Shown piece after piece: positions 1 through 64,000 of a stretch of DNA of 64,000 nucleotides (the stretch's first letter is position 1; every line of letters starts with the position of its first letter). The stretch lies in assembly GCF_000226115.1 (NCBI RefSeq), contig NC_016460.1:4464001-4528000 (forward strand), read 5' to 3'. The notes beneath the pieces were generated by a model, which searched no databases, was not told where the DNA came from, and saw only the letters and a program-made list of their open reading frames with translations. Both the position numbers and the translations under genes were made by a program. Source of the DNA: Thermothielavioides terrestris NRRL 8126 (taxonomy: Eukaryota > Ascomycota > Sordariomycetes > Sordariales > Chaetomiaceae).

Positions 1-2
1 AT

Positions 3-656
3 GCGGAGAACAACGGCAACAGCAACGGCCCCGTCGCCGTCGTCGACGCCATCGTCTTCTCCATCGGCGCCCGGCCCACCCTGCGCGGCATCTCCGACCC
101 GCACGTGTGCGAGGCCGGCATGCGCGCCCTGCTCGACGCCCTGCGCCGCTGTCGCGCCCGGGCCAACTCCAACTCCACATGGACGCCCCCTCGCCTGGTG
201 GTCGTCAGCACGACCGGCATCAGCGCCCACCAGCGCGACGTGCCGCTGCCCATGCTGCCGCTGTACAGGCTGCTGCTGCACACGGCGCACGAGGACAAGC
301 GGGCCATGGAGCGGCTCGTCATGGACACCACTGCGACGACGACGACGAGGACGAGGAGGAGCAGCGCGAGAGGGGAGGAAGAAGAAGAACCGCAGGCGGA
401 AGAAGGGGATGGACCGGAGGACAACGACCGGCCGCTGGTCGACTGGACCCTCGTGCGCGGCAGTCTCTACACCGACGGGCCCGCCACCGAGGGGCGCGTC
501 AGAGTCGGCATGGAGGATCCCGTCCGCGGCGTCGTGCACAGCCGCGCCGTCGGGTACACCATCAGCCGCGAGGACGTGGGCAAGTGGGTGTGGGAGAACT
601 GCCTTTGCGCGGATGACGGCAAGTGGGTGGGCAAGGCGGCGACGATTACTTACTAG
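3..656 (+). CDS. NAD(P)-binding (NmrA/SDR-like) protein, 3' end
   Basis: Frame 3 is open from the window edge to the TAG at 654-656, so the 5' part of this gene lies outside. The visible ~217 residues include a beta-strand segment VDAIVFSIGARPTLRG, a central strand RLVVVSTTGISAH typical of the Rossmann fold of atypical short-chain dehydrogenases (NAD(P)H-binding family PF13460), and then DWTLVRGSLYTDG, which matches the 'W-T-hydrophobic-R-P/G' strand of that family. A low-complexity Thr/Arg/Glu stretch (about residues 110-140 of the fragment) interrupts the domain. The N-terminal glycine-rich nucleotide-binding loop is not in the window, so substrate cannot be guessed. The family covers NmrA-like regulators and isoflavone-reductase-like enzymes; which applies here is unknown. 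A 28-nt T run follows the stop codon directly. Confidence 0.75.
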   Translation, partial: AENNGNSNGPVAVVDAIVFSIGARPTLRGISDPHVCEAGMRALLDALRRCRARANSNSTWTPPRLVVVSTTGISAHQRDVPLPMLPLYRLLLHTAHEDKRAMERLVMDTTATTTTRTRRSSARGEEEEEPQAEEGDGPEDNDRPLVDWTLVRGSLYTDGPATEGRVRVGMEDPVRGVVHSRAVGYTISREDVGKWVWENCLCADDGKWVGKAATITY

Positions 657-659
657 CTG

Positions 660-687
660 TTTTTTTTTTTTTTTTTTTTTTTTTTTT
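660..687. repeat. poly(T) tract after the stop codon
   Basis: 28 consecutive T starting three bases after the stop codon of the NAD(P)-binding gene. It probably lies in the 3' UTR or is a microsatellite. Length may be affected by sequencing error. Confidence 0.8.
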
Positions 688-880
688 CTCTTCCCTCTTT
701 CCCATTCCCCTTTCTGTCGCTCTTGACTGTACTTTTGCGTTTGATTAGATGGTTGTGTTGTTGTTCAGTTCTCTGCATTACTGACGTTAATCATTACGAA
801 CTTATAACTTAAAAATCAGTCACGTCTCCAGTGACATAACTCATCTTCGCGTTTTCCACATCACCCCGTACTATCCCCAC

Positions 881-2546
881 CTAGCCCGATCCGCCCCAGT
901 CCTCCGGCATCAGCCCGTCTCCGCCCTGCGCACCGCCCTCCCTCTCGCACAACCACACCCTCACCCCGCCCTCCGCCCCCGTCCCATCGCTCTCACAAAC
1001 CATGCCGGCCCGCACCACGCCCCTCCCCCTCCTCCACTCGGCCACCCGCTCCCTCACCGCCCTCACCAGCGCCGCCACCTTGCCCAGCACAGGCTGCTCG
1101 CTGTGCTCCCAGGCGCACAGCTCGCCGCCCACGTCGCGCACCACCGTCCCCGTCCCCGTCCCCGTCCCCGTCCCCGTCGCCGCTGCCCCTTCCGCTTCCG
1201 CTTCCCCGCGGCGAGGCCGGAACAAAAACACCCCGCCCTCGTGCCGCGCCTCGTACAGCTGCGCCCGCCGCGCAAAGTACACTTGCGCCAGCGCGGTGAG
1301 CGGTCGCGGCCCCACCGTGCGCGCGTTGTATGTTTTGATTTCCACTAGCCAGGACGGGGGGATGGGGCGGCCGGCGTGGTGGATTAGGAGGGTTGGGCTG
1401 GTTGCGGTTGTTCTTGTTTCTGTTGTTGTTGTTGGTGGTGGTGTTTTGGAGAGGGTGGGGGTGGTTGCTGTTTTCTTAGGCAAGGTGGTGGTGGTGGTGG
1501 CGGCAGCGGCGAAGGCTTTGCTGTCGCCCGGGTCGTCGAGCGTGAGGGCCGCGAAGCCGGAGATGTGGGTTGAGGCGGCGCGCTTCTTCTGCCGGGGCGG
1601 CGGCCGGCCGCGGAGGCGTGCCTGGTTGTGCTTGCTGCCGCATCTGGCTGGCGCCGCTGGCTGCGACTGGGTCTGCGATTGGGGCGGCGGCGGCGGCCGG
1701 GCGTGGTCGTCGCCGTTGCAGGAATAGGCGTCCACCTCGGACTGGACGACGTACTGCAGCCCGCCGAAGCGGTAGGCCACGACGCGGTGGTGGCTGGCGC
1801 TATGCCGCAGCACCGGGTCCTCTTCGGCGCCATGCCGGCACGTCTCCCGCTCGAAGCCACCGCCGTAACCCGGGCGGAACGCCAGCGCCGGGTCGTCGCT
1901 CCATCGCGAGAGCAGCAGGGTGCGCCCCCGCAGCTCCAGCTCGAATCGCATCGCCTGCCAGCTCGTATTTCGAAGCATCTCGTACAGCTTGCTCAGGTTG
2001 CCGGCGTTGCTGATCACGTCGACCGCCTCCATGTCGAATGTGGGCTGCATCAGCTCGACGGACCGCAGTAAGGGCTCGAACTGGAACGTGTATCGTGGGA
2101 AGTCGCGCCGTAGGGGGCCATTGTGGTCGTCGCGTGGCAGCTCCAGGGGCCCGGTCGGGGGCGTAAACCGGGGAGGGATTCCTGATGACCAAGTGTCAGC
2201 TTTTTGATGTCTACCGAGCGAACAATTGCATACACGCACCTGGCACGGCGATCTCGCCGCCGCAAACCTTGTTGAAGCTAGCAAGCTCCCTTTCCTGGGC
2301 GATGCCGACGAAGTTGTCCTCGCTCTCCGGCGCCAGACTCGCGACATCCACCAGCTCTTGACGGTGCCGGCTGAGCCCACGGTGCAGCTCGTCGAGTCTA
2401 GTGCGCCGGACCGCGGCGTGGTCTGAGTCTGAATGAAGATACTGACATATCCCGATCCGCAGGTACCAGCAATTCGGACCGTGCCTGCATTTCTTGCCGA
2501 AAGGCGCCATTTCGTCGGCGTTGGCTTGAAGTCTCTCGTTCTTCAC
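881..2546 (-). CDS. CCCH zinc-finger protein with fungal 'GGPP-synthetase-like' body domain
   Basis: Two exons: complement(join(881..2181,2240..2546)), 535 aa. The 58-nt intron has GTGCGT and CATCAG ends and joins IAVPG to IPPRFTPP in frame. The N-terminus holds a CCCH-like finger (KCRHGPNCWYLRIGICQYLH; C-x5-C-x7-C-x3-H, unusual spacing). The body carries motifs of a fungal family often labelled 'geranylgeranyl pyrophosphate synthetase' in databases: FEPLLRSVELMQPTFD, NAGNLSKLYEMLR, SHHRVVAYRFGGLQYVV. No DDxxD prenyltransferase motif is visible, so that label looks misleading; the role is unknown. The C-terminal half has low-complexity Thr, Pro and a (GT)n peptide encoded by a CCCCGT DNA repeat near 1143-1180. 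The start could instead be the Met at 2510, just before APFGKKCRHG, giving 523 aa. Confidence 0.72.
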
Positions 2547-4250
2547 TCTTCAAGTAAGCATTCAATAGTGGGTGCATGATGGTACCTCGATGGGGATTTG
2601 AACGAAAGATATTGTAGCATGTGAACGGCTGACCAGTTCGCATGGTCCGCGGGCCGTGACTCAGAGCCTCGTCCTCCTTATATTCGCCAAATGGCTCTTG
2701 TTCTTCTGTCCCGCATTATGCTCTCGCCTTGACTGGCTGGCTGCCTGTAGGCCAACCAACGCGAGGCAGACGGCTGCGTCCTTGGCCCAGAAAACGAGCC
2801 GCGAATCAGGGAGGCATACACGGCTTCCCCCGAGGCAAACAGCGACGGCTGCGCTGAGGCCCACCGCCCGTTCGGGGCGGTGCATATGAGAAGAGAGACT
2901 TGGAAAAAAAAAAAAAAAAAAAAATGATTGGGCCACCACGTGGCTCATACGTGGCGTGCATATGGTTGCCCGGCTGTGAGTCGAGCCAGTTATCTCACTA
3001 TTCAAATCGACTCACCAGCATGCAGGCATGTAGGGAATGTCCGAGTTGATAGGTACTTCCCCATAGTTACACAAACTTCCGACAGCTGCCAGGTCGAGCA
3101 CCGATGCCTCCTCCATGCCCGGAAACCAGTCTAGTTGAACAAGTGTCCTGGTACCTGTTTCAAGCCGAGGACAGCAGCATGCTGGATACAGCCTCCAGTT
3201 CGCTCGAGTGAGGAACCCTGTCAAAGAACTGCTGGATAGAGTTGTCGGCCTTGTCGGCCTCTTCCAAGCCCGCAACCTAGGCCGTGTCTATCAGAGTTAG
3301 TAATGCAAGTATCCCAGACAACGGCAGGCCGGGACGGTCTCTCAGTGGTCCGGCCGGACAACGGCCAGCGCTCCTCGGTGTGGACACCCCGTATGTGTCG
3401 TAAGCATGTCCATGGCCAGAGTTGTAGCTCTCCTCGTGACATATACCTTCGTGAGACCTTCGTGCACACAAAAGTCAGCCAATAGCCAGCATGGAGTACA
3501 CTGTTAGAATTTGGGTTATTCTGGTGTGTTCCTCGTCATATGCTCTGGATATGACAGCCATTGAACCATTTGTCCGGTCTTAGCCTCCCCCCGCTTTGTC
3601 GCCCGCCACATACCGACCTCCAAAAACCAAGAACGTCTCGAGGCATGAGCTAATAACACCCTGCCCGTTTGATTCAATAGTTCAAAGGTCCTTGAGCCGT
3701 TGGTTGATAGTTGGGTAACAGCTTGACCCTCGAGCTGCTCGAAGTGCCACCCGCTCCTACCCTCTGAGCCGTATCACCACCGCTCCTGCCTTTTTAAACC
3801 GCTGAAACTTCGGAGCTACCTACTCGTGAAGAATAAGCGGCTCATTGCTCGTAAGCCAGAGGAAGACGGCTTGCCGAAGTGAGCTAATAACACCCCGCTG
3901 TGGGATGCAGGCACAGGAAGACAACTGCATAGATGATGCTACTGATGATGATGGAGATGGTGGGGCAGAGATGGTGGTGGAGAGGTGGGTGGATGGATGA
4001 ACCCGAGGTCGGTGGGCCAGGTCACGTGGGCCCCGAATCCTCATACACCCCGCTTATGGAGTTCGGCCTTGCGCGGCTAACACAGAGCCCCCCTACGAGC
4101 TCCTATATGCGAAGTCAATGTGCCGCAATCCAACATTGCTATTCCACGATTGGCTCATGACGCTTTTATTCTTTCCCTAGCCAACGCACTGAAGCAGACG
4201 TGTAGCTCCCTGTCCAGGCTAATCCATAGCACCAAGCCTCAATCCCCGCC
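2547..4250. other. intergenic region
   Basis: No supported gene. Short open frames on both strands show no family signature. It holds an A tract near 2905-2923, a direct repeat TGAGCTAATAACACCC near 3646 and 3879, and the 145-bp dispersed element described separately. Confidence 0.6.
3890..4054 (-). mobile_element. 145-bp non-autonomous element, intergenic copy, with 10-bp target duplication
   Basis: Positions 3900-4044 are the reverse complement of most of intron 1 of the alcohol dehydrogenase gene (33025-33169); both copies are 145 bp. Shared landmarks are CCCACCGACCTC, TCCACCACCATCTCTGCCC and CTGTGCCTGCATCCCAC. The copy is flanked by a perfect direct repeat ACACCCCGCT at 3890-3899 and 4045-4054, as expected of a target-site duplication. 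The ends are weak inverted repeats (ATGAGG.. against GTGGGATG..). There is no coding capacity. It is a MITE-like or introner-like element; the family is not named. Confidence 0.7.
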
Positions 4251-5322
4251 TCAGTCCTCCCTCTCGGGCGCCCTCAGATCGCCGCCCCTCTCCATCAGGT
4301 CGTGCCGCTCGCCGTCGTCGACCAACTCGACGCCGACCACATCGCGTCTCTCCTGCGCATCAATCCTCACCCCAGCACACCGCGCCACAAACTCGCTATG
4401 CAGGTGATGTCAGCCATTCTGTTTCCAGATTATCAGGGGCATGGAAGGCGCTGGGGGTATCTCTCCCGAGCGCAGCCATGACGCACCACAGCATCTCCTC
4501 GGCGCGCTCCGCGTTGGCGCTCAGACTGTGATTGTCGCCCTCAAAGACCTGCAGCATCCGGTCCCCGTTGCCATACATGTGCCACAACCGCTGCGAGCAG
4601 CCCACGCCGAGGGTATTGTCGCCGCTGCCGTGCAGCAGCAGCACGGGGCGCGGCGGCAGCCTCGCGATGCCCTCGGCCTCGGCGGTCTGGCTGGCGACGG
4701 CGGCGCAGCCGACCACGCGCGCGTCCTCGGCGGCGGCGGTGAACACGACGGCGCTGCCGAACGACCAGCCGACCAGCACGAACCGGTCGAGGCCGTACAG
4801 GTCGCGCAGGTAGGCCATGGCCGCCTTGGCGTCGGCCACGCAGGGCGCCGCGCGCGCGGGGAAGCGGTAGTCGAGCCGCAGCGTGGGGATGCCGCGGCCG
4901 AGCGTGGCCAGCTTGCACGCGAGCGAGAGGTAGATGGAGCTGGGGCCGGTGACGCCGCCGCCGGCGCCCGAGAGGAGGATCGCGGCGGTGCGGTGGTGGT
5001 GCGGCGGCAGGGCGGCGGCCGGGCGCTGGGACTCGGTCGCCGTACTACCCGTGCCCGCGCCCCGCGAGGCCGAGGGAGGAGGTGGAGGAGGAGGAGTGCC
5101 GGTGCCGCCGCTGCCGGCGGTGAAGATGTCGGGCGGCAGGTGCAGGAAGCCCGGCGCGAAGCCGCCGTGCGCGTCGTCCACCTCGATGCTGATCGGCTCG
5201 ACGTGGCCCGTCTTGTGCGTCACGCTCTCGAGGCGCGAGAGGTGCGGCGGCTTGGCCAGGCCCGAGTAGCTGTGGATCGAATGCGGCCGCAGCGGCGGGT
5301 GCGGCTGCAGGGTGGCGGCCAT
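4251..5322 (-). CDS. alpha/beta hydrolase (TEX30/KANSL3-like, dienelactone-hydrolase type)
   Basis: Two exons: complement(join(4251..4395,4487..5322)), 326 aa. The start is the Met of MAATLQPHPPLRPHS in an ACATGGCC context; the frame stays open to 5403 upstream. The fold is recognisable: ILLSGAGGG (oxyanion-loop strand), TLRLDYR, nucleophile elbow GWSFGS (G-x-S-x-G), acid loop LLHGSGDNTL and catalytic His in GDNHSLS, in the order expected for Ser-Asp-His. A Pro/Ser/Thr-rich insert sits about residues 70-110. The 91-nt intron (GTGCGT..CTGAC..CATAG) fuses EEML to CEFVARCAG and removes a short tail that would otherwise end at 4396; the downstream exon is coding-like to its TGA. Substrate is unknown. 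The family resembles TEX30/KANSL3-like hydrolases, probably cytosolic because no signal peptide is seen. Confidence 0.78.
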
Positions 5323-5931
5323 GTTGATGCTGGGGATGGTAAGTAATGGGGATTTCTTACATTTGAATGCAGAGAGGCGCTTGTTGACGAGGTGCAGGCG
5401 CATGGGAAGCGGGTGGTTGTGCGGGAGGGCGGGCAGCGGTCATATGAATAATGAGTGCGGGTGAGGATGGGGGGTGATGTCACTCGGACGACGTCCTCGT
5501 CATGCAGACAACGATCAGCAGACAATGGCGCGGAACCCCGCTGAAGGACCAGCCGGGACCGGGACCACGCTGATTGTCCGAAATTGTGAGGTGCAGCTAC
5601 TTGGAATGGCTGGAACTGCTTTTCCTGCGCAATATCCGAGTGTACACTGGGGGCTGGTGATCTCGGGCCCTTGGCCATGTCGACGCCCGGGCGGCCGTCT
5701 GCGACTGTGAATTGGGGGTTGGAGCTGTGGAAATGATGCGGCGGGTTCAGACGCCCGGCCTGTCTTCGAGACATTGTGAGCCCGCGATATCGCCACGTCT
5801 GACGCAGAATCTCGCGGGTTTAAGTAAGGTACCGTTCTCACTGCAGTGAAAGCCATCCACTTTGTTGCAGCTACGTTTGCGTCAGAACTAGTGCCGACCA
5901 CCCCAGGTTTCTCAAGGCTGGGCTGGAGTGC
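5323..5931. other. promoter side of the hydrolase gene
   Basis: Open frames here are Ser/Pro/Arg rich without recognisable domains. It presumably holds the hydrolase promoter and 5' leader, then the 3' edge of the GH3 relic. Confidence 0.5.
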
Positions 5932-6352
5932 TCACGCAGTCATGATCCCAACGGGATCGGAACCACGCAGCAGGTGCTGCCACGCGGCAAGGTAGATCTC
6001 GCGGAGCGTGCGGCCGCGGAATCACTGGATACAAAGTGCTTGGGGCAGGCCCCCACCCCGTGCTTCTGGATGCCGTTGCCGATGACGGCGGCGAGCTGGC
6101 CCAACAGCAACGGGTTTTCGCTGAAGCACTCAAAGTTCCGTCCGCCCCAAGGGTCTCGGTGGATGCTGACGGTTGGGCCGAGGACGACCTGCGTGCTTTT
6201 GAGTCTGGTTTCGTGCGGGACTTGCTCTCACATCCGGTCGAGGAGCTGAACGTCGCAGGTCGAGGCGAAGCAGGCGGTGCTTGGGAAGCAGGCAGTTGTC
6301 ACCTCGCCATTGAGGGCATCGGATTGTCGGATGCCGTTGATGGAGTCGGCCA
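5932..6352 (-). pseudogene. GH3 beta-glucosidase remnant
   Basis: Read on the minus strand, pieces of a fungal glycoside hydrolase family 3 beta-glucosidase appear in correct order: NGIRQSDALNGEVTTACFP, then FDVQLLDRM, an in-frame TGA stop, then QVVLGPTVSIHRDPWGGRNF and ECFSENPLLLGQLAA, GVGACPKHFVSSDS, a frameshift/deletion, and RTLREIYLAAWQHLLRGSD ending with VGIMTA and a TGA at 5932-5934. These match the GH3 blocks around the 'DG(x)NG', 'GP..NI.R.P.GGR.FE.FSEDP' and 'KHF..N' motifs. At least one stop and one frameshift break it. The rest of the enzyme, including the nucleophile region, is absent, so no function remains. Confidence 0.8.
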
Positions 6353-7519
6353 CAGTTCTCCAGCACCACTTCGACGCATCCCGACATATATGCAGAGCAC
6401 AACTTGGGCTTGTGGAGCCAGCCTTCTCAAGCAAGCCGGCGGCGGGCGAACAATTGGCGGTTCTTGGAATGATTGTGCGCTTGTGCCTCCGAGCGTCTGC
6501 GATTCGGCGGTTGAGCTTCGCGTCGGCAAAGGGAAAACGCAGCCTACACTACAGATAGCTTTTGACATGCCTGGGATGTGGCTTGACCCTTATCATCTAT
6601 CGCTCAGGTAGAGACTAGTTTACTAGCTGTCGAGATCGGCATCGTTGTTTCCATGTCTCCGTCTGACGTCGTTGATAGCATCGAAGAACAATTCTCTGAA
6701 GACTAACCCCCTGTGGCGAGGCAAATACCATAGGCCGTCTTTCTCCCTTATGGCAATGCATACCCCCAAAGGCCCGAATATGCCCATCGACTACTAGTGC
6801 CTGACTCGAGGTCAACCCCGGCAGTTGAGGGCGTTGCCTCTGGTTGTCAAACGGAACTGCCGAAGCCCACCGGAATATCCGCCATAAACGAAGATTTTGA
6901 TGGTGACCTTCAACCGCCGGCTGCTCCTGCTTGGGGGTCTCGGGTAGTGCGCCGTCATGCTCTGATCAAGGACATCGCGGATGCTTTGCCCGGACGCCGA
7001 AGAACCTGCTGTACGTCTCGCCTGTTCGGTTTCCTCTCTCGCCAAGCCATGCGCGCCTCTTTTCTGATGAATCTTATTCCTTTTTTTTCTCTTCAGGTTG
7101 ATCGGAATTGTTCTGCAAATAACCCCGCTCTCGTACGGTCCGTCCGTGGCGCAGCGGTGGCGGTGGCGGGCGAGATCTCCATGTGACTCCGGTCGAAGAC
7201 GCTCTGCTTTGGAATCGCAGCCAGCTACCTGCTCAGCACCATTGAGCTGATTGTCGAGTCCCGTGTGCACCCGCGGGCTTTGCGGTGGCCCCGGCGAAGA
7301 ACGTGGCGGACGAGTAGCAGGGTTCTTTTGTGTTGTGTATTGTCTGAAAGCTGTGCAATACCTACCTGGTAGTGATCACTTTTGAGGCCGCTTCTCGTTG
7401 CAGCTGTTGAGTGCGAAGATGGTGTTCACACCTGGTCGTGGTGAGTTGAAGGAGACCATAGAGCGATTATGCGATTGCCTCACAGAGCTAAGGTTGTAAG
7501 ACTGGAACGGGGCTGCGGG

Positions 7520-7600
<81 letters not shown>

Positions 7601-7747
7601 AGATATACAGTGAGTCGATCTCGGAGATCGAGGACAATGCCAAAGACCATAACTCGCCCGCAGCAAGTAAACACAGAATACGCAGCAGAAGAAGGAACCC
7701 CTAAACGCCTTGCAACGCGAAAGCCCTGACAATTGACCGTCAGCATC
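6353..7747. other. decayed region with possible second gene relic and long poly(A)
   Basis: No intact gene. On the plus strand between about 6960 and 7316, fragments in different frames look coding: IKDIADA, RTPKNLLYV, LIGIVLQITPLSYG after a possible acceptor, GIAASYLLSTIELIVES and a tail APAGFAVAPAKNVADE followed by a TAG. Frames switch several times, which suggests a degraded gene, perhaps of a membrane protein, but I cannot name it. Confidence 0.3.
7520..7598. repeat. 79-nt poly(A) tract
   Basis: An uninterrupted run of A from 7520 to 7598. There is no gene with a matching 3' end beside it. It could be a poly(A) tail of a retroposed sequence, a microsatellite, or an assembly artefact. Confidence 0.85.
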
Positions 7748-8989
7748 TCAAAGAACACCAGAAAGCCAGCTCAGAGCTCTCCTCCGCCTCCACCTCCCGG
7801 TATGCACGGGCGGAGCTCCAGCTCGCGTGCAATACAAGGGCACGCGGATAGGCCCGGCCTTCGCGATCATAGTGCGCCGCCACTCCCTCCACTCGTCCGC
7901 CTCGTTCCTGTCCTGCGCGGCCTGGTTGGGCGACCTGAGCCACGCGCGCGCGTAGTAGAGCCTGAACTTAATGACTTCCAGCAATGTCCACTGGTCGTGG
8001 ATCTCGGACCGCACAACCATCGCCGGCGGTGCGTAGAGCAGCCAGACCGCATGCCGCGGGCTGGGCGGGTGCCACAGGGCCGTCCAGCCCGAGCCGTCCC
8101 CGGCAGCACCGTCGTGCCCTTCCTCGCCGCCGCCGCCGCCGGCAGTCGCACGCTGCCCCTCCCCGGCCTCCTCCTCCTCCTCCTCCTCCTTGTCGTCGTC
8201 GTCGTCGAGCACCACCTCCCACCCCACCCCACCCTCCAGCGCGCCCCTCACCCACTCCCACCCGGCCGCAGAAATCCTCACCACCTCCGCCTGCGTAGCA
8301 TCCTGCCACGCAAGAAAACTCCACGCGCGCTCCCCGCCGGCAAGGCGCACGCGCACGCGGCTCAGCGCGGGGAACGCGGCGCGCAGCGCGTCGTGCAGCG
8401 GGGCCAGCAGCGCGCGCACGGTCGCCGTGTGCGGGCGCAGCAGCCGCAGCCAGCGGCTGCTGTCCCAGCGCAGGTCGAGCTCGAGGGTCTCGAGGTTGGG
8501 GCAGCGGGCGCTCAGCGCTTGGATCAGCAGCGACGCTGAGGCGGTGGCGGGACCGGCGGCAGCGCCGGGGCCGTCGAAGGCGGGGAAGGGCACGGCCAGG
8601 TGGCGGAGCAGGGCGGCGTTGCGGGGGCCGATGCGGTCGAGGAAGAAGCGGAAGAGCAGGTTGGTCTGGATCTGGTACGGGGCCTGGGAGGCGATGGCGG
8701 GCAGGGCGAACGAGTTGCGCGAGTAGAAGACGGCGCTGGCTTCCAGGTGCAGCCGGCGGCAGGTCAGGAAGAGCGGGACGAGGACGGAGGCGAGCGGGGC
8801 CGGCTCACGGTCGGCATCCGAGCCGCCCGCCTTCTGTTTCTCGCGGAAGATGCAGACCGGAGTTGTGAGCACGACGAGGTACTCGTAGATCTCGTTGCGG
8901 ATCTCGCCGGGGACGCTGAGCAGAGGCGGCGGTCTCGTTGCCGCTTGCGGCTGCGTTGAGTGAGTTCTCGACCTTTTACGCCGGTCCAT
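7748..8989 (-). CDS. F-box-like / DUF7730-type fungal protein
   Basis: A single-exon frame of 413 aa starting at MDRRKRSRTHSTQ. The frame is open upstream to 9214, but that part is not coding-like. The motif LLSVPGEIRNEIYEYLV near residue 25 is the signature of a large fungal family (F-box-like, 'RNxIYxx' proteins). FLTCRRLHLEASAVFYSRNSF follows, as usual, and a leucine-rich stretch CPNLETLELDLRW appears mid-protein. A low-complexity block of Asp, Glu and Gly (about residues 265-310) is an insertion. Function is not known for this family; roles in SCF-type substrate recognition are only suspected. The C-terminus is basic (RWRRRRALSW). The last ~30 residues could change if a 3' intron exists. 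Confidence 0.68.
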   Translation of the reverse strand: MDRRKRSRTHSTQPQAATRPPPLLSVPGEIRNEIYEYLVVLTTPVCIFREKQKAGGSDADREPAPLASVLVPLFLTCRRLHLEASAVFYSRNSFALPAIASQAPYQIQTNLLFRFFLDRIGPRNAALLRHLAVPFPAFDGPGAAAGPATASASLLIQALSARCPNLETLELDLRWDSSRWLRLLRPHTATVRALLAPLHDALRAAFPALSRVRVRLAGGERAWSFLAWQDATQAEVVRISAAGWEWVRGALEGGVGWEVVLDDDDDKEEEEEEEAGEGQRATAGGGGGEEGHDGAAGDGSGWTALWHPPSPRHAVWLLYAPPAMVVRSEIHDQWTLLEVIKFRLYYARAWLRSPNQAAQDRNEADEWREWRRTMIAKAGPIRVPLYCTRAGAPPVHTGRWRRRRALSWLSGVL

Positions 8990-10088
8990 CGTGCTCACCG
9001 CGCCCGGGTTTGAATTGGACGAGGTTGAACGCAGAAGGAAGTCATCCGCAGAAGGACTGAAATGCGAGAGAATTAGCAGGACGCACCCCCGCACCCAGAT
9101 GTTGTTTGGAAGACCGAGTGAGCAGCCACAATGCGACGGTGAGTTGGGCGAATTCGGGGAGGGGAGCGCCAAAAGGGGCTGCGAAATGAGGATATCCGAA
9201 CACAACCAACGCAACAGTTCTCAAGTCCCAATTTGCTGATCATGTCGGCTGTTACATCTCGATGAATCGCTCAAATCTGTCACACGCGGTCTACGATGGC
9301 TGCCAGAATTCATCACGGAGCTGAGCCTTCCCCAGGCCCAGGACCAACAGAGGCAGCCCCCTGCTCATGCTGTCCAGCTGCCCAGCCGCCCCGGCAGAGA
9401 TGGTGTCACAGGGACGGGTAAGCAGTGAGCGTCAAGGCGGGAGGGATCGGTGACAGCGTTACACCCACTAGTCCTGTGGAGGAACCAGTGCCTGGGCAGA
9501 TTGATCCACCCGTCGATCAGCTGGGCACCAACTAACGCTAGGGGGTTAGCGTCTGCTGTCAGGCTTGGACCACTCGTTCCTTGCGAATCCCAACCCGCCA
9601 TCACGCTGTCACGGTTGCATTGACGATTGGATGACTCAGGATGGCCCTGAGAAGGACAACGGGGAATGAGTTATTCCATCCGCGATTAACAAAACTTGGT
9701 AGTTTTTCCATCCGCGATTTCCTCGCGTCTCGCGTGCTGTCGGAAGCGCGCGGAAGCGAAGTCCGTGGTGGTCCGGAGTCACACGGTCGCACCCAATGAG
9801 AATCCCACCGGTCGGGATCGGAGTTTACGACGGTTTATGGGGACTCTGACGTAGTCGGTGTAGACAAAGGGTTGTCGAACACAGAGTTCTTTCTTATAAA
9901 TAGAACAGTGTATACGAGTAAGGATTTGCGGTGAGGTATATTTATTCTACATGGAGCTCTTGGACTCTTCAGACTCGACTCGGAAGACGTAAAGAACCGC
10001 AAGCATCCGAGTTCAATTTGTCCTCGTCTGTACATTAATCGGTAACGAATCACCAATACATCGCCTTGGAAGTCGAGACAGAACACCC
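8990..10088. other. divergent intergenic region
   Basis: This lies between the minus-strand F-box-like gene and the plus-strand GST gene, so it should hold both promoters. A short direct repeat TTTTCCATCCGCGATT-like (near 9675 and 9707) is visible. No gene is supported. Confidence 0.5.
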
Positions 10089-11069
10089 ATGGCGTCTACA
10101 CAAGCACCGGCCCCAGCCGCCACCCAGCCCCAGGTTACGCTTTATTGGTAAGAGGAGATTCGCCATGCCATCATCACTGCCCCCCAACACGCTGGCCGTC
10201 GCTGACAGAGCCATATGTAGGCTCAATCACTCGCGAGCGCAGCGCATCGTCTGGCTGCTCGAGGAGCTCGGTGTTCCCTACAACATCCAGACGTACCAGC
10301 GCAACCAGGACCAGCTTGCCCCTCCGGAGCTCGAGAAGATCCACCCGCTCGGCAAGTCCCCCGTCCTGGGCATCAGCCTGCCCGACCCGGCCGACCCGGC
10401 CAAGCAGAAGCAGCTCGTCCTCGCCGAGAGCGGCTTCATCGTGCAGTATCTGTGCGAGCACTTCGCCCAGCACAAGACCCTGCTCCCGAAGCGGTACCGC
10501 GATTGCCAGGAAGGTCAGCTCGGCGGCGAGACCGACGAGTGGATGCGCTACCAGTACTTCCTGCACTACGCCGAGGGCAGCCTCATGACCAACATCGTGG
10601 TCGCCATTGTGCTTGACGGTAAGTTGCAACTACCTACCTTGGCGAGAAAGCATCATGATCCGGCTGACGAGAGCCCCCTCCCTTCCTTCTTTCTTGCCGT
10701 GCAGTCCTCAGGAGCCCACGCATCCCCTTCTTCATCCGCCCCATCACCGGCAGCGTCGTCAGCAAGCTGTTTTCCATCTTCATCGGCCCGCAGATCGCCA
10801 AGCACCTGGCCTTCCTCGAGTCCCAGCTCGAGACGTCGCCCAGCGGCGGCAGCTACCTCTGCGGTCCCCATCTGACGGCCGCCGACATCCTCCTGAGCTT
10901 CCCGTTGCTGCAGGCGAGGGAGAGGGCGGATGAGCTCCGCGCCGGCGAGGGGCAGGCGAAGCTCGCCGAGAAGTATCCCAAGTTGTGGGAGTATCTGAGA
11001 CGGCTGGAGCAGGAGCCCGGGTACAAGCGCGCCGAGGCTAAGATCGAAGAGTTGCAGAAGACGAAGTGA
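10089..11069 (+). CDS. glutathione S-transferase (Gtt1-like)
   Basis: Three exons: join(10089..10147,10221..10618,10705..11069), 273 aa. The first exon encodes MASTQAPAPAATQPQVTLYW and splices (GTAAGA..GTAG) to LNHSRAQRIVWLLEELGVPY. This is the thioredoxin-fold N-terminal domain of fungal Gtt1/Ure2-type GSTs; the following IHPLGKSPVLG holds the cis-Pro and ESGFIVQYL the Glu-Ser that contacts glutathione. The second intron sits after VVAIVLD. The C-terminal helical domain includes RSPRIPFFIRPITGSVVSKL and GSYLCGPHLTAADILLSFPL, whose 'LTAADI' is the conserved N-capping box of the GST fold. Expected role: conjugation of glutathione to electrophiles, cytosolic or membrane-associated. No targeting signal is evident. 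Confidence 0.9.
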
Positions 11070-12055
11070 GGGAAGACTTCAGTCCTGGTTTTTGTGCTGT
11101 CCGACATAGTCCACGAGATACCCCACTCCCCATGCCTTTATAGACCCATCTATTTCGAAGAGGGCAAATGATTAGAGCTTGCATCCCTCGGCCGAAATCA
11201 ACCCAATAGTGGCAGAAACGATCTGCGAAGCGCCGGGCCACGGAGGGTTGCCCGTCGCGCTCACCACCGCCACCAGGTTCTTCTCTCGCCGCTCTCGCCG
11301 GATGGGGAGGCCACGATGTGAGCCCTCTGTTAAACTGTTTCTCCGGTAGGTACTGCTGCTGATCGAGGGCATCAAGCGTGAATTCCGCAGCTAGGACTTG
11401 CAACTGACCGAATGGCGAGGAATAAGACAAGTTCGCAAGCAGAACACCGTCGACAGATGGGCTCTTGGAGCGGCCACGGAACGGATGGAATCACCAGGCG
11501 TTCGTGGACGAGAAGCAGCGCTACATCAGCGTTCGGGTGCTGGAGGAGACCTTGTTGGTTGTCAAATGTCAACGGGTGTCGTCGACCTTTTCTTCGTCGA
11601 GCTTCGTTCGGGGTTCTGGCGCATCGGGTAAACCAAGGATGTGATGCAGCAGGGACTTGAATGGAGCGACATGACCAATTCAAACTCAAATCTGCAACCA
11701 AGTGACTTTGGATTGCGAGGCCGTCTCAGATCTAGCCCAGAGCAGCAGTGCGTTCACAGTCAACTTATACACAGCAGAAAGCAGCTGGCAGCAAGAGTTA
11801 GAGTCACCGAAAGTTTGGAAGCATGGAAGCTGAAGCTGAGTGGCTGAAGGAGAGCCTGAGTTCAATGGATTTGCAATGTTCCTGAGAGTGGGCGTTGCTT
11901 AGTCATTCGAGTTTAACTAGTGAAAAATGTGGGTCCACTGATTCACTGATGCTCAGACCGCTGATTGAGCTCTGGGGCAAGCGCATCGCCAACCAGTTTT
12001 TGAATGGAAGAGCAGCGCAAAGCCGCAAGCACACTTCCGACCGCCGCTGCCCACA
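11070..12055. other. intergenic region
   Basis: No recognisable gene. It should contain the GST 3' UTR and the promoter of the uL15m gene. Small frames on both strands lack conserved motifs. Confidence 0.5.
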
Positions 12056-13057
12056 ATGCCTCCGAGGCTACCATTTGCGCAGGCGGCGCGATGCTGCACT
12101 GCTGCGATTGAGGCTCCTGCCCGGCAGACAACTAGCCTGATCTCGCTGTTCGCGGCGCTCTCCTTGCAGACGGTGCAACCGCCGGCCCGGGCGCAGACGC
12201 GCAGCGCATCGATCCTCGCCAGCCTCTCCGACAACAAGGGCGCCTACCAGAAACGCATCCGGCGAGGCCGCGGTCCCTCGTCCGGCTACGGCAAGACGGC
12301 CGGCCGCGGCCACAAGGGCCAGAAGCAGCATGGCAAGGTCCGCCCGTGGTTCCAGGGCGGCCAGACACCGCTGATCGTCAGCCACGGCCGCATGGGCTTC
12401 ATAAACCAGTATGTGCTTTCGTCTTCTACCTCGCTTGCGCCGTGCATGGACATGCCTTGCTGACCCGGCGCTTGCAGCCGCGCGCCCGAGATGCTCGAGC
12501 TGAACCTCGACCGCCTCCAAGACTGGATCGACGCCGGCCGGATCGACGCCACGAAGCAGATCACGCCGCGCGAGATCATCAAATCGGGCGTGGTGGGCCA
12601 CAACATCAAGGACGGGATTAAGCTCCTCGCGCGCGGCGCAGACCGGCTGAAGACGCCGATCGACATCATGGTGTCGCGGGCGTCCGCGGCGGCCATCAAG
12701 GCGGTCGAGGCGGCCGGCGGCAAGATCACGACGAGGTACTACACGAAGGAGGCCATCCGGCGGCTGGTCAAGGGCGAGAGCATCAACACGGACCGGCCGC
12801 TGCCCGTCGGGCCGGAGCACGTCGAGGGCGTGCTGGCGCAGGTGCGGGCGGCCGGGAAACACTACTACCGACTGCCGGACCCGACAAGCCGCGAGGACAT
12901 CGAGTACTACCGCGACCCGGCGCACCGCGGCTATCTGAGCCACACGCTGAAGCCGGGCGAGTCGCCCAGTCTGTACTTCAAGGTGCCGGGGTCGGAGGAT
13001 GGCGAGAGCGAGCTCGAGGACAAGAAGAAGGTTGAGGGGCCCCCGAGGCTGTTTTAG
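12056..13057 (+). CDS. MRPL10: mitochondrial large-subunit ribosomal protein uL15m
   Basis: Two exons: join(12056..12408,12478..13057), 310 aa. The N-terminus (MPPRLPFAQAARCC and on to about residue 50) is basic and Ser/Ala rich, like a mitochondrial presequence. The mature part carries the L15 signature: KRIRRGRGPSSGYGKTAGRG, HKGQKQHG and WFQGGQTPLIVSHGRMGF. The 69-nt intron (GTATGT..TTGCAG) creates FINHRAPEMLELNLDRLQDW. The C-terminal half has the L15e/L18e-type domain with IKDGIKLLARGADRL and IDIMVSRASAAAIKAVEAAG. The product belongs to the mitoribosomal large subunit near the peptidyl-transferase region; yeast Mrpl10 is the equivalent. Confidence 0.92.
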
Positions 13058-13593
13058 ATGCCACTGCAGGTGGTTTATCCATGTATTCTACGCTAATTAG
13101 CATGTACAATCAATTGCCTTGACAACTTTCAAGGTTCAGGAACCGGAATTTGCTCCTTCAAAACTCTCGTTGCAGGTGTGGCTCGGCGGTCGCCAAGCCG
13201 TGGCTGCTGTGACAAGCAGTTCCCTGCAAGCTGCCCCTGTCAGTCAACTGCAGCGGAGCTGCGTCAGCCGCTTTAGTGAGTCCCAGCCTCTCATCCGTCA
13301 CTGCAACAGCTGGGTCACTTCTCCCGCTGACGACATTCCCAATTTGGCCTGCCTGCGAACGCTTTTTGCGCCGTTGTTCGATGCAGCCGAGGCACGGGAA
13401 GGATTTTCCACTCCATCTTCATCTCCCCAGTGCATGACTGCGACTGCCAAATCCCTCATTCGCGTCTCTGCCCCTCGATAGCCGCTGCCTCCCGTGGGTG
13501 GGGAACCAACACAGCACGACAGCAGTCCCACCTCACCATCACTCACTCGATCCATAACAGCGTGCATTGTCGTGTCGATAACTGTCTAGCAAC
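13058..13593. other. intergenic region and MVP1 leader
   Basis: No gene seen. It separates two plus-strand genes and probably holds the promoter and 5' UTR of MVP1. Confidence 0.5.
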
Positions 13594-16320
13594 ATGTCGC
13601 TCTTTGGCACCTCGCCGCCTGGCGGCTCGCCCGGCGGCGGCGCACAGTCGAGCCACTTCGCCAACAGCAGGCCGTCCCTGTTCGAGGACGAGCCGCCCAT
13701 GACGCGCTCAAGCACCTCGGCGCTTTTCGCCGACGACGACGGCGGCGCCGGCGGCTCCGACTCGCCCTGGGCCATGCCGACGCCGCGCAAGCAGAAGAGC
13801 CCCGCCGACCTCATCCGCAGCCTGCTCCCCGCCTCCGACGTGCCGGAGAGCTACGTCGAGGCCTTCGACGCCGTCGCCCGCGATCACGGCAGCGGCGGCC
13901 GCATCACCCTCGGCGGAGTGGCGAGGACGCTCGCTGCCGCCAAGCTCGGTGCCGATGCGCAGGCGCGCATCATGGGCATCGTTGCGCCCGGCGGTGGTGG
14001 TGGTGGTGGCGGCGGCGGCGATGAGGAGACGCTGCTGGACAGGAACCAATTCAATGTGCTGTTGGCCTTGATTGGCTTGGCGCAGGAAGGGGAGGCGGTG
14101 AGTCTCGATGGGGTAGATGAGCGACGCCGAAGTGAGTGCTTGGCTGCACAGTACATACACCCATGCCTCCACGCCTCGACAAAACCACGCATTCGCGCAT
14201 GCGCATTTCATCACGCCGTCTTATCTTATCTACGCCACCCGCGCAACTGCTCCATCTGCTTCGTGCTCATCGGCGTGCTGGAGTGGGCCCTGCTAACGTG
14301 GTTGCTTCGCTGCCCCAGATCTGCCCCAGCCCGAGCTGCACGGCATCATCGAGAGAGCGCCGGCCGTGCCGCACCTCGAGCAGCTCGCCGCGAAACCCCC
14401 GCAGCGACCCGTCACTCCCCCGAAACCCGACCCACCTTCTCCAAGACGACACCGCACTCTCAGGAAGCCGTCGATGGACTATCCGGAGGACCCGTGGAAC
14501 ACGCCTGACGTGCACAAGAACCACAACCATCCTCCCGGGCCACCGCGGCCCAATGGTGTCGAAGCGCCGGCTCCGGCCGAGCCCACGAACGGGAATAATG
14601 CCTACGGAACCAGCCCGCAGTCGTCAACGCTACCCCGCCAAACAACTTCGGATTACACCACCAGCGCGCCGCCATCAGGCGCTGGTTCAGTAGTGGAGAG
14701 CGCCAGCGCATGGGGCGGCTTCTTCGACAACAATGCACGTTCCGCCGCCGGCGCTTTCCATGAACAACCAGCTCCGAACGCGGTGGCAGCGCCTTTCGGC
14801 GGGATCGGCGACAGCGGCCCCGCGCGGGGTCCAGGCGCTGTCCACCCGCCCGCGCCGGCAGCACCGCCCAACAGGACCATTGGCGGTGGGCGGGCCGGGG
14901 CGCCGGTGGAGGAGACTGTTGTGGTCACGTTGATGCCGGAAAAGGAGGGCATGTTCCTGTTCCAACACCACAATTACGAGGTCACCAGTTCGAGGAGGGG
15001 AAGCAAGGTCATTCGGCGCTACAGCGACTTTGTCTGGCTGCTCGATTGCTTGCACAAGCGGTACCCGTTCAGGGTCCTGCCGCTGCTGCCGCCCAAGAGA
15101 GTCGCCGGTGAGTAGTGCACTACAAAGGGCACCAGCTTGCGAACGAGTGTTTGAGTGAATATTCAGCACGGCTTGTCGCTAACACCTGCTAGTGAACGGC
15201 AACCATCTGTCCAACGACGGCGCCTTTATCGAGAAGCGGCGGCGCGGTCTGGCCAGGTTTCTCAATGCGCTTGTTCGGCATCCCGTGCTCAGTCAGGAAC
15301 AGCTGGTCGTCATGTTCCTGACTGTACCAACTGTCAGCAATTTTCCTGCCACCACCACCACCACCACCACGACGATTTACCCAGCCAGTACTGACACACA
15401 TATCCTTCATCCCTAGGAACTTGCCGTGTGGCGCAAGCAAGCGACCTTCTCCGTCCAGGACGAGTTCACCGGCCGGCCGCTGCCCCCGGGTCTCGAGGAC
15501 TCGCTCCCACCCTCCCTCGAAGAGCTCTTCAGCCGCACGCGGGCCGGCGTCAAGCGCAGCGCCGAGCTGTACATCACGATCTGCAACGTGATGGACCGGC
15601 TGGTCAAGCGGTCCGAGGGGGTGGCGGCGGACCACGCGCGGATCGCGCTCTCGCTCATCTCGCTGACCGAGGCGAGCGCGGACACGTACGCGACCGACAC
15701 CAACGACGTGCCGCTGCTCAACGACGGGCTGCAGGCCATGAGCCGGCACCTGCGGACGGCGCAGAGCCTGATGGAGGACGAGGCGCGCGCCTGGGACGAG
15801 GGCGTGCTGGAGGACCTCAAGCGCCAGCGCGACGCGCTCGTCAGCCTGCGCGACCTCTTCGACCGCCGCGAGCGGCTCGACCGCGACAACATCCCCGCTC
15901 TCGAGAAGCGCATCGCCGCCAACGAGGCCAAGCTCGCCTCCTTGCGGGCCAAGCCCGAGGGGATGGTGAAGCCGGGCGAGATCGAGAAGGTCGTCGAGGC
16001 GATCATCAAGGTGGGCTTGCTACCCATGGTCCCTCCCGCTTCCCCCTCTCCAATGTCGCCGGCATTCTCTTCTTGTTATTATTACTAACCCTACCTACAA
16101 CCCACAACAGGACAAGGAGTCGATCGTCAACCAGCACAACCGGTCCGTCTTCGTGCGCGAGTGCCTGCGTGATGAGCTCATCTACTTCCAGCACACGCAG
16201 TACAGCGTCTCGCGCTGGAACCAGGACTGGGCGCAGGAGCGCGTCAAGTACGCCGAGATGCTGGCCGACAACTGGCGCCGCCTGCTGGACGGGCTCGAGG
16301 GGATGCCGCTTGGGGAGTAA
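13594..16320 (+). CDS. MVP1: sorting nexin Mvp1 (SNX8-type, PX-BAR)
   Basis: Five exons: join(13594..14131,14319..15107,15193..15332,15417..16010,16111..16320), 756 aa. The N-terminus (MSLFGTSPPGG) is Gly/Ser rich, then comes an EH-like segment (DLIRSLLPASDVPESYVEAF) and a poly-Gly run. A Pro-rich linker precedes the PX domain, which starts about residue 375 (ETVVVTLMPEKEGMFLFQHH) with the phosphoinositide-binding RRYSDFVWLLDCL. After intron 3 the protein continues ELAVWRKQATFSVQDEFTG and a long BAR-like helical region ending DWAQERVKYAEMLADNWRRL. Intron 3 has the weaker donor GTCAGC and a CCA microsatellite, but the join PT|ELAVW agrees with the family. Role: membrane binding and retrograde sorting at endosomes. 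Confidence 0.92.
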
Positions 16321-18266
16321 TAGCTATCGAGCTGGCGGTCGTCTTGTTTTTGTTGTCTGACGAGGGGGCCGAGGGTCCTCGTTTATGATGATACCGCGTA
16401 CCGCATCAGTTTGCATCATCGGCAGGCTGTTCTTCATTTTTTTTTTCTTCTACTCTTTTCCATTGTCTGCTCAGATGATGTTGCCCTTGGCATGCAAGCC
16501 CGAGGGGCATGCCGTATACAACAGACCTAGGTAGCAGGGGGTGCTCGAGGCTGAGAAGAAGATACCCGGTGTTAAAGATTCATCCGCTTCGCAGCCCGGT
16601 TCTCTCCGAGCGCATTTGCTGTCAAGATGCCCCCCGCGCTGCCAAGACCGCCCGCCCCGGCCCACTGCCCCTTCTGGCCTGAGCTGCAACCCTGAATGGG
16701 CGCTCGCGTTTTCAGCCTCGCTGCGGCCCCCCTGCTGGCTTCCCGCGCTGGGCTCCATGATGTGGGTGAAATTTCTCCGGATCGCCGGTGCCCGACTTTT
16801 GAGGATTCTGATTCTGCCGCCTTCAATTCCCTTCACAGGGCACTGCTGACTACACAAGTGTAACGTTAACCTGCACAATTTTCCGGACATACGCGCGTCT
16901 CCGGAGTAGGCCCTGGACCCATTTGCCGACTCGGCCGCCCGCGCCCCGCGATCCGATTCGGCCGCATGAGCCGATACCCTGCCCTGCAACCCGGGCCATC
17001 CATCCAAAAACAGAGATTCCCCCTGTGAATTCGCCGAATCTCGTGACGTCAATTTGAAGGGAACGCCTCTAACTACCGGGCGCAGCCTGTGCAACCACAT
17101 TGCGTGCTGTGATATCTCAGCCCGCTCCGTGTGCCTCTCCTCTTCTCTTCCAATCGGCAACTCTCCCGCAAGCCTCTCGAGTGGCCGCATCGCTGCCTGT
17201 CCCCAGTGCCGGCTCGGCAGCCCCCAACTTCCGCCCATCATAACCTCCACCGCCCGCCGGACGAAATAGGGAAGCTTGCCGACCCGGTCGATCCAGCTGG
17301 CTGACCAACGCGACGCCGGACAACGTGCTTTCTTCCCTTTTGTCCCGTCGTCCCGTTGCCAGGCGGCGGCGCGCGCTCCGTGCCGCTGCTCCATCGCACC
17401 GCACCGAATGGCGAGGCCGCCGATGGGGGTGGCCTTTCGGCCCGATACCGATGGGCCTACGTTGCGATCCTGGCCTTCGCATAACACGCGCTGACTGTTG
17501 GACGGAACGAAATGCAACGGTGCCGGTCTGGCGACGACCCGGCAGAGTCGGGGAGTGCTTTTTTTTAGCAGGTGACTGTGTGGTTTGTCGCAGGTCTTAT
17601 CCTGGACGGAGTACACTATGGACGGATCCGTATTTTATTTCCCCCCTGGGTCCCCTTCCCGACCCTCCCGTTTCCCCCACGCCCCGTTCCAAGCGGATGG
17701 ATACTGGCGGTGGCTCCAGAACGGGAAACACCGGCTGCTTATACGGCACGCATTCGAGAAGGTCGAGATTGGCATTGCGACACCATGTCTTAGTCCATAA
17801 TTGTACCCAAGCTCCCATCTTGCCGCGGCTCCCCCAAACACGCCCTCGCTTTTTTCTCTCCTCTGCTTCTCCCTAGTAAGAGGGAAACGAGCCATCTGGC
17901 TCGTTTTCGTTTTTTCCAAACAGGGCCGCAGTGGAGCGCGCTTGCCTAAAGTATACGTTCACAAGCACATGAACGGGTGATCAAACCTTCCACTTCCGTC
18001 CGGTCAGGTACCCTGTGTCGTTTGCTCCTTCCATTTCTCTCCCATGCTCGCACCAAGCATGATAAGTGCGCCCCGCCGCCATGTTCCGCCGCTTCCTGAA
18101 TTCCTGTCTCCAAAAGAGACCAGAGCGACCGCCACCTTCCAAAAATCCGCACACACAAGCGTCGACCGAGACAGCCAACAGTGACGCAACTGCAGTGTCT
18201 TTCTCACCACCACCAGAGCCATCTCACACGAATTTGGCAACGGAAGACCCACCAGATCGGACCACC
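16321..18266. other. long intergenic region
   Basis: A 381-codon minus-strand open frame (16471-17616) runs here but shows no domain, is Arg/Gly/Ser rich in the way random GC-rich frames are, and is not listed as a gene. I see nothing else apart from the DCN1 leader at the right end. Confidence 0.5.
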
Positions 18267-19407
18267 ATGCCGAGGCTTGGCGGCGTAACGAAGGGAAAGG
18301 TGAAGTCAACCGGTCAGCCGGGTGCGGCCGCCAAATCCCGGAAGCCATCCTCCCGAAGACCCCAGCAGCACAAGGCCGCCGGGTCCCGGGAAGAGGACCG
18401 CCTCCTCGCGCAGCTCAACCAGATGTTCGACGAGCTCCAGGCCGGTACGCTGCTCTCTTTTCTCCTCCTCATTCCCGCCCACCGGCCGCTCACTCGATCG
18501 CTGACGCATATCTCCAGACGGTGGTGGCCGTGCCGAGACGGCCAACAGCAGCAATAGCAAACCCCGAAGTGACGCAGACGAACTCGGCTACGACGCCATC
18601 ATGAGCTACCTCGCGCGGCTGGGCATCCAGCCCGAGCACCGCGGCGCGCTCGTGCTGTTGGACATTGTGCGCGCCGACTCGCCCTTCGCCATCAGCCGCG
18701 CGGGATTCGTCGGCGGCTGGGCGCAGGCCATGCGCAGCACCGCCGAGCTGCTCCCACAGCAACCAGCGCACGACAACACCGACACCCCCGCTATGGCCGA
18801 CACCGACTCGGCTGCCGCCGCAGACGACGCCCGCTGGGCGCAGCAGCGCGCGCTGGTGCGCGCCCGCGTCGACCGCCTGGCCGCCGACCCGGCCTACTTC
18901 GCGCACGTGTACGAGCTGGCCTTCCGACTGGGCCGCGGCGACGCGCCGGCCCACGCCCACGCCGCGCTGCCGATGGACGTTGCTGTTGGGTTTTGGGAGG
19001 CGCTGTACGGCTATAGCAGCAGCAGCGGTGGCGGTAGCAGTAGCGGCGGAGGCGTTGATGGTGGCAACGGTGGGGGTTTTGACTTCTTTGCGGCCTGGCG
19101 GGCATTTCTCGGGGAGCAGTTCGGTGTCGGCGGCGCGGAGGGCGACGGTAATCCGGAGGGTAATGATAACGGCGGCGGACAACCCCGGTATAAGGGGGTC
19201 GTGACGAGGGATCTGTGGAACCAGACGCGGCGGTTCGCGGCCAAGACCACGGAGGACGGCACGCTCGGCTTCTGGTCCGAGGACCAGGCCTGGCCGCGGC
19301 TCATCGACGAGTTTGTTGTCTGGTGCCGCGACACGGGAGTCGTTGCGGCCCCGGAGGGCAGGGGCAAGGGGGAGGGGCAGCACGAGGAGGAGGTTGACGA
19401 TTACTGA
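18267..19407 (+). CDS. DCN1: defective-in-cullin-neddylation protein (Dcn1-like)
   Basis: Two exons: join(18267..18444,18518..19407), 355 aa. The start ACCACCATGCC has a good context; an upstream in-frame Met at 18081 is possible. The basic N-terminus (PRLGGVTKGKVKSTG) is followed by a 73-nt intron (GTACGC..CTCCAG). The second exon carries the PONY/DCUN1 domain: YDAIMSYLARLGIQPEH, ISRAGFVGGWAQAM, a middle AYFAHVYELAFRLGR, and the C-terminal YKGVVTRDLWNQTRRFA and WPRLIDEFVVWCR, the cullin-binding segment. Two glycine/serine or Gly/Asn insertions split the domain near residues 190-215 and 235-255. Expected role: scaffold E3 for attaching Nedd8/Rub1 to cullins. The C-terminus is acidic (EEEVDDY). 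Confidence 0.9.
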
Positions 19408-20437
19408 TGGGGCTGTGGTGGAGAAGACGTGTCTGTTTTGTTGCCACTGTGGCTGGCCCTGGCATGATTTATCTTGCGAGGTGAACCAAGCAGGCCCCAG
19501 GGATAGGGGCGAGGTCTACATATTTCTTTTGGAGCGACTCTTTTGGGCGTGGCGGGACGGAGTCTGGCACACATAAACTTGCATGGGCTCTGCTTCGGCG
19601 GCGGGAATGGGCGGTGCATTTGCTGGGCTGTCTGGGTGTTTACAGGAGCTACACGGTAGACCAGCGAGAGGCTGCGGAAACGGGGGTACGGATTACACTT
19701 GCGCAACAGTTAGTTTGGGTCTGATCCGGCGTGCTCTGTTGCCGCCGGCGGAATGCTACAGCCCGTTAGCATGACAGCATGTTGTTCAGGGGCGCAGTGG
19801 TGCAATGGAAACGCCCGATCAACAAGACATGGTCGCCTTGAGCTCAGCTGCCTCGCGTTTCGCAGCTCATAACTTGAGGCTCTGGGGGAGACAAAACGGC
19901 CCCGAGAACATGGGGGACGGCTTGCGTCTTCTCCCCAGCATGTGTGACAGCCCTTCGGGGTGCCGGCCCGGAGTTGGGCCCATTGCTGTTGTCCAAGTCG
20001 GCAGAACTTGCTTTTGATGTGCATGCGAGAGCTCGGATTACCGTGTGATGCAGCGTATGGTATTCCGTCGACGCCGAGGCCTCGTTCAAAGCCCGGCAAG
20101 CACCATCTCGGTTTAAGCAGGTCTATGGTATGTAATGCACACATACAAGCCATGTATCGTACAACCCTCGCGCCTACTCGTGGTGGTGGCGAGCAGGCTT
20201 CCCCTCCGGCCCCTCAAGCATGGCCTCGCGGTCCCTGACCCATGATTTCCTCCAGTCGCTCTTCTAAGCCCGGCTCAGCTCAGCTGGCGAAGAGCGCCGT
20301 CCCGCCGCTTGTCCTGTATCTATCCCTTATCATATCGAGTGCTGAGCACTCCCAAGTCCCCAAATCAAAATCCCGCCCAGCCGTCGGCCCATATGTATTG
20401 CGCACCCCGATCCGCCCCAAGCAATCAATCCACCACC
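19408..20437. other. convergent intergenic region
   Basis: This lies between the 3' ends of DCN1 (plus) and the bS6m gene (minus). No gene, tRNA or repeat could be supported. Confidence 0.5.
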
Positions 20438-20981
20438 TCACTCCATCGACCGCCACTTGACAGGGCCGAACTTGCTGAGGGTCTCGAGCTTGCCGTCGCC
20501 GAGCTTGACGCCGCCGGCGCGCAGCACGCGGGGGTCGACATCGAGGGCGTCGCGCACCGCCTTGTGCGTGGCAATGCTGGCGTCGTAGCGCAGCACGAAG
20601 TAGTGGCCCCGCGAGTGCCGCTTCTGGTTGTGCGAGATGGTGCGCGGCAGGTGGAAGACGCCCCAGTTGGCCACGTCGCGGATCACGCCGCCCTGGCGCA
20701 GGATGATCTGGCCCGCCGTGAGGACGATCCTGTGGTGGGAGCAAGGAAAAAAGTGGTCGGTTAGATCCATGGTGTCGTCACATCTTGACATGTGGACGGG
20801 GCGGGGGATGTATATGGAGAAGGGCGAAAAAAGACGCACTCTTTCACCTCGGACAGCTTGCCCACGCGGACCTGCATCGCGTTCATCGTACCCGGCGTGT
20901 TAGCGTGCGTGCGATGTAGACAGTCAGACAGAACGGGGAACAGCAGGAATTACGCACAATGCCAATCGTCTCGTACAGCAT
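20438..20981 (-). CDS. MRP17: mitochondrial small-subunit ribosomal protein bS6m
   Basis: Three exons: complement(join(20438..20729,20840..20871,20958..20981)), 115 aa. Exon 1 is only eight codons (MLYETIGI) and exon 2 only 32 nt (VRVGKLSEVKE); together they rebuild the conserved S6 N-terminus, and exon 3 continues IVLTAGQIILRQGGVIRDVA and NWGVFHLPRTI. Donors are GTGCGT in both introns, and acceptors are GATGCAG and CCACAG. GHYFVLRYDAS and LGDGKLETLSKFGPVKW complete the protein. It is a mitoribosomal small-subunit protein, Mrp17 in yeast. No cleavable presequence is obvious, which is usual for this short family. The exon-2 size makes automatic gene finders likely to miss it. Confidence 0.92.
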
Positions 20982-21853
20982 CTTGGTGTGGTCGGCAACG
21001 ATGCGGGTGTTCGTGCCGTTGCTGCCGCGTAGCGAGGAGAAGTCGTTCGAGGTCGTCTTGCTACACTTGACAATCGCAACAGGCCGGGGAACGCCGGCGC
21101 GATAGAAGCCGGAGCCCGCCCTGGAAATTTTGGCGACAATGTTCCGGGATTCTGCCGGACTCCGCGAGTTGAGGTCCACACCGCCCGCCTTTCTCGGTCC
21201 CTTGCCAAGACTCCATGACTGCCCCTGAGGGGCGCCCCTGCTCAGCCTCTGGAAGAGTGCCAGGCAAACCGCAGCGCTCGTGAACGTGGAATTGACGAAC
21301 TGAGTCTTGCCACCTGGGAAACCAGCTCACAACCCAGAAAGAGCAATGAATGGCACATCGCATTAACTGGAGTAATATCGGTGCGATCCTTACTAATTAC
21401 ACCAGACTACAAAGATGGTACATACTAACTCTGCGCGAGAAATAGAAAAAGAAAAAAAAATAGACTGCTGCCTCAGCTCCCCTGAAATCTTGCACATCCG
21501 GTCGCCCGAGTCTGATGTCAAGGGAAAAAGACAAACAACCCCTTTCGCTTCTGCAATCTCTCTTTGAGAACCCCGACGCAAAGCAGGCAACGGAAACCGT
21601 ACGTGCTGCTGACAAGCGGGCTCCAGTGTCTTCCCAACGCCGGACCCCCTTCCACCTTGATAATAACCATGCCACAAAAGGAGACGAATACTGGCGGAAA
21701 CAAAACACAACAAAAAGAAAAAGGCTGTGTGCAATGTCAATGCCCAACGTTGCTGGACTTGGACCCGTCCATCTGCATGGGCTGGCCTCCCCGCATCCCG
21801 TGTGGCGTGGCCAGTCGTTCTAATCCGATGCCCGAGCAAGCAAGCCGGGCTAG
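20982..21853. other. intergenic region
   Basis: This holds the bS6m promoter and the 3' side of the DUF3716 gene. Minus-strand open frames reading into it from the DUF3716 gene's last introns are intron read-through. No separate gene is supported. Confidence 0.5.
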
Positions 21854-24800
21854 TTAATTCGAGTCGCCGGCGGCGAGCGTCTCCGGGTTCATCGAATTCC
21901 ATTTGAGGTCGATCCACTCGCTGCATCGCCCGAACCCCCTCGTCAGCAACCGCATTGAATTCAGGGGGGGCAAAACGGACCACCACCAGAACGCTCCGAC
22001 AGGTTCCAGACCGAGAAAAATCCAAAAAATTGAGGGTAGGGTGAAAAGGGAGAAAAAAAAAAAAAAAAAAAATTGAAACTGACCTGGTCTTCTCAACCAC
22101 CCAAACCTGCTTCCGCCGCAGGAAGCTCAGGAACCGCCGCTTGGTGCGCTCGCGCTTGAACTGCGCCATGATGTCGCCGCGCGGGTGCAGGTCGCGCCCG
22201 TCGCGGCCGTCCTTGTGCACGATGGCCACCCGGGTGCTGCCCCGGGCGAAGGCGACCTGCAGGATGTCGGACAGCTTGAGGTGGAAGTTGTACGGCTCCT
22301 TGAAGACGGACCACTTGACCGGCTTGACCGACCGCAGCACCTGATGCTCGATCAGGTCCGGGTCCTCCGGGTCCACCCAGTGCCAGTACTGCGTCACGCC
22401 CACGTTGCTGGCGAACGTGCGTGTCTTGACCTGGTGCAGCCGCCTGTCCCGGTTTAAAAAGGTCAGTTATCTCTCTACTCACTTTCGATCGGGACGTTTT
22501 GGGGGGGTGGCTGCTTGGGCGCAAAGAAGCAGTTCCCCCGTGAAAGGGGGGTAGCTAAAAAGCAACTACACGCCGTGAATGACAAGAGAAGGAACCACAC
22601 GTGGTCTGAACGTACCAGTCGATCGGGTGTAGCCTGTCACGGCTGATCGAGTCGGTCGACGTGTAGCCGTCGTAGGCGAGCTTTTCTTCCATGGCGCGCT
22701 CCTGCGCTGCCGTCCACTGCGACGACGGATGATCGGTTGACTTCCGCGAATTCCTGTACATCGCCGACACGTCCCAGGCGAGGTCTCCTTCGGTCGCGCG
22801 CTCCTGCGCCGCTGCCGTTGACCGTGACGGCGCCGGGCTGGGGAGCACAATGCGCGGCTTCTTCTGCACCGCCGACGTCAGCTCGCCGCCGGACTGCCCC
22901 TGGCTTGTCGTAATCTTGATCTTCTTAGGCTTGGGTTGGGGCGTCAACCCTGCAGCTGGCGCTCCTGCCAGTGCTGCCGATGACCCTGACGACGCCTTAA
23001 TCTTGCTCGGCGTTGACTGAGGCGTCGCGTGCGGCTCCTTGCGCTTCAGCGACCGCGGCGCCGACTTCTTCCCACTGCTCTTGGGGTTTGCCGAGTCGTC
23101 CTTCTTCGTCGCCCCCGCAGGAGGGCGGCCGACGCGGGCGAAACCTTTCTTGGCACGGAGCTGCACCAACTTGCCGTCGTGGTAAGCCTTTTCGAGCCAG
23201 GCGGCCACGCTGAACTTGTCGCCTCGCTCTAAGGAGACCTCGTGTAGCCGGTGACGTAGCCACTCAGATGGTTTAATGTCAAGGTCCATCTTGGGAAGCT
23301 CCTCAAGTAAGAGCTGCGCTAGACGGTAGAGGGTGTCGTAGTGGATCAGTCTAGGGGTAATATACTCCTTGGCGACTAGCTGGTACGGGTGCAGATCACC
23401 CTCCTGCAGGAACTTGAGGATAGTTCGGCCTCGCTTCGCGTCCCGATTAGCCAGGTGCTTGTCCGGGTGCGTAGAGCCTGACTGTTCGAGCTGCTCGTAC
23501 TTGGCCTGGTACTTCTGGCGGATTGGCTCCACGAGCTTCTCGATTGGCTCCCAGTCTGGCTCCCAGTACGGGTGGTCTGGCGTGATTTTGACAAGGGGTA
23601 CACCGCGCATGAGCGGAGGATCTGTGAACACGACGCCGTCGTCGCGAAGGCAGAGCACCTCCTTGTTGATTTCCGGCAGCGGTTCGTCCGCTTGGAAAGA
23701 GACATTGGAAGGGGTCGACGGTTGAGCGGCGGGGGTTTTTCGTGTTGTCGGGAGCGATTTGCGCGCTTTCTTGGTTTCCTTGGCACCTTCGCGGTCCTGG
23801 CGAGCCGTGACGTCCGCTTGGATGCCGCCTCCCAATTCCCTCGACGGTGTGCCGTTGATGGGAGTGAAGTTGCCGCTCACTGCGCGTGCCTTGTCGGGAG
23901 ACTTTCCCGGAGTCTCGGCATGCGACTTTGCTGGGTGGCTATGGCGGGAAGTGGGCTGCCGTTGCAAGGCGGCGCCATAGCACCGGCGCTTGTTCCACTC
24001 GCAGTTGCCGCAACGGCTGAATTCGGGATCGTCAACCATCACGCAACCCTGGAAGAAGCCGTGGTTGACAGAGCAGTCCGCGCAGGGCCGCTCTTGCAGC
24101 TGCCCCGTAGCCTGGATGAACAGGCTCAAGAGTTTGAAGGCCCTCACGTCGACACTCTGAGGGCGGGGGACGGCGTTGAGGTCGTCGATGGTGAACTTCC
24201 GATTGGCGCGGATTTGGACTGGCCGTTGGACGTCGCGGAATCCAAGGCGGTCAAAGTAGTAGTTGTGCCCATCAGGGGGTTTCACCCGGCCTATCAAGTC
24301 GCCCGAGCCGCCCACGACCTCAATATCGCGCAACGCAACGTTAGGGGTCTCCGGGCTTGACGGGTGGCTTGGCTCTTTGGTGAAAGAGATGGGGACATCC
24401 AGGTCAGGAGTCGTGTTGCGGGAGCTCAGCTCGGACGATGACGAGGGAGACGCCCGTACGACGAGAGCAGTCGGCTCAACACGCTCGGGCGGCCCATTGT
24501 CATTGTTCAGATCGCCCGCCTCCGGTTCCTCGGCATCCGGCATCTCGGTATCCCCCTCTGCAGGGTTTGAAGTCTGCGTGCCAGGAGCATCAACGCCGCG
24601 CGATTCCGCCTTCTGTGCCAAGACGGGCTGCTGGGTGGCCTCGGGAGGGTTAGCTGCATGGTCGCCCGGTGGTGCTTGGCTAAGCGCCTCCGCTTGCCCA
24701 TCCGCTTGCCCGTCCGCTTGCCCGTCCGCTTGCCCGTCCGCTTGCCCATCAACTTGCCCATCGGCTTGCCCATCAGCTTGCCGCGATTCGACATCGGGTA

Positions 24801-25989
24801 CGCGATCGATCCCCGGCCCTCTCACGTCCTGAGGAAATTCGGGCCCTCCAATCACCGAGATGCCGTCGATCTTATCGTCGTCATCCATAGGCGCCATAGG
24901 TGCCACTGGGGCCACAGGTGTCACGGGTGTCACAGGCGCCACAGGTGCTGCAGGTGCCTCAGGTGCCGCAACCTCGGGCTCCGTGACTGGTGGCTGCTCT
25001 CCTTCTTGAGTGGACTCCTGAGCAGCCGTTGTGTCCGCCTCCGCGGGCTGAGATCCTTCCGCCTCGGGCTCTCGCGGCGGAAGTTGTTGCGCTTGCTCGT
25101 CGACAGCAGGCGGTTCGGGAGCGCCCTCATCGACAGCCTCATCCCGTGGTCGCAGGTCTTCGGCCGCCTTGTCCGCCGCCTGGGGCTCAGGCCCTTGGCG
25201 ATCATCTGCTGTTTCAGCGCTGGCCTTCTCGATGTCCTCAACCGCAACCGCAGGTTCAGCAATAGCGGTGTCCTCAACCGCAGGCTCAGCAATAGGTTCC
25301 TCCTGTGCTGGCTCATTGGCGGGCTGCCCTTCCTCCAGCTCAGCAGGGCGCTCACGCGCGCCTTCTCCGTTGTGGTGGTCCTCGGCGACCTCCCCAACAA
25401 CCGGGGCCTGCTCGTTATCGATAGGCTGCACTTCACAAACCGCCTTGGGCTCCATCCTATCCTCTGCCACCTCAGCTCCTTCTTGCCTACGAGGCTGCCC
25501 ATTACCACTAGCAGCAGGTACAGTAGTAGCAGGGACAGTAGTAGGAGCAGCAGCATGATTTGACTTCCCTACCGCGGCCCCCTCCCCTTGCTCCCCCTCC
25601 TCGCTGGCTAGATTCTGATACGCCAGCCCGCCCCGGCGGAAGGTGCGGAACCATAGGCGGCGCTCCTCGATCTCCCGGGCGCGCTCGCGGCGGCGCTCCT
25701 CGCGGATGGCCTCGACGTCACGCTCAAGCTTGGTGAGCTCGGCGCGGCCGGCCTCGTACTCGTCGCGCAGGGCCTCCAGGCGGCGCACCAGCTCGCGCTG
25801 GGCGATATAGTTCTCGATGAGGCGGGCCTTGAGCGCGCGGCTACGCGCGTTGAAGTCGGCCTCCAGCGTCGCGTCCTCCTGCTCGTGGTGCCGTTGCATC
25901 GACGTGAAGTAATTGCGCTCGATCTCGTCCCACGGGTCCTCGTCGGCGGCGACCGCTGCGGCTGTCGACGGCGTCGTCGCCGTCGCCAT
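21854..25989 (-). CDS. large DUF3716 zinc-finger-like protein with coiled coil and repeat-rich linker
   Basis: Three exons: complement(join(21854..21920,22084..22443,22616..25989)), 1266 aa from MATATTPSTAAAV. The N-terminal ~30-135 is a charged coiled coil (LEALRDEYEAGRAELTKLER). Residues ~140-600 are acidic, Pro/Glu/Ala rich and contain two DNA-encoded repeats: VTPVAPVAP (9 bp) and DGQA (12 bp, about 8 copies at 24690-24790). At ~634-670 lies the DUF3716 Cys motif: CADC..F..CVMVDD, then CGNCEWNKRRC. A C-terminal region follows (PYQLVAKEYITPRLIHYDTL; basic segments KKSAPRSLKRKEP, PKPKKIKIT). Intron 1 (172 nt) turns HPIDW into HPIDWRLHQVKTRTFASN; intron 2 (163 nt, with an internal T run) gives VVEKTSEWIDLKWNSMN. 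It is likely nuclear and DNA- or chromatin-associated; the function is unknown. Confidence 0.78.
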
Positions 25990-27916
25990 GGTGTCGAGAT
26001 GGTAGATTGGACAAGAGAGAGACCTGGACTTGGAGTGGGAGAGGGGCAATAGAGAACGAAAATGCGGGTGCTGGTTTGTGTGACAATGAGTGGGTGGCGT
26101 TGAAGGTACAGCTTTTGGATAATTGATATAGGGGAAGGTCTGCGATCGGTGGCAATCCGATGCTGCCTAGGTCGGCAAGATGCTGGACATGGGCGATATA
26201 GGTGTGATGCCCTCGGTGAGAAACCAAAGTCCTCGTGTCGTGCTGAGCGCGTTGGTCAGTTTTGCCTTCTTTTCTCCGGTTGTCAGAAAATACGAGAGAT
26301 GCATGGCTGAGGGGGGCAAGGAAATAGTAATCAAAACTGGTGCAGATGGAGCTTAATACGTGGGCTTACTTACGTGGGCAGTCCGTCGCAGCCTAGCTAG
26401 CGGCAAGTTCGCGTTGCTTTGAGGGAAAGCGCGACCAGAACTCCGCAGGCAAGGAGAGTTCCCTGGGAAGCATCTGGATCTTGTCAGAGAAGGCCTCGCG
26501 ATTGGAAAACACGTCGCCGGGCTCTGATCTGGGTGTCCGATCAGAGTAATCCAGCAAACATGGGGTCTCGACTGCGTGTGATGGCGATCGCTAGGGATAA
26601 TATTGGCTAACGCGAGGGGGGGCAGTGGCGCGCCTCGAGCCTCTGGCTAGCACGATCGCGTCAAACGTGGCCGCTTCTTTGATTCGACTGGAAAGTATCC
26701 AGGTGCGCAATCAAATGAGCGAGCACTCAAGCCCAAACCAAAAGACTGGCAGTGCTGAACCTATCCAGACGTACCTAGGTCACCACAGCGTAGCTGCCCA
26801 TGCGGCCTCGCGTGGAAGTGGGTTTGAAATGTTTCAGGTTCTCGCTTGGCAGGATTGCTCTGCACGCGATCATCAATCGAGGACGGCGCGCCGGTCAAGT
26901 ACCTAGGTAGTGTGATTCCACAGATAGGAGGGCGGAGGGGAATGGGGAGAAATTCCACAGATGGCGTCAAAAGTTCTGCGCGTGCACGCGCTAACTGATA
27001 AACTAGTGTAGTGTATGGAAGAGGAACTGACTGGGCTAGAGGGAAAGTGCTCCAGGGCTGAGATGCAAGTGGTCCGAAATGATCCGGTGGATCGGACGGT
27101 CGGTCTATTTGCAGCCCACACCACCGCCTAGATTGCCTCTCTCAGCCAGGTGGAAGGAGCTCGACATGGAAAAGCAAGGACCCTAAAATGAGCTCGGCAC
27201 AGGATCTCTTGGGTTCCATGGGAATAATGGCACAGAGATATCAGTTTCGCCGAGACCAACTAGGAATGCCCAGAAAGCTTGGCCCGAGAGCAACGAGCCA
27301 GCAACCAACAAAGGATTCTTCCCTTCATTTTTTGTTTTGTGTTCTTGTTGGTTGCACAGACATAGGTCACAGATACCTCATGCTGCACAGGAACAGGAGT
27401 GTGGACCATGCACGGAAAATAAATAGGAGTGCATCCCCAATGCGGAGCCACAAACGAATCAAAGTCAAACCCGCTGCTTTCTGCCACCGGCTCGCTCAGA
27501 TGTCGTCGAACTGCCGGCACCAGTGAGGATATTAAAAGTAGGCTAACTAATCCGCCGCGTATATGGCTGTAGGATGCACAACTAGGAGATGCACGCAAAG
27601 CAGTATTCACCATGCCCCAGGTTTTCATACCTCGCCAGCACCACGGCTCGCTGAACCCCATCCATTTCAAAGCCGCCCAACCCAGAACCGAGCCAACGCC
27701 AGAAAGGAAGCAGCCAACGCGCCGATGCTTGGTGAAACAAGAAAGAAAGAAAGAGAGAACGTCATCACATCCATGCATCGCATCGCATCGCGTCGCGTCG
27801 CATTCCTGCCACGGCCAACAGAATCTGCGGCACAGTGTTCGGCCCCCAACTCGTTTCCAAGCAAGCGGTTATCTCCAAGGGCCAAGTGAAGCAGGGTTGT
27901 GCTCGACGCGGGGTCA
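25990..27916. other. intergenic region
   Basis: This holds the promoter of the DUF3716 gene on the left and the CHS7 3' UTR on the right. I see no supported gene. A CATCG/CGTCG microsatellite lies about 27771-27800. Confidence 0.5.
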
Positions 27917-28984
27917 TCAGTACCGCGAATGCCTGTGCGGACTCGGCGAGTACGAGTTATCGTACGCGGTCGAATGGCCAAAGGGGTCGTCGTTGTAGAC
28001 GGTGGCGCGGCGGTCCTCCTCGGGCAGCAGGTCCTTGACCTCCCAATTGTTCAAGCGCGTGCCGACCGAGAACTCCAGGTCCTCCTTAGTGATCGAGTCC
28101 CAGTACTTGTACACCATCATGACCGCGAGCAGGTTGCACGTGGTGGCGAAGAAAAGCCCGTCCAGGTAGTGGCTAACAGCGTTGCAGATGGGCGTGCTGG
28201 CCGCGTACAGGATCACCTGGCCGACGACAAAGAAGAAGACGCCGAAGGCGATGTCGCCCAGCGGCCAGCGGTCCTGCAGCGTGCGCGTCACCAGCAAGAT
28301 CTGCAGCACCACGTATACCAGCAGCTGCACCGCGTTGAGCAGGTACAGCACCACGAAGAGACCGACCTGGTTGGTCGGGCCCAGGCCAGCCCACGACATG
28401 AAGGTCGCCAGCGCAACGAGGAACGAGATGACGAAGGCGGCGGCCGAGCAGAGCCGCAGCATCCAAAGCGAGAGCGGCGTGCCATCCTCGTACAGCTGGA
28501 AGCCGACGAAGCCGTTGACCAGCAGGCACGTCACCAGGGCCGACGTCAGCCCAGCCTGTACGGCGACAAAGTACGGGTAGGGCGCAGACCCGGGTGGTAT
28601 TACGCCGGCGTCGATGCAGAGCGACAGGAAGGTGAGGAGCATGTAGAGGTAGAAGAATGTCGTGATTTCCTTGCGGCCTGCGGAACTTCACATCAGCAAA
28701 TGCTCCTTCCCAAGCGCCTCTCCCTGTTGTCGTGCGGCTGCCTTACCGACTGCCGTAAACTTGCCGCGCACATGCAGGACCATGAAGACGGTCATGACAA
28801 GCGCGATTATGTGCATGGCGCTCGTGGCGCCCTGGAAGATGATGGTATTTGCCAGCTCAATGTTGCGCGCGTAGCAGTCTGGCTCTATCCCCACGCCGCT
28901 GGCGATCGACGTTATCGGGCCTATTGAGGAGCAGAGGGGCAGCGGCGCCATGTGGCAGATGCTGGTGAAGTCGCCGAAGCCCAT
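27917..28984 (-). CDS. CHS7: chitin synthase export chaperone Chs7
   Basis: Two exons: complement(join(27917..28677,28747..28984)), 332 aa. The start MGFGDFTSICHMAPLPLC is the family N-terminus, followed by the conserved CYARNIELANTIIFQGA. A 69-nt intron (GTAAGG..CCGCAG) lies within KFTAVG|RKEITTFFYLYM. About seven hydrophobic segments follow, including PYFVAVQAGLTSALVTCLLV, NGFVGFQLYEDG (very conserved), VGLFVVLYLLNAVQLLVYVV and LGDIAFGVFFFVVGQV. The C-terminal tail is cytosolic, hydrophilic and His/Ser/Tyr rich. Role: ER-resident chaperone needed for exit of Chs3-type chitin synthase from the endoplasmic reticulum, hence cell-wall chitin deposition. Confidence 0.95.
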
Positions 28985-30697
28985 GGTTGCCGAGTGGGAG
29001 GCCGGTCGGGCCCCTCCGTCGAGGTGTTCGTCAAGGAGTTGTGGGGAAACAGCGGGATTCGTGACGGTCGGCCGGACTCGAGAACGGTGTCGCTGCGGCC
29101 CCGTCGAGGGATGGGGGAATGGGAGGTCGGTCGAAGATGGAGCTCGGGTCTCGTTCTGGCAGTGCAGTAGGAATAAAGATGGGGGAGGGCGCGCAGAATC
29201 GGGATCGTCTCAGGGATTATTAGTCGGTCCGCCGTCGATGTCAGGCAAGCGCGATCGGACACTCGGGTCGGAGGGAGAGGGGGTTGCGTCGTTTGCGGAA
29301 AAAACCAGAAAATAAGTGTTACTGAGCGAGGGTGGTGTGGGAGAACGAAAGTGGGTGATACATCAACGAGCGGATTTAGAAAGACTTCGTCATGACTGGA
29401 GCTTGCGGGTATGTGGCCATGCCAGCCCTGCGGTTGCTCCGCCGTTGCTGTCGGTGGTTGCGCTGGGCGAAGCGTGGGCGACGAAGGGACTGCGTTGGTT
29501 GCTGTCGGAAAAGGAGAACAGCCCAGCGAAGACTCCCGCCTGATTTGCCTGGGTTGCCAGGGATTCCGAGCGCCCCACTTCCCTGACTTCGAATGTGTCT
29601 CGCCTAAATGGCCTGATGCGGCATGGCCGGCCGCCACCGGATTGGCTTGATTGATTATTGAATTTTGCGGATGCAGCCTGGAAAGCTCGCTGCTTCCAAG
29701 TTCGGGCCATTGGACCATCCAGAAAATGGCAAACTGCTGTCTGTTCGAGCAGGTTCACGTCTCACTCGGTTCGTTATTTGAAGCTCTCTAGCTTCTATTT
29801 GCAAGTTCCTCACGGTAATCTAGGCCCCTTCCGCTGCTGAAAAGACGCGCAGGAGGTGGTCCGACGATCAGCTGGGAACCCACCCCATGATGAACTTCAC
29901 TGACATTGCCATGCACGAGACCAACTACTGCAGGTCTGCAAACTGGAATTGCTTCAATCCCGTCCCGCGCCGGATGCGCCCCGCTGGCCCAGGTCATGAA
30001 GATTGCCGTCAACGGGTACGGCTGTACCGTGGATCAGGGTTGGAAGGGATGGGAAACGATGAACCTGAGAGGATGCCGAGTCAAACACAAATCTCGACTT
30101 GCACGGGAAGTCTTCGCCGCTGGTAACGTATATATGCCGGATGAGCGGCGCAAGGTGCTGTCTGAAATGTTCCTTCAGTTCATCCACACCGGAGAATGTG
30201 GGTTGTATCGGCTCCGTCTAGTCACGAAGTCGGCCTTCGCCTACCACAGAGATTAACAAGAGAACGCACACTCGCCCTTGTCACTGTTCCAGTTTCAGTC
30301 CAGCACCTCGACCTTTTGACTAGATGTTCTAAAAGTGTGTGGCTCAGTGCCAGCGCAAGATCTGGCAAATAGTACTCCTGTGGCACTGCCGGGCCGTTTA
30401 TGCTGCGGCGTCGCCCGACTGGGCTGCGTATGCATCCCCCCAAGACGTTTCTCTGGGCAGCAAGGCTCGGCGGCTATGTCAAGTATGTGGGAATTGAGCG
30501 TCTGAACTGCCCCAACGGCATAATGTCCGGCCTACCTACCTAGGCAGGTGAGTCTCGTTCTCTGGGCGTCTCCGCCCAAGAAGGAGTGCTTCAAGCTGCT
30601 CTCACCGCGCCCACGAACTGGGGTGGGTGTGTGCACTGGGACTCGGCGGCGCTGTACGACCAACAGCGAGAATCTTCTAGGCCGGTGGTTCGACCGG

Positions 30698-30758
<61 letters not shown>

Positions 30759-31019
30759 CTTTTCATAGATAGGACCAACAGGGGCTAGGGAGAAAAAAAG
30801 AGAGAGAGAGAGGGAGGGAGGGAGGGAGGGAGGGAGGGAGTTGGGGGGGGGATTCGCTATAAAGGAGAGCCTGCAAAAGCTAAGGACTAATTAATCGACT
30901 GCTATACTAGTGAGCGCTTTTTTCCTTCCTTCTTTCTTCCTTTTTTTTCCTTTTTTTTCCTTTTTTTTTTTTTTTTTTTGAGCACCTTACAGTAGCATTG
31001 ATGTTGATAAGATGACGCC
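28985..31019. other. intergenic region upstream of CHS7
   Basis: The left part is the CHS7 promoter. A 116-codon plus-strand frame from the ATG at 29906 to 30256 (MPCTRPTTAGLQTGIAS..) is open but matches nothing I recognise. The right end has extreme base-composition tracts, annotated separately. Confidence 0.45.
30701..30980. repeat. poly(T), polypurine (GGGA)n and polypyrimidine tracts
   Basis: There are 55 T at 30701-30755, then a purine strand from about 30789 to 30853 with (GA)n and (GGGA)n units and a G9 run, and then a pyrimidine strand from about 30919 to 30979 (TTCC and T runs). The GGGA repeats could form G-quadruplexes, and the mirror-like purine/pyrimidine blocks could form triplex DNA. 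They lie just upstream of the aldo-keto reductase relic. Confidence 0.8.
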
Positions 31020-31474
31020 AGCCACTGCATCAGCGGCAAGACGCCCATCGAGGACATCGTCGAGACAATGAAGGAGTTTGTCCTGTACGTGCTCCACTTT
31101 CACTGCCACCACCACCAATTTAATATTACGTGTCGGCCGCTGACTTCGAGCCGGGAGACTTCCGCCGGACTGTGCCGTGCTTCTCGCCCGAGAACTTCCC
31201 GCGCAGCTCACGTTGGCCTGGATGATGAGCCAGCTGGGGGTGTTCCCATCCTCGGGACAAAGACGGTGGCGTTTCTGGAGGAGACGTCGGCGTGAACGGC
31301 GTGTTTTCCGCCCTCAGACCCGACGAGGAAGCCGAGATCAGACGGGCGGTCGAGGCCGCCAAGGTGTTTGGCACACGGGATGCCGAGCATATGATGAGCG
31401 CACTGGTAGGGATACGCGCCGCCGAGGAGTTGAGCGGACGGTGGTATAACGGAAGAGCCGGTCGATCGCTTTAA
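31020..31474 (+). pseudogene. aldo-keto reductase remnant (yakC/AKR13-like)
   Basis: Plus-strand pieces in shifting frames match a fungal aldo/keto reductase in the right order: CISGKTPIEDIVETMKEFV (31026-31082), a gap corresponding to a missing ~half of the barrel, ADFEPGDFRRTVPCFSPENF (~31140-31200), QLTLAWMMSQLGVFPSSG then GTKTVAFLEETSA, and RPDEEAEIRRAVEAAKVFG with TRDAEHMMSAL (to ~31405). The family's 'R.TVPRFSPENF', 'GQLALAWL', 'PIPGT' and 'L..DE..EI' blocks are recognisable. At least two frameshifts, loss of the N-terminal catalytic half (Asp, Tyr, Lys, His tetrad) and of the central region leave no function. Confidence 0.8.
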
Positions 31475-31730
31475 GCCCCAAGGACGTGCTTGTTTGACAA
31501 TGCCATATCTCACAAGCAAACTCGTATTTTGGAGCAGACAGTCCGGTCAATGATCAGGGGTAGCTCGCATCGATGGGAGGGCTCCGCTGCGTGAGGGACC
31601 CACATCCCATAGACTACTATTCGGGAACGAATGGTTTATTTTACCTTCTTTTCACTGACCCTCTTCTGATCACGAGAGCTGGGAGCTCAAGTTACGCAGT
31701 GATGTTAGGCTAGACTGGCTTTCGTCAACA

Positions 31731-32197
31731 CAGCGGTCCGTGCGCCCCTACCAAAACCTCGCAAGGAGCATCACCACACCCCCAGCAAACATGTCGCCAC
31801 AAGAATCGCTTCAAATTGACGACGTTGCGAGTGCGATTAAAGATGTTGGAAAATGTAGATTGATTAAAACGTTGACCTCTTAAGAAAGCTTGAAAATGCT
31901 AGCCCCTAAGTATAGGAGATACTCGAGATTTATTAAGAGGTTATATAACATTTGTCTTATCGATAAGCTATCTTATCGATAAGATAATTTATCGATAAGA
32001 TGCCCCTTTCTTTCTTTGAATCCGTCTTTGCAAATGCCTTCCCCTCCCCCTGGTGAGCAACGTAGCAGTTAACCGTTTGGATCCTTTGAGCCTTTGGATC
32101 TGTCATCAATTCCTATCGCGATTCCTGTAGCAACACGTGAGCTTGGGGGTGTGGTGATGCTCCTTGCGAGGTTTTGGTGGGGGCGCACGGACCGCTG
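31731..32197. mobile_element. 467-bp fold-back element with ~95-bp inverted repeats
   Basis: Positions 31731-~31826 and the reverse complement of ~32103-32197 are nearly identical at the ends (CAGCGGTCCGTGCGCC, then ACCAAAACCTCGCAAGGAGC and ATCACCACACCCCC) and diverge inward, partly by transitions. The interior is AT-rich with three TTATCGATAA palindromes. In the left arm a short frame MSPQESLQIDDVASAIKDVG ends at a TAA after 30 codons and might be the start of a lost transposase, but this is speculative. The flanks share only CA. It is most likely a MITE or inverted 5' ends of a DNA transposon. Confidence 0.65.
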
Positions 32198-32834
32198 CAG
32201 GGTGTGTCGTATTTCTAAAAAATCTGTGTTGTTTTTTTAGGAGGGTCGCGAAGCAATCCGCCAATTGCCCTGCGAAGGAAATTGATACCCGGGAACTGAA
32301 TGATACCCTACAGGGGGTCAAGCATTTTCCCCGAGATATATTTCCCGAGATATAGAGGATACGAGATATAGAGGCTACGCGCTGAGTAATATCATTACCA
32401 ACAGAGTCGTAGTGTATTGCGTCTAGCTGATCATGACGTGGCCACGGCTTTGTTCTGGATCTGGTTTCATTGCTTTTGAGCACACTGCCATTGGCCGGGC
32501 GTGTCTCTCACCGGGCACGTTCTAAGAATCATGCCGTGATTACCACGTCATGGGCTGCCTTCGAGGGTCTTTATTCGGTTCTCGCTGGCAGGTGAGGGGA
32601 AGCTTACTCCGAGGAGACCAACGTTGAGCGGGTTGCTGATCGTGCCCATGCGTGTACAAACCTGCCGGTTAAATAAAGAGGGTTTGAGGCTCCTCGAGCC
32701 TGCCGCGTCCTGCTAGAATAGAGTGTCAAACAAGCCTTCGATCGTGCTGTTTGATGGATTCCATCCGCCGACAACTTCTGTAGCACCACTGAGCATCCCT
32801 GTACTGTACACGCACCACCGAACACAACACTACA
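32198..32834. other. ADH upstream region
   Basis: This holds the promoter of the alcohol dehydrogenase gene. Near 32332-32375 a short motif CGAGATATA is repeated three or four times. No gene is seen. Confidence 0.5.
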
Positions 32835-34436
32835 ATGTCTCTCCCGCAGACCTTCAGGAGGGCCGTCTTCACCTCGGTCGGATCCCGCCTCACCCTCGAG
32901 GATGCCCCCCTGAAAATGCCTGGAGCGAATGAGTTGCTCGTGAAGGTCGAGGCCTGCGGCGTGTGCCATTCGGACATCGCGGTGCAGAACAATGCCTTTG
33001 GAGCAGGTTTGTACGTGGTGTCTTGTGTGAGGTTTGGGGGACCACATGACCACGTGGCCCACCGACCTCGAGTTCACCCATCCACCCACCCCTCCACCAC
33101 CATCTCTGCCCACGATCATCACCATCATCATACATGCCATCACTCTTTTCCTGTGCCTGCATCCCACACGTCTTTGGGAGGGCATTGACCGTGGGTCGTC
33201 GTACTGACGAGGAGCGTTGCGCGCAGTCCCTTCACCCCGGGCCACGAGATCATCGGCCGTGTTGCTGCGGTAGGCGAGGGCGTGACGGCCTGGAAGGTGG
33301 GACAACGAGTTGGAGGGGGATGGCATGGTGGCCACGATGGTGAGTCCCACTGTCCTCATACGAGGCACAAGTAGGAGGGGGATCAATTTAGCCTCGCTGA
33401 CGCCGTGAACCTTGCACAGGGACCTGCCGCGCCTGCAAGAAGGGTCTCTTCCTGATGTGCGACAACGAGGCCACCAACGGCGCGACCAGGAACGGCGGAT
33501 GTAAGTCCATGATGAACCATTGCTCCGTTGCTCCCACAGCCGGCATCCCTGAGCGCTGACCGCCCGAGACAGACGCGGAATACGTCCTCATCCGGTCCGA
33601 GGCTGCCGTGCGGATTCCCGAGGACGTCGACGCGGCCAAATACGCGCCCCTGCTGTGCGCCGGCGTGACCCTGTTCAACTCGATGCGGCGCATGGACGTC
33701 AGCCCCGGCGAGACCGTGGCCGTGCAGGGGCTGGGCGGGCTCGGCCACCTGGGCATCCAGTACGCCAAGAGCTTCGGGTTCCGCGTCGTGGCGCTCTCAC
33801 GTGGCGCCGACAAGGAGCAGTTCGCGCGCCAGCTGGGCGCCCACGAGTACATCGACACGACCAAGGTCGACGTTGGTGAGGCGCTCCAGGCCCTCGGCGG
33901 CGCCGCGCTCATCGTCTCGACTGCCCCCAACGCGGAGCAGCTGTCCAAGCTACTGACTGGCCTGGGTCCCAACGGGAAGCTGCTAAGCCTGGCTAGTAAG
34001 CGCAGAGCGTGTTTCCTTCGTGCTTCGCCTTGAAGCGTGACGGGCTGACGCTGCGGCAAACAGTCGCGGGAGATGTGACCTTCAACACCTACCTGATGGT
34101 CAGTTGCCCTTGCTGAACACCGAGGCCTCGTCCGGGAATGAAACGCGCGGTCTTTTCTGACTCTTTTTCCGTCGCAGGTTAAGAAGGGCCTGTCGGTCCA
34201 CGCATGGCCAGCTGGAGACGCAACCGACATCGAGGAGACCATCCAGTTCTCGAAGCTGCAGGACGTCCAGTGCTTGGTCCAGACCTATCCTCTCGAGAAA
34301 GCGAACGAGGCTTACGGTAAGATGATGATTCGTTCCGGCGATAACCCTGTCCCCTAGCAGCCACTGACACCAAGTCCCCGCAGAGGCGATGCTCAACGGG
34401 ACGGTGCGCTTCAGAGCCGTCATCACCATGGAGTAG
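32835..34436 (+). CDS. zinc-dependent alcohol dehydrogenase (MDR family)
   Basis: Seven exons: join(32835..33010,33227..33339,33420..33500,33573..33995,34064..34098,34178..34316,34384..34436), 339 aa. Catalytic-zinc motifs are CGVCHSDI and PFTPGHEIIGRV, with a third ligand in LLCAGVT. The structural-zinc loop reads HDGTCRACKKGLFLMC, so the first of the four usual cysteines is Asp. The Rossmann motif GLGGLGHLGIQYAKSFG binds NAD(P), and LSRGADKEQFARQLGAHEYI follows. The C-terminal exons give VAGDVTFNTYLM, KKGLSVHAWPAGDATDIEET and NGTVRFRAVITME. Intron 1 is 216 nt because it contains a 145-bp mobile element; the other introns are 55-85 nt. Likely a cytosolic NADP-dependent aldehyde/alcohol oxidoreductase; the substrate is unknown. 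Confidence 0.9.
33020..33174 (+). mobile_element. 145-bp element inside ADH intron 1
   Basis: Positions 33025-33169 (GTGTGAGG..CATCCCACAC) match, in inverse orientation, the intergenic copy at 3900-4044. The direct repeat GTCTT sits on both sides (33020-33024 and 33170-33174). The ends are short inverted repeats (GTGTGAGG and, read from the other end, GTGTGGGATG). Without the element and one GTCTT the intron would be 66 nt, like its neighbours, and would keep donor GTACGT, branch site TACTGAC and acceptor GCGCAG, none of which is supplied by the element. Confidence 0.7.
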
Positions 34437-37400
34437 GAGCCACAGGAGCTGGCCTTGCCCTCGGCTCCGGCCTCAGAGGTTCTGCGTGCCGGAGCACCAA
34501 CACCCAACACAAGAACCCGAGGTGTCGTGGCATGTCAGTCAGCGCCCGTTTTGGGGCGTCTGTGTTTTCGGCGTCTGTGTTTTCTTGTGCGGTGGTCCAG
34601 TGTTGCCCTATGTAAGGGACGTTGGTCCAGAAATCAGCCAGTCAAATAGCAGTTGCAATGTAAGGCCCTTCCCAAAGGGAGATGCGTAGGCCGTTTGCGA
34701 GACGCTTGTTGTAGTTAACCCATCCACGAAGCGCCGGGTTCGCTTGATTGAATGATGCTTCGTTTGATGCTGTTTCTTCTTAGGAGGTTCAATGTTTCAA
34801 CTTTAATTACCTTTCAAAGATATTCCTCGAGGATGTCAAGTCTCTAATCCGCTTGCTTCCCAGTGAAGCTGAGGACGACAATGGCAATGCCTGAAACCTT
34901 CCAATACCTATTTCACCGACATTGTCGAGCAGCCGCTGGAATAGAAAAATTCCTGCCGCACAAGGCCGCAAAGGCAGAGGAGGTGTTGGTGCCGGATAGT
35001 GCCGGTTCCCCGGTGGGTGGAGACCCGGGCCGCTTCTCGGCATTTCCAGCTCCAGGGACCTCCAGACCCTCGACCGAGCAAGTTGAAGCAGCATGGCGCA
35101 ACGACGAGGATGAGAGTTTCGCACTTATTGTAGAACGCATGCTTTGGCGCCGTTTGATGGGCAGCGCCGTCCTCGTTGACGTGGAGGAGACGAGCAAAAC
35201 AACAGATCAAAAAGCGACAAGAATGCCGGATGCCACCCCAAGGCGACGCCACTCTCAACCAACTCCTCTCGTGCCTCCTGGTCCGTGGACCCAGCGGCCT
35301 CGCGGAGTCCTAGTCCTGCAGTCTCAGTCATGACATCCCGGCATCGGACCCAGCAAAAGTCGGTGTGAGCTCTGGCAGGGAGTCGCATTGCGTCTTGCTT
35401 CCGGGGCTGCTGAGAACAAAAAGAAGTTGAGTTGGTGGTTGCTGACTACGCAACCGCAGAGTGGTTACAGTAACGAGGTTCACACACCTCACAGCAAGCC
35501 TCCAAATCTCGTGCGCTGACGTCATGGCGCACAGTTCCGGCTTTTGTCTGCAGATTGCCGAGCTTGGCTCGCCCCCCCACCTTGCCCTTTGTGCGAGGAC
35601 AGTCGAGGGTCGTTGTCAGCGTCAGGTTTTGTGCGTGTGCCTACCGTGGAGACAATGGCGTCTGGACTCGGCACGAGCCAAACACAACTGCTGCGGCTGG
35701 TTCGGATCGGATGCGCCTAAAAAAAGAACTTGAGAGAAAAAAAAAAAAAATCGGTCGTCGTCAAAGACCGACCGTGTCATGCGTGCAAACGGGGATCTCC
35801 CCGCAATGAACCAACTGGCGCAGGTCTGAGGGCCTGGCCCTCGGGGCGCGCGGATAGGGTCGGATGCTTGGGGAGATTCCGCTTCCAACAATGAGGGAGC
35901 CACCGTAGAGTAGCAATTGAAACGTCGTCATTCGCCCCCGAAGTTTATGGCCTGCGCTGCACTCATCGGATGACGGAGATTGTGCTTGACCGTTGTTGCT
36001 GGGCCTCAAAGCCGCGCGTGCGACCAGGGTTTTGGCGCGCGGCCGGATGGAGAAGCCAGCCGGCGCTTGTGCTCGTTTGCGGCACAGCTGTTAGGTGTTC
36101 GGGGTTGCTCAGGTTTCTACAGGCCAACAGAGGACAGATCATGGCCGCTCAGTTGACTTGAACAGAAAGCGCTTCCGAGTTGGCGGCAAATTGAGTTCTT
36201 GCCAATTGCAGAGAGCCCAGAAAGGCGACAAAGGAACCTGGAAGGTTCGACTGGACCAACAGTCATGCCACGGGTGGTGATTGGTCCTGGCTGTTTCCCC
36301 ACCGCGCCGCTGCCAACTTTGCTGGAGACCCGAGTCTGGAGTGCAGGGAGTGCAGGGGTCCGCTGTCAAGAATACATCATACCTTCAGTCCGCTGCAGAT
36401 CGTGGCATCTGACCCGGGAGAGTGACGACCTCGACAAGCTTTCCCAGGCGGCCCCGACGCAGCGCCTCCGGCCCATCTCTCAATTGCATCCCGTCATGAC
36501 GGCTTGGGTATTTTCTCTGTTCTGCACCGTTTTGCCTGCCTCACTGGCTTGCGAGGAAGATTATTAGCCCAGCTTAGGGTCCGGCCGCTGCCTTTCCTGT
36601 CAGTGCTGCACCAAGCGCACCAAACTCTCCCCTTCGCACCGCTCAAACCTCCCAGACATCACTGTCCGTGGGTTTGCACGACGACGCCGGTTCCGTTTCG
36701 CTCTTCGGACTCCAAGTGCGCTCTGCGCTCGCCCTTGCTGGCGACGCCCATCTGTGTGTAGCCTGCTTGAGACAGCTCAGATCAGTTCCTCTCCTCCCGC
36801 ATCGAGTCGGCACAGCAAGACGACCCCACCACGCTCCCCGACGCATTTCGGCCTCATCAGTGCGCTGCTCTTACAAAAGGTGGCCGCCGGGGACGGGACA
36901 CATTCTCAGACGAGCCAGACCGCAACATTCCAGGCCTCCCTCTCCTCTTTGCTCTGAGCTCAGCGCTTCATCGCTTTGAGACTCGTCGGTGGTCCCTGCG
37001 GGACATGACAAAGCCACCCACGCAGTGCTGACGAGCCGGCCGGGAACAAAACACCACAGAGCAGTCCACTGGTAATAATGCGCGCCTTATGATTTTGGTG
37101 CCATAGGTAAGGTATGTGCGTGCTCTCCATTTCCGTTCCGCATCCGTCTGTACCCTTTTACCCTTCCCCTCCCCCCATTGCGCTCGTACGATGGACAATT
37201 CGTCCGAACCGTCCCAATTGTTGCTTTCCCCGTAACACCCCGCACCCTTGTGCCGAGTCCCTCTTGTCACGCATCACCCGTCACGCAACCTGCCACTCCC
37301 CAGTCACCGCCGCCTCGACCCAGCCGGTGCAAAAGGCATCATGCCTGTCGGTCATGGCGCGGCCTCTGGAACATCGCCGGTCTAACCCACACAAGTGCCG

Positions 37401-37702
37401 TGCACCCCAATGGCGGGCCGGCGCATTGCACCTCCTCTCTCGCCAGCATCATGCGGTCGCCGCCCAGACGCTCCAGCCCCTCTCTGCCTTTAGCGTCGCC
37501 TCCGGGCTCGGCCTGTTCGACATTGAAAATATCCCGAGCGCGTTCATGCCCGGTTGCTGTGTGTTGCGCGCCCGTCCTCCTCCTGCCTTCAGCCAATCTC
37601 TTTTCCTACCAGTCGTGTGACCCATCCCTTCGTCCCGTTTTCGTTCTCTGTCCGTGATGCGGACATGCCCGCTCTTGGCCCCACCCAGCCCGCGTTGCCC
37701 AA
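34437..37702. other. 3.3-kb region without supported genes
   Basis: Several small open frames exist on both strands (for example plus 34863-35333 and minus 34908-35258), but they lack domains and do not start at well-placed ATGs. The right part, about 36500-37702, is C/T rich and is probably the promoter and 5' leader of the arrestin gene. Confidence 0.45.
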
Positions 37703-40700
37703 ATGCCCGTGCCATCGGGAACCCGTTCTAACCGGCCGGCCGTGTCGCATGCAGGTCCGGAACACGACCGACTGCGTCCCCAGCCCTATTTCGAGTCCGC
37801 CCACGGCTCCGTCTACTACTCGCCGCAACGTCCGGCCAACCGCCGGCGCCGGCCCACCTCCGGGAACTTCCCGGCCCCGCTGATCGAACCCCGCCAGCGC
37901 CGTCCGCACTCCATCCACATCATCTCCTACCCACCCGGCTTCGTGCCCCGCGAGTTGCGACCGGAGTCGCCGGAATCGGCCAGAAAGAAGTCGGAAAAGC
38001 GGGAGAAGCGAGAGAAGAAGGAAGCCGAGAAGCGGGAAGCCAAGGAGCGGAAGAAGCAGGAAAAGGCGCGGAGGAGGGCGGAGAAGGAACGGAGCGAGAG
38101 GCAAGAGAAGAGGCGGTCCCTCCGGTCCCTGCCGCCGGCCGGCGAAAGGGTCACCAGGGTCCTGGGCAAGATCTTCGCCGCCTTGTCCATCACGCCGAAA
38201 CCGTCGCCCGCCGTCTCTGCGACCCCCCCTCTCAGGGACCGGTCTCGCCCATCTAGTTTCATCAGCTTCGCCAGGCGATTCTCCTGGTTCGAACCGACCT
38301 TGGCTGAACCGATACTCGTCGCCGAGGAGCCAGTTGCCGAGCCGCCCAACATGACCGGCGGCGCTACTGTTGCCCGTCCCACGATCCCGACCGTGGTGCC
38401 TCCGCAGAACCGCAACAGTATCATGTCGATACGGTCTGCCAAGACGATGATGAGCTCTTCCGTCTCCGAAGTTCAGAAACCAGTCGCGTCGGGCAGCGGC
38501 CTGACGTGCTCCATCCTGTTGGCCGAACCCAACGTCTTCCTGACCGGGTTTGACCACGACCACCACTCACGACGCGGAGGCCAAGCCACGAGCGCCCTGC
38601 TCCGGGGTAAGCTGCAGCTGAACGTGTCCAAAAACGTCAAGATCAAGTCGGTGACCCTGCGGCTCGTTGGGAAGGCAAGGACAGAGTGGCCCGAGGGCAT
38701 CCCGCCCGCCAAAACAGAGTTCTCCGAAGAGCAGACCCTGCGCACCCAGTCCTTGGTCTTCTTCCACGCCATGCATCAGAGCATGTGGGATACCGAGTAC
38801 GGCAGCCAGTGCAGCTACACGCACAAGAGGAGCGCGCTGCAACCCACCGCCTCCAGCGGATCTCTGCACCTCCTGGGTAGGGGCCGCAGCAGCAACTTGA
38901 CCGCCAAAGAGCTCCAGCGGCTCTCCCTGCGGTCTGTGAACTCCCGAAGCTTCGGCAAGGGTGATTCGCCCCACATCAACCAGGTCCAGGCGAAGGGCTA
39001 CAAGGTGTTCCGCCCGGGCACCTACGAGTACACCTTCGAGCTCCCCATCGACCACAACCAGCTCGAGACGACGAAGCTCCCGTACGGCTCGGTACGGTGG
39101 GATCTCGAGACCACGGTCGAGCGCGCCGGCGCCTTCAAGCCCAACCTCCACGGCTCGAGAGAGGTGTCCATCGTCCGCCTCCCGGACCAGATGTCGCTCG
39201 AGACCGTTGAGCCGATCTCGATCAGCCGTACCTGGGAGGACCAGCTCCACTACGACATTGTCATCTCGGGCAAGAGCTTCCCCATCGGCGGCAAGATCCC
39301 CATTGCCTTCAAGCTCACGCCGCTTGCCAAGGTTCAGATTCACAAGCTCAAGGTGTTTGTGACGGAGAACATCGAGTACTGGACCAATGATCGCCATGTG
39401 ACCCGCAAAGATGCAGGCCGCAAGCTCCTGCTGCTCGAGAAGACGGCAGGGAAGCCGCTGGACCAGAAGTTCGCCGGCAGCGAGATCCGCGTGCTCAGCG
39501 GTGGCGAATTGGACCCCGACCAGCGCGAGGAAGCCCGGCGGACGGCGATCCACCGCAGGATCCGGGAGGCGGCCAGGACCCGAGGGAGTCCCGAGCCCTT
39601 GCCGGAACCCAGCGAAAACCTCCTGGGCGACCTCGATCTTGGGTTGGAGAGCTTCTGGGGAAGCACCGAGATGGAGATGAACGTGCAGCTTCCGACATGC
39701 GAAGCGATGGCCCGCGACAAGTCGCTGCGGCTGCATCCGGATTGCAGCTGGAAGAATGTGAATGTGTATCACTGGATCAAGGTTAGTGCGCAAACGAGGC
39801 AGGCTGCAAGCGAATAACCAGGACTGACCGCAGGCAGATCGTCATGCGCATCTCTCGGGTAGATCCAGAAGACCCCGCCGGGAAGCGCCGCCGGCACTTC
39901 GAGATAAGCATCGACAGTCCGTTTACGGCGCTCAACTGCCGCGCCACGCAGGCAAACACGTCCTTGCCACGGTATTGCGGCGGTGAGTGGCCGATTCCGG
40001 AGCAGCGACAGCAAATGTCGTGCGGGTGCCCGGATGCCCAAGCGCTCGATCCGAGCTTGTCGGGTGCAGCCGGGTCGCTCGCCATGGTCGAGGAGGACCT
40101 CCTAAGTCTCAGCGGCCGCCGGCTGCGTCTCGACCCGCCCGGCCTTCCTAGCGTGCCCCAGGCGGCGCATCTCCAGCCGGCCGACAGACTCGACGCCAGG
40201 CAGGGCACTTCCTCCAACCCGCCGAGACTAGAGACGTCGTCTCTCACCCCTGGCGAACAAGACCGGCCGATCCATCTCCTCCGGCGGCCATCGCACAACC
40301 CGCCTGCCTTCGACGCCGACGACCCGCCGCCCCCGCTGCTCACGCCGCTGCTCACGCCGCCGCCCCGGTACGACCTCATCGTCGGCACGCCGAGCGTCGA
40401 CGGCCTGGCGGACTACTTCAGCCGGCTCGCGGCCTACGAGGGCATGTGTGTCGCAGGCGGAGCGAACGGAAACAGCCACACCGAGGACGCGGACGCGGAC
40501 GCGGACAACAGCGACGCCAGCACCACCGGCCCGGGCACCGACACGGGTATCAGCACCGAGCCCACGTCGACCTCCGCCGCGGGGCAGTCGGCCCCGCTCG
40601 ATGACGTCGACCCGTTCAGCCGGATCCGGCTGCCTGCCTGCAGCCCCGCCGGCGGCGGAGCAGCAGGAGGAGGAGGCGGAGGAGGAGGAGAAGGAGGAGG

Positions 40701-40938
40701 AGAAGCAGAAGCAGAGACAGAGAGTGGAGCCCCCCCAGTGGCGGACGACGACGCATCCTCGGCGTCGGATAGTGCCGACGACGACGGCGTGCGGCCGCAC
40801 CGCCGGGGCAGGGTCAACGTGGCAAATCCCAGGACGCCAGGCGGCCGGCTGGTGCCGAGCAGGAGCTTGGAGCTGGAGCGGCCTGCGGTGAGGCTGGATA
40901 TGGCTGCTGTGTTGAGGCGGCGGAATCACGAGGGGTAG
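37703..40938 (+). CDS. alpha-arrestin with PPxY motif
   Basis: Two exons: join(37703..39781,39838..40938), 1059 aa. A Lys/Glu/Arg-rich helix (KKSEKREKREKKEAEKREAK) spans ~93-150. Arrestin_N begins about residue 263 (SGLTCSILLAEPNVFLTGF) and contains KGYKVFRPGTYEYTFELPID; Arrestin_C begins about 505 (SISRTWEDQLHYDIVISGK) and ends around KNVNVYHWIKIVMRISR, where the 56-nt intron falls. The long C-terminal tail holds LTPPPRYD near residue 866, a PPxY ligand for WW domains of a Rsp5/NEDD4-type ubiquitin ligase, and a Gly/Glu low-complexity stretch. Role by family: adaptor that directs ubiquitination and endocytosis of plasma-membrane transporters. The particular subtype (CreD, Aly or other) cannot be fixed from sequence alone. 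Confidence 0.88.
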
Positions 40939-42176
40939 AGTGGGGGAGCGAGGAGAGATTGCATTCACAAAAGTGGCGTTTGGTCTTTACTGTCGTTCGT
41001 GTTCAGGTTTTGGGGCTGCGTGACATGACAAGGCATCAATCAGGGGTGATGAATATGAGGCTATGAACAACGGGCAACGGACAACGTGCAGCGGACAACG
41101 GGCAACGGAGTTTGGACTCGCATCACCTATAGACGGACGGATGGGGAATGAATGACCGCATGTTCAGGGGAAGACTGACGAACGGGATAGGACGCACAGG
41201 CAAGCAGGCAAGGAACTCACTCCATGCACGAGCAGGGTCTGGTGATGGAGGCGTTGATGGAGCCACGAAACCGCATCGGACGGGGGGCAGGCGCATTTGC
41301 ATCAGAGAGGCATACGGCTTGGCTGGCATCTGTGATTTACGACCCCATGTATATAGCGTATACAGTGGGTGACACGCCGATATATACCCCCCTTCAACGT
41401 TCTTACACACTCGCACCATTTTTTGAAGCTCAGTGTACTGCCAACTCTGGCTCGCGGGGTTGATGTTGTCGCGCTGACAGCGAGAAGAGCAACCCTCTCT
41501 CGGGTCTTAGCTAAGACGGAGACGGCGACGAGACGAGACGAGAAGATGGCATGTTAGCAAAACTCAACCACCCCTGTGCAGATGAGGATACCTTGACTCC
41601 GAGCATGGACGGGTTGCCGAGTGGCCGGCCACCGCTCTGCGCCGGCCCGGGAGCTTGGGACCGCTGCTCTGCCCAGAGCGTACCTCTTCCACCCAGGCAG
41701 GATGAAATGGATGCGGCCGACGCCGGTTGGCGCGTGCATTGCTCCATGCCCGGAACCAGACAAGATATGCCACTCTTGAAACTGCATTATATTGAGATCT
41801 GGCGTGACCCAAGCCCGCTTCTGCCCAGTCTCATCTCCCCACCTCCCCGTGCCCAAGTCCATGACCATGCCGAGTGCACAAAGCGCAGGTGAAATAACTC
41901 CCAGCCCGTCTGTAAAATCAGAATGCAGCCCGCCATGTATGCCCTTTTCCGTCTGCCCGAACGCCCGTGGCCCTAAAATGCCCTGTCTCGATGGGTCATG
42001 ATACAATGAGCGAGACCACAGAACAGCCAACCCAAAATCAAGATTCCTCAAACGCCAAAACTATGCATATGCATCGCGGCTGACGTGCCGGCTCACTAAT
42101 GGTACAAACTGAGAAAGAAGAACGGAAAATGTCGCGGCGCGGACGGCGACGCCACATTGGAGGGACTTCTTGAGTC
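40939..42176. other. convergent intergenic region
   Basis: This lies between the 3' ends of the arrestin and cyclin genes. A short tandem GGGCAACGGA/GGACAACG-type repeat lies at about 41066-41110. No gene is supported. Confidence 0.5.
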
Positions 42177-44480
42177 CTAATATTGCCCCGGATAAGGCAG
42201 GGCAGGCTGCGTCTGAGGACGTGACTGGTATGGGGCCCTCTGTTGATGGGTAAGCGGATGTGGATGCGGATCCGGAAGCATCTGCGAGACAGGCGGCTGG
42301 TAAGGAGCCTGAGGAATGGAATACTGAGGAGCGCTCGGCGCCGGCCCCGACCGGTGGACGCTCTCGAGGAACTCGGGGACAATGCCGGTGCGGTACTCGT
42401 TCCGCTTCCCGAGGGGCTGATAGTGCATTTGGTTGGGCAGCACCGGGTTCGGCAGGTGGTACCGCTGCAGGAAGGCCGAGGGCGGAGGGTAGAGGAGCGT
42501 GTTGACATGCCGCACTGGCTTGTACGGACTGTTGCGCTGCTGGAGATATATGGAGGGCGAGTGCGAGATCGGCGTATGCAAGCCGCTCGTGGCGCCGGAA
42601 CCGTTCATCGGGGTGGCCATGACGATCGGGGACGAGCCCGGGTAGGCGCCCAAGGCGCTCTGAGGTGACAAGCGTTTCGTCGGGGTGCCGAACGTCATCG
42701 GAGGGAAGTTGCTCGTCGGGGTGGTCGATGTCCCGCAGGTGGCCGGGGTAGGTTGGGAAGGTGCGTAGGTTGTGACGGGGAAGACCATAGACATTGCTCG
42801 GACGCCCGATGCGAGCGGCGGCAGCGACAAGGCGGCGGCTTGGGGCGCGGTGTACCCGGCAGGCCCGAGGGGCTGAGACTGCGGGATGGCAAGCTCGGCA
42901 GCCTGAGCGGTGTTCAGTGTCAAAGTCGGGACCAGCTGGCGACCTTGATCTGGCGCAAGTGTCGGACGCGTTTGCAGAGGGCCGGCGCCGGAGCGCGGGA
43001 AGCCGGGTAGTGCTTGCACCGCAGTTGCATGATGCTGAAGCGTCGATTGTGACGTAAGCGGCCCGGTCGACTGCCCCGTTCCGACCGGCACCTGGCTCAG
43101 GCGCTTTGCGGGGGGTTCGGCCGAAGCTTCGTCGGGGAATCCCCGCTTCCGCGAGGGAAGGTGTTCGGTCTTCAGCGCCGGCGGGGAGGCTGCATTGCTT
43201 CCGCCGCCGTACGACGGCATCCATGCGCGGGCATCGTTGGCCAACGGCGCAAGGTTGGGCGACTGGAGGGCGCAAGATTGAGAGGCCGAGTGCAGGCCGG
43301 GGGTCAGCGGCACGGTGGGCGATTGCAGCGGTGACACCCCGTTCCGGTGAGTGGGCGAAGGAATCAAGAGTGGAGAAGGCGAGGGTGAGACGGCATGTCG
43401 GGCCAGCTCCAAGTAGGACCAAAACCTCGTCAGTCGGTCAAGCCACTGTTCCCACTCCTCGGCCGACACCAGGAGGCTGTACCGCATGTTACTCAGAAAT
43501 TCGACCTCCATCACGTGGATCTCGTTGACCGAGATGCACGACACGTCGGCCCAGGTCTTGTTCGTGTAGGTGTTATCGTCCAGGAACTTGTTGCCAAGCA
43601 TCAGTGCCACCGTGAGCAGGCGGTACTCGCTCCCCGAGCGGCCCTTGACGGTGGGGTTCGCCTTCTTCAGCCGGTAAATGTAGAGCAGCGCCAGTATGAC
43701 CACATTCTGAGTGACCTGGGTCGTATTCAGGATGCTGGAGACCCACTTCTTGAAATGTTGGCTGGCGACGGCAGCGGGCGCAGGCGCTTGGATCGACGTG
43801 CCAGGGCCCGCGCTTTCGACCTTCTCCAGCAGCCTGGTCGACTCGAACCAGAATAGGGCCGCCACGTCGGCCATGAAATCGGATATGCTCCCGCCTCTTG
43901 GGCTGATGCGCTCCGGTATGCTCATGCTGTGGTGCGTCATCTTGGCATCGGCGGTGTTCTGCTCACCGTCGGCCGGAGAGCTTCCTGTCGCGGGTGTGAG
44001 TTGTTTGGGTTGCCGCAGGTTGGCCTCCTCGCGTTGTTGCGGGTATTCTTCTGGCGCCGCCGCCAGGCCCGCCTCCGGGTGCAGCGAGCTCGGCTGGGCC
44101 GCAGGTCGGTATCCTGCCGAAGCCGACCCTCTGGTCTGCGGTGGTTGGTGGGGAGGAAGGGCGGTGCATCGCGAGATCGGATGGAGAAGCTGCTCGTTTG
44201 GGAGCGGACGCTCGTGTAAGACTGGCCGGCGCCGGTCGGACTGCGGCATCGTCGGTGGTGCGTAGACGGAAGAGGGAGGGAGAAGATAGCTTTCGCAAGA
44301 TTGCAGGTGCGGCACCTCGTATGCGGTCCCCATAATCTCGTCGCCCGGCGGCGTGCAGACGCCGGGCAGATGAGGAAAAGTGTTGGCGAAGGTGGCTCGA
44401 TCGCACGTCGAAGGAGACGCGGGCGAGGGAGGCCGATGGAGACGGTGGTGGGGATTGTTTCGAAGCGCGGCCGTATACAT
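42177..44480 (-). CDS. Pho80/Pcl-type cyclin (Clg1-like)
   Basis: A single-exon frame of 767 aa, taking the first ATG-coded Met (MYTAALRNNPHH); the frame is open further upstream but has no ATG. The cyclin core lies about residues 243-350: FKKWVSSILNTTQVTQNVVI, LALLYIYRLKKANPTVKG, the strongly conserved RLLTVALMLGNKFLDDNTYT, NKTWADVSCISVNEIHVMEV and FLSNMRYSLLVSAEEWEQW. This is the PHO80/PCL family pattern, binding a Pho85-type kinase. Long Pro/Ser/Thr-rich flanks on both sides include many S/T-P sites and TPTKRLSPQ, likely CDK targets. S. cerevisiae Clg1 has similar architecture. Expected role: nutrient or morphogenesis signalling through a Pho85-like CDK. Confidence 0.85.
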   Translation of the reverse strand: MYTAALRNNPHHRLHRPPSPASPSTCDRATFANTFPHLPGVCTPPGDEIMGTAYEVPHLQSCESYLLPPSSVYAPPTMPQSDRRRPVLHERPLPNEQLLHPISRCTALPPHQPPQTRGSASAGYRPAAQPSSLHPEAGLAAAPEEYPQQREEANLRQPKQLTPATGSSPADGEQNTADAKMTHHSMSIPERISPRGGSISDFMADVAALFWFESTRLLEKVESAGPGTSIQAPAPAAVASQHFKKWVSSILNTTQVTQNVVILALLYIYRLKKANPTVKGRSGSEYRLLTVALMLGNKFLDDNTYTNKTWADVSCISVNEIHVMEVEFLSNMRYSLLVSAEEWEQWLDRLTRFWSYLELARHAVSPSPSPLLIPSPTHRNGVSPLQSPTVPLTPGLHSASQSCALQSPNLAPLANDARAWMPSYGGGSNAASPPALKTEHLPSRKRGFPDEASAEPPAKRLSQVPVGTGQSTGPLTSQSTLQHHATAVQALPGFPRSGAGPLQTRPTLAPDQGRQLVPTLTLNTAQAAELAIPQSQPLGPAGYTAPQAAALSLPPLASGVRAMSMVFPVTTYAPSQPTPATCGTSTTPTSNFPPMTFGTPTKRLSPQSALGAYPGSSPIVMATPMNGSGATSGLHTPISHSPSIYLQQRNSPYKPVRHVNTLLYPPPSAFLQRYHLPNPVLPNQMHYQPLGKRNEYRTGIVPEFLESVHRSGPAPSAPQYSIPQAPYQPPVSQMLPDPHPHPLTHQQRAPYQSRPQTQPALPYPGQY

Positions 44481-45937
44481 CAGGGAAGAGAGAGGAAAAG
44501 TAGGAGTGGCTGCGCAGGACGGGGTCACCGACTCGGGGCCAGCTTGTTGAATGATGGCGGCGGGGTTTGTTGCGAGGCCAGGCAGGTAGGCAAGGGAGGC
44601 AAGTGCCGGGGCTGTCTCGGTGCTGCTGCGAGGTTCAGGTTCGAGCGAGTTTCGGCGATGCGCGCACTGCAGACGGCGGACGAGCTGCCGCGTAACTTGC
44701 TGGCACCTTCCCGACTTCAAAAGCAGCGCAGGCTCCAGCAGTCACGAGGACCGGATGGCCCGCCTGGCTCCTTCCTTCACCTGCCTGTGCCCTCCGCGCA
44801 ACGCACAGGGATACTTCAAGAAGGTGCAAGCCGTCGTGAACCGCGGGTTCTTTCAACATCCCTCGTTTGCCAGCGACCAGCAACCTCAGGCTCATCACAA
44901 GCTGGATGGACGTCAGCTGCCCACCACGAATGCCCAGCAGCGTCCTCGAAGCAACGCCACGACTCGTAGTTATCCCGTCTTCTGTGCGTCAAGCTCCGGG
45001 AATGCAGTCGTAGGAGGACAAAGAGCTATCGACAGCTTGTCTCGGAGCGGGGCCGTCGAGGAAGCAGAGCTCGGGGATGCGACGTGTGCAGGCCGTCGTC
45101 CTTTTCGCTTTGTCAAGCTGCCGTAGGCAGGCTTCCTCAGTCCTCGAGGTCGTTGTCAGAAGTTAAGAGAAAGAGGGAGACGAGAATCAGTGTGGTCTCC
45201 GCCCGGGACCCATCACCCCAGGCAAGCAGCGAGAGGTGGCCACGAGCGGTCACGGAGGGGGAAGTCGAGGAGAGATCGGATCGGTGAGGTCACGAATGGA
45301 TCGGTGGAGTGAAGAGGGTCTGGCAGGGCAGTTGGGAGGCAGAATACGGGATGGCGAAGGCGATGGGGGGGAGGCGCTGGAGTTGGAGCTGGAGCAGCAA
45401 TAGTGTATTGGACGGGGAGGATGATCCCCATACTGTGGGCAGTGAAAACATCCATAGCAGCGGTGGTCATCCATGTGAAGCAAGTGGTTGCGTAGGTAGG
45501 GTGTGTTGCTGCCGTCTTAGTCCTGGTCGCCGCAAAATGCTGCTAATTTACTTTGTCCCTGGTCGATGTCGTTGTCTGGGTGCGCTGCAAGGGGGGTGCC
45601 CGTGCCGCCACCGGCCCTCGCGTGCTCCGCTAACAAGGACACCAAGCAAAGCTCTGGCGGGGCCCTGTTGGGTACTCCCCGCCGGTATGGAAGTACACTA
45701 CAGTACTCCGTACATTACCGGAGACTGTCGTGTGCAATCAGTGGAGGGACGTGCAGGAATGGGTTGCAGATGACTGGTTGGCTCAGTCCCCCCATGCACC
45801 GAACCGCTCCATGACTGCCCCATCCAGCCAGTCGATTCCTCGCTTAGTTACCATGGCAGCCGTCGCTGGTACATACAAACTCGCTTGCGGTTTAGCCCCG
45901 TTTCTTTTTTATACACAGCAATTCGCGGTTATTCTTA
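44481..45937. other. cyclin promoter and start of the repeat-rich region
   Basis: The segment next to the cyclin probably holds a long 5' leader. Plus-strand frames such as 44620-45126 are shadows without domains. The first hairpin-type motif of the repeat region (ACTCCGTAC) occurs at about 45704. Confidence 0.45.
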
Positions 45938-46318
45938 AAGAGGTCCCGCCAAGACTAATTTCGGAACCTGCCGCTTACAAGTATTTACAAATTGCCGCGA
46001 GGGAGCGGGGTCGCCACGACTTCGAGCAACATCAACAACGAAGAATTGCAAAGACTCGTAGCAGCAACTTCGTGAAACCTCAACCAAATTGAAAAAAAAA
46101 GAAAACGAAGTTAACCCGCACCCTAACCTTGACCCTCACCCTAACCATAACCCTCACCCTAACTAGCGGGGGGCTGGCGCCGCCCCCCGCACCCCCGGCG
46201 AACTAACCCGTGGCTAACCCGTGGCGATAGTGCAAACCCCTTGGCGGTCTTGGCGGGGTACTGACGCTGTAAAAACATTGCCGACAATTGGCCGAAATTA
46301 GTCTTGGCGGGACCTCTT
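45938..46318 (+). mobile_element. TIR element copy A with telomere-like core (381 bp)
   Basis: The ends are perfect inverted repeats of about 26 bp (AAGAGGTCCCGCCAAGACTA and on to TTTCGG; mirror at 46293-46318). Inside, from left: a unique ~130-bp segment, a degenerate telomere-like tract at 46113-46164 (units CCCTAACC, CCCTCACC, CCATAACC), a GC hairpin at 46166-46190 centred on GGCGCC, and a right arm. An 11-bp tandem duplication (TAACCCGTGGC) makes it longer than the other copies. It sits between TA dinucleotides in a CTTAAG context. No functional frame was found. Confidence 0.8.
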
Positions 46319-48276
46319 TAAGATCCAGCCAATTCGCGGCCCACGCCGCCCAGTGCCTTGTCCTCTTTGGAGGGGCTTTTCTTTGCACAGCACCTGGGCA
46401 ACGATTCCTTGCTTTCCGGCCTGCGGATTGGCCGGTTCTCGCCACTCACGGATTCATTTCGCCGCAGCAACACCAAGCATCCTTTCGGGCTCTGGCCCAG
46501 TGGGTCAGTGGATCGTCTTCGCAGTGCGCAAGCAGCTTTGTCGTCAGCATTGCCAAATGCATCTCACTTTCCCTCCAGACGGCAGAGGCAACAATTGCGG
46601 ACAAGGCGCAGGCAGCACCAGCACTGGTGAGGCGCCCTGGATGCGACATGCTCTTTTTTTGCCCTTGCTGCCGAGCAACCTTTGCACAATCCCGCATGAT
46701 GCATGCCGTCCTGACAAATACAGATTACACCCTTCTCCCTCGGGTTTCAGCCCATACTGTGTAGTGTACTTCGTACGGAATACACAGTATCCATCACCTT
46801 AGCCCTCTGCTTCATCCGTCCAGCCACCTCCCTCCTGCAAAGGCTTTGTGTGGTACATACGTTGTCTTTCCGTGCTGTGGTACTGCTAGCGAAAGCCCTG
46901 GAAGCCACTTACCGAGTTTGTGAAGTGGATTGTCCGAGGAAGAACAGTTGATCAAAAAGCTTGCAAGGATCACGGACTGAAGATGTTCTGTAATCCATAG
47001 TGTAGTGTACAAAGTACGGAATACACTAATCACAATCTACCACTGGGTACTTACTGCGTCATGTAGCTCGAAAACGGAGCGGGCAACTTGCTATCCGCAC
47101 CATCGGATTCGTTTGGATTCTTTCCCAAATTGCGCTAAAACCGATGGTTTGGCTGCCTCGTGGGGTTGGATTCGCCCCGTCTCTTTTCCTTGACACTTGA
47201 CACTTGACTCTCCACCACCCATTCCCGCACATGAACGAGCATGGCACGAGTCTAACTACGGATACCTACCTAGGTACCTACCAGGTATTATTCACTTCTC
47301 AGCCCATTGTGGGAATCCGGTCCAGCCAGCCATTTGCCGCTTCGCTACTCGTGTTGTGAAAGACATCCAGCACTTACCGTCCATCCCCTTGCGATGGACG
47401 GGAAGAGAGAGGATGGGGCCGGCTGGCGAACCGCGAAGCGTCTCATTGCTGAGACCTGCTCCATGCGAAAGCCAGGGGAGCCAGTCAGAGGGGTTTTCCT
47501 CATGTTGGAAGTTGCGCCGGTCACCCTCAGCCAGCGGAACCAACCTAACACTGCTGCGGATTTCCTTAGCAGTACGGAGTGCACAGTACGGAAGGACCCC
47601 TTAAACCTCGGCCAGGTACTTACCAGGTATGAATCCGTGCTGAAATATCCAATAGTTTGGACCAGGGCGCGCCACAGCCAGTCCTCCCTGAGCAGTGAGT
47701 GAGTGCAACTTTACTCCTGTGCCTTGTCACAAGGCGCATGATGCGGCGCGAAGGATCGGGTCCGTTTCTGGGCCAGGAATGGCATGATGTTCGCACAGTG
47801 CAGCGTTTCTTTTATTGGAGACTCGCATGGCGGCCGGGGGGCTTGCTCAAACGAAAGCCCCCGGGCCTCCTGGTACGCAAGTCTTCCGTAACACGATGCC
47901 ATATCCATCCTCAGCAAGTGCAATCCCAGCGATCGAGGCCCGGAGGTGCAGCCTCTTTTCTTCCGGATCGGCCTGTCAAGAGCTGCATGCCGTTATAGTG
48001 AAGAGGTGGGAGACACACCCGCCATGTCCGCATCTCCCGTCACCTACCCTTTCGAATGCCAGTACGGATTTCAGACGTACGCGTACGGAATATACTCCAT
48101 ACAAGAACTGCAAATAGCGGACCCCTGCCGGTGGCTTGGGGGAGCAAGCCAAAAGGGCTCGGGCTTGGCGGGAGGACGAGGGCTGTCAGTAACGCAGGGC
48201 GTACTGTGTACGTACACCAATCAGGCGGTGGTTAATCCGGTCCACTCGGGCAAGGGGCCAGTGGGGCTGGAGGTTA
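46319..48276. other. gene-poor spacer with short hairpin motifs
   Basis: No gene is supported. Short inverted motifs are seen at 46755-46790 and 46998-47030, and variants near 47570, 48060-48103 and 48201-48217. Confidence 0.5.
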
Positions 48277-48644
48277 TAGAGGTCCCGCCAAGACTAATTT
48301 CGGCCAATTGTCGGCAATGTTTTTACAGCGTTTTTACGCAACCCCGATCGCCAAGGCGTTTGCTCTATCGCCAAGGGTAGTTCGCCGGGGGTACGAGGGG
48401 CGGCGCCAGCCCCCCGCTAGTTAGGATTCGGGTTAAGGTTAGGATACGGGTTAAGGTTAGGGTGCGGGTTATCTTCCTTTTCTTTTTTTTTCGATTTGGT
48501 TGAGGTTTAGTAAAGTTGTTGCTATGAGTCTTCGCGATTTTACATTGTCGATGTTGCTCTAAGTCGTCGCGGCCCGCTCACCCCGTAGCGATTGTAAATA
48601 CTTGTAAGCGGCAACCTCCGAAATTAGTCTTGGCGGGACCTCTA
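48277..48644 (-). mobile_element. TIR element copy B, inverted (368 bp)
   Basis: The same structure as copy A in the opposite orientation: terminal TAGAGGTCCCGCCAAGACTA and its mirror, GC hairpin about 48395-48417, and telomere-like tract 48419-48470 seen here as GGTTAGGATACGGGTTAAGG-type units. It is flanked by TA in a GGT-TA..TA-ACC context. Small indels against A and C show it is not a recent assembly duplication. Confidence 0.8.
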
Positions 48645-49452
48645 TAACCACGACCCCAGTGGGTGCCAGCGTGGCGGGGCTGACCAAGCTTGCAATGTCC
48701 CTTCCAGCCACAGTAGTGTAATTACCGCGTAGATTTCTGTATCGGTAAGTAAGGTATGTGTAATACATCTTCCGTGCGACCCGTTCTTCCGTCTTCCGTG
48801 CCTCCCTCCGTTCGGGAGAGTTGTTGCATTGATCATCCTGCTGCGGCTTGCTTGTGTAATCGGCTCACTTTGGATGGATGAGGTATCCAATCGCACGGCA
48901 CATACGGATCAAGGCACAGAGTGCTGCGTTGTAAGGTAGTTGGTGCGCCGCCTGCCACGGCCCAGCTGTGAAGCGGGCGGCTGCTTTCAACCATCCTGCT
49001 GCCAGACGGTCACCCGCGACCTGACGGGAACAGGCTGTGTCACGTCAGCCACTCCGTACACTACACTTGTTAGTGTACATTACCTGGCACCTCCCAAAAT
49101 TACGTTAACCCGGTCCCGGTTCTTGCGTTAGTGCAGGTACTTTAGTGTAGGTAGTGCGGAATACGCTCCGGAACACGCACGCTCCAGCCAAGGGATGGTC
49201 GGAGTCAGCAGCCCCGGTCAGCCGCGATCTGTGTCATGTCCCATCCTCATCATCCAGCCCCCTCCAAGCCATGGGATTGAAGCGTCGGGTGGACACTCCA
49301 CTCCAGGAGGAGGGGCAAGGATCCTTGTGATCCCGTGGAAGTCAGGCCAACAATTTTCACGACTCCCCCAGCTTGTCGATAGCTGAGGTCTGATCGTGTT
49401 GCGAGAGAACGGCAAGGGTACCACGTTAGTTACTGTGTACGGAATATCTGGG

Positions 49453-49533
<81 letters not shown>

Positions 49534-52500
49534 GCCTGGGCCTCGCGGGCACTCCGCTGGCTGCACAAACTGTCAGGCTCCACAACCGGTGCTTGCGTCG
49601 AGCGAGAAAGTGGTGATGGACCGCTTGTCGAATGGTTGGCTGTTTGCCGGGAGCGGCACTAGGCTGTCGGATTTGAAGCAGTTTTCGGTTGACCGTCCAC
49701 ACACCACTCAATTGGAGTAGAACAAGGCCTCGAAATGGTGCGTCCGTAGCCCAACTAGTGAGGGTTAGTGAACGAGAATGCCTGCAACCCGGAGGGGAAC
49801 CAAGGGACGGATGCGGTGCGCAGCCTGGTCGGGCCAAGCGTTGGTCAGCTAAATAGTGCGTCAAAAGCCCATATGGCATGCGTCGTTGACCGACAATCAC
49901 AATCGTCGTGTTCCGAAGCAACCTGTTTGCCGTAAAGGTTATTGTCTCTGTCCGGTTTGGCGCGAACTTGGAATGCAGGACGGGGCCAGGGCGACAGTGG
50001 TGCCGCCTTTGGTTCAACACCTACGAAGCTCGGTGAAGTTGCAGACGACCTAGTACTCCGCTCCGTACTTGACTCGGGTTAGCACACTGTAATTTATCAG
50101 TCTTGCTGATGCGTCGCTGTACTGTGTAGTGTACGGCAACTCGCGAGAGCAAGCGGAAGGATGGGGCAACTGTCACAAAGTAACGACACGAGTTACTCGG
50201 AAAGAGCGTCGATTCCATGCTACAAACGTGAGTTCCCTCACTCCTGTTGGCGTGTTGTGGGCGCGGGGCTCCTCGCCGACCGGGCCCAAGCGGATTCCAA
50301 CGTTGGTAGCCCTGGAATTCAGCTTCCATCGGGTTTGATGCCCGGGTTCAGGGGGTTCCGGTTGTGGCGGCTGAGTCGACAAACGGATCTCCCCCATCTT
50401 CCAGGAAGGAATAAAGAGCAAGGACGGATGGAGCGACAGAGCCGTCTGACTAGTGTCGTGTAGGTGAGAAAATGGCTCGCTCGGCACGGCGGGTTGTGTG
50501 GCGGTAACAGACGCTACACGTAGTGTACCTCGTATGCATCTTGTTGGGGAGGGGGTTTGTCACACCAGACACGTTGGACCTTTCTCTCGGAGCGGGGGAT
50601 CAACCAAGAACGCGCACCAAACGCTTCACAAACCTGGGAAAACATTAGCACCGTAGGCGAGAGGTTCCGCGGGAACCAGAAACACCGCTGTCTGGCAATG
50701 GTATCACTGCCCGGGACGCGCATGTGCAGACACAGCACGGAGGCCGCGGGCTTGCATGGCCGCCTCCTTTTGGCTTGAGCATCGGCTTAGGTCGCGCATC
50801 TGGTTGGCTGGTTGGCTGGCTGTGAGCGGTGGGCTGCCCGTCGTGCCCGCCTCCCGAAGTTCAGGCGTCCCACTCGGCCAGAACCCCCTCTTGGGCGAGC
50901 CACCCCTTCCTCCTGCAATTCATCATTTCCACAGTCATCCATCCCGGCTGTCGCCCCTTGTCCGCGGCGCATTGTTCGGCAGGTGTTGCAGAGCGAAAGT
51001 CAGCGAAATTCCAGCCGCCCGGGCTCTGAATTAATGGCAAAGGTTCCACGGCCATGCTCAATGAGGGAAAACTGGGCGAATGCCAACGGCCGAAGGAAAA
51101 CCAAAGCGGCCAACGGCCCGCTGCGACGGGGTTGACGAGAAACACGGCTGGTCAGTCCGTGGCGGTCGGGGAGGTAGGAGCGAGGCTGCTATTTTGCGGC
51201 GCCGACGTCACGGCAGAGAGAGGCAATGGTGGCCCCCCGCCGCAATTGGCAGTTGTTCCTCGGTTAACCTGTCGCGACCCACTCCTTCCATTCCAACCTT
51301 ATGTATAACTTAGGAAACAACTACGGTACCTGAACGACTTGGCAGATTGTCTGGCTGTGCAGCGCCATCTTTCCGGCGGCACTGGTTGTCGATGCCTCTG
51401 CACCCCATCAGGTAGTCCATACCCCGTGCACAAGTACCGTCACGTTGTTAAGTCCAAAGGGGAGCGGCCGATCACAGCATGATCCGTACTGTGTAGTTAC
51501 TGGACAACCAGTTCCCGGTTGGATGCGAGTCCAGCCTGCTGCATAGAGAGAATACCAGGTGAGGTCCTCGGCCGAATTTGCACTGCGATTGTCGCAACGC
51601 CGAGACACCTCGACCGTCGCGATGAACAGCGGGAATGAGGCGTCATGTTTCGTCACGCATGGAAAAGGGCGGCGGCAGGGATGGAAAGTGCTGTCAGATT
51701 GTGCGGGCCTTCCTCACCAATGGGTCAACTTGGCGCCGAGACCCCACACAGGAACAGCGCACGCCGGCCGAGCACCGCCGCCCAGCCGGACCCGGCGCAA
51801 TACTGTGTCTTCCGTTGTTCGAAAGTTACCTGAACTCACTTATCAACCAGTTTTTCCGCAGTTAACCAATTTACCTGTACTCTCCGGGAGTGAAGCGCCC
51901 CCCGCAGCGTCGGTTCTGCATCAGATTTAGCTGTCAACTGCATCAACCCATGCGGCTTGCAGCCTTCTACGGGCTTGTCAAGGGCGGGTGCAAGCAAGCG
52001 TTAGTTCCTGATATGGGCGACGGGAGGGAAACGGAATATCCGAGTGATGATGCCGCCTTTCCGTCCATTTGAATTGCAATTTGTTTCCAGTCCACCCGAC
52101 GGTCTCATTGTCCGCCGCCTGCCTCGCACAGTGCCAGAAATTGGTTTCACTTCAAGGGCTCGAACCTGCCTGTCGCCGCAGCCCACACCGGCTGCTTGCG
52201 GGCCAATCACATGCCGATGCTGAGTGCCCACAGAGTAAACTCTTGTGTGGATGGCCCGGCTCTTGATTTCCCGACATGACCAACCCACAGTGCACCCACC
52301 CCTCTCCTCCCCTTTCCCCGATATTTTCTCTTCGGTAAACCGAGGCTGCTGCAATCTTTGTGCTCCTCCTCCACCGTCCGCCACTCTCTCGGGCGAGCCG
52401 TCGGATGATCAAAGGCGCAGTCCTGAGCGATCAAGTATGTCCGTTGGCCCGTCATCAACGCCATCATCAGGGAAGTGGTCGGGCACTGGCACTTTGCGCC

Positions 52501-52883
52501 CAGCTTATCCGAAAACGAACTGTCTACGAAGGTACCCTACCTCCCTGAGCCAAGGAAGCCTGCTCGCCAACCCACCGTGGGTGACTGGAGCGCGCATACG
52601 GAATACACTACAGCATTACGACGCAACAGACCCCATTGGAACCGCCCTCCCGCGGACCGGACGTTATCACCTGATCCGGCGAGCGCTTCCATATCGCAGT
52701 AGATCCCTTCTCAGGAGACGCAATGCATTGGGCAAAAAAGAAGAGGGACAAACCCAGTTAACTGTATCCCGTACCTAGCTACCAATGCACCCCATTACAC
52801 AGTACATAGCCCTCTGGTAACTTACACACGCTCCGTGCATGACGTCCCCGAGTGCATTCAGGTTGTTGAGTGGGTCGTCGTTA
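48645..52883. other. gene-poor spacer
   Basis: No supported gene in 4.2 kb. Repeated short motifs (TACGGAATACAC, GTGTAGTGTAC and relatives) occur at about 49050-49083, 49138-49170, 49430, 50053, 50116, 50513, 51484, 52592 and 52787. A long poly(A) tract lies in the middle. Confidence 0.5.
49455..49532. repeat. 78-nt poly(A) tract
   Basis: An uninterrupted A run immediately after GTGTACGGAATATCTGGGGC. It has almost the same length as the A tract at 7520-7598, with no homologous flanks noticed. Confidence 0.85.
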
Positions 52884-53251
52884 AAGAGGTCCCGCCAAGA
52901 CTAATTTCGGAGACTGCCGCTTACAAGTATTTACAATCGCCATGGGGTGAGCGGGGCCGCGACGACTTCGAGCAACATCAACAACGAGAATTGCAAAGAC
53001 TCGTAGCAACAGCTTCGCGAAACCTCAACCAAATCGAAAAAAAAGAAAACGAAGTTAACCCGTACCCTAACCTTGACCCTCACCCTAACCATAACCCGCA
53101 CCCTAACCAGCGGGGGGCTGGCGCCGCCCCCCGCACCCCCGGCGAACTAACCCTTGGCGATAGTGCAAACCGCTTGGCGGTCTTGGCGGGGTACTGACGC
53201 TGTAAAAACATTGCCGACAATTGGCCGAAATTAGTCTTGGCGGGACCTCTT
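52884..53251 (+). mobile_element. TIR element copy C (368 bp)
   Basis: The same orientation as copy A: AAGAGGTCCCGCCAAGACTA and TTTCGG at the left end, mirror at the right end. The telomere-like tract is at 53060-53109 and the GC hairpin at 53110-53134. It is flanked by TA within CGT-TA..TA-ACG. A frame (KEVPPRLISETAAYKYLQ.. DDFEQHQQRELQRLVATA) runs through most of this copy, but copies A and B break it by frameshift, so it is probably not a conserved protein. Confidence 0.8.
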
Positions 53252-56200
53252 TAACGTCTACCGTTGAGTGTTGACACCTCGACAGTGGAAACGTAGCCGC
53301 CCCACCATGCCGGCCGGCCCTGTGGCCTGAGCACCAACCACATCGTTTCGCATGGGTTCGGGGTCCCACAGCAGCCCGTGCCCGGAGGAATCAGATGTCT
53401 TTCTGGTTGTGCGGACGGAATATGCCGCCTTGCCGCCTCAAGGCCAAGCTGGCCTACAAGTATTGCGGGTGAGAAGCAAGCCATTGTCCGTTCGGTCACA
53501 AGCTCAAACCAAGGCCTGCCATCTGCCTGCAGCAGGTCTCACCGCTCGCAATGCCCTCGCTCTCACTTGCCGCCCTTCTACACTCCGGTGTGTTGCAGCA
53601 AGTGTGTTAGGTTGTTCAGCAAGGCTTCAGACGTGGTTTCCTCTCTTCACCCGTGCAACTTTCCTTTGCTCCGGTACATCAAGGACGTTAGTGGCATGAA
53701 ATCCGTGCTCGTGTACGGAATAGATGTTGATGCCATGTGAGCATCAACTAGGCTCCGGGGTTCAGTGTGGATAGGCTTGGACGGACAGGGGTCGGTGTAA
53801 ATAAATGGCATGAGGCCTTCATATCTTTTGGGTTATCACGGGAACGAAGATGCATCTCTTACACCCATCTCCTCCAATCACCGTCAAGTCCGACGGCAAG
53901 CTATTCTGTCAAATCACTGGACGTCCAAGAAACTGCTACGCGGCGAGCCTCGGTCTACTTGATTGAAGGGAAAACGCCTTCACTGCTAGCTGCTCGACGT
54001 GTGAGCACAGCACACCAGAGGTGACTTGGAATCCCATTGGAAACAGCGAGAACATGAACTCGTACTGGACAGCGAGCCTACCATACGCCAATTGCCCCGT
54101 GATAGTCGCTGTGTTGTGCCGATCCTATGAATCTGCGGTACCGACTATGGCGCCCCAACACTCGACGCCGTCGGCCCTCGTCAGCACAGAACAGACAGTT
54201 GTCAAGAGTGATCCTCATCCGGATTTATATCCAAATGGCCAGCTGAATTCTCAAGCGCAATCGTTACACCCTGACATACCTGTACTTGACCCCTTCTAGG
54301 CTCAATGTGTCCTCAAACTGACCGTGTGGCAGGCATCTAGATGCCAGGCCTTGAACTAGGTAGTGTTCTCGATCTTGGCATGGGCTCAATGCTCGAACAG
54401 CCGCGATGGAATAGCTGGCCGCGGATGAGACACTATGAATGTTCTTCAACAAAAATGCCGCGGCGTTACGATATTCTGATCAGATAGAAAGATGTCTGGG
54501 CACGAGTTGTGCTGCCTCTCGTCATCACTGAACCGATAGCTTCGATCAATTCTTTTGCTCCAGATCCTCCCATGCTTAGGAGCGAGTTTCCTTCTCTTTT
54601 CCTTTCTTTATTGTTAAAAAAAAAGAAAAAGGAAAAGAGAGAGAGGGAGAGAGGGGGAGAGAGGGGGGAGAGAGGGGGAGAGAGGGGGAGGGAGAGCGAG
54701 GGAAAGAGGGCAAGAAGCTGTTGCTAGCAAAATGGCTTGCCATCGGTTTACGGTTCGGCTTGAGTGCCTGGAAACGGGTTCTGGCCTGAAGCGTAGCCTT
54801 TCAGTCTTCTGAGTCAGAATTGATGAAGACTGAGGTCGCTGATATCGGTTGCAACCAATGAGGGCAGTGTTATGGGCATGCCGCTCTCATGTTTCCTACA
54901 CCACCTGATGTTCCTCTGACGCTGATAATCATATGGAATCGGAAGACGTCCACAAAACGTATTTTGATCCAAATGGCGCGACGCTTGGAAGGAAGATGCC
55001 GAACTGCTGGCTGTCTCAGACCAAATGCTACGAGGAGATGTTGAGACGTGAACGGGGTGGAGGGGAAGGCCAAAACATTGTACAGCACCTTGGCAAGCAC
55101 GCAGAAGACGGTTTGAGCTACGGCATCACTGACCAAGCCCGCGTCTCCTCAACGAGCAGCTCGAGTCTGCTGAGAGTGGGCGATGGATCAAACCGTTAGA
55201 ACAGTGCCACTGGTATTGACCTGCTACCTAAAGGAACCATTCTGATCGACCACCTACGATTGTCTAGACTCCTTGGATGACGGTCGCTAGACGCTGTGAA
55301 CCACGATCCAGGGTCGACGAGCACTCAACAGGCGCCAAAGCGGAGTCACATCCTGGCAACATCAATCAACCAGGCTCATAACCTACCCACCATCAGCACC
55401 GCCGTGCGCTGGCGGTGAGGGGGGCTTCGCCGGATCCAGCGGAAGATTGATCGAGAGACGGCTTGGCTTAACCCCTGAAGCCTCGGGGATACGTGTCTAG
55501 CCGTGATCCATCGGATTGGCTCCGACAACCGTCATCATTGGTGGGACACAGAAATGGTCGGACGCAATGGAGTGAGCGCGGTAGCGGACATGCCAGCTCG
55601 TTGGAGCCCCCGCCTGTCTAGGAGTCAGACGACCGCGTACAGACTAACGCACTGCTGGCCCTCGGGCATCCACTCCAGCTTCGCCGAGACCATTAACATC
55701 AATGGGAGTACTCGCGGCCCGGCCCATCAGACCGGCCTCAAAACATCAGCATGGATAATTGGCGGGAGGTGGACAGAGACAGTACCACGATGCCTGCGTC
55801 AAGACGCGATTTCACCTTGTTGACCTTAGCCAACGTGCCCGGACCCGATCTCCGGTCACTGGCCACTTCAGCTACGCGTTGGCAGGCGGAGATTGGCTGA
55901 AGCGGCCATCCCATCTCGCATACACGACGGCGTGCTGTCGGCGAGATGTAGATCGATCTCGGTCGCTAATTATACGAATGGAATGATGCACCATATCCAT
56001 ATGCCTGGCTCCAAGCAGGTGCTTTCTTTCCGACTCGCGTTGCCAGAGCACACCTAGGTGGCTACACCAGGTCATTACCCCGTGATTGGCGCCCGACGCT
56101 GAGCGGCACAAGCAGCTAAAATAACGGTCGTTTTGCCACTCGGGAGCGGCTCAATTTACCTACACTAGTTGCTGAGAATACTCCACGTAGTCAACCAGAT

Positions 56201-58230
56201 CCCATCTGACCATTTCGTCCATGCAGCAGCGGGCCGAGCCAAGCTTCACCGGTTTTGGATTTGGGAGAAAAGGTTATGGTTGGCGACAGGCGGAGAAGCG
56301 GACAGACTAGAGGCCGCAAGCAGATGCGGCCAGGGCATCGGCAGCGGCTCGGTTACAACACAACGTGAGAAACGAGGCGGGCTAGATTCTTCTGTTGTTG
56401 ACGAGCATTGTGGCCGATTATACGTGTCCTCACGAGGCAGAGAAATGGAACGCGGGCTTCACCGCTGTGGGTCATGTGGAGGCTGGTGGTCGAATGAAAA
56501 GAGATTGAGTTGCTGCAGTGTTTGTCCTGCTTTAGCGGCCTGTGCCATTCGAGCCAGAAAGACTCAACAACTCCCTGGCTTCTTCCAAATTCGGGTTGCT
56601 GCAGCTCAAAGGAACAGCGACATGCAAACAATGCTGCAGCCGTAGCCAACCAGAGGCTTAAGCAGTGTTTACGGGAGTGCTCGTTCTCGCGAGCGCAGTT
56701 GGCAGCGGCGGTCGGAACTGGCCCTGTCTGTTTCCAGGCCAGTCAACACGCAACCCGCAACTCGGCTCGATTCTCTCCAGAGGACAAGGCTCTGGGGCTC
56801 ATTATCCGATCTCCGAGGCAGTGGTCGGTTTTGGGCAGCAACTGAGGTAACGCGAAGGCGAGAAATCGTGCGCCCCAGAGCCTCGTTGTCCGTGGCAGTC
56901 TACGGTGTCTCGGGGTTGATTGAAGCCCACGCTCTCTCTGACAACGCGCACCCTGGTTCAGAAGCAGCTCCCAGCTTCCGTCGAGCAAAACTCGCGGAGC
57001 CTGCAGGCAGTCGGGCGGCCAATCGCCGGAAAGCGGAAAGGGCCTGCGAGTCTCGGCCCATTGCTCTTGCCCTGCCCTGACTCTGAACGAAGACTGTTCT
57101 GGCAAATCGCGACACACAAAGGGCTTTACGCAGTCCCGCCTGCTGCGGATCGGGGCATTGGGAAGGCACGAAGTCGGAAGTCGCGAGTTGTGGGGCACCT
57201 CTTAGGGTGCTGTCGTGGCCCAACGCTGCCCAACGGCGGGGCAGGGGTCGCGAGCGCGCCGTTTGATTGGGTGGCCACGCCGCCTTTCCGCGCATGGCCG
57301 CATGAGGTACCACAGCCTGCATTGGAGCCGCTGACGTTGAATTGGGTCGTTGACTGTGATCCGTCCCTTCCACTTCCCGGCGTTTCGTTTGCGGCCTGCC
57401 CTGATGATGCCACTGCCGCCTAGACTGCATTCAGCCCCTGGCTTGACTGCTTGTCACGGGCTTTGGCCCCGCGAATGGCAGCTGGAAGACACGTCGATCT
57501 GCCGGGGCTTCGTCCGTCATCAGACGCCTTCCAGTCCTGCCAGCGGTGATTTGGCAATGGTGGCAAGCCGGCGCAAGCAGGGCGCAGGCAAAGCCCCCTC
57601 CGTCACCCGCCTTCGCGCTGGCCCAGATATTGATTGGGAGCCAATAACTGCTTGATTGCCCCGGTGTTGCTTTTCCAGCCCACCAGGTCCCGGTCCAATG
57701 GCCCGTTGGGTTGGCTCTGCACGCACGCGCGGTCCAGTGCCCGATCCGATTTGACGTCTCACCACGTCCAGGCCCAATGCCAGCCATTCGTTTTCGCCCC
57801 CTCCGTCTCCTTGCCGCATTGAGCAGTAAGCTCGCGGGACCGACTAGCCACATTCAGAGTGAGTCATGTATGTCGGAAGCACAGGGCTGCTTCTCTGCTG
57901 CCGGCGGACCCCACTTGGGCAACCCGGTCTCTGACCATCAAAACCACGCTCTGCTGCACGCCGTTGCCCGCTTTGTCCAGCCTGTCTTGCCTGAACTGCA
58001 TCGTACGCTCTGGTCTGTCTGTCTCGTGCCCTCAGCAAACACAATTCTCGTCCTCAAGACCGAGAATCCACCCGCAATGCCCGCCCGTGACGACACGACT
58101 CCACGACCTCACCACTACCACGATCCAAGAGCGACCTGAGCATCCAGACAGTGAGAAAAAAAACAGTACACGATAACTGGCTACAACGACATACAAGAAC
58201 CGACTCGACATCGCCACAATCCCAGACAGG
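53252..58230. other. gene-poor region and leader of the coiled-coil gene
   Basis: 5 kb without a recognisable gene. A small ATG frame at 54933-55199 (88 codons, MESEDVHKTYFDPNGATLG) is open but unrecognised. About 57600-58230, rich in C and CA, is likely the promoter and 5' leader of the next gene. Confidence 0.45.
54613..54716. repeat. polypurine (A/GA/GGGGGA) tract
   Basis: About 100 nt of nearly pure purine: an A run, then (GA)n and repeats of GAGAGAGGGGGA. It is a microsatellite-like tract with potential for triplex or G-quadruplex structure. Confidence 0.75.
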
Positions 58231-61161
58231 ATGGAGAGAGAGCGACAATACCTCCGCCCGAGGGTAGGGGGCTCCGTGACCCCCGGCGCCGACGGCCGGT
58301 CCACTGGGCGCCCCGCCGAGTGGCCCGAGTGGGAGCCGGCGCGGCAGCAGGAGCGCGATGGCCAGCGTGAGCAGCCCAAGTCGATCTTGCGGAAGCCAAC
58401 CGCCCGCACCTCAACACGGCCGCGTCGCAACTCGGACACCTCCGTCACGTCATCCAACCTGCCCGCCGTGGGAAGCGACTCGGACCGGGAAGTCCCGCCC
58501 CCCCTGCCCTCCGCGTCGACGGGGGCCCTGCCCAGCGTCCTGCCCCGGAAGGTACTCAAGGCAAAGTTCCCGGGGGTAGGAATCCCCGCGGAGCGGTCAG
58601 GCGTCATCAACCTGCGGCCGTCGCGGGCTTCCTCGGCCAACGTCCCCTCCGGCTACCACGTGCCGCCAGTCCGCACCGTGCTGGCCCCCCAATACGTGCC
58701 AGACAACAGGCTCCTCGAGCGTCACGACCGCCGCGAGCCGTACGATCGCCATGACCGTGACCGACGCTACCCCGACAAGGACCCAGAGACAGAGTCGGTC
58801 TCGGAATCTTCCGACCTGTCGTCCACCACGCAGGCCACCACGGTGACCTCGACGTCCTCAGACTCGTGCGCCAGCGACGTGACGCCCACCGAGGCCAACA
58901 CCAATACTAAGTCTGCGCCCTCCGTCCGATTCACTCCGAGCGTCATCGGCTCCGAAAGCACCGTCAGCGCGGCCCCGCCTCCCGTCCGCAAGGCCAAGCC
59001 ACGGCCGGCCTCTCGGGCAAAACCGCCCCCTGAGACGGATCGGACCGTCGTCAAGAGCGCCAGCCGGCCAGTCCAGGTCAAGGTGCTCCCCCTCACGGTC
59101 GACACTGCCGAGTCCAGGTATGCGCGCGAGCTCGAGCGGTACCAACAGCAGATGGAGCGCAACCTGATGCTCAAGATTGAGCAGCTCGAGGCCGAAAGGG
59201 AGACATTGCGTGAGAGCGAGGCAAAGCTAAAGAGGGAGCTCGACGGCAGCACCTCGCGCCTCGCTATCGTGGACAAGGAGAAGGCAGCCGCGGAGAAGGA
59301 GCGCGACGCAGAGCGCAAGAGCAGAGAAGAGGTTCTCGGCATGCTGGAGCAGCAAAAGGCCATCTTCGACGAGTACCGCAGCAACTTCGAACTCCAAAGA
59401 TGCATGCTCGACGAGGTCGAGAAAGAACGGGATGCTCAGCGTGTTGTCGAGACCGAACTGCAGGCCAAGCTTGATGCCACCCGGCAAGTCCTCGACGAGT
59501 ATCGGTCGACTGTGAACCTGCAAAAGATCCGGCTCGAGGAAGCCGAGAAGGAGATTGACGATGCCAAGTTGTCCAGAGACAAGGCGGAGGAGAGGTGTAC
59601 CGAGCTCGAGAGGCACCTCGAGAAGCTGCAGGAGGACCGCAGGGAGCGGGAAGACTTGCTGGCCCACCAGATCGCCGCCCTTGAGACCAGCAGAGACGCC
59701 CTTCAGGAGCAGCGCGACAAAAAGGACAAGGAGATTGCCGACATGGTGGCTGACCGCGAGCGGCTGACGACCGAAGTCGAATCCCTGAATGTCCGGATCG
59801 CCGCCTTCGATGGTGAAATGAAGGCTGCCGCGGAGGAAAAACAGAAGATCAAGGACGCCGCCGAGGAGGAGAAGGCGGCGTTGCGCAGGGAGTTGGAAGA
59901 GGAGCATCTCGCGATTAAGAGTCGCGTCGGCGAGCTGGAGCAGGAGAAGGAGGAGCTCGGGAATGCCAAGGCGGCAGTCGAGCAGGAGAAGACCGAAGTC
60001 GAGGCCAAACTTGCGACGGCCGAAGAGAAGATCACGCAGCTCAGCTCCCAAGTCGAGGATCTGACAGCTTCCAAGTCGGACCTCAACGCCAAGATCAACA
60101 CTCTGGAGGAGGAGCTCTCCACGACCAAGGCCGAAGTTGCTGACCTGAAGACGAAAATCGAGGGCCTCGAGTCCGACAAGGCCGGCCTGCAGCAACAGAT
60201 CCAGGAGCTTGTCGCGGAGAAAACCGAGGCGCAGGCGCAGATCCAGACGCTCAATACCGATCTCGCCGGCGCCAAGGCCGCCAACGTGTCGCTCGCCAGC
60301 CAGAAGCTCGAACTAGCCGGGGACATGGCTGGCGTCAAAGATGCCCTCGACGGCGCAAAAGCCGAGATCGATCGGCTCACGGTGGAGAAGGCTGCTGTCC
60401 AGGCCGAAGCAGATAAAGTTGCCGGCCTCGAGGCTGTCAATGTCGAGTTCGCTGCCACCATTGCAGAACTGAAGGGCAAGATCGCAAAACTACAGGGCAA
60501 AATTGCAGAACTCCAGGACGAAGCGGCCAAGGTTCCCGGGCTCTCCAGCGACAAGGCGGCCGCGGAGCGCAGGATCTCGGAGCTCGAAGCCAAGACGGCC
60601 GATCTCGACGCGAAGCTCGGCGCCGCCCAGGCAGACGCCAGCCGACTGCCCCCCCTCGAGGCCACCAAAGCCGAGCTCGAGCGCAAGGTGTTGGACCTGC
60701 AAGCCAAGATCGGCACGCTGCAAGCCGAGCTCGCGCGCGACCCGGACGCGGCCGCGGCCGCCCTACGCGCCGAGCTGGAGGCCAAGGGCCAGGAGATCGC
60801 GCGGCGCATGGACGAGATCAACGCGCTGACCGAGGGCAACGCGGCGCTCTCGGCGCAGCTGGGCGCCACGCAGCAGCAGCTCACCACCACGCAGCAGTCG
60901 CTCAACGGCATCACGCAGTCCTACCACGCTGCCGCGGACCAGGCCGCCCAGCTGCAGCAGCGCGTCGACCAGCTCGCCGCGGCCGCGGCGGCGTCGGGAT
61001 CGGCGTCGCGGCGCGCCAGCCGCTCTCGCACCTCGTCGCCGCAGAAGAAGGAGCGCGATAGCAGCAGCGGCGGCAAGAAAGACAAGCAACTCGTCGTCGT
61101 GCGCAACCCCGGCGACAGGGGCGCGCTGTCGGTCTTGCTTCAAATTGCGGCCGCCATCTGA
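58231..61161 (+). CDS. long coiled-coil protein
   Basis: A single-exon frame of 976 aa from MERERQYLRPRVGG. Residues 1-290 are Arg/Pro/Ser rich and disordered, with PKSILRKPTARTSTRPRRNS and several S/T-rich stretches. From ~293 to ~930 the sequence is almost continuous heptad-repeat coiled coil (for example ARELERYQQQMERNLMLKIE and LEEELSTTKAEVADLKTKIE). The C-terminus is basic and Ser rich (RRASRSRTSSPQKKERD) and ends QLVVVRNPGDRGALSVLLQ. Such proteins are often auto-named myosin-like or 'M protein repeat', but no motor or other enzymatic domain is present. Cytoskeletal, septal or spindle-pole scaffolding is a guess. Its reverse strand also gives long open frames, which are codon-bias shadows. 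Confidence 0.82.
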   Translation: MERERQYLRPRVGGSVTPGADGRSTGRPAEWPEWEPARQQERDGQREQPKSILRKPTARTSTRPRRNSDTSVTSSNLPAVGSDSDREVPPPLPSASTGALPSVLPRKVLKAKFPGVGIPAERSGVINLRPSRASSANVPSGYHVPPVRTVLAPQYVPDNRLLERHDRREPYDRHDRDRRYPDKDPETESVSESSDLSSTTQATTVTSTSSDSCASDVTPTEANTNTKSAPSVRFTPSVIGSESTVSAAPPPVRKAKPRPASRAKPPPETDRTVVKSASRPVQVKVLPLTVDTAESRYARELERYQQQMERNLMLKIEQLEAERETLRESEAKLKRELDGSTSRLAIVDKEKAAAEKERDAERKSREEVLGMLEQQKAIFDEYRSNFELQRCMLDEVEKERDAQRVVETELQAKLDATRQVLDEYRSTVNLQKIRLEEAEKEIDDAKLSRDKAEERCTELERHLEKLQEDRREREDLLAHQIAALETSRDALQEQRDKKDKEIADMVADRERLTTEVESLNVRIAAFDGEMKAAAEEKQKIKDAAEEEKAALRRELEEEHLAIKSRVGELEQEKEELGNAKAAVEQEKTEVEAKLATAEEKITQLSSQVEDLTASKSDLNAKINTLEEELSTTKAEVADLKTKIEGLESDKAGLQQQIQELVAEKTEAQAQIQTLNTDLAGAKAANVSLASQKLELAGDMAGVKDALDGAKAEIDRLTVEKAAVQAEADKVAGLEAVNVEFAATIAELKGKIAKLQGKIAELQDEAAKVPGLSSDKAAAERRISELEAKTADLDAKLGAAQADASRLPPLEATKAELERKVLDLQAKIGTLQAELARDPDAAAAALRAELEAKGQEIARRMDEINALTEGNAALSAQLGATQQQLTTTQQSLNGITQSYHAAADQAAQLQQRVDQLAAAAAASGSASRRASRSRTSSPQKKERDSSSGGKKDKQLVVVRNPGDRGALSVLLQIAAAI

Positions 61162-62228
61162 TTCGAGAAATAACCGCGGGCCGGCCTTCACTCCCTGCTT
61201 AAGGGGGGAAGTTTGGTGGGATGTACCAGTCAAAGCAAGGAAGGGTTGGATCGGCCTTGGTTTGGGAGGGGAGGTGCTGATGGGTGAAACGGGAGACGTG
61301 GGCTCGTGCTTCGCACTGGGTTGCCTGCTGTGATGTTTTAGCTTTTTGTGTTTTTTGTCGTTGTTGTTATTGTTACCTTGTTGTTATCTTTCGTCAACTT
61401 CACCCCCTTCCGTTGCCCCTGATCATGTACACACCCCTTATCATGCACACACTGCACGCCCCTGTAATGGCTCATGCATTTCAACTTTCTCATCCCCTCC
61501 CCTACATGTTTAGATGATGGTCAGGCCCACAGCCTCATGTCGTGATGGGTTGCGAGACACGAAAAAAGTGACGAATAATGATACGGAACAGAAAAAAGGT
61601 GTGAGGGATGGGCATGGCGCGGGTCATACGCAGGCGGGATATGGATTTGCTGGTATTGGATATGGGGAACGGAGATAGACATTGTTGATGAAGATAGAAG
61701 GAGGGCAATTCATGTTTTGGGTATAGCTTTGCTTAGGCAATTCATGTTTCGGGTCAAGTTTTGCTTGCACGTAACGCGGTGTTGTGTGCCTGTCCGCCCC
61801 TCATCGTAAATGTTTCAGGTGCCTGTGCGTTCTCTCGATGCTCCCTGGCTCCGGCTGCTCGCCGTGGGCTTCCATCGGAGTTGGGGAGACGTCTGTCACT
61901 GCTTAGGTATGGACTACCGTCATCTGCCAGTTGATGGCCAGCAGCCAGCTGATGGGGCAGATATTAGTGGAAAGACACTGGCAGCGGTGAAAATCCAAGT
62001 TATTAATAGGAAACAATATTCCTGCTTTGACCTGCCAAATTGTTTCATAATTACCTCCAACTCTGAGCACGGGGTGGGAGTCCATCAATTCGGAGCGCAA
62101 CCGATAAGCTTTCTGCTCAGCAACGACACCAAACGGCACTGACTCTTGAGAAACGCAACGCCGGTCTAATATGGCGGGATGTCACCCCGAGCTCACCTCA
62201 ATCCAACCGCAAGTAAGCCAGCGCCCAA
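61162..62228. other. convergent intergenic region
   Basis: 3' flanks of the coiled-coil gene (plus) and the SnoaL-like gene (minus). A 110-codon plus frame at 61810-62142 is unrecognised. An imperfect repeat of TAGCTTTGCTTAGGCAATTCATGTTT-type sequence occurs at 61709-61770. Confidence 0.45.
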
Positions 62229-63076
62229 TCACTGCCGCTGTCCGTTCTTTTCCGCCCTCTCCCAGTCGAGATCGACGCGCTTCCCGTCCAGCCACTTCTC
62301 CATCTCGCCGTACATGCGGGCCCACAGCTCGCCGCCGGCGGTGGGCAGGTCGAGGTCGATCTGGTAGCCGAGGCGGGCCTGGGCGGCGCCGAGGTACTTG
62401 TAGCCCTCGGGGATGCGGGCGAGCTCCTCGGCGGAGAAGCGCGGGGCCGTGTGGCCGTCGACCGGCACGACCTTGTCCTTCTCGTAGAACAGCTTGACGT
62501 ACTTGGCCTTCCACTCGCCCGTGGCCGCGTCCTTCTCGCAGAAGAAGATGAAGCGGCAGTCGCAGTCGACGTCGAACTCAGCCGGCTGGGCGAGGAGAGG
62601 AGTGGTGACGCCGCCGCCGTCGCTGCCGTTGCTGGCGGTGCAGGTGGCCGAGTCGAACTTGAAGCGGTGCGTGATGGTGGCCTTCATCTTGCCGATGGCG
62701 CGGCTGCGCGCGGGGTTCAGCTCGACCAGGGTGCCGCATTCGCGGTGCATGATGAACACGCCCTGCGCCTTGCCGGCCTTGGAGATCTCGATGAAGTCGT
62801 CGATGTGGCGGGGGCCGCTCCAGGCTGGGGTCGTTGGATTGCCAAGGTCAGAGCTGAATATCTTGACGAATGCACCGCTGCAGCAGGGCTCGACATACTG
62901 GTCCACACGATGGCATCGTCGGCGAAGAGAGATCGGTAGTTCTTCCACTCGGAGGCGTCCCGGTAGACGGGCCAGCCCTTGCAGAGCTCGGCGACGGCCA
63001 GCCGGTCGAGAAGCGTGTCGGTGCTGCCGTTAATGTGCCAGTAGCAGCGGGTATGCGGGTCTGCCGGGGACGTCAT
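62229..63076 (-). CDS. SnoaL-like domain protein (NTF2 fold)
   Basis: Two exons: complement(join(62229..62824,62899..63076)), 257 aa. Exon 1 starts MTSPADPHTRCYWHINGSTD and carries the SnoaL_4 opening, DRLAVAELCKGWPVYRDASE, then NYRSLFADDAIVWTT. The 74-nt intron (GTATGT..CCCCAG) joins VWT to TWSGPRHIDDFIEISK, restoring the conserved W-x-G-x-x-x-I-x-x-F block. IMHRECGTLVELN, the strand with the His seen in many members, and CDCRFIFFCEKD follow. The tail WARMYGEMEKWLDGKRVDLD is a helix. The fold is shared by polyketide cyclases, scytalone dehydratase-like and bile-acid dehydratase-like enzymes. No biosynthetic cluster surrounds it, so the substrate is unknown. The frame is open upstream to 63526, but that part is not conserved-looking. 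Confidence 0.82.
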
Positions 63077-64000
63077 TGGATCGGTGAGCGGGCAGACTTT
63101 GCAACAAGGTGACCTGACATCGTACCGTTCCAGCCCCTGGGAATGTGAGGAGGAGCCTTCATTATGTACCTGCCCCCCGGGGGCGCTGGGTTTGAATGTC
63201 GGACCAGGCCGCTCCCCGCTTGCGGCTCCAATATGCCTGCCTCCGTCGGCTGCCCCCGTCACCTGGCGGTAATCATACTTTTGGGCAGGTGGGACCTGGT
63301 TCGAGAGCGGTCGCGGGAGCGGTCGCGGGAGCGGTTTCGGGAGCAGTGCCTTGGGCCTCGAAACCGCCTCCGAACCTGTAATGGCAGACACGGGTGACAC
63401 GTAGGGAACGGCACATGGCAGGCTGGCGATGCCGTAAAGATGACACTTGGAGGGCATAACCACGTATATAGATTGACAGAGCCTCGGCGCCAGAGTCAAG
63501 AAGATCCAAGAGAAGGACAACGACACTGAGAAGCTTCAAGAGATTGTAGAAACGGCAATCAAAATCGGGCAAGAGCTTAGAAAGGGAGAACAAGATCCTT
63601 CGCCCGAAGGCCAAGATCTACCTAGGAAACCGCTTCAGTTTGGCTAGTCCAAGTGGTCGCTTCTATCCAGCCGGAGCTAATTGACGGTTGCCACTTTGTG
63701 GCAATTGCCAGGCCGTCTCCCAGGCCAGAACACTCTCTTTAACTACCTAGGTACATTTACTCCAACTGTTGTACCCGTATATAGCTGGATAATCGCGAGG
63801 GTACGACAGCTTCTTCGTCTCCTAGCCTAGCTCCGTCGACCGAGGAGTCTAGGAACGCCATGTTCAACCAGGGCCTGCCAAGGAATTGAAGGATTGGATC
63901 ATGGAGAACACAGGTTAATGGAGTGGAGGAATGGCGCGCTTGGATCCTTGACCGCTGCTTACCCTGATGGCGAGCCTCGCTCTCCCAGGGTAACCCGGGG
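63077..64000. other. window end, possible terminal exon
   Basis: A plus-strand frame following an AG at 63485-63486 reads SLGARVKKIQEKDNDTEKLQ then EIVETAIKIGQELRKGEQD and ends at TAG 63645-63647. It is helix-like and charged and could be a last exon or a gene relic, but no upstream exon was found. The rest shows nothing recognisable. Confidence 0.3.

Follow-up and report, generated by a model that had tools for sequence, protein, structure and literature searches.

The described systems closest to the element reported here are the copia-type retrotransposons. PMC5371799 and PMC7773854, in the parts cited here, support priming by tRNA-Met in copia-group elements; the former describes the priming of copia with a half-tRNA and has the Ty5 anticodon-arm paper among its references. 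For the copia clades of fungi, the LTR length, the target-site duplication and the primer-binding site (PBS) are given in PMC5445492. According to the sections of that paper used here, the GalEa (FunCo8) elements of fungi have LTRs of 138-311 bp, an element size of 5.4-7.0 kb and a 5-bp target-site duplication, and the fungal GalEa elements have no PBS, a conserved hairpin sequence, mostly CTGATCAGT or CTAATTAGT, being found behind the LTR. The same sections describe FunCo1 as widespread in filamentous ascomycetes and as having a classical PBS, which pairs with an internal region of the tRNA. Mobile repeats within spliceosomal introns are also known from the introners of fungi. As described in part of PMC9860276, introners are hosted by Pezizomycotina, their families begin at five copies and their splice sites may be supplied by the target.

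The locus described here is the first intron of a zinc-type alcohol dehydrogenase (ADH) gene of Thermothielavioides terrestris NRRL 8126, in a window of 64,000 nucleotides (the whole stretch of DNA that was analysed, C4:4464001-4528000), and the searches were extended to the genome, which is 36.9 Mb in six contigs. Joining the seven predicted exons of the gene (Table 1) gives an open frame of 339 aa, having Pfam matches to ADH_N (E 3e-27) and ADH_zinc_N (E 2e-17). Upstream of the gene there is a pair of inverted repeats of about 80 bp, 31731-31809 and 32118-32197, with 90% identity, and a 46-bp near-palindrome (31955-32000) is located between the two arms.

The original prediction was made from the window alone, and it described a 145-bp block in ADH intron 1 and a 145-bp inverse copy in intergenic DNA. 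Both are found, at 33025-33169 and 3900-4044, respectively, and a BLASTN search of the window with 33020-33174 gives one other match, at 4047-3899 on the minus strand (82.2% identity over 152 columns, E 3e-33). The predicted GTCTT direct repeats beside the ADH copy and the perfect 10-bp repeat, ACACCCCGCT, beside the intergenic copy are also present. The intergenic copy lies in a stretch without any ORF of 80 aa or longer. That a mobile sequence resides in the ADH intron and has an intergenic sister copy is supported, and five further copies are found across the genome. The suggestion that the block is introner-like or MITE-like is not supported; its sequence is that of an LTR from a copia-type retrotransposon. 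Very probably, the block is a solo LTR left by a full element that entered a pre-existing intron of about 66 nt and whose interior was lost.

The genome search with the block, proposed together with a count of the hits falling in introns, gives at least seven copies (L001-L007, Table 1) rather than two, and an intron setting is shown for one of the seven, the ADH copy. Genome searches that start from a long stretch of L003, or from L002, L007, L006 and L005, return subsets of the same seven copies. A scan with an LTR model of the window and of 28 of 65 loci gives ten rows, which correspond to the seven known copies, and nothing new is found. When the sequence that follows the LTR in L005 is used as the query, the search finds the place of L005 itself and, as a lower bound, one relative of the interior, at C1:3427.9k; no partner LTR for L005 is seen within 27.5 kb. 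The ADH copy has an identity of only 82-83% with its nearest relatives, and the local BLAST identities of the intergenic copy with L003 and L004 are 97% and 95%. A literature search covering titles and abstract openings gave nothing on the LTR family.

Table 1. Positions of the ADH gene, of the LTR copies with their flanks, and of associated features. Plain coordinates refer to the window.
Feature	Position	Strand	Remarks
Zinc-type alcohol dehydrogenase gene	32835..34436	+	7 exons; predicted by a hand-made model
ADH exons	32835-33010, 33227-33339, 33420-33500, 33573-33995, 34064-34098, 34178-34316, 34384-34436	+	
ADH intron 1	33011..33226	+	216 nt, phase 2, GTACGT...TACTGAC...GCGCAG
Left flank repeat GTCTT, likely target-site duplication	33020..33024	+	G (33025) between repeat and LTR TG end
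Solo LTR in ADH intron (L001)	33026..33168	+	TGTGAGG...CATCCCACA; 143 bp when aligned to the other copies, 145 bp between the flank repeats (33025-33169)
Right flank repeat GTCTT, likely target-site duplication	33170..33174	+	C (33169) between repeat and LTR CA end
Flank repeat ACACCCCGCT of intergenic copy	3890..3899	.	last base overlaps LTR
Second solo LTR of the family, intergenic (L002)	3899..4045	-	TATGAGG...CATCCCACA
Flank repeat ACACCCCGCT, other side	4045..4054	.	first base overlaps LTR
LTR copy L003	C3:1034.4k		AT-rich block edge
LTR copy L004	C3:1009.9k		AT-rich block edge
LTR copy L005	C1:3320.6k		AT-rich block edge
LTR copy L006	C1:6576005-6576174 (C1:6576.0k; L023:4505-4674)		on stop codon of G-alpha-like gene; overlaps end of its frame
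LTR copy L007	C5:419.2k		GC-rich DNA; 5' part of LTR missing
Divergent G-alpha-like gene	L023:4489-6471	minus	661-residue stop-to-stop frame
Nested insertion in source element	C3rc 6923-25717		18.8 kb, bounded by 247-bp direct repeats

The ends of the copies are those of LTRs. The 5' ends are TGTGAGG in the ADH copy, TGTAAGG in L005, TATGAGG in L002 and L003, TATAAGG in L004 and CGTGAGG in L006, such that the terminal dinucleotide is TG in two of the six copies, TA (a change of the RIP type) in three and CG in one. At the 3' end, the copies have CATCCCACA or a variant of this sequence, which terminates in CA in L001, L002, L004 and L007 and in TA in L003, L005 and L006. The inverted ends of the LTR (TGTG..CACA) pair over 4-5 bp. 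The LTRs of L003 and L004 are both 139 bp long and differ at ten positions, all of them transitions, and seven bases near the 3' end are deleted in both of them but in none of the other five copies. A private deletion together with transitions only is what is expected for two LTRs copied from one RNA and subsequently decayed. At both outer ends of L003 and L004 the sequence AGTTG is found, a 5-bp target-site duplication, and the AAGAC flank of L006 also fits a 5-bp duplication. The flank repeats are not all 5 bp, being 8-10 bp for the intergenic copy, and the GTCTT repeats of the ADH copy are offset by one base. The GTCTT flanks of the ADH copy and the AAGAC flanks of L006 are reverse complements of each other, which may reflect chance or a target preference.

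A candidate primer site is located directly behind the LTR. In L007, this sequence is GGTTATGCGCCCGGC, which agrees at 14 of 15 positions with the complement of the anticodon arm of a candidate initiator tRNA-Met (iMet), the arm being represented by three genome matches to a tRNA pattern. When both strands of the window are used as background (127,970 positions), no position reaches 14/15 and one reaches 13/15. The corresponding site of L003 agrees at 12 of 15 positions, its three mismatches all being transitions, and that of L005 at only 9 of 15. Directly before L004 there is a run of six G, which is short as a polypurine tract.

The copies L003 and L004 are direct repeats that bound one AT-rich block, and between them, on the same strand, are an RVT_2 reverse transcriptase (RT) and an RNase H. 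The copia RT match (PF07727, 80 bits, above the cut-off) is 3.9 kb inside L003. On the sequence evidence, L003, the pol region and L004 are one predicted copia element of about 5.9 kb, which is split by a later insertion; the distance between L003 and L004 is 24.5 kb, and the size of about 5.9 kb depends on this nesting. The single-element reading follows from the contiguous alignment of the pol parts on both sides of the nested insertion. The comparison set for this alignment consisted of the 30 best of 96 copia RT matches, of which 17 are near-identical copies of intact families. The RT frame of the source element, with X at the stops, aligns to 29 of these 30 loci. For 27 of these, the match stops at residue 1590-1594, and for the other two it stops at residue 1490. 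Residues 1590-1594 correspond to the edge of the nested insertion, at C3rc 6923. From the nested insertion to L004, the sequence matches the portion of pol that comes next, as seen for 27 of the 30 loci (E 7e-9 to 7e-4). The two pol parts abut in L046, at 2472 and 2503, and the RNase H end of the pol frame is beside L004. Within the nested stretch, a unit of 5.6 kb is present twice, and the stretch has a separate homologue at C1:3.42M, a unit of 7.8 kb with direct repeats of 259 bp; no target-site repeat is seen for the nested element.

In the source element, Pol_BBD is in its expected place before the RT at E 0.06, below the cut-off, and in a Pfam search of the six stop-to-stop pieces of the element it is the single, weak match. 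The integrase PF00665 has 13 matches in the genome, none of them at C3:1.01-1.03M, where the source element is located. A third LTR just past the RT (C3:1029k) was looked for in a RIP-tolerant scan, which gives nothing above the shuffled controls, as explained by the nesting. LTR-like matches in the 30 copia loci are at background, the best scoring 153 when the shuffled controls reach 160, these loci spanning 1.5 kb on each side of the RT match such that a 5' LTR is out of reach. Stop-free copia RTs are also present in the genome, located in long open frames (14 frames of 1799 codons, four of 1519 and one of 817; for example at C1:3360240, C2:6625890 and C5:958356), and many of the 96 matches listed are decayed. 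At 17 of the 19 stop-free loci, those examined, no LTR of the ADH-block family is found within 1.5 kb of the RT.

The whole nest (C3:1009.9k-1034.5k, 24.5 kb) is AT-rich and RIP-marked. Inside the source element, the GC content is 0.33-0.35 and the TpA/ApT ratio is about 1.5, and the RT match contains 15 stops, ten TAG and five TAA. In the LTRs of this element, the RIP marks are far weaker than in the interior (GC 0.51-0.52, TpA/ApT 0.64-0.69). Short repeats tend to escape RIP. The LTR of L005 is more strongly affected (GC 0.43). Given the RIP decay and the 15 stops in the RT match, a functional polyprotein would not be expected from this source copy.

These features also bear on two other ways in which a short repeat can be moved. 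A MITE, that is, a non-autonomous DNA transposon moved by a transposase, would be in agreement with the small size of the block, its flank repeats and the 8-10 bp repeat of the intergenic copy. This origin is very improbable, because the ends pair over 4-5 bp only, compared with about 10 bp or more in a MITE, because it is contradicted by L003 and L004, which flank an RT-bearing element as direct repeats, and because of the tRNA-complementary site behind the 3' end of the LTR. A repeat of MITE-like appearance that is present in the window also looks quite different. This repeat of about 380 bp occurs in three copies, two on the plus and one on the minus strand (45935-46321, 48274-48647 and 52881-53254), has terminal inverted repeats AGAGGTCCCGCCAAGACTAATTTCGG and ends in TTAA, once in TTAT/ATAA; judged by its target site, it is presumably piggyBac-like. 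A SINE or another small RNA-derived repeat would match the block in its length, about 150 bp. Its probability is close to nil, since the window is without an Rfam match at gathering scores, no tRNA gene is found in a search with bacterial settings, neither end has an A- or T-tail, and the arrangement of L003 and L004 contradicts it.

The ADH copy is a whole LTR, covering positions 4-160 of the 162 positions of the LTR model, and at both ends it stops within one base of where the LTRs of the other copies end. A BLASTN search with the interior of the source element finds no match beside it. The weight of the flank repeats was estimated from 20,000 random spacings of 145 bp in the window, allowing up to three bases of slack on each side. 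A flank repeat of at least 5 bp is seen in 2.0% of these spacings and one of at least 8 bp in 0.085%. By these rates, the 10-bp repeat of the intergenic copy, of which eight bases fall beyond the LTR on each side in the alignment, is significant, and the 5-bp repeat of the ADH copy is weak by itself. It is therefore conceivable that the ADH copy arrived as a copied fragment of DNA, by gene conversion or as a repair patch, and not by integration followed by LTR-LTR recombination: its repeat is just 5 bp, is separated by one base from each LTR end and would be found by chance in 2% of cases. Such a patch is nevertheless improbable, as both ends of the copy are within one base of the LTR ends, which is not expected of a random patch. 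The coinciding ends are stronger evidence for a solo LTR in the ADH gene than the GTCTT repeat. For this solo LTR, a full copia element would have integrated into the short ADH intron 1, its interior would then have been lost through recombination between its two LTRs, and the lengthened intron of 216 nt would still be spliced.

The intron itself is probably older than the insertion. The original prediction that subtraction of the element leaves an intron of 66 nt, having its own donor, branch site and acceptor, is confirmed by joining the flanks: removing 33025-33174 preserves the donor GTACGT, the branch site TACTGAC and the acceptor GCGCAG. The remaining five ADH introns are 80, 72, 68, 79 and 67 nt long, and the leftover 66 nt thus matches the size range of the introns of this gene, which points to a pre-existing intron. 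The splice sites in use for intron 1 are in the flanks, outside the block, and the sole YAG of this intron is its acceptor. The sense strand of the block, when scanned for splice motifs, has no YAG, no GTRNGT and no CTRAY; a donor-like GTGAG is present at 33027, near its 5' end. Without YAG and CTRAY, the block could supply a donor at most. The 143-bp LTR is accommodated in a compact intron, bringing neither an acceptor nor a branch site.

These observations weigh on the possibility that the block has spread by making introns and that ADH intron 1 was born with it, as for an introner. One copy is intronic, flank repeats and the donor-like GTGAG are present, Pezizomycotina are hosts of introners, the family size and the target-supplied splice sites are within what is described for introners, and a degenerate ADH paralogue on C1 (L065, C1:1326230-1326560), which has an in-frame TAA, is intronless at the position of ADH intron 1. 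Given the description in PMC9860276, copy number or splice-site position alone cannot exclude an introner. What excludes it is the combination of the identity of the block as an LTR, the complete residual intron with its branch site and with the length of the other five, and the single copy shown to be intronic, and we consider this origin barely credible. The copies L003-L005 at the edges of AT-rich blocks and the absence of YAG and CTRAY from the block also speak against it. In addition, the ADH paralogue on C5, which is 61% and 66% identical in its two pieces, is interrupted between exons at the same residues; the match coordinates put this gap at roughly 58-76 nt.

A further copy of the LTR, L006, is placed precisely at the stop codon of a gene for a divergent G-alpha-like protein, such that the frame runs on through the LTR. 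This frame matches the Pfam G-alpha subunit with E 1e-78 (profile positions 20-300 of 333), and its best match to PDB sequences has E 2e-56. The genome has 12 G-alpha matches in all, with three other strong places, the rest being weaker. When the flanks are joined without L006, the frame ends in ...FQHAIAAAGL-stop. With L006, the antisense LTR would encode residues 600-656 and five more residues would follow, giving a predicted tail of 62 residues. The flank repeat of L006, AAAGACCG, contains AAGAC. In ordinary G-alpha subunits, the C-terminus contacts the receptor. It is possible, though we hold it only tentatively from the reading frame, that the LTR family has rewritten a signalling protein by adding this predicted 62-residue C-terminal tail to a fourth, divergent G-alpha-like protein. 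If the tail is translated, a solo LTR would have become coding sequence, and it would uncouple or retune the G protein. In this sense, the copy on the stop codon is a case in which the conversion of an LTR into coding DNA can be tested.

When compared with the known systems, the source element is like Ty5 and Drosophila copia in its RVT_2 RT and in having the complement of the iMet anticodon arm directly behind the LTR; it differs from them in being decayed, and the likeness is one of description, not of sequence comparison. It resembles the GalEa elements in its LTR length and element size, which are within their ranges, in its 5-bp target-site duplication, in its CA-3' end and in the 5'-TGT of the ADH and L005 copies. 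It differs from them by the sequence behind the LTR, which in L007 and L003 is GGTTATG... and complementary to tRNA-Met. The PBS of FunCo1, ATTAAGAGTCT (tRNA-Lys), is likewise absent behind the LTR here. Judged by its sequence, the source element agrees with copia generally and not with the primer sites of GalEa or FunCo1. With the introners of fungi, the ADH copy has in common that a mobile repeat is located within a spliceosomal intron, but here the insert does not include the splice signals, an intronic position is shown for one copy of the seven and the insert is a retrotransposon LTR. A single pair of copies in one window is easily mistaken for an introner or a MITE. Clearly, a solo LTR in an intron is of a known type and is ordinary in kind.
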